Positions 1 through 25,000 of a stretch of 25,000 nt of DNA are shown here, piece after piece. Under the pieces are notes generated by a model. That model was not told the origin of the DNA and searched no databases. It was given only the letters and a program-made list of their open reading frames with translations. Every line of letters starts with the position of its first letter. The stretch's first letter is position 1. Both the position numbers and the translations under genes were made by a program. The stretch lies in assembly GCA_018398765.1 (NCBI GenBank), contig JAHBMJ010000434.1:1-25000 (forward strand), in the 5' to 3' direction. This DNA is from Chromera velia. Taxonomy: Eukaryota > Sar > Chromeraceae.

Positions 1-966
1 AAACTTGCATTTTGCGGTTCTACCAGATGCAGCTGGAAAAAGTCTAGTCTCGGGAGTAGATCCATCATAGTGATTTGCCGAATGTTTTGTTGGGGTAAAT
101 TCTAAACATTTGCACAATCATTTGTATCCCTGAGGCCATCCAAATGCACTGACAATCACGTTTCTGTGACACTTCTATCACGAGGCACAAGGCTTTAAAC
201 TTGCATTTTGCGGTTCTACCAGATGCAGCTGGAAAAAGTCTAGTCTCGGGAGTAGATCCATCATAATGATTTGCCAAGTGTTTTGTTGGGGTAAATTCTA
301 AGCATTTCCACAATAATTTGTGTTCCCAAGGCCATCCAAATGCATTGACAATCATGTTTCTGTAACACTTCTATCACGAGGCACAAGGCTTCAAACTTGT
401 ATTTTGCGGTTCTACCAGATGCAGCTGGAAAAAGTCTAGTCTCGGGAGTAGATCCATCATAGTGATTTACCGAGTGTTTTGTTGGGGTAAATTCCAAGCA
501 TTTGCACAATCATTTGTATCTTCAAGGCCGTTTAAGTGCACTGACAATCACGTTTCTGTGACACTTCTATCATGAGGCACAAGGCTTCAAACTTGCACTT
601 TGCGGTTCTACCAGATGCAGCTGGAAAAAGTCTAGTCTCGGGAGTAGATCCATCATAGTGATTTGCCCAGTTTGTTAGGGTAAATTCCAAGCATTTGCAC
701 AATCATTTGTGTCCCTGAGGCCATCCAAATGCACTGACAATCACGTTTCTGTGATACTTCTATCATGAGGCACAAGGCTTTAAACTTGCATTTTGCGGTT
801 CTACCAGATGCAGCTGGAAAAAGTCTAGTCTCGGGAGTAGATCCATCATAGTGATTTGCCCAGTTTGTTAGGGTAACTTCCAAGCATTTGCACAATCATT
901 TGTGTCTCCAAGACCATCCAAATGCACTGACAATCACGTTTCTGTGATACTTCTATCACGAGACAC
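1..966. repeat. Satellite A: about 5 tandem copies of a 193-196 bp unit
   Basis: Units begin at 1, 197, 393, 589 and 782 with the same word (AAACTTGCATTTTGCGG, small variants), giving periods of 196, 196, 196 and 193. The last unit breaks off near 960 where a different repeat starts. Copies differ by scattered substitutions, and the last two share a small deletion near the CCAGTTTGTTAGGG stretch, so they are each other's closest relatives. The array touches the left edge and may extend beyond it. A period of 196 is not a multiple of three, so the open frames that cross it on the minus strand (for example 65-355, 261-509, 653-895) change frame between units and are not convincing genes. Confidence 0.95.
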
Positions 967-1740
967 TTCATTTGGTCAGACTGTCAAATCCGTCCTTTGC
1001 ACCGCACGCACAGCTAGGTCCATTCAGCGCAGTAGGCTGGACTTTGGGAATCTCTGAGTCCATCAAATATGTGGCGGAAAACTCTAAAGCGTGCTCAGAT
1101 TGGGTGATCAAAACACGTACAATCAAGGTGTAGATTGCATTCTGTCAGCGAAACTCCATGGCAGAGTCGAGACCCGGTCAGACCCTCAAATCCGTCTTTC
1201 GCACCGCACGCACAGCTAGGTCCATTCAGCGCAGTAGGCGGGACTTTAAAAATCTCTGAGTCCATCAAATATGTGGCAGAAAACTCTAAAATGTGCTCAC
1301 ATTGGGTGATAAAAACACGTACAATCAAGGTGTAGATTGCATTCTGTCAGCCAAACTCCATGCCAGAGTCGAGACCCGGTCAGATTCTCAAATCTGCCAG
1401 TGCATTCACAGGTTCATTCAGCGCAGTAGGCTGGACTTTGGGAATCTCTGAGTCCATCAAATATGTGATGGAAAACTCTAAATCGTGCTCAAATTGGGTG
1501 ATCGAAACACGTACAATCAAGGTTTAGATTGTATTCTGTCAGCCAAACTCCATGCCAGAGTCGAGACCCGGTCAGACTCTTAAATCCGTCCTTCGCACCG
1601 CACACACAGCTAGGTCCATTCAGCGCAGTAGGCTGGACTTTAAAAATCTCTGAGTCCATCAAATATGTGGCGGAAAACTCTAAAGCGTGCTCAGATTGGG
1701 TGATCAAAACACGTACAATCAAGGTGTAGATGGCATTCTG
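967..1740. repeat. Satellite B: about 4 tandem copies of a 192-202 bp unit
   Basis: The anchor word CATTCAGCGCAGTAGG occurs at 1021, 1223, 1415 and 1617, giving periods of 202, 192 and 202; the third unit carries a 10 bp deletion. Each unit also holds CCATCAAATATGTG and ACACGTACAATCAAGGT. The array abuts satellite A directly and has no evident sequence similarity to it, but nearly the same unit length. Short frames are open on both strands (such as 1135-1335 and 1529-1729 plus, 1095-1328 and 1489-1722 minus). These are mirror images of the repeat, not independent genes. Confidence 0.93.
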
Positions 1741-2432
1741 CTAGGGGGCCGCACTTGGTCTTATATGTAAATTCTACCCCAATTTCGGTCATCTTGAATA
1801 GGAACCTAAATGATTGATATACATAAACGGCTGAAACTACTAAATAAAACACATCATGCTAAATCATGTTGGGCGGTTTATATCTGTACAATCATGATGT
1901 TGGGCTATATTGTGGTGTCTCAAAGTTGAACGATGTCATGTCACCAGGTTTTGTTGGGCGTTGGGCTGTGTTGGGCCTGTTGGGCGGTGCCCAACAGTAC
2001 AAATGGCCCAACAGTAGCCTAATATCACTTTAAAGTGCACAACAGACATTGTAGAGCTTTTTAAACCAATTAAAAAAGAAAGAAAGAAAGAAACGCTGTG
2101 ATTGTCTTATGTTGACTAAATTGTCATGATTGATACGATCATATAAATTTAATTATAGCATTTTCCAATTTTTTCAGGCTTTTTTGATTACTAATTTTCG
2201 ACTATGAACAGTGAATAACTTGAGACTAGCACCTAATATGAGTGTAAATATTGATTTAAACTATTTAAAAACACTACTAAGGCATAGATTCTATAATAAA
2301 ACGTTATAAAAATGCATTAAAGCCTAATTTAAAGGCATAAAATAATATGAAAAAATAAGGTTTCTATTAATTAAAAGTGAACCTGTTTTTGAACCTGATT
2401 CAAGTTCATTACTTCGAAGTGAACCTTGAACC
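1741..2432. other. AT-rich gene-free spacer with short word repeats
   Basis: No coding frame of note is visible. Composition is sharply more AT-rich than the gene region to the right. It contains six GTTGGGC words (1868, 1899, 1953, 1960, 1970, 1979) followed by GCCCAAC at 1989 and 2006, a GAAA microsatellite near 2072-2092, and four tandem GAACCTT units at about 2420-2449 just before the LINE fragment. Nothing shows a promoter or RNA gene. Confidence 0.7.
1977..1997. repeat. Perfect 9-bp inverted repeat (hairpin) in GTTGGGC cluster
   Basis: CTGTTGGGC (1977-1985), a 3-base loop GGT, and GCCCAACAG (1989-1997) form a perfect stem. A second GCCCAACAG lies at 2006-2014, so two alternative hairpins are possible. 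No T-run follows, and no transcript is evident. Confidence 0.8.
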
Positions 2433-3113
2433 TTGAACCTTGAACCTTTTCCTAGCACTATTTCTTCTTTTTTAGAAATGGCAAGCGTAGTGGCAGGCCA
2501 GCCAATATTCAGGCTGACTGAACTTATAATTGGGAGAATGGGGGGAGAGCGTCTTCCCCGTCAGTTGTTGTTTGGGCATCTCCAAGGAGAGCGCCCCCTT
2601 GGTCGACCCCTCCTTCGTTGGAGCGACTGCGTCCTCTCTGATTTCCGCCTTCTGGAAATCAATGAGGCCGAGTGGCAGACACTTGCCTCTCATAGAGGCA
2701 GGTGGAGGGCGTTAATTCAAGATGGGGTGAAAAAGGTAGAGGAGAGAGCAGCGGAGGAAAAGGAAAAGAAAAGGGAAGTGAGAAAGGGGCAGAGAGATGG
2801 AGATGCGAAGTGTGAGGCATGTGGACGAACGTTTTCCACCCCCCGGGGGCTTCGCATTCACACAAGCAAAGCACATAAGGACCTCGCCCCCAGACAGCCA
2901 GAGCAGCCGAAGAAGGCAGTCAAAGAAAAGAAGGGAAGCTGGGTTCAGGGCTGTCAGGTGAAGGAAATTCTTAGGAAGTACAAGCAGGGAAGAGGATGGC
3001 GTTATGAGGTGGCATGGCATGGCTGGCAGTCAACATCACATGAAGCAGCCTCGCTCATGCGCAAGCACGCCCTGCCAGAAGTGGAAGAGTTTGAGAAAAA
3101 ATGCAGCTGTTAA
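2433..3113 (+). CDS. LINE ORF2 C-terminal fragment with C2H2 finger and chromodomain-like tail
   Basis: 226 codons remain, with no true start since the 5' part is missing; TTG at 2433 is only the first usable codon and ATG at 2478 is also in frame. Visible parts, in fragment numbering, are: residues about 35-95, the conserved LINE C-terminal block (RLPRQLLFG, GRPLLRWSDC, RGRWRALI); about 98-120, a Lys/Glu-rich coiled stretch; about 127-148, a C2H2 zinc finger of pattern C-x2-C-x12-H-x4-H (CEACGRTF ... HTSKAH); about 170-222, a segment resembling a chromodomain (VKEILRKY, RYEVAWHGW, then LPEVEEFEKK). The finger is expected to bind nucleic acid and the chromo-like tail may guide insertion to marked chromatin. 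The second aromatic position of the chromodomain (the W of TWEP) is not obvious, so that call is weaker than the LINE call. Confidence 0.75.
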   Translation: MNLEPFPSTISSFLEMASVVAGQPIFRLTELIIGRMGGERLPRQLLFGHLQGERPLGRPLLRWSDCVLSDFRLLEINEAEWQTLASHRGRWRALIQDGVKKVEERAAEEKEKKREVRKGQRDGDAKCEACGRTFSTPRGLRIHTSKAHKDLAPRQPEQPKKAVKEKKGSWVQGCQVKEILRKYKQGRGWRYEVAWHGWQSTSHEAASLMRKHALPEVEEFEKKCSC

Positions 3114-3238
3114 GCTATTTGCTAAAGGTTGTGAAATAAGGGTCCATCATTTAATAATCTGCCTTGCGTGTTGTGACTTGCCGAACGCTAGACGCCTATT
3201 ATGGGCCGATAGCGATGGCGTATGATGATGATGATGAA
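2433..3238 (+). mobile_element. 5'-truncated LINE (non-LTR retrotransposon) 3' end
   Basis: The open frame encodes the region typical of the extreme C-terminus of many LINE ORF2 proteins: RLPRQLLFGHL, then GRPLLRWSDCV, then WQTLASHRGRWRALI. The reverse transcriptase and endonuclease are absent, so this is a 5'-truncated copy, the usual outcome of target-primed reverse transcription. The 3' end is a short non-coding tail that finishes with TGATGATGATGATGA at about 3223-3237. I know microsatellite tails of this kind from several LINE clades in place of poly-A. The left boundary is uncertain, somewhere between about 2433 and 2520. I could not identify a clear target-site duplication. The coding frame is intact over 226 codons, so the insertion may be fairly recent. 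Confidence 0.8.
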
Positions 3239-3471
3239 TTGCATGATTACTAGCATGATTAATTCGTATATAAATTTTATATTTATTCACAATGGTAATG
3301 TTTTGATTTATAGTATATTAAACAATAGTTTAAAAAACTTGACCATACATGTGTAACACAGCCAACCTTTCCTTCAATGTCTTGCTTTATCTTTTTACCC
3401 CGCTCTTTTAAAGTTGAACGTCCTTTCAGATCTTTACTCCGTTGGACCCGAGGAGGTGGGCTGCGAGGTTG
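3239..3471. other. AT-rich 3' flank between LINE tail and protease gene
   Basis: This stretch is non-coding. On the minus strand it lies downstream of the large protease gene. An AATAAA hexamer (minus strand, 3287-3282) lies about 185 bp beyond the last possible stop at 3472. It could serve the gene's 3' end, but alveolates do not depend strictly on this signal. No other structure was seen. Confidence 0.4.
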
Positions 3472-3858
3472 CTATAACCCTGTCCTTGCCCCCTTCTGTA
3501 AGCTCTCGGAGGGTCTGGACAGGACGGCTTCCCCATCCCCATCGGGGGCCTTTTTTTGTTGAACTTCTTCTCCTTGGACAGTCACTCTTGCTTGTGCGGC
3601 TAAGCGCTCAGCTGCCATGGCGATGTCCGTAGCGGCTGAGAGTGCTTTGTCCTCTGGCCCGACGGGTTGTTTAGGAGCATTCTGTGTAGACGATGTGGGC
3701 TCAAAGGGGTTGTTCCTCCCACCTGGCGCTGGAGCAGGGTTCAGTTCCTGAGACTGCTTTGTGGTTGGGCCTTCTGCTGCCTTGGCCTCCGTGGCTTGCA
3801 TGGGTGGCACGGGGGGTCGCAGAGGAGGCCTCTCCTCTTGTTCCTCTGTTGGCTGCAT
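3472..3858 (-). CDS. In-frame continuation of the protease cytoplasmic tail (possible last exon)
   Basis: After the in-frame TGA at 3871-3873, the same reading frame stays open for about 130 codons, to a TAG at 3472-3474. The composition (Pro, Gln, Glu, Ala; words such as RPPLRPPVPPMQATEAK and RNNPFEPTSS) resembles the tail just before the TGA and does not look like random sequence. A 51-nt GT...AG segment runs from GTAATC after the Arg-Pro codons to CATGCAG before Pro-Thr-Glu-Glu. It contains the TGA, is a multiple of three and ends in the TGCAG acceptor favoured by this gene. If it is spliced, the protein would be about 117 residues longer. The other introns I measured here are mostly 170-480 nt, so 51 nt would be an outlier. 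The alternative is that TGA is the true stop and this is 3' UTR. Confidence 0.4.
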   Translation of the reverse strand: MQPTEEQEERPPLRPPVPPMQATEAKAAEGPTTKQSQELNPAPAPGGRNNPFEPTSSTQNAPKQPVGPEDKALSAATDIAMAAERLAAQARVTVQGEEVQQKKAPDGDGEAVLSRPSESLQKGARTGL

Positions 3859-3870
3859 GGGGTGGTGGGA

Positions 3871-5131
3871 TCAGGGGGGGTAGGACGGGGGTGTGGTGAT
3901 TACAGGTCGGGGGGGAGGAGCTGCCGGCGTTGATTCTGGGACGTAGTCGATAGAAAATGGATTTGAGGACTTGCCGTGCTCAGGGAAAAGCGGGGGCAGG
4001 GAGCCTCCTCTGTGCCTTGCACTTCTTCCCCTCCCCCTTCGAATGCGGTTGGTCGAAGCAGAACGTTTCCATGCCGATCCGAATGGGCCTCGAACGAGGA
4101 GAGCGGTGTGCGCATCTGGAAGACCAGGGAAGGCCTTTGGACTGCGGCCGTATGCGGTCGGGGACAGGGGAGCTGCCCCAACGGACTGGAAGTGCGCAGC
4201 TCCAGATTGAGAGATCAGAGGTGAACCTGGGAGGTACACGGCTGGTGCTGTGTGTACAGATTGGAAGGGAGATGCAAATTCAAGTTGAGGTGGGGGGACT
4301 GGGACTGGAGGGGGAACGGAAACGCTCCCCTGCGGATAGGCAGATAGATTCTCTGTGGGGGATCCGATCACCAGGGGGGAGGTCGGGCCTGTTGCTTGTG
4401 CGTCAGTTGTTGGTAGAAGGACTGCATCCCCCCCTGTTACATTCTCTGTCTGCTCACCCTCCTGAATTTTGACTTCCTCCACTTGTGCTTCTTCATTCTG
4501 CTCCCCCCCTTCATCTTCTTCGTCTCTTTCATCAACGTCCTCATCCTCTTCCTCTTCATCTTCGTCCTCCTCCTCATCTTCCTCGTCTTCGTCTTCATCC
4601 TCCTCGCTTCCGTCCTCTTCGTCCTCTTCTGCGTCCTCATCTTCGTCTGCGTCTTCGTCTTCCTCCAAATCTTCTTTCGATCCTGTGTGGTCCGTGGCTT
4701 TGTCGAACGACCCTTTCTTCTCCGCTTTTGCCGTGTCTTTGCCCCCCTCCTTTTCTTCTTCTGCTGCCGGACCGCCGACCCCAACCCCCGCCCCCCCAGT
4801 CTCTGCCGCCACTCCCCGATTCCGACGGCGGCACCAACACCAAATCCCCACCCCGACACCAACCGCCACGGCCAGCCCCACAAACCCGAATGTGAGACCA
4901 GTCGCCAGACAACTCATCTGAATGGACCCACAGGTATCACCGCTGTCTCCTGACTGCTCTTCCTCTTGAGGTGCTGCTGTTGTGGTCGTTTCAGCAGGAG
5001 CTGGTGTCGTCGCGCTGTCCTCGTTGTTGTTCTCTCCTGTGTCCCCTCCTGTGTCTGGCTGCGGATCTGATGGGGTGACTGCGTAGTAAGTTTGGCCTTG
5101 GAGGGATGCGAAGTCGGTCAGATGGTTGCAG
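3871..5131 (-). other. Exon 34: canonical GPS 2, stalk, transmembrane helix and acidic tail
   Basis: The exon opens with [10 protein letters not shown] (residues about 1676-1684), an intact GPS. Cleavage is expected between Leu1679 and Thr1680. A 55-residue Pro/Thr/Glu stalk follows, then a TM helix at about 1750-1775 ([19 protein letters not shown]) with CRRRN on its cytoplasmic side, indicating type I orientation. The tail has about 70 residues almost all Asp/Glu (coded by 4468-4677) and then a Pro/Ser-rich region with [15 protein letters not shown]. Cleavage would leave the ectodomain held to the membrane stub without a covalent bond. The frame stops at TGA 3871-3873; see the separate entry for a possible extension. 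Confidence 0.88.
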
Positions 5132-8100
5132 CTGCAGAAATGATATGAGCAATCATCAACTCGTTTTTAAACTGACAAATGATTGCAAATGGGATCAGCC
5201 AAAGAATCCTAAAATTCGCCTCTCTCTGTCTTTTCTTTCGAAAAGCAAAGAAGGGAAGGCGCAATGAAATGAACAAGATTCCACTCTTCAGACCATCTGT
5301 CCGTCTGTATACTTGAGGGACGGGGCGACGTGTGTATTTATGTGTGTATGTATGAAGATGTATGTGCATGTATGCAGGTCTATGTATGTATGTATGCGTG
5401 TAGGTCTGCGCCTTCTGAACGTGGACTGCCTGCCAAAGTGATTGGATGTTACATTCTTCGTCTCTGAAGATCTGTTTCACTTCACCTCTTCTTCCGCCCG
5501 ATTGCTCTTGCCAGACCTGCACTTGTACGCGTCTTGGTTCTCGTTTGTGAGGCGTGAGGGGAAGAAAAAACAGACAGACAAACACGCACCTGCAAGCGTA
5601 TGTGGGTCGATCGGAGCTCGAGAGGGTCCACGGGTCCGTCCCCTTGCCCCCCGAGGTCCACCATGTAGAGGGGAAGGAGGCAGACACAGCGCTGCAACCA
5701 GTGGAGGACCAGCGACTTGTGGTGCGATCAAAGAATGTGCACGAGAGCGTCGTCCAGTCTCCGGAAGGCACAAAGACAACTTGAACCTGCCCAGTGCTCT
5801 GGAGACTCCAAGTCAGGTCTGCCCACTTTTGGGTTTGGCTAGCCATCAAGGTCAGCAGAGTGGCGGGGATGGGAAGGGTGATGTTGGCAGTGAAGGAGGA
5901 GAAGGATGCCGTGGCACCGCAAGCGTGGACCTCGACAGACACCATCGGACCTGTCGATGACCCTCCAGAGCTGTCGACTTGGGAGAGGTACTCTTGCTCA
6001 ACGTAGGGATTCAACTGCGTTTCGACTATGCTCACAACGAGGTCACTGCAGGACCCCGAGCTGGACGTACCCTCCACCACCGCACTAGAGAGCCCAGAAG
6101 AGGACGTCATCGACACGCCTCCGCTAGCGGAGAAGGACGATGAAGTGAAGCGCTGCGAGGCGAGGGCAAGCTTGTACGGCCATGTCGCGTCGGTTGGGCC
6201 AAAGCTCTGCAGGTCATTGGTGGAGTCCTTGGGGGATTCTGCATCGAGGATGGCTGAGAGAAGATTTCTCATGCTCATCTGGGAGGTCTCAAGGGTTTCC
6301 TCGTCTGCCTGTCTGGACGTTCCTATCAACGAAGCAACCCCGTCAGAGCTCACTGACACGTCGTTCTGGGCGACTGCGTACCGCAGCACCTCTGTGGCAT
6401 TGGTCACTACAGCAGCGAGCGTCGTTGCTGCAGTTGCGGGATGGAGGGACGAAACGCCTGCAGCTGTCTGTGCTGTCGAAGAAGAGTTCAGAGAGGTGGA
6501 CACAAACGTCGCGGCATTGAAAGCGGCAGTCGCCACCTCGTTCAGCCGCAGTCCGAGTTCCTGCGCGCTGCTGATGCTTTTCTGTTCGGCCAGCCCAACC
6601 TGCAGGAAGGATGGCCATCACAAGAGAGAGAGAAGGAAAAGTGAAGTGAAGCGCAGATCATTCGCAGCAGAGGAGAAGAGACCGAAGAGCCAGATAAGGG
6701 GGAAAACCTCCCGCATCAAAATTCAAACGCTGCAATGAAGCACTACTTGTTTCAATGGGATGTACGGCACCGACCTGTTGAGCAGCCGCGGCAAGGAAGT
6801 CAGAGATCGAGGACGCCGCAGTGGTGGCAGCAACCGCCGAGTCTGTCTGCTGTCTGGCGTCTGTCAGAACAGCGTCTGAGCCCCCATCTCGCATTGCAGT
6901 AGATGCTTGGATCAACACCGTCTCCACCTGCATGCACACACAAAGTCAAAGTCGAAGGGAAACATCCACGCTCAACGTGAATGGGGCCAAGAGACGATGC
7001 TGGGATTCAGTCAATCCTGTCATGATCACAACAGATGCTTTGTCCATCCCTCTGCCTGCCTGTCATACTTTTTTGGGCCAGCTGGACTTCCTTGTTTCTT
7101 TTTCCTCTACTCTGACTTCCTACAGTCTCTCTCTCTCTCTCTCTGTATATTTTTTGCTGCTACTGTACTGACGCACGCACCAGTTGTCTGGCCTCCGTCT
7201 CGTTTGTGGAGGATCCGCTGGCTTCTTCGGCTGCATCGATGACACCCCTCACTCCCCTCAGCATCTCGTCCAGCGGGGCAGTGCCAGAGAGGTTCTTCGC
7301 ATCGTCCACAACACGCTCGAGACTCTTGGCGCTGCATGATGTTCCTGCATGCAGACAAAGTAAGGGAGTTCGATCAAGCCTCTTTCTCTTCCTCAAGAGA
7401 GAGAGAGAGAGAGAGAGAGTGAGACCACGGGGAGCCACTTTAAGCTCAAGAAGGAGAGAGAGAGAAACAACCTGACTAATGCCTTCTCACTTAAGCAAAA
7501 AGCCGGCACTTTCTTGACTTCTTGGATCAACCTCATCTTCACTCACACGCCCCCCTGCCTGCCTTCCTGCCCGAAAAAAAAAAAGGCATGCAGGGACTGA
7601 CCGTTCCCCTCGAATCCGGGATTGCACACACAGACACCGTCAGAGCACCACGCACGGGGACTACAGGGATCCGAGCAGTTTGTTGGAGTGGCTGCATGCA
7701 TGCGTGCAGGATACGAATACAAGATAAACTCAAGTACAAGCCCCACGTAGATTTATGTGAGGTAGGATGGATGAGGAAGGAAGGACACACCACTGCACAA
7801 TTAACAAGCTGTCACGCATCAAGTAGGGACAATTTGCCGCACAACAACGAGAAGAACCTGGATGGGTGATGCTATTTAAGAACAAGGAGGGGAATCCATC
7901 AATCAGTGAATTAAGATAATTAATTCAGAGACCAACTCACTGCCGTTGTTTGACGCCTCCACGAAGGGGCCGTAGAGGACAGAGTAGAAGTCCCCCACAC
8001 GGTTACAGCTGCACGCATTCGGATTCACAAACAGAAATCCCGAAGGAACACGACAGAGAGATGAGCATGGACATAGATCGATATTGATAGATGGAGAGAA

Positions 8101-10756
8101 TGCGCGGACCCACATTGCTACCGAGAGAGAACAAAATGACATCCCAATTGCAAAGTGCTCACTTTTCCAGGCAGCAGAACCGACTGATCTGAAGCAATGA
8201 AGGAACGACAAGAAAATCAAGAAGTCACTTGCATGATGTGCCTTGGCGCAGCATGGAACCATTCTCCACACAGTCTTTCGAGCATTTGCCACATTTCAAC
8301 ATTTTCCATGCATGCATGCCTTGCTAGTTCATGAAACCTCTCTTGTATTACCTGCAGCTCAGATGTGGCAGAGAGCTCCGGCTCTGTGTCCACAGATCTA
8401 CAGGCTCCCCTGCCTCCCACCAAGACACCGGAAACCCACTCGTAAGAACGGTGCAGCCATCAGATGACCAGACCTGCTGAGTGCTGTCAAAGCGCACGCA
8501 CATGGCCTCTGCAGTGGCCTCGAGTTCGTTGTTGCCCCCTCTGTTGGCTGGCAGGACAATGTGCATTCTTCCTGCACTGGTGATCGTCGCGTTGACATCT
8601 TCTGCTTTGGCGGTGTGGGTTGCCAGTGCGGAGAGGAAACCCTGAGGCAGTGCGAGCTGCACGCTCACATTCACATCGGAGGTCTCCACCTGCATCCCAC
8701 AGGACCGGAGAGCGACACCAAAAGAGATGCCGGCACTCGCAGAGGTCCACAGAGGATCGTTGGAGGGGACTGCGGGCTGGAGGTATGGGGTGTCTGTGAA
8801 GGGGTTGAGGTTGGACTCCAGAACATTCGCAAACACTGGGTCTGCCTGCGGACCGGAGCAGTTGGAGGTTACGGGGGCGAACGACACGACCTGAACATGG
8901 GCAGAAACAACACCCCCTGCACCCTCAAAAGTCAGACCACTGCTGCTCAAAAGATCGGCCCCCGTGACTCGTTGGCCCAGCATCGCGAAGGGGAAGGACT
9001 TGGCTGATGCGTTCTGGATTCCGTCGTGAATGGAAACTTGGGAGAGGGATGAGTTGTCTGAGAGAACGGCCAAGTATGCATTCAAAAGAAGGGAAGATTC
9101 GTTGATCGCCTGTAAGGACATTTGCTCGGTCGATTGATTTCCAGCATTGAAACTTGTCAGGCCGTCGGACTGTGCCTGAGGGTCAAACTGGGCGAATGCG
9201 ACGGGCAGAGAATACTGTGCGTCGTTGATGGCGATGACAAGGGCCGATGCGTTGGCTGGGAAGCGTTCTGACACAGGTTGGGGGTAAGCGTTTTTGGAGA
9301 GGAAACTGTCGGCACCAGCTGCCGACTGCGCTGGAGAAGCCGAGACAGCTGCCCACTGGGAGACAGAAGCGGAGGCCCCAAAAGGAGACGACGACGAAGA
9401 TACGAGGGATGTGCCAACGCTGCCACTCCCTAGCGCAAGTCTGTCAGCGAGTGCCCCCTGCAAACACCCACCATATTGTGTTCATGAGTGAAAGGAATTC
9501 TCTCATTCCCTCTGCACAGCATTTTGCTTCTCTTTGCCTTCGCGATGCGGAGCCATTCACGCGGGGTGGGTGACGCTTTCTCGGATAAGTATGAAAACAA
9601 TACGAATCATCACCTTTTCATTGCGGGACTCTGTCAGAAATTTCTTCCTTCTAGCTGTCGAGTGCTGTGTTGTGTTGTGTCGTGCTGACCTGAGCCCTCT
9701 GGATGGCGAGGAAAGTCCCAATCGAGTTGGAGGCTGCTGTCACCTTCTCGCTGTTGGATCCCAACGCGTTTGCTTCCTCCAGCAACGCGCCTGAGCCTCC
9801 TGAGGCCATCGCAGCGGCAGTAACACCGATCAAGTCGGCGACCTGCAGAGAGAAGAAGTGGCCAAGGACGTCAAAGAGATTCAAGATCTATTTCCTTTTC
9901 ATACCAGCACCTCCTTCCAAAAAACTGACCATGCACCATGTACCATACACCTTCACTTCCATGATCCCACATGCACCTTTCAGATGTTTGTTGTGCTTGT
10001 GACGAGGGAGGGAAAGAAAGTATCCTTCCTGACTTGAGTCTTCACTTTGGTATTGCAAGCAAACTTCTACTCATGCACTCATCCACTTCCACTCTGTCTG
10101 TCTGTCTATCCCACTAGAGGGAGGTTCTAAGAGTCCGCCTTCCGGCAGGCAGCTCTCTCTGGATGGGCATGCTCACCTGTGCCTTCGCAGCGTCGTCAGC
10201 CCCGCTCTCGGTCTGCGTCTCTGCAGCTTGGAGGAGAGCGTCTACATCTTGCAGCCTGGAAGCAATGGGCGCACTGGAGGAAATGTTGCGAGCGTCCGAC
10301 ACTACGTCTTCTAGAGGAGCGGGGTCGCAAGAAACAGATCCTGCAAGCACGCCTCAGAAGTCATGCACACAGGAAGTCAAAGATGACGGAAAGAAATGAT
10401 GAGTGGCCGGCCAGGCTTCTCTCTCGATCTCTGATGGGCAGACAGTACGCTGCACGTAGAACAGGTCTTGCAAGCCCATCGACGCCCTCAACAAACAGTC
10501 AAGAGAGAGTCTTGGACCCTGCCCTGGACGCATGGATGGATGGGTGGGTGGCTGGATGGATGGATGGGTGGCTGGATGGATGGACTGACCGTCACCTCGA
10601 TACCCAGGTTGGCACTCGCACTGCCCGTCTCGACACTCTGCGTTCTGGACACAGGCCGCACAGGGGTCAGCTGCATGCATGGTCGAATGAAGCAGGTCCA
10701 GAAGGAAGCAGAAAGAATTGTTACAGGAACAAGTCAAGAGCTGGAGCAAGAGGCGT

Positions 10757-10789
<33 letters not shown>

Positions 10790-13700
10790 GACAAGCGAGT
10801 CCGTTCTACACATCTGCAAAGATCGCTCAAGCAACTGCTTCTCTGGCAGGGACTAATTGTGGCTCTTGATTCCGTTAAATCCTCAACAAGTCTCTTTTTT
10901 GTATACAAAGCCACACAGACCCTGATGCAGTTAAGAGCCCTCCCTTGTTCTTTCTTCATCCTTCGCGCTGACACACATGCAGGAAAATCTACTTACAGGT
11001 TGTGGTGGTTGTAGTGGTCGTTGTAATGTTTGCAGTAGTTGTCGTTGTGGTGGTGGTAGTTGTGACGGTAGTGGTCGTGCTAGTCGTCGTGTTCAATACC
11101 GTCGTCGTGGTTGTGGTCGTCGTGTTGGCTGTTGTGGTGGTGGTGGTGGTTGTGGTGGTCACATTAGTGGTTGTAGTCGTGGTCGTGGTCGTGGTCGTGG
11201 TTGTAGTAGTGGCATTTGTCGTCGTGGTGGTTGTGGTTGCAACCGTGGTGGTTGTTGTTGTATTGACAACGCTGCCCGGGCACGTAAAGTTCGCGCCTGC
11301 ACGCGAATCATGAGGAGGGGTGAAAATGGGAACGAATAGATATGAAGGTCCAGCAGTGCATCTCAAAAAGTTCAACCTGCATGAAAAAATGGTTGTTTGC
11401 CCGCAATAGTCGAAGAAGAACAAAGCAAGCACGGAACGCACAGAGCCTGTAAAGATTGATTCTGCTGATTCAGATTGACGGACGCACCAGATCGTGAAGA
11501 AGCCTCGGAGATTGCCAGTGTCACTGCGGCCTGCAGAGAGAGACGCCAGAGGGGCATTTGTGAAGACAAAAGACAGTGGTCCTTAGCAGACTGCGAAGAC
11601 TGGAAGAGTGCAAGGGATTGAGGGACAAGGTTGAAGAGAGAGACAGAGCACAAGAGACGCTGTCTGCAGGTGGTGTGCTGCATCTTTTCCCTTAATTGGA
11701 ATTTCAGAGTCTTCTCAAAACGCATGCATGCAGAGAGAGAAAAAGAAAGAAAAGAAAAGGGACCGCTAGATAACCGACGGACGTCCAGGTCCAGATTGCC
11801 CGATGTCTTCAGGTATCCGGTGAGAGACGCCACAGAACGTTTCTGAAAGAAGCATGCATGGGGGGCAGCATGAGAGTTCACAAAACATTCTTCGTCAATC
11901 CGCTTTCTGGAGAACCAACACCACAGGCACTGTTATGCGCCTGGTTTGTGAATTGATTTTCTGTCTGCTGGCTCTTTGCCCGTGCTTTGCTGCAACCCTC
12001 TGCGGCCCTCCAGGCTTCCATTCATACGCTCGTCAAACCTTTCTTCCTCCTCTCATGTCCGCGTACACCTTCTCACTTTGTGCTGGCTTTCCCGGCCCCT
12101 GTCAGAGTCCCCTCTTCAATCCCCACGTCTCTCTGCCTGGGGAACAGTCTCTCCACTCCCGCCCTTTCATTTCACTCTTTCCCCTTCTCTGCATGTGTCT
12201 GTGTCTCTGCTCCTCTGCAGCTCCTCTGATCGATCAGCTGATGGATGCCTCTCTACGGATGCATCGCATCAAGTTGGTGTAAGGAAGGAAGAAGGCACAA
12301 ACAAATGCATGCACTGACCGACCGACCGATGTTTCAATGAGGCTCCGAAGATCTGTGCTGGAGAAGCCTGACCAGCTGCCCCCCCCTTCCCTGCAGTGAT
12401 GCAGGTCGATCGAGCAATGTGCACAAAAGGAGTGGGGCATCTTTTCCTTGTTCCTACAAACGCGATCATCGGGCAGAAATTGGAGAGAAAGGAATGCAAA
12501 CGGACAACATGCATCGACATGCGGATCCGCGGAGAGCACGTATGAAAGTCGAATCAATAGCAGAAACAAGCAACAAATATGCAGGGGCACTACGCACAAC
12601 TCTGGAGCCACGAACCTTCCCGCGGCCTTTCCGATTGCGATGAGCATGGCGGCAGCGCCTGACACATGAGGTGTTGCCATGGAGGTACCCTGCATTGTGT
12701 GTGAGTATTTTGACATGCACAACAGATTTCACTCGTCGAAACCAGGAGTGATTGTGCTTGTGTAGCATCTTGTACCGTGTGATTCCTCACTGCCACCGAC
12801 GTGTTCCAGCAAGAATAACTTTCATTGACCCATGCATTTGAGCCTCAAATACAGAGAGGCGTCCGTACTGTGCCATTTCAAGAAGGCCGTGCACGTATTA
12901 ATAAAATGCACAGCGGAGCTCTCCAGAATCAGGACAGACTCAAGGGCCCGTCGCTCCCTTTATTTTGCCCTCAGCTGCCTTGAGGCACTGACTCTTCATC
13001 TGTGTGTGCTGAAAAGGGACTGTTGGAGAAAAGTGTCAATGCATGGAACGTCTCTCTGATTGACTGACGTCCAAAATCAGGTAGAAGTTGTCGTTGTAGA
13101 TCGACAGGGACGCGATGTCGACGCCTGAAGAGAAGAGGGGAGGGGAGGGGAGGGAGCAAGGGTTTCTTTCAACACAGGCAAACGTGGAGAGAGAGAGAGT
13201 CCCAGAGTCGAATTGCAGTTTTTCCTTTTGAAGAATCGACGCACTAATTTGCTTGCAACAGAACACCTCACCAGCAGCGGATCCAACTACACATGCATAG
13301 GCACGGGCTTGATTACCTGGGGCTGCGATGTCGACGCTTGTGGGTCCAAAATTCGAGAAGGACGCGAGCGACCCTGCAGGGAGTCGAATTAAAGAATCAA
13401 TCAGCCTGGAATCAACCGTTTGATCTATCCATTGGCTCTCCCCCTCCCTTCCCGGACTGAGCAAGTGCTCACAAAGCCCTCCAGGTCGGTCGTTCATTCG
13501 ATGTGATAATTCAATTCTCTGTTCTGTCAGAAGTTGAATTAAGTGATTGATGCCATGCAGTCTCGACATGCACATCGATGGGCGGCCGGATTAACAGCAA
13601 AAAAGAAATGAGAAGGGTGGGCAGACAGGTCAGAAGATCGAAGGAAAACGTGAACGGAAAAACGGACAGAACGAAAAAAAAAGACAAAACTACAGGCAGA

Positions 13701-16700
13701 CAGGCGAAAGGATGGAGCTGATACGAGGAGTGTATCTCGAGCACGTCGGCTTTCTTTGCGTACCGTCTCTCTGATTGGCAGCGACGGACATGACGTTCAC
13801 AACATCTTTCGCATAGTCTGCACAAACACACACACAAACACGTACACATGGACCAATCACAAAGAAAACTCCATCAACATCAAAATAACAGATGATCAAC
13901 GAGCGGATGGTCATGTGTTGGCGTATTAATTCAGCTCGATACGTGCATGTGCGTAAAGAATTGTGCCCACATTTCCTTCGGCAGCATGCAGGCCGAAGGA
14001 TGCACAGAGAGAAGGACGGAATCACTTAAGGGAAGTGTTCGAAGTCGAGCGCCCTCGCAGGTCATCAACAGAGTCACTTGATGCCCCCCCCTGCTTGTCC
14101 CCAGTCTATCTATGCATTCAGAGACTCCTGCATGTACCACATGACCCTCCATTTGTCTGAACTTCAACTGACTGACTGACTGACTGACTGACTGACTGAC
14201 TGACTGACTCACTGACTCACTGACTAACTGACTGACGCACACGAAGGGTAGAAAGGGGTCGTGTCTGTGTTCAGGCCTGAGTTGCCAGCAGCACAGACGT
14301 GCAGCAGATCTGCATGAAGGCAGGTACATGCGCCAGCATAAGAGCGTCACGCACTATTCGAGCAGCCGATTGCGGGCAATCAAAACAGCATCAAATATCA
14401 CTGATAATTTTGTTTGCTTTTTCAATTGGGAATCAAGACGATATCCACTAGGACTGAGAAAATCAGACTGTTGCACAATGCCTTTCAAACAAACAAACAA
14501 ACAAATGGATGAATCAACTGCCGAACCCACGCATGCCAAGACTCACTCACCCGACGTGTCGCTGAGGGCATTGAGGAGGGACGTGCTCCCCCCCGTCCCC
14601 CCCCAGCTGTTGGAGGTGATGTTCGCTCCTGCATACCGACACACAAGAGGAAAAAGCCCAATGTGTGTCGGTGACAGAATCACACAGAAGGCAAAGGAGA
14701 TTGGAAGGCGAGAGCAAGCAGAAAGACAAAAGAAAGAAATCGGCGGGTCCGCCCAAGATGCATTTTCTTTCGAACAGAATTCTTTTTCTGTATTAATATG
14801 TATGTATTAATATTAATATGTATTCTGTATGAAAGAAAAAGCAAGCAGAAAGACAAAAGAAAGAAATCGGAGGGTCCGCCCAAGAGGGAAAAGAGAGAAA
14901 GAACAACTGCAGGGAGGCAAGAAGAAAGAATCGATAAGAAGAGAAGAGAAGAGAAGAGAATGCAGCGAAGAAAAAGGACGTCTCGTCCAGAAATCCGGGT
15001 GAAATCCTCAGACACACTTCCCCTGAAACCACAATCACAGCGCTCTTTACACTTCCACAGGTTGCCTCGCTTCTGTTGTCGCAACGCTACTTTATTCATT
15101 TCTGTCTGATCCCCCCCCCCTTTCAAGTCCCCAGACGACTTTCATTTGTTGTCTCCTCTTACCCATCGTCGCTGCGTAGTTGATCGCTGCCACTGCACCA
15201 CTCGTGAAACCCTGCACGCAACACCAAAAGAAAGACGAACAGCAGGTTATACAGCGAATGATGGTGTAGAAGTGGCTGCCTGCTATAGAGAGATAGAAGT
15301 GCACTGCTTGAGGGTAAGTATCGGCACAAACATTTCCGCAGCGGTGGGCACACAATAAGTCAGAACAGTTGCTTCATCAGCCTCATTTCAGTTCTCTACT
15401 TATGCCGTCAACTCTTTTTGCATGCGTTTGTTTTCCCTTTTTCTGGTAATGCCTTCTGTCTCTCTTCTGACGCTCCAATACTTTTTCGCAAGTTGTTTTC
15501 CTACCAAAATGCGAATCCTGTCTGTCTGTCTGTCTGTGCGCTTCGATCCCTACGACATGAAACGCCCTGCAGGCACATGGAGTCAAGGGCGCAACTAAGC
15601 TGACCCCTGAAGATCCCTGAATTCTTTTTTCTGTTTTCTTTTTTTTCCTTTTTCTTTTCTTTTTTATTTTTTTTCTTTAAGCTGACCCCTGAAGATCCCA
15701 AGAACTTCAGTGCCATGATCTTGGCACCCCAAAAGACCCCTGCAGACAGGCAGAGTCACTCTTATGATAAACAAAAAGAGGTTCATGATTGAAACAGATT
15801 GGCGATTTTCAGATTGAAACAGCAGAGGAACAAACGGTCCGTCAAAAAGGCCACAGCATCATATCAGCTTCAATAATGCACTCATTCTCTGAAATGAAAG
15901 AAAAGCGACAATCCATTCATCAAAGCGGCCCTTCAGAATTTGAGTCGGAATACAGAAACCAAACAGTGCGAGTAGGAATGCAGAAACCAAACAGTGCACC
16001 CTGATGACCCACCAGCAACATTCACGGCGTTGTTGCCTTCTGCTGCCACAGTTCCTGTGAGCACAGCATCCATACATACATACAGGAGTACATAAATCAT
16101 TGCATCCACAGTAAAAAAAAAGGCGCTTAACTCCAGGAAAAAGATGGGAGGGAGATCCGATGATTGTCGAGGACAGGGCGAAAGGACAGGCCGCCCTTTG
16201 ATTGTCGAGATCGATGGCCGGTTTCCCAATTCACACTTAGAGAGAACCTCTCCAGAGAGTCAAGTCATTTCTTCAGACTTCTTTTCAAGAGCCCAGGCAG
16301 GAGGGCCTCTGCCTCTCGAACGGAAGTCTTCTTCTTCGGCAAGACACTTGGAAGATCCATCAAGGAGATTTCCTTCTTTCTTTCAACCTCCGCCTTCACG
16401 TACCTGCACAATGAGTCCCATGGTTGACTTCGTCGCTTGGATCCGCATCGTCTGCAGGCACATTCATGCGCATGGGTGGGAATGGAACAAGATTTGAGTC
16501 TTGCATGGTTTTTCTTTGGCATCTCAAAACAGATGAAATGAACAATGAAGCGTGAATGCACATTCACAACTTTGGTCTATCGAAACGGATCCTGCCGAGT
16601 GGAAATTTGGATCAGAGATCTTTGAAAGGAGTCAACGCAGACAGAGTTCTTTTCTTCCTATCTGCCTGAACCCCTCACTGCCTTTCACATTGTTCGCTTC

Positions 16701-19410
16701 CTTCCCACACATTGATCGGAGGAGGGCCAAACCATGTGCTGCTCTCAACAGACTAACCGTTAAGAAAATCGTATCCGTAGATGTCGTCTACGTAATTGTT
16801 CCCATCGTCATCGACACCCTGCATGCATCCATGCAGAAACACCGAGAGAGAGAGACCAGATCGAGGAAAGAACGACTTCCGCGGATGATTGAGTGAGTGA
16901 ATACATGCGGGCCTTCTAAGCTGCCAGAGGAGACCTGAACAAACTTGCGGTCAGCCTGAACGAAACTGGATCAAAACACACCAGTTGAAGCTGGCCAAAA
17001 AGGAGAATGCATGCCTGAGTGGATCGGTAACGGGATCTAGAAGCCACCGGCCATGAGATCAGAGGTGACCGCACTCGAGTGGCTGCACGCAGGCACTTGA
17101 AGTATAAGGAAACCTTCATAACGACTCTAGCTCGTCTCTAGACATATCGCCAGCTTCAAGATTTCCATTTTGGCAGGCCAATTCCGAAGGCTGAAGGAAG
17201 GCATAATGAGGCAGAGGCACTCTGACATGCAGACTGACGGCAACTCCGTTCAGTTCAGCATCGTTAGTCCACATACGGCCAGCGTCGAGCAGATCCGGAT
17301 TCTGCCAGCGCACGCCTGCACCCAATGAAGGCAAAATGAGGGAGGAGTTCACACACTCACAGGACTAGATCACAAATACAAAGAACACTGGTTGCTTCGG
17401 CCATCGTGGATAAGAGAGAAGCTGTCTTGTCTGGTCAAAACCCCCATACATGACTCTTGGAGGCGATAGGGAGGTTGCATGAAGGAGGGCCGTATGTGTG
17501 CGTGGGGTGTGCGGATGTATGTACAACATCTGCAGGGAGGTCCGCAGTTTGTGCTTAATTGTACTACTGGAATATCAACAGCATGCAGCAGCGCAGGTCA
17601 GCATCATGGTTTCAAATGCACAGCTGACACACCGGTATCTATAACCGCGACGACGGGAGTGTCGGAGTCCACACCCAGCCCTGCTGGAGGGAAACAGCCC
17701 CAGGCAGTTGGAGCTGCAGACAGGAAGGCAGCATACCCGGGGCATGACTATGAGTACATCTAAGTCCAGATATACTTGTGGATGAACCTCACCGAGCTGC
17801 CAGAATTCACAGCATTCTGTTTTCTGGAGACAAGGAAAAAGGGGACAACTCAGAATATCGTCTTCTCTTGACGACAAGAAATCTCCTAGGAAATCTTCTA
17901 AAACAAGGCGCTATACTACGTGAGTGGAAAGAGAGGAGATCAGTAGATGTGCACAGAACGTACCAAAGAATAGATGACGAGTGGAAGCAGTTGGGTAAAG
18001 GAAGCAAACGGCTCTGAGGAAAGTGACGAGAAAGCCGATAGGCGCTTCTTCAAGCAATCATACGCAAGCCTTCGGAGGGACCTCTGCGCGTTGTCCTTTC
18101 ACACTGGCTGTCGAGTTCACGCAAGCACACAATTAATTCTGCCTGCAAGAATCAACCACACAGCTCCCCAACCAGCCAACCAACCGTTGATGATGCCGGT
18201 CGGGTTTGCAGACTCCGCAAGGGCCCACAGCTGGCTGTAGTACGTGTCGTCTGGGACGTAATCTGTTGGAAGGAGAGGGGGGAGTGAAACCAAAACAGAA
18301 GCACAACAAACTCAGTAATCTTTCGCACACTCCCGATCGACCAATTTTCCTAGAAGGGTCTCTTCCTCTTCGCATGCGATCAACAAAAGGGAGCGGAAGG
18401 AACAGCTGTGAAAAAGATTATCGGAGAAGGCCAAGCAAGAATATCTGATACGAGGAAACTGCACCATTCTGGCAGACTGCGGAAAAATGGGGCGAGTCCA
18501 TTTTCACAAGGCCGACTTAAAATGAAGCAGCCAAAAAGTCTGGGAAAGAGAAAAAATGAGCGATCTTTGTGAGCACGTATCCAAAAAGGGGGGCAGAGAG
18601 GACGCAAGGCCATCGAGAGGGGGAGTACGCACCTGTCTGAGTCATATTCATGACGAAGTCCTCCGACACAGACACCACCTGCAGCCAAAAGAAGGAGAGG
18701 AGTGTGAGGCCAGAGCAAAGGAAGGAAAGGCTCCACGTCAGCAGAGTTGTATGTCGTTCGTCTGTCTGTCTGTCTGTCTGTCTGTCTGTGTTTGTGTTTG
18801 TGTAAGACTTTATTTTTTTCAACGGATGAAGGTCCCGCCCTCACAGACTCACCGAGGGCGATCCCTGCAGCGACCTGAGGATTGTGTTTGCCGAGGCTGC
18901 ACACATTTTGTAGCAAGAGGACAGGTCAGCTCGAGATCAGTCCACAAAAAAGCAAACGACGGGGAAATTAGATAGAAGAGCGAGTGTGAAACAAGCAAGA
19001 AAGGCAAGTCAATCCCCACAAATCACACTTGAAGCTGTGCCTATTCAACGGTAGGAAGGAATCTCCATACTGACACCGAAAAAGATCCAAGAACGGCTCA
19101 GTGGGGGCTGGGCGGATAGAAAAAAAGAGAGCCCCTTGAGGGTGACACCGTGGAATTGGTTTGAGAGGGCCTACTCGCCCACGGCAGCGGATAGACAAGC
19201 GGGATACCGCGAGAGCGCATGGTGGAAAGAAGAAGGTGATTGTGTTTTCCGCATCATGTCGCTCGCACCTTCTGAGTCAGTCTCGACGATGTCCAGGTTC
19301 ACGACGTGGAGACGCTGCACGCTCACAGACGCACCCACAGGAGTCACTCCAGCCAGCTCTGGGGGGGGAGCGACGTTGTCGAAAATGTGCCCGTCGAAGA
19401 ATCTGCACAC

Positions 19411-19493
<83 letters not shown>

Positions 19494-21104
19494 CCCTTTC
19501 CAGTGAGCGGTTCCGGATTAGACTTCAAAGACACCCTGCCGAGTGACAGAATTCCTTCCTTCCTTCCTTCCTTCCAAATTCTGCAAAGGTAACAAAATGT
19601 GTTCTTCCTGCAGTCACCGTTTCAGCAAAGTTTCGCAGCAGCAGATGAGCAGGAGATGATTAAGGCCTCAACCCGTAGCCGTTGTGTGTGATAAGGTATA
19701 GTTGTCAGTCTAGTACCCCACCCCAGACAGCCTCAAACGGCCTTACCTGTCAACGAAAGCGCGCGCAGTTCTCTCAGGTCCCCCGGTCCGTCTTCCGGGG
19801 ACTGCAGGGACTCACACACTCATGTTTACGCAGAATGTGTATGCACACACAACACACACACGCACGGGGGGACGCGCGTACTCACACAAACACACATGCA
19901 TGTATACATACAGACACACGGGGGTGGATGGCTTTTGTCAGATGACTATAAGAAATTCAATGCAGGGACGCAGGGGCACATCACTTTGTCAATCTGCCGA
20001 TGGCTGACCAGCAGACCAGGTGCCAGGGAGTATTTTGAAATGAGCAGACGGATGGACGGAGGAGAAGAGAGATGTATTCGTGACGCAGTGATACACACAG
20101 TAGATCACAGAAGGAACGGATGAGCAAGTGAGTGGATGGAAGCGTGAATGAGAGACCGCATCCCTTGGAAAAGTCGCAAAGGAGGTCTGGATCATCGATT
20201 TCTGGCTGATTGGATGCCTCACTATGAAATGAAGTATTGGAAGAAGAAAAGGCATTCACAGAGTGGTGCAGAAAAGAAATCTTTTGATTCCCCAGCCGGA
20301 ATAAGAGAGCTTCGAGCCTGCATTCTGTTTTGCAGGTAAGGAAACAAGTGTACATTGAGCGGGCCACTTGCGTGCATTGAGAAGTGCTGAGCCAGCTGCC
20401 CGTCCAGAAAGAGAAGTGCTGCGCCAGCTGCCCGTCCAGAAAGAAAGATGCATGTGTGGAAACGTTCGCACATGTGAGGGATTCGCACTAATCTGACTGG
20501 ATAAAATGTATCATGCGCGATGTGCGGGCCTCCAAAGGTGCAGCATGCAGGCCTGGTTGGCTGGAGACTCTTGCAACGGCCAACCAGAGGATCCGTTCCC
20601 TGCATACATGCATATCGTCTGACTCGATGACTGACTGACTGACATGAGGGTTCCCACTCTTCCCAGAGGTCCCGGAAGTTCCGGTGAGCGTCTCCATTCG
20701 TCGAACGGTCTGCAAGGACATCCACAGGATGCACACAAACAGAGCAGAGGATCGAAACGTGCGTGCCATTCTTTTGCAACGTAGCTTGAGCCAGCTTTCC
20801 GCCCCAGCAACTGCACGCCTGTGGCAGGACTGACCAAGGGTTTGTGGGGGGAATGGAGAAAGTCCCAACTGCACTCTCTTGGTAGCAGCAGCTGTGGAAC
20901 GGGAGGACCTGCAGCAGTCCAAAGATCCGGATAGAGGGGTAGAGGGTCGTAAGGAGTGGGGCCCTGGGTATGCAGGAAGAGTCGCACGCATGCATGTCGA
21001 GGGATGACCTACCACTCGACCAATAGGCGTTTGCTTCCCCCCGCGTTGCAGATGAAGGGCGCGTACGAGAAAATCATGAGAACAATCAGAAAGAGAGACC
21101 ACAT
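3871..21104 (-). CDS. Membrane-anchored subtilisin-like protease with two EGF-GAIN/GPS modules (34 exons)
   Basis: I chained 34 exons by splice sites and phase (minus strand): 21104-21013, 20963-20644, 19801-19747, 19402-19269, 18896-18853, 18678-18633, 18262-18185, 17713-17633, 17315-17239, 16818-16758, 16451-16404, 16054-16013, 15739-15687, 15211-15163, 14628-14551, 14309-14241, 13817-13764, 13373-13317, 13124-13069, 12689-12616, 12390-12327, 11842-11783, 11530-11488, 11296-10997, 10670-10590, 10340-10177, 9842-9690, 9457-8352, 8008-7941, 7691-7602, 7344-7181, 6927-6775, 6599-5590, 5131-3871. The sum is 6285 nt, exactly 2094 codons plus a stop, and every junction agrees in phase. Order: signal peptide, I9-like propeptide, S8A catalytic domain, Thr-rich stalk, EGF, GAIN-like/GPS, EGF, GAIN-like/GPS, one TM helix, acidic tail inside the cell. 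The likely role is a secreted-pathway surface protease, with substrate unknown. The catalytic and downstream exons are secure. Exon 2 and the 9/10 junction (GTCAGT donor versus GTTGCC six bases earlier) are less certain. Confidence 0.85.
5590..6599 (-). other. Exon 33: GAIN-like beta domain 2
   Basis: This 1010-nt exon encodes a Ser/Thr/Val-rich domain matching module 1 in landmarks: [14 protein letters not shown] (module 1: [14 protein letters not shown]), then LSCTFFD ... [24 protein letters not shown] (module 1: [16 protein letters not shown]) and final PTYAC. It ends in phase 2 at GTGCGTG, the same place in the GPS as exon 28. It is the beta-sandwich part that in known GAIN domains holds the GPS strand. 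Confidence 0.8.
6775..7691 (-). other. Exons 30-32: EGF-like domain 2 and helical segment of module 2
   Basis: Exon 30 (7691-7602) gives [27 protein letters not shown] and exon 31 supplies the sixth Cys (TSC). Exon 31 (7344-7181, 164 nt) and exon 32 (6927-6775, 153 nt) encode Ala-rich helices ([26 protein letters not shown] ... [11 protein letters not shown]). Their lengths and phases equal those of exons 26 and 27, showing that the EGF-helix-GAIN unit was duplicated as a block. Confidence 0.88.
7941..8008 (-). other. Exon 29: GPS motif 1, cleavage residues lost
   Basis: The exon completes the GPS as [12 protein letters not shown]. The canonical form is C-N-H-L-T-x-F, with self-cleavage between Leu and Thr. 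Here His-Leu-Thr is replaced by Arg-Val-Gly, so no nucleophile is present and self-cleavage is not expected. The disulphide cysteines and the Asp-Phe after the motif are kept, so the fold may persist as a structural unit. Confidence 0.85.
8352..9842 (-). other. Exons 27-28: helical segment and GAIN-like beta domain 1
   Basis: Exon 27 (153 nt) encodes an Ala-rich helix segment ([16 protein letters not shown] ... [11 protein letters not shown]). Exon 28 (1106 nt) encodes a long Ser/Ala/Val-rich beta region with several N-glycosylation sequons. It ends with the first half of a GPS motif: CVRFD ... VWSSDGC, then LPHLSC at the exon end (phase 2 donor GTAATA). The order of parts (helical subdomain, beta subdomain, C...W..DGC...C.CN) is that of GAIN domains in adhesion GPCRs and polycystins. 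Overall GAIN assignment rests on this pattern and on similarity to module 2, not on a profile search. Confidence 0.78.
10177..10670 (-). other. Exons 25-26: EGF-like domain 1 and first helical exon of module 1
   Basis: Six cysteines of an EGF domain are spread over the junction: DPC-AAC-x4[17 protein letters not shown] (exon 25, 10670-10590) and SVSC at the start of exon 26 (10340-10177). Exon 26 then gives about 50 Ala/Glu/Gln-rich helical residues ([22 protein letters not shown]). Exon 26 is 164 nt, exactly as long as exon 31 in the second module. The intron between 25 and 26 carries a GGAT-type minisatellite. Confidence 0.88.
10530..10585. repeat. GGAT/GGGT minisatellite in intron
   Basis: Repeated GGATGGATGGGTGGCT-like units lie directly downstream (minus strand) of the EGF1 exon donor. 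Non-coding. Confidence 0.85.
10758..10787. repeat. GA dinucleotide microsatellite
   Basis: About 14 AG units in the intron between the Thr-rich exon and EGF1. A similar run lies at 7395-7419 between exons 30 and 31. Confidence 0.9.
10997..11296 (-). other. Exon 24: threonine-rich mucin-like stalk
   Basis: The exon is exactly 300 nt and encodes [10 protein letters not shown] followed by about 80 residues that are almost all Thr, broken by NA, NV, AN and LN pairs. Asn-x-Thr sequons recur (NTT, NAT, NVT, NIT). The codons ACA, ACC, ACG and ACT are mixed, so this is not just a frozen microsatellite; the protein composition appears to be kept. The expected role is a rigid, heavily O- and N-glycosylated spacer that lifts the catalytic domain off the rest of the protein. 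The opposite strand shows a Val-rich frame, which is a shadow. Confidence 0.9.
14167..14236. repeat. ACTG tetranucleotide microsatellite
   Basis: About 17 near-perfect ACTG units with a few variants lie immediately inside the donor of protease exon 16 (intron side). Because the repeat on the minus strand reads GTCAGTCAGT, it offers many cryptic GTCAGT donors next to the real one. Confidence 0.9.
14713..14884. repeat. Element locus A: 82-bp insert between 45-bp direct repeats (intron)
   Basis: A 45-bp sequence starting AGCAAGCAGAAAGAC and ending GGTCCGCCCAAG occurs at 14713-14757 and again at 14840-14884, with one mismatch. Between them, 14758-14839 is an AT-rich near-palindrome. Its left end has TTTTCTTTCGAACAGAATTC and its right end reads, on the opposite strand, TTTTCTTTCATACAGAATAC. 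It lies in the intron between protease exons 14 and 15. Confidence 0.88.
15596..15699. repeat. Element locus E: 60-bp insert between 22-bp direct repeats across an exon end
   Basis: The 22-bp TAAGCTGACCCCTGAAGATCCC occurs at 15596-15617 and at 15678-15699 (given here as TAAGCTGACCCC plus TGAAGATCCC). The right copy holds the last 13 coding bases and the donor of protease exon 13; the left copy duplicates both inside the intron. The insert 15618-15677 starts TGAATTCTTTTTTCTG and is otherwise nearly pure pyrimidine on the plus strand. It shares GAATTCTTTTT with loci A and D but lacks the full CTTTCATACAGAAT core. Confidence 0.75.
15948..15997. repeat. 28-bp-period tandem duplication in intron
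   Basis: GAATACAGAAACCAAACAG at 15948 recurs as GAATGCAGAAACCAAACAG at 15976, just beyond the donor of protease exon 12. No insert separates the copies, unlike the element loci. Confidence 0.8.
18760..18789. repeat. GTCT microsatellite
   Basis: About seven TCTG units lie in the intron between protease exons 5 and 6. Confidence 0.9.
19413..19490. repeat. Compound AC/AG dinucleotide microsatellite
   Basis: About 20 AC units run straight into about 15 AG units. On the minus strand this is a pyrimidine run followed by TG repeats next to the acceptor of protease exon 4, so length changes here could affect that splice site. Confidence 0.95.
20372..20445. repeat. About 33-bp tandem duplication
   Basis: AGAAGTGCTGAGCCAGCTGC followed by CCGTCCAGAAAG is repeated at once with one change (GAGCC to GCGCC). 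It lies in the long intron between protease exons 2 and 3 as modelled. Confidence 0.8.
21013..21104 (-). other. Exon 1: start codon and signal peptide
   Basis: ATG at 21104-21102 opens a hydrophobic leader, [21 protein letters not shown], written here as [14 protein letters not shown] plus APFICNA. It has a plausible signal-peptidase site after Asn-Ala (residues 20-21). The exon ends at a GTAGGT donor in phase 2, and the next acceptor (CCCAG at about 20966-20964) restores a frame that reaches the propeptide exons in the right phase. I chose this start over an internal ATG at 20769 (also followed by a hydrophobic stretch) because that frame leaves exon 2 in a phase that does not match exon 3. 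Confidence 0.6.
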
Positions 21105-21930
21105 GGCTGCTGTCAACCGGTTTGCGTTCTGAATAATAGGCACGTGTTGGGAACAAGACAGAGATGTATGTGAAATATATAGGTCAGACGCTCATGCTGA
21201 GCCCTTTGAAAGAACTTCTCTCTGCCCAAGAACGGGCCCTCGGCTTTCAACTTGTTCCTATCGATTGAGAGTGTTCACAGGGATTCGGTGTTTTTCCAAA
21301 CTGCCAGGTGATCCGAGAGCCCTTATTCACGCTCTTGATCGAGTGCGTAGAAGGAGATTGAGCCTAGCTGAGTCGCCCCACAATCACCAGTTAACTCTGA
21401 CACGAGGCAATGCATGCCATGCATGCCGCCAAATACCGCGCGTTCGATCGGCGGCCGCATGCAGTGAGTGGGCCGCGCGGCGGGCCCGGCCAGTCCGCGC
21501 GGGCCGCGAAGCGTGCGTGCGTCCTCCCCGCGCGCTCATATCTGACACAAAGATTCATGCCTTAATTCGCAGTATGTCAGATCGGCATATGATCGGCACT
21601 CTCACTCACAATATCGGCTCCCAACAGGACAAGACAAGAGTTCAGAACAGGACAGCCCAGAAGGAGGCCCCGATGTCTTCCGTCGCATGCCGCAAAGACG
21701 GGGCACTTCACCCTGCATTTCATGGCACCTGGAGCGAAAGTCTACAATCCCTTGCAAGGCTTTCGTCTTTCTTGGTGCATCTTTCGACGAGCAATCGGGG
21801 TCCCCGCACTGGTGCTTCTGCTGTCGGACAATTGAATGGATTGCAGGAGAGAAACCCATTTGGGTTTAGACGCAACCCTCAGAGGGACCGCGGTTGATTC
21901 GGTCTTTCCGTCTCTTCCATCAGCAGACCG
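21105..21930. promoter_or_regulatory. Divergent intergenic region, likely bidirectional promoter
   Basis: The protease (minus) and kinase (plus) start codons face away from each other across 826 bp. The middle (about 21424-21540) is strongly GC- and CpG-rich (GCGGCCGC, CGCGGCGGGCCCGGCC, CGCGCGGGCCGCG), unlike its flanks. ATGCATGCCATGCATGCC precedes it at about 21409-21428. No TATA box is clear. The assignment is from position and composition only. A 210-codon frame (21265-21897) across it has no recognisable content. Confidence 0.5.
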
Positions 21931-24900
21931 ATGGAGACGGCAGGGACTCATCGGGAGATTCCGGCCACTCTGATTGGCAAATGGAAGCTGGGGGACAGAA
22001 TCGGGAAGGGGGCTTTCGGGGAGGTCTTCAAGGTGATGCATGTGGACACTGGGGAGTTCGCGGCTGTCAAGCGCATCGAGTTACACAACATGACCGAAGA
22101 CCAGCTGAACAATATCATGGTGGAAATCAACCTGCTCAAGTCTCTCAATCACCCGAACATCGTCAAGTACCTGGAATCCATCCGGACTGAAGAGCACTTG
22201 AACATTATCCTGGAGTGAGTAAGTTGGAGGATGATGGACAAACTATCAGCCACTGCGCACCGTAGAAGCCGGCACTTCCCGTCCTTTCTTCTGTACCAAA
22301 ATCACTACACCTCTCCCCACTGTCCCCCAACTCCACACCCGTGTTTTGATGTCACACTTTTTAATTGCGAAGTGCCCCCGGTATCTTCTTCTTCAATCCC
22401 TCTCACGCGGCAATGATGCGGTTCGTCTATCGAACGGTTGCGTAATTTTCCTTCCTTGCATTGAAAGGCACCCCACACGTTTTCTCTCGATCTTCCCTTC
22501 TGTCCCGAGGACCGTGTGTGTTCGCTTTTTTCGTTTTCCTCTTCTCGTCCTTCATATGCACTCTCTGCCTGCTCCCGCATCTGTCTCGCAATGCAGATAC
22601 GTCGAGGCCGGGTCGGTTCGCGCTGTGCTGGACAAGTTCGGGGCGTTCCTAGAACCTCTAGCTGCCCACTACACCTTCCAGGTCGGCCCCTTTCGTTTTG
22701 CTTGCAGCAAGGGGACTGTCTCGATGCGCGAGGAAATGTGAATACCCTTCCAAGAATACAACAGAAGTTTTGTGAGTGAGCGATCTCTGTTTCTTCTTAT
22801 GTTGCTCTGTTGTGTGCGTGTGGGTGGATGGAAGGCCGCTCGCTCCATTTGCTCAGCTTCCGCGCAAGCGTTCAGGTGCACGGCGCCAAATAGATAGTCA
22901 GGTAGGCGCCGGGGTCAACACAGCCTCGGCCGGCGCAGAGCGAAGTGATAGGGTGGATCGCTGCCATGGGAGGCGACAAAACCAATGCGCCCCTTCCACA
23001 TCCTGAATCTGTGTATTCACCGCATGACGTGATCTCTCTCTCTGCAGGTCCTGGAAGGTTTGTGTTATCTGCACGGCCAGGGAGTGGTCCACAGAGCATG
23101 CGTTTACTTTCATACAGAATACTTTTCATACAGAATGAAATGCATGAATACCGGAATACAGAATACAGAAAGTAAGCGCATGCAGGTCCTGGAAGGTTTG
23201 TGTTATCTGCACGACCAGGGTGTGGTCCACAGAGACGTGAAGGGAGCGAACATCCTGACAACCAAGTCTGGACGGTGCAAGCTGGCAGACTTCGGTGTGG
23301 CACGAAACTTGGGGGAGACAGAGAAGGCCGAGTCGGTAGTGGGGACGCCCTACTGGATGGCTCCAGAGATCATCACAATGGATGCAATGTCGACTGGTGG
23401 GTGCGTTCACTTTCATACAGAATAAACGCATAACACGCATAAACGGATGGCTCCAGAGATCATCAGAAGGGATGCAATGTCGACTGGTGGGTGGGTGGGT
23501 GGGTGGGCGGGTCGATTTCTTTGCTTTTGCTCGCTTGAATTGGGTACCTCTTTCTTTTATGCATCGGATACAAATACAGTAAATACGGAGGGAGCCTGCA
23601 TGCAGGCGTGTAGGTCGGTCGGCCTGAAGAAGGACGGACACCTCAACTTTTCCTCCAGACCTGCTCACGTAGCTGTGTTGCTCTTGCTCGACGAAACATA
23701 CATCCATGCAGTCGATGAAGGAAGCTTGGTTGACTCGACACCCGTCCTTGCAGTCTACATGAGGAGAGCGACACTGTCTTTAAGGGACGAGAACGGATGA
23801 GAGGGAAAACATGAAAGGAAGACACAAAGTTCGGAAAGGAAAATCTCTGTCTGTCTGCCTGTGTTTGTGTGTGTGTGTGTGTGTGCAGGATGCGACGTGT
23901 GGTCGGTCGGGTGCACGGTGATTGAGATGATTACCCGAACCCCCCCCTACTGGGACCTCCCCCCCATGAATGCCCTCTTCCGCATCGTCCAGGACCCCCT
24001 CCCCCCCCTTCCTCCAGGCATCTCGGTGCATCTCACAGACTTCCTATGCAGGTGAGGAGAGGGAGTAGGAGGGAGGGATACGCGTGTTGCTTTCTCACAA
24101 CGGCAGTGTAGAGTGAAGCCTTGATCTTTCCAGTATGAAGTGTTCAACACTGGTGGTTCGGCATTCGCAATAGGCGTGTGCACAATCTCTGCATGTGCTT
24201 GGTGTATCTATCTGTGAGGAAAGTTGGTCGATCGAAAGTTTGTCAGCCCTCGTTCACACCCTCTGTCTGGATAATTCCGATACGCACCATGCATATGTAT
24301 ACATACAAAAAGAATTCTCTATGAAAGCAAATAAATGCACACACCCTCTGTCTGGATAATTCCGATACGCACCATGCATATGTATACATACAAAAAGAAT
24401 TCTGTATGAAAGCAAATAAATGCACACACCCTCTGTCTGGATAATTCCGATACGCACCAACCACTCATCATAGAAGGGGTTGCCGTTCTTTTCTCTGACT
24501 CCTTCCTGTCCTTTCATATACATGCAGGTGCTTCCAGAAAGACACCGCAATGAGGTCGACGGCAGCCCAGCTGATGGCGCACCCCTGGATCACAGGGCAC
24601 GTTGCGAACGCCTCGTCGGTCCGGAGTCGGCAGGGACGGGGGGAAGTGGCGGCAAGCAGAGGCGGGGGGGAAGGAGAGAGCTCTGCGGTGTTTGTCGAGG
24701 CTGCACGGATGTCTAGTGACGTGGACACGGACGAGCTGGATGGGAATCGTTCGATGGTGTCGGGAATTCAGAGTGAACCGGGGGCAACAGCTGTGGTCGA
24801 GAGTGAGAGTGTGTGGCAGGGGGTGGGGCTGCATGCTGAGAGAGGCGGCATGGTAGACGAAGGGGGAGGAGCGAGGAGGGAAGGGGGGGGAGCGCCTGCT

Positions 24901-25000
24901 GGCAGTACGGGGATGCTGGGGGGCCAGGTGGTGAATACTTCTGGGAGCGTTGTCATTCGGGGCCCTCCCGCTTACCTCCAGGGGTTCGGGCCTTGGGAGC
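21931..25000 (+). CDS. Protein kinase, MAP3K-epsilon / Cdc7-Cdc15 (STE) type, 3' end off window
   Basis: Exons are 21931-22214, 22597-22681, 23186-23396 (or from 23048), 23889-24051 and 24528-beyond 25000, with matching phases. The product has a full kinase core: [10 protein letters not shown] (24-33), Lys47 in FAAVKRI, Glu65 in [14 protein letters not shown] (Asp140), LADFGVA (Asp158), GTPYWMAPE (176-184), then [32 protein letters not shown] and [33 protein letters not shown] and [11 protein letters not shown] closely follow plant MAP3K-epsilon and yeast Cdc7/Cdc15, which act in cytokinesis and septation signalling; the local role is inferred. After the core comes a Gly/Ser/Glu-rich low-complexity region. 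Introns of this gene hold two duplicated exon pieces and a tandem element array. The start is the first in-frame ATG. Confidence 0.92.
23044..23234. repeat. Element locus B: 85-bp insert between 53-bp copies of the kinase exon 3 start
   Basis: GCAGGTCCTGGAAGGTTTG ... GTGGTCCACAGAG occurs at 23044-23096 and 23182-23234 (53 bp, two mismatches). Each copy carries an acceptor AG and the first 49 bases of kinase exon 3. The insert 23097-23181 has inverted ends: CATGCGTTTACTTTC on the left and, read on the other strand, ATGCGCTTACTTTC on the right. It holds CTTTCATACAGAAT and a second near copy. The total shift is 138 bp, a multiple of three. Confidence 0.9.
23355..23493. repeat. Element locus C: 41-bp insert between 49-bp copies of the kinase exon 3 end
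   Basis: GGATGGCTCCAGAGATCATC ... GACTGGTGGGTG occurs at 23355-23403 and 23445-23493 with two mismatches. Both copies include the exon end and a GTGGGT donor. The insert 23404-23444 contains CACTTTCATACAGAATA; with flanking bases, GCGTTCACTTTCATACAG matches locus B (GCGTTTACTTTCATACAG) with one change. Reading through copy 1 meets a stop in the insert, so only the first donor (exon end 23396) gives a normal kinase. Confidence 0.88.
24255..24459. repeat. Element locus D: three 35-bp repeats separated by two 50-bp inserts
   Basis: CACACCCTCTGTCTGGATAA ... ACGCACCA (35 bp) occurs at 24255, 24340 and 24425. The two 50-bp spacers (24290-24339 and 24375-24424) start and end with TGCA. On the opposite strand they carry GCTTTCATACAGAATTC (one copy with a single change). 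The period is exactly 85. The array lies in the intron before kinase exon 5. Confidence 0.9.

Follow-up and report, generated by a model that had tools for sequence, protein, structure and literature searches.

The GAIN/GPS module has been studied as a receptor switch, mostly in animals. In adhesion GPCRs, cleavage at the GPS yields two pieces that are held together non-covalently, polycystin-1-like and REJ proteins also self-cleave, and the tripeptide at which the chain is cut is His-Leu/Ile-Ser/Thr, as described in the available portion of PMC13197933. GAIN and seven-transmembrane (7TM) domains are encoded by separate genes in diverse non-holozoans (available portion of PMC12716839), so that the presence of a GPS in an alveolate is not in itself new, and a brown-algal protein carrying both a GPS and REJ has been reported (PMC4700764, partial text). 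Woo et al. 2015 (PMC4501334) discussed extracellular proteins of chromerids, among them EGF and mucin-like ones, and neither 'GPS' nor 'subtilisin' occurs in the main text of that article. In our literature search, no report was found that joins GPS/GAIN (PF01825) with a subtilisin or subtilase (PF00082). Here we analyze a gene of Chromera velia whose sequence leads us to propose, with a probability of slightly under one half (about 0.48), that it encodes a type I surface protease mounted on a self-cleaving GPS tether and was assembled by joining a subtilase to a receptor end.

The gene is located in a window of 25,000 nucleotides, the whole stretch of DNA that was analyzed (contig C433 of a searched assembly with 4040 contigs and 177.8 Mb in total), where it occupies positions 3871..21104 of the minus strand; all coordinates below refer to this strand unless indicated otherwise. 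The model consists of 35 exons running from 21104 to 3871 and totalling 6105 nt, with 2034 codons followed by TGA, and its frame is open to this single stop. Introns measure 104 to 842 nt, all 34 have GT-AG borders with phases that are consistent along the chain, and 30 of the 34 acceptors end in TGCAG. Since the exon borders were picked by eye, the open frame is partly obtained by construction, and independent support for the exon chain is provided by the Pfam matches and by the module duplication described below. Intron phases and paralogues suggest that the chain is a single gene. The original prediction had placed a phase-consistent chain at exactly these positions, which is correct, and had divided it into 34 exons, which is not. 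The intact S8A triad, Thr-rich stalk, pair of EGF-GPS modules, transmembrane helix and acidic tail that it had read along this chain are all recovered here, whereas two working GPS sites and the GAIN fold are not.

Other features of the window flank this gene. A protein kinase gene lies head-to-head with it at approximately 21940-25000 on the plus strand, a fragment of which, read by eye, matches Pkinase with an E-value of 1.6e-54. On the opposite side, a 226-codon open frame (2433-3113, plus strand) contains a CxxC...H...H zinc-finger-like stretch and recalls, by eye, the end of a non-LTR retrotransposon; farther out, at 1016-1709, a tandem repeat of about 200 bases is present in three overlapping register copies that are 68-93% identical to the reference.

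The predicted protein begins with a putative signal peptide (residues 1-21, exon 1, 21042..21104), recognized by its hydropathy, with a value of 2.12 over 19 residues at residue 1 and a best 12-residue value of 2.69 for exon 1, and with a cleavage site read by eye. A prodomain-like region within exons 5-7 (18633..19402) looks, by eye, like the part that precedes the catalytic domain in the paralogous subtilases of contigs C3472 and C1928; a Pfam scan of residues 1-202 at E <= 10, which covers the prodomain-like stretch (before residue 170), gave no family match. The catalytic domain is spread over exons 9-23 (11783..17713) and matches Peptidase_S8 (PF00082) at residues 215-485 with an E-value of 3.4e-46. 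All catalytic residues are kept in their usual motifs, as aligned to structure 3vv3: the triad is formed by D222 in VIDTG (17639-17637), H280 in HGTH (16422-16420) and S441 in GTSMA (12683-12681), and N369 (14283-14281) is the oxyanion asparagine. This structure, deseasin MCP-01, is the closest solved one among the best 60 of 158 matching sequences (E 2.6e-53). When the S8 region was compared with the protein database, 6201 of 8000 scored candidates matched. The 120 long S8 relatives listed out of these 6201 are 33-51% identical to the query, and 98 of them carry PF22148, a fervidolysin-type prodomain. PF01825 is found in none of the 120, and wherever one of their names includes an organism, it is bacterial. 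The catalytic domain is separated from the remainder of the ectodomain by a mucin-like stalk in exon 25 (10997..11296), defined by composition, in which residues 519-619 are 72% threonine.

Beyond the stalk, the protein comprises two successive modules, each with an EGF-like unit, a GAIN-like region and a GPS. The EGF-like units (unit 1, exon 26, 10590..10670; unit 2, exon 31, 7602..7691) display six cysteines by eye when read together with the start of exons 27 and 32, respectively. By Pfam, EGF_Teneurin reaches 22.7 bits for the whole protein, slightly below its cut-off of 24.3, and unit 2 gives EGF_3 at E 0.027 together with other weak EGF matches, all below cut-off. GAIN-like region 1 (exons 27-29, 8352..10340) was delimited by its homology to module 2, and GAIN-like region 2 (exons 32-34, 5590..7344) by the resemblance of its profile to those of further GPS proteins from this genome. 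Module 1 (residues 620-1142) and module 2 (residues 1146-1637) are identical in 153 of 515 aligned columns (30%, E 2e-47). Their exons measure 81/90, 164/164, 153/153 and 1106/1010 nt (module 1/module 2), and five exons are entered in phases 1, 1, 0, 0 and 2, in the same order in both. From this identity and from the equal order and entry phases of the five exons, we conclude that the two modules are the product of one tandem duplication.

The two GPS copies differ at the cleavage tripeptide. GPS 2 matches the Pfam family at residues 1564-1625 (E 2.9e-7), with 31.3 bits in the whole chain and 27.7 in the module alone versus a cut-off of 22.5. It reads C-S-C-N-H-L-T-D-F, thereby retaining the cysteines and H-L-T, and the predicted cleavage motif N-H-L|T (residues 1617-1620) is encoded in exon 35 at 5116..5127. 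GPS 1, the end part of which lies in exon 30 (7941..8008), stays below the same cut-off (E 0.046, 14.7 bits) and is degenerate, since it reads C-S-C-N-R-V-G-D-F and has none of the three tripeptide residues. Because H-L-T occurs in GPS 2 only, at most one self-cleaving site is to be expected, the one adjoining the membrane. Two EGF-GAIN-like-GPS modules had originally been predicted: the homologous EGF-GPS pair stands, whereas its first GPS, with NRVG, does not qualify as intact. The profile comparison proposed at that time accordingly has a divided outcome, with Peptidase_S8 and GPS 2 above their cut-offs and GPS 1 and the EGF units below.

We refer to the modules as GAIN-like rather than GAIN because the evidence for the fold is indirect and comes from similarity around the GPS. 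Structure prediction, likewise proposed with the original prediction, did not demonstrate a GAIN fold: for exon 34, modelled by AlphaFold from a two-row alignment of window sequence only (exons 34 and 29), the pLDDT was 34.8, and in this low-trust model helices precede strands, the order expected of GAIN. A profile built from eight GPS regions of the genome, two rows of which originate from the present gene and two of which contain one wrong first letter, retrieved exclusively adhesion GPCRs from the PDB at E <= 10, 23 sequences in total, and the matches cover essentially the GPS alone (profile positions 351-422 of 429). An hhalign comparison of both modules and the relative on contig C1 with four further GPS proteins encoded in this genome aligned 91 columns (probability 95.8%), which start roughly 80 residues before the GPS and run through it. 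With the two window exons alone the probability was 49% (E 2e-4), and after removal of the GPS a weak match of 33 columns was obtained, with a probability of 4% and a score of 26.0, above the maximum of 18.1 in 40 column shuffles.

GPS 2 is followed by a single predicted transmembrane helix (residues 1693-1711, 4843..4899, mean hydropathy 2.06), the one hydrophobic segment above 1.3 in this part of the chain. Pfam analysis of residues 1-1728 at E <= 1 detected no 7TM family and no REJ or PLAT match, and with its one hydrophobic segment after the GPS the protein has neither the seven membrane spans of an adhesion GPCR nor the multiple spans of polycystin-1-like proteins. The protein contains 28 N-glycosylation sequons, 26 of which precede the transmembrane helix. 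The putative cytoplasmic tail (3874..4842) is 323 residues long, is rich in acidic residues (73 Asp/Glu and 27 Lys/Arg) and, in the translation, carries one NPF sequence. Its frame remains open past the TGA at 3873-3871 for another 132 codons up to a TAG (3472..3870), and the true C-terminus may lie within this stretch. The in-frame codon score of 3870-3472 is 0.108 per codon, versus -0.171 and 0.003 in the other frames, with 0.194 for exon 35, and GC content, 0.59 up to the second stop at 3472, is 0.38 beyond it. It is to be noted that 109 of 5000 base shuffles of the post-TGA stretch also stay open, and the frame is therefore suggestive only. A second NPF sequence and a tail-like composition are seen in 3870-3472.

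Both halves of the protein have relatives in the same genome. A profile search of the genome contigs detected at least 18 GPS matches on 18 contigs, C433 included, GPS 1 of the present gene being outside this count. Sixteen of the 18 exceed the family cut-off, one of them only with its neighbours in frame, and GPS 2 of C433 falls below it in this contig search because an intron splits the motif. The H-L-S/T tripeptide is kept in 16 of the 18, GPS 2 included, the exceptions being C455 (HFT) and C1755 (RFA), and all but one of the 18 open frames, which may extend into introns, have a segment with a mean hydropathy of at least 2.0 after the GPS. A subtilase query likewise matched at least 18 contigs including C433, which is the only contig common to the two lists, both of them lower bounds. 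No S8 was found by tblastn (E <= 0.01) in the 6.9-9.9 kb around each of the 17 other GPS matches, a span that could miss a more distant S8, since on C433 the S8 sits 7-13 kb from GPS 2. In the protein database, searches with residues 1020-1640 (E <= 0.001) and with the module alignment (E <= 1) yielded no homologue among the 8000 candidates scored in each case.

The nearest subtilase paralogue, on C3850, is 58% identical over 120 residues, and in its case a single open frame (approximately 611-1705 of the stretch examined) runs from the last part of the catalytic domain through a Thr stalk into additional sequence. By eye, this stalk is followed by two copies of a Cys/Trp-rich unit, and Pfam gave a sub-threshold Mucin match alone for the frame. 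On C1928 the subtilase has a likely transmembrane segment, by eye, and on C732 EGF units occur in a nearby frame (EGF_CA, E 2e-26). These three subtilases thus share with the C433 gene a modular S8 architecture, with a Thr stalk, a transmembrane segment and EGF units respectively, but their contigs, unlike C433, have no GPS match. Conversely, the GAIN-GPS gene that comes closest, located on C1 (E 1e-16, with 31% identity across 165 residues), combines a GPS with one hydrophobic segment that precedes a long open frame, and with upstream EGF-like frames recognized by eye (Pfam found no match in one upstream frame of 504 residues), but differs from the C433 gene in that no subtilase was detected within 9.9 kb (tblastn, E <= 0.01). 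A second close GAIN-GPS relative is located at C3172:60065-60592, within an open frame of 1096 residues. In this company the C433 gene looks like one more domain shuffle, this time with a GPS end.

According to the reading that we favor, the prodomain would be removed in the secretory pathway to give an active subtilisin, and the membrane-proximal GAIN-like domain would cleave itself at H1618-L1619|T1620 during biosynthesis. The enzyme part, up to residue 1619, would then stay non-covalently on the C-terminal piece 1620-2034, made up of the tethering strand, the transmembrane helix and the tail, and the distal module, with its GPS devoid of H-L-T, would remain uncleaved and act as a spacer or in binding. 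The protease could be freed by pulling or by a bound ligand; alternatively, the tail could report its loss. As this genome also encodes separate relatives of each half, the gene may have originated when a bacterial-type subtilase with a Thr stalk was joined to an EGF-GAIN-GPS-TM receptor end. By analogy with known GPS proteins, release through GPS cleavage is plausible, and release by force or ligand, as well as a role as a sheddase, would follow the example of adhesion GPCRs and polycystins. We put forward, tentatively, that through GPS self-cleavage a membrane-bound subtilisin comes to be retained by non-covalent contacts, from which shear or ligand pulls it free, with the upstream module as an uncleavable extension. 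This explanation is favored by the open chain, the S8 and GPS 2 scores above cut-off, the conserved triad and NHLT, the H-L-S/T in 16 of the 18 genomic GPS matches, the adhesion-GPCR matches in the PDB, the profile similarity upstream of the GPS, the Thr stalk on C3850 and the EGF-like frames on C1. We count against it the low pLDDT of the structure model, the near-restriction of the PDB matches to the GPS, the weakness of the profile match once the GPS is removed, the open frame with in-frame ATGs in intron 25 (see below) and the length of the GPS 2 match, 62 residues versus at most 51 for the genome GPS matches.

The data fit an uncleaved stalk almost as well as a self-cleaving tether. The protease might be permanently anchored as one protein, GPS 2 being uncleaved or its cleavage irrelevant and the EGF-GAIN-like modules serving to position the enzyme, as could be imagined from the degenerate GPS 1 of the same protein, from the GPS on C1755 that also lacks H-L-T, and from the fact that many, not all, adhesion GPCRs cleave (available portion of PMC13197933). 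Preservation of the cysteines and H-L-T in GPS 2, together with its score above the Pfam cut-off, speaks against this arrangement, which we consider rather unlikely. A primarily signalling role of the GPS end, with the subtilase used for binding or for local processing such as cutting its own or a neighbouring ectodomain, would agree with the long acidic cytoplasmic tail and with the C1 relative, also long-tailed after its transmembrane segment and with no subtilase within 9.9 kb; nevertheless, all four catalytic residues are kept and other subtilases of the genome adjoin likely transmembrane or EGF units, as if anchoring of the enzyme were recurrent, and we regard this role as very improbable.

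The occurrence of relatives of each half apart from each other in the genome would also be expected if the chain consisted of two neighbouring genes, the first for a secreted subtilase whose end lies past the Thr stalk, the second for an EGF-GAIN-GPS-TM protein with its start in intron 25 or close to it. Intron 25 (10996-10671) is indeed open throughout in the frame of exon 26, up to 10995, and in-frame ATGs are present at 10959 and 10680. However, neither ATG is followed by a clear signal peptide, the best 12-residue hydropathies being 1.65 and 0.54 versus 2.69 for exon 1, and part of this open frame is a CT repeat. A hydrophobic frame starting from the ATG at 10813 is out of frame with exon 26, and the GT sites that it offers past the hydrophobic stretch leave 60 and 54 nt up to exon 26, whereas the shortest intron measures 104 nt. 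In addition, the donor that follows the stalk exon 25 is a good one (gtaagt) and its phase agrees with that of exon 26, and in the sister gene on C3850 the Thr stalk is internal, with more sequence after it in the same frame. We consequently judge a division into two genes to be improbable. An alternative start in intron 25, or retention of this intron, is possible.

If the self-cleaving tether that we prefer is real, alveolates, here a photosynthetic relative of apicomplexans, would have used GAIN/GPS to hold, and perhaps to release, an enzyme, and the gating by GAIN tethers could extend to the activity of an enzyme, beyond animals and beyond receptor signalling. The gene would also offer a simple test system, in which protease activity in the medium is the readout of tether release. 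Independently of this, the genome, with its at least 18 GPS matches, constitutes a resource on GPS diversity outside animals.

Compared with described systems, the C433 protein resembles adhesion GPCRs in having an H-L-T GPS adjoining the membrane, and all 23 PDB matches of the profile belong to these receptors. They have seven transmembrane segments, whereas the C433 protein has one, together with an active-looking protease ectodomain and two GAIN-like modules. Polycystin-1 and the sea urchin REJ proteins show, as is the case here, a GPS within a non-GPCR surface protein, but the C433 protein differs from them in having no REJ or PLAT match (E <= 1) and only one transmembrane segment. With bacterial-type S8A subtilases, namely deseasin MCP-01 and the long S8 proteins, it has the catalytic domain in common, and it is distinguished from them by its membrane anchor and GPS modules. 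An S8 protease on a GPS tether, as deduced from this gene, would thus be a new combination of known parts.
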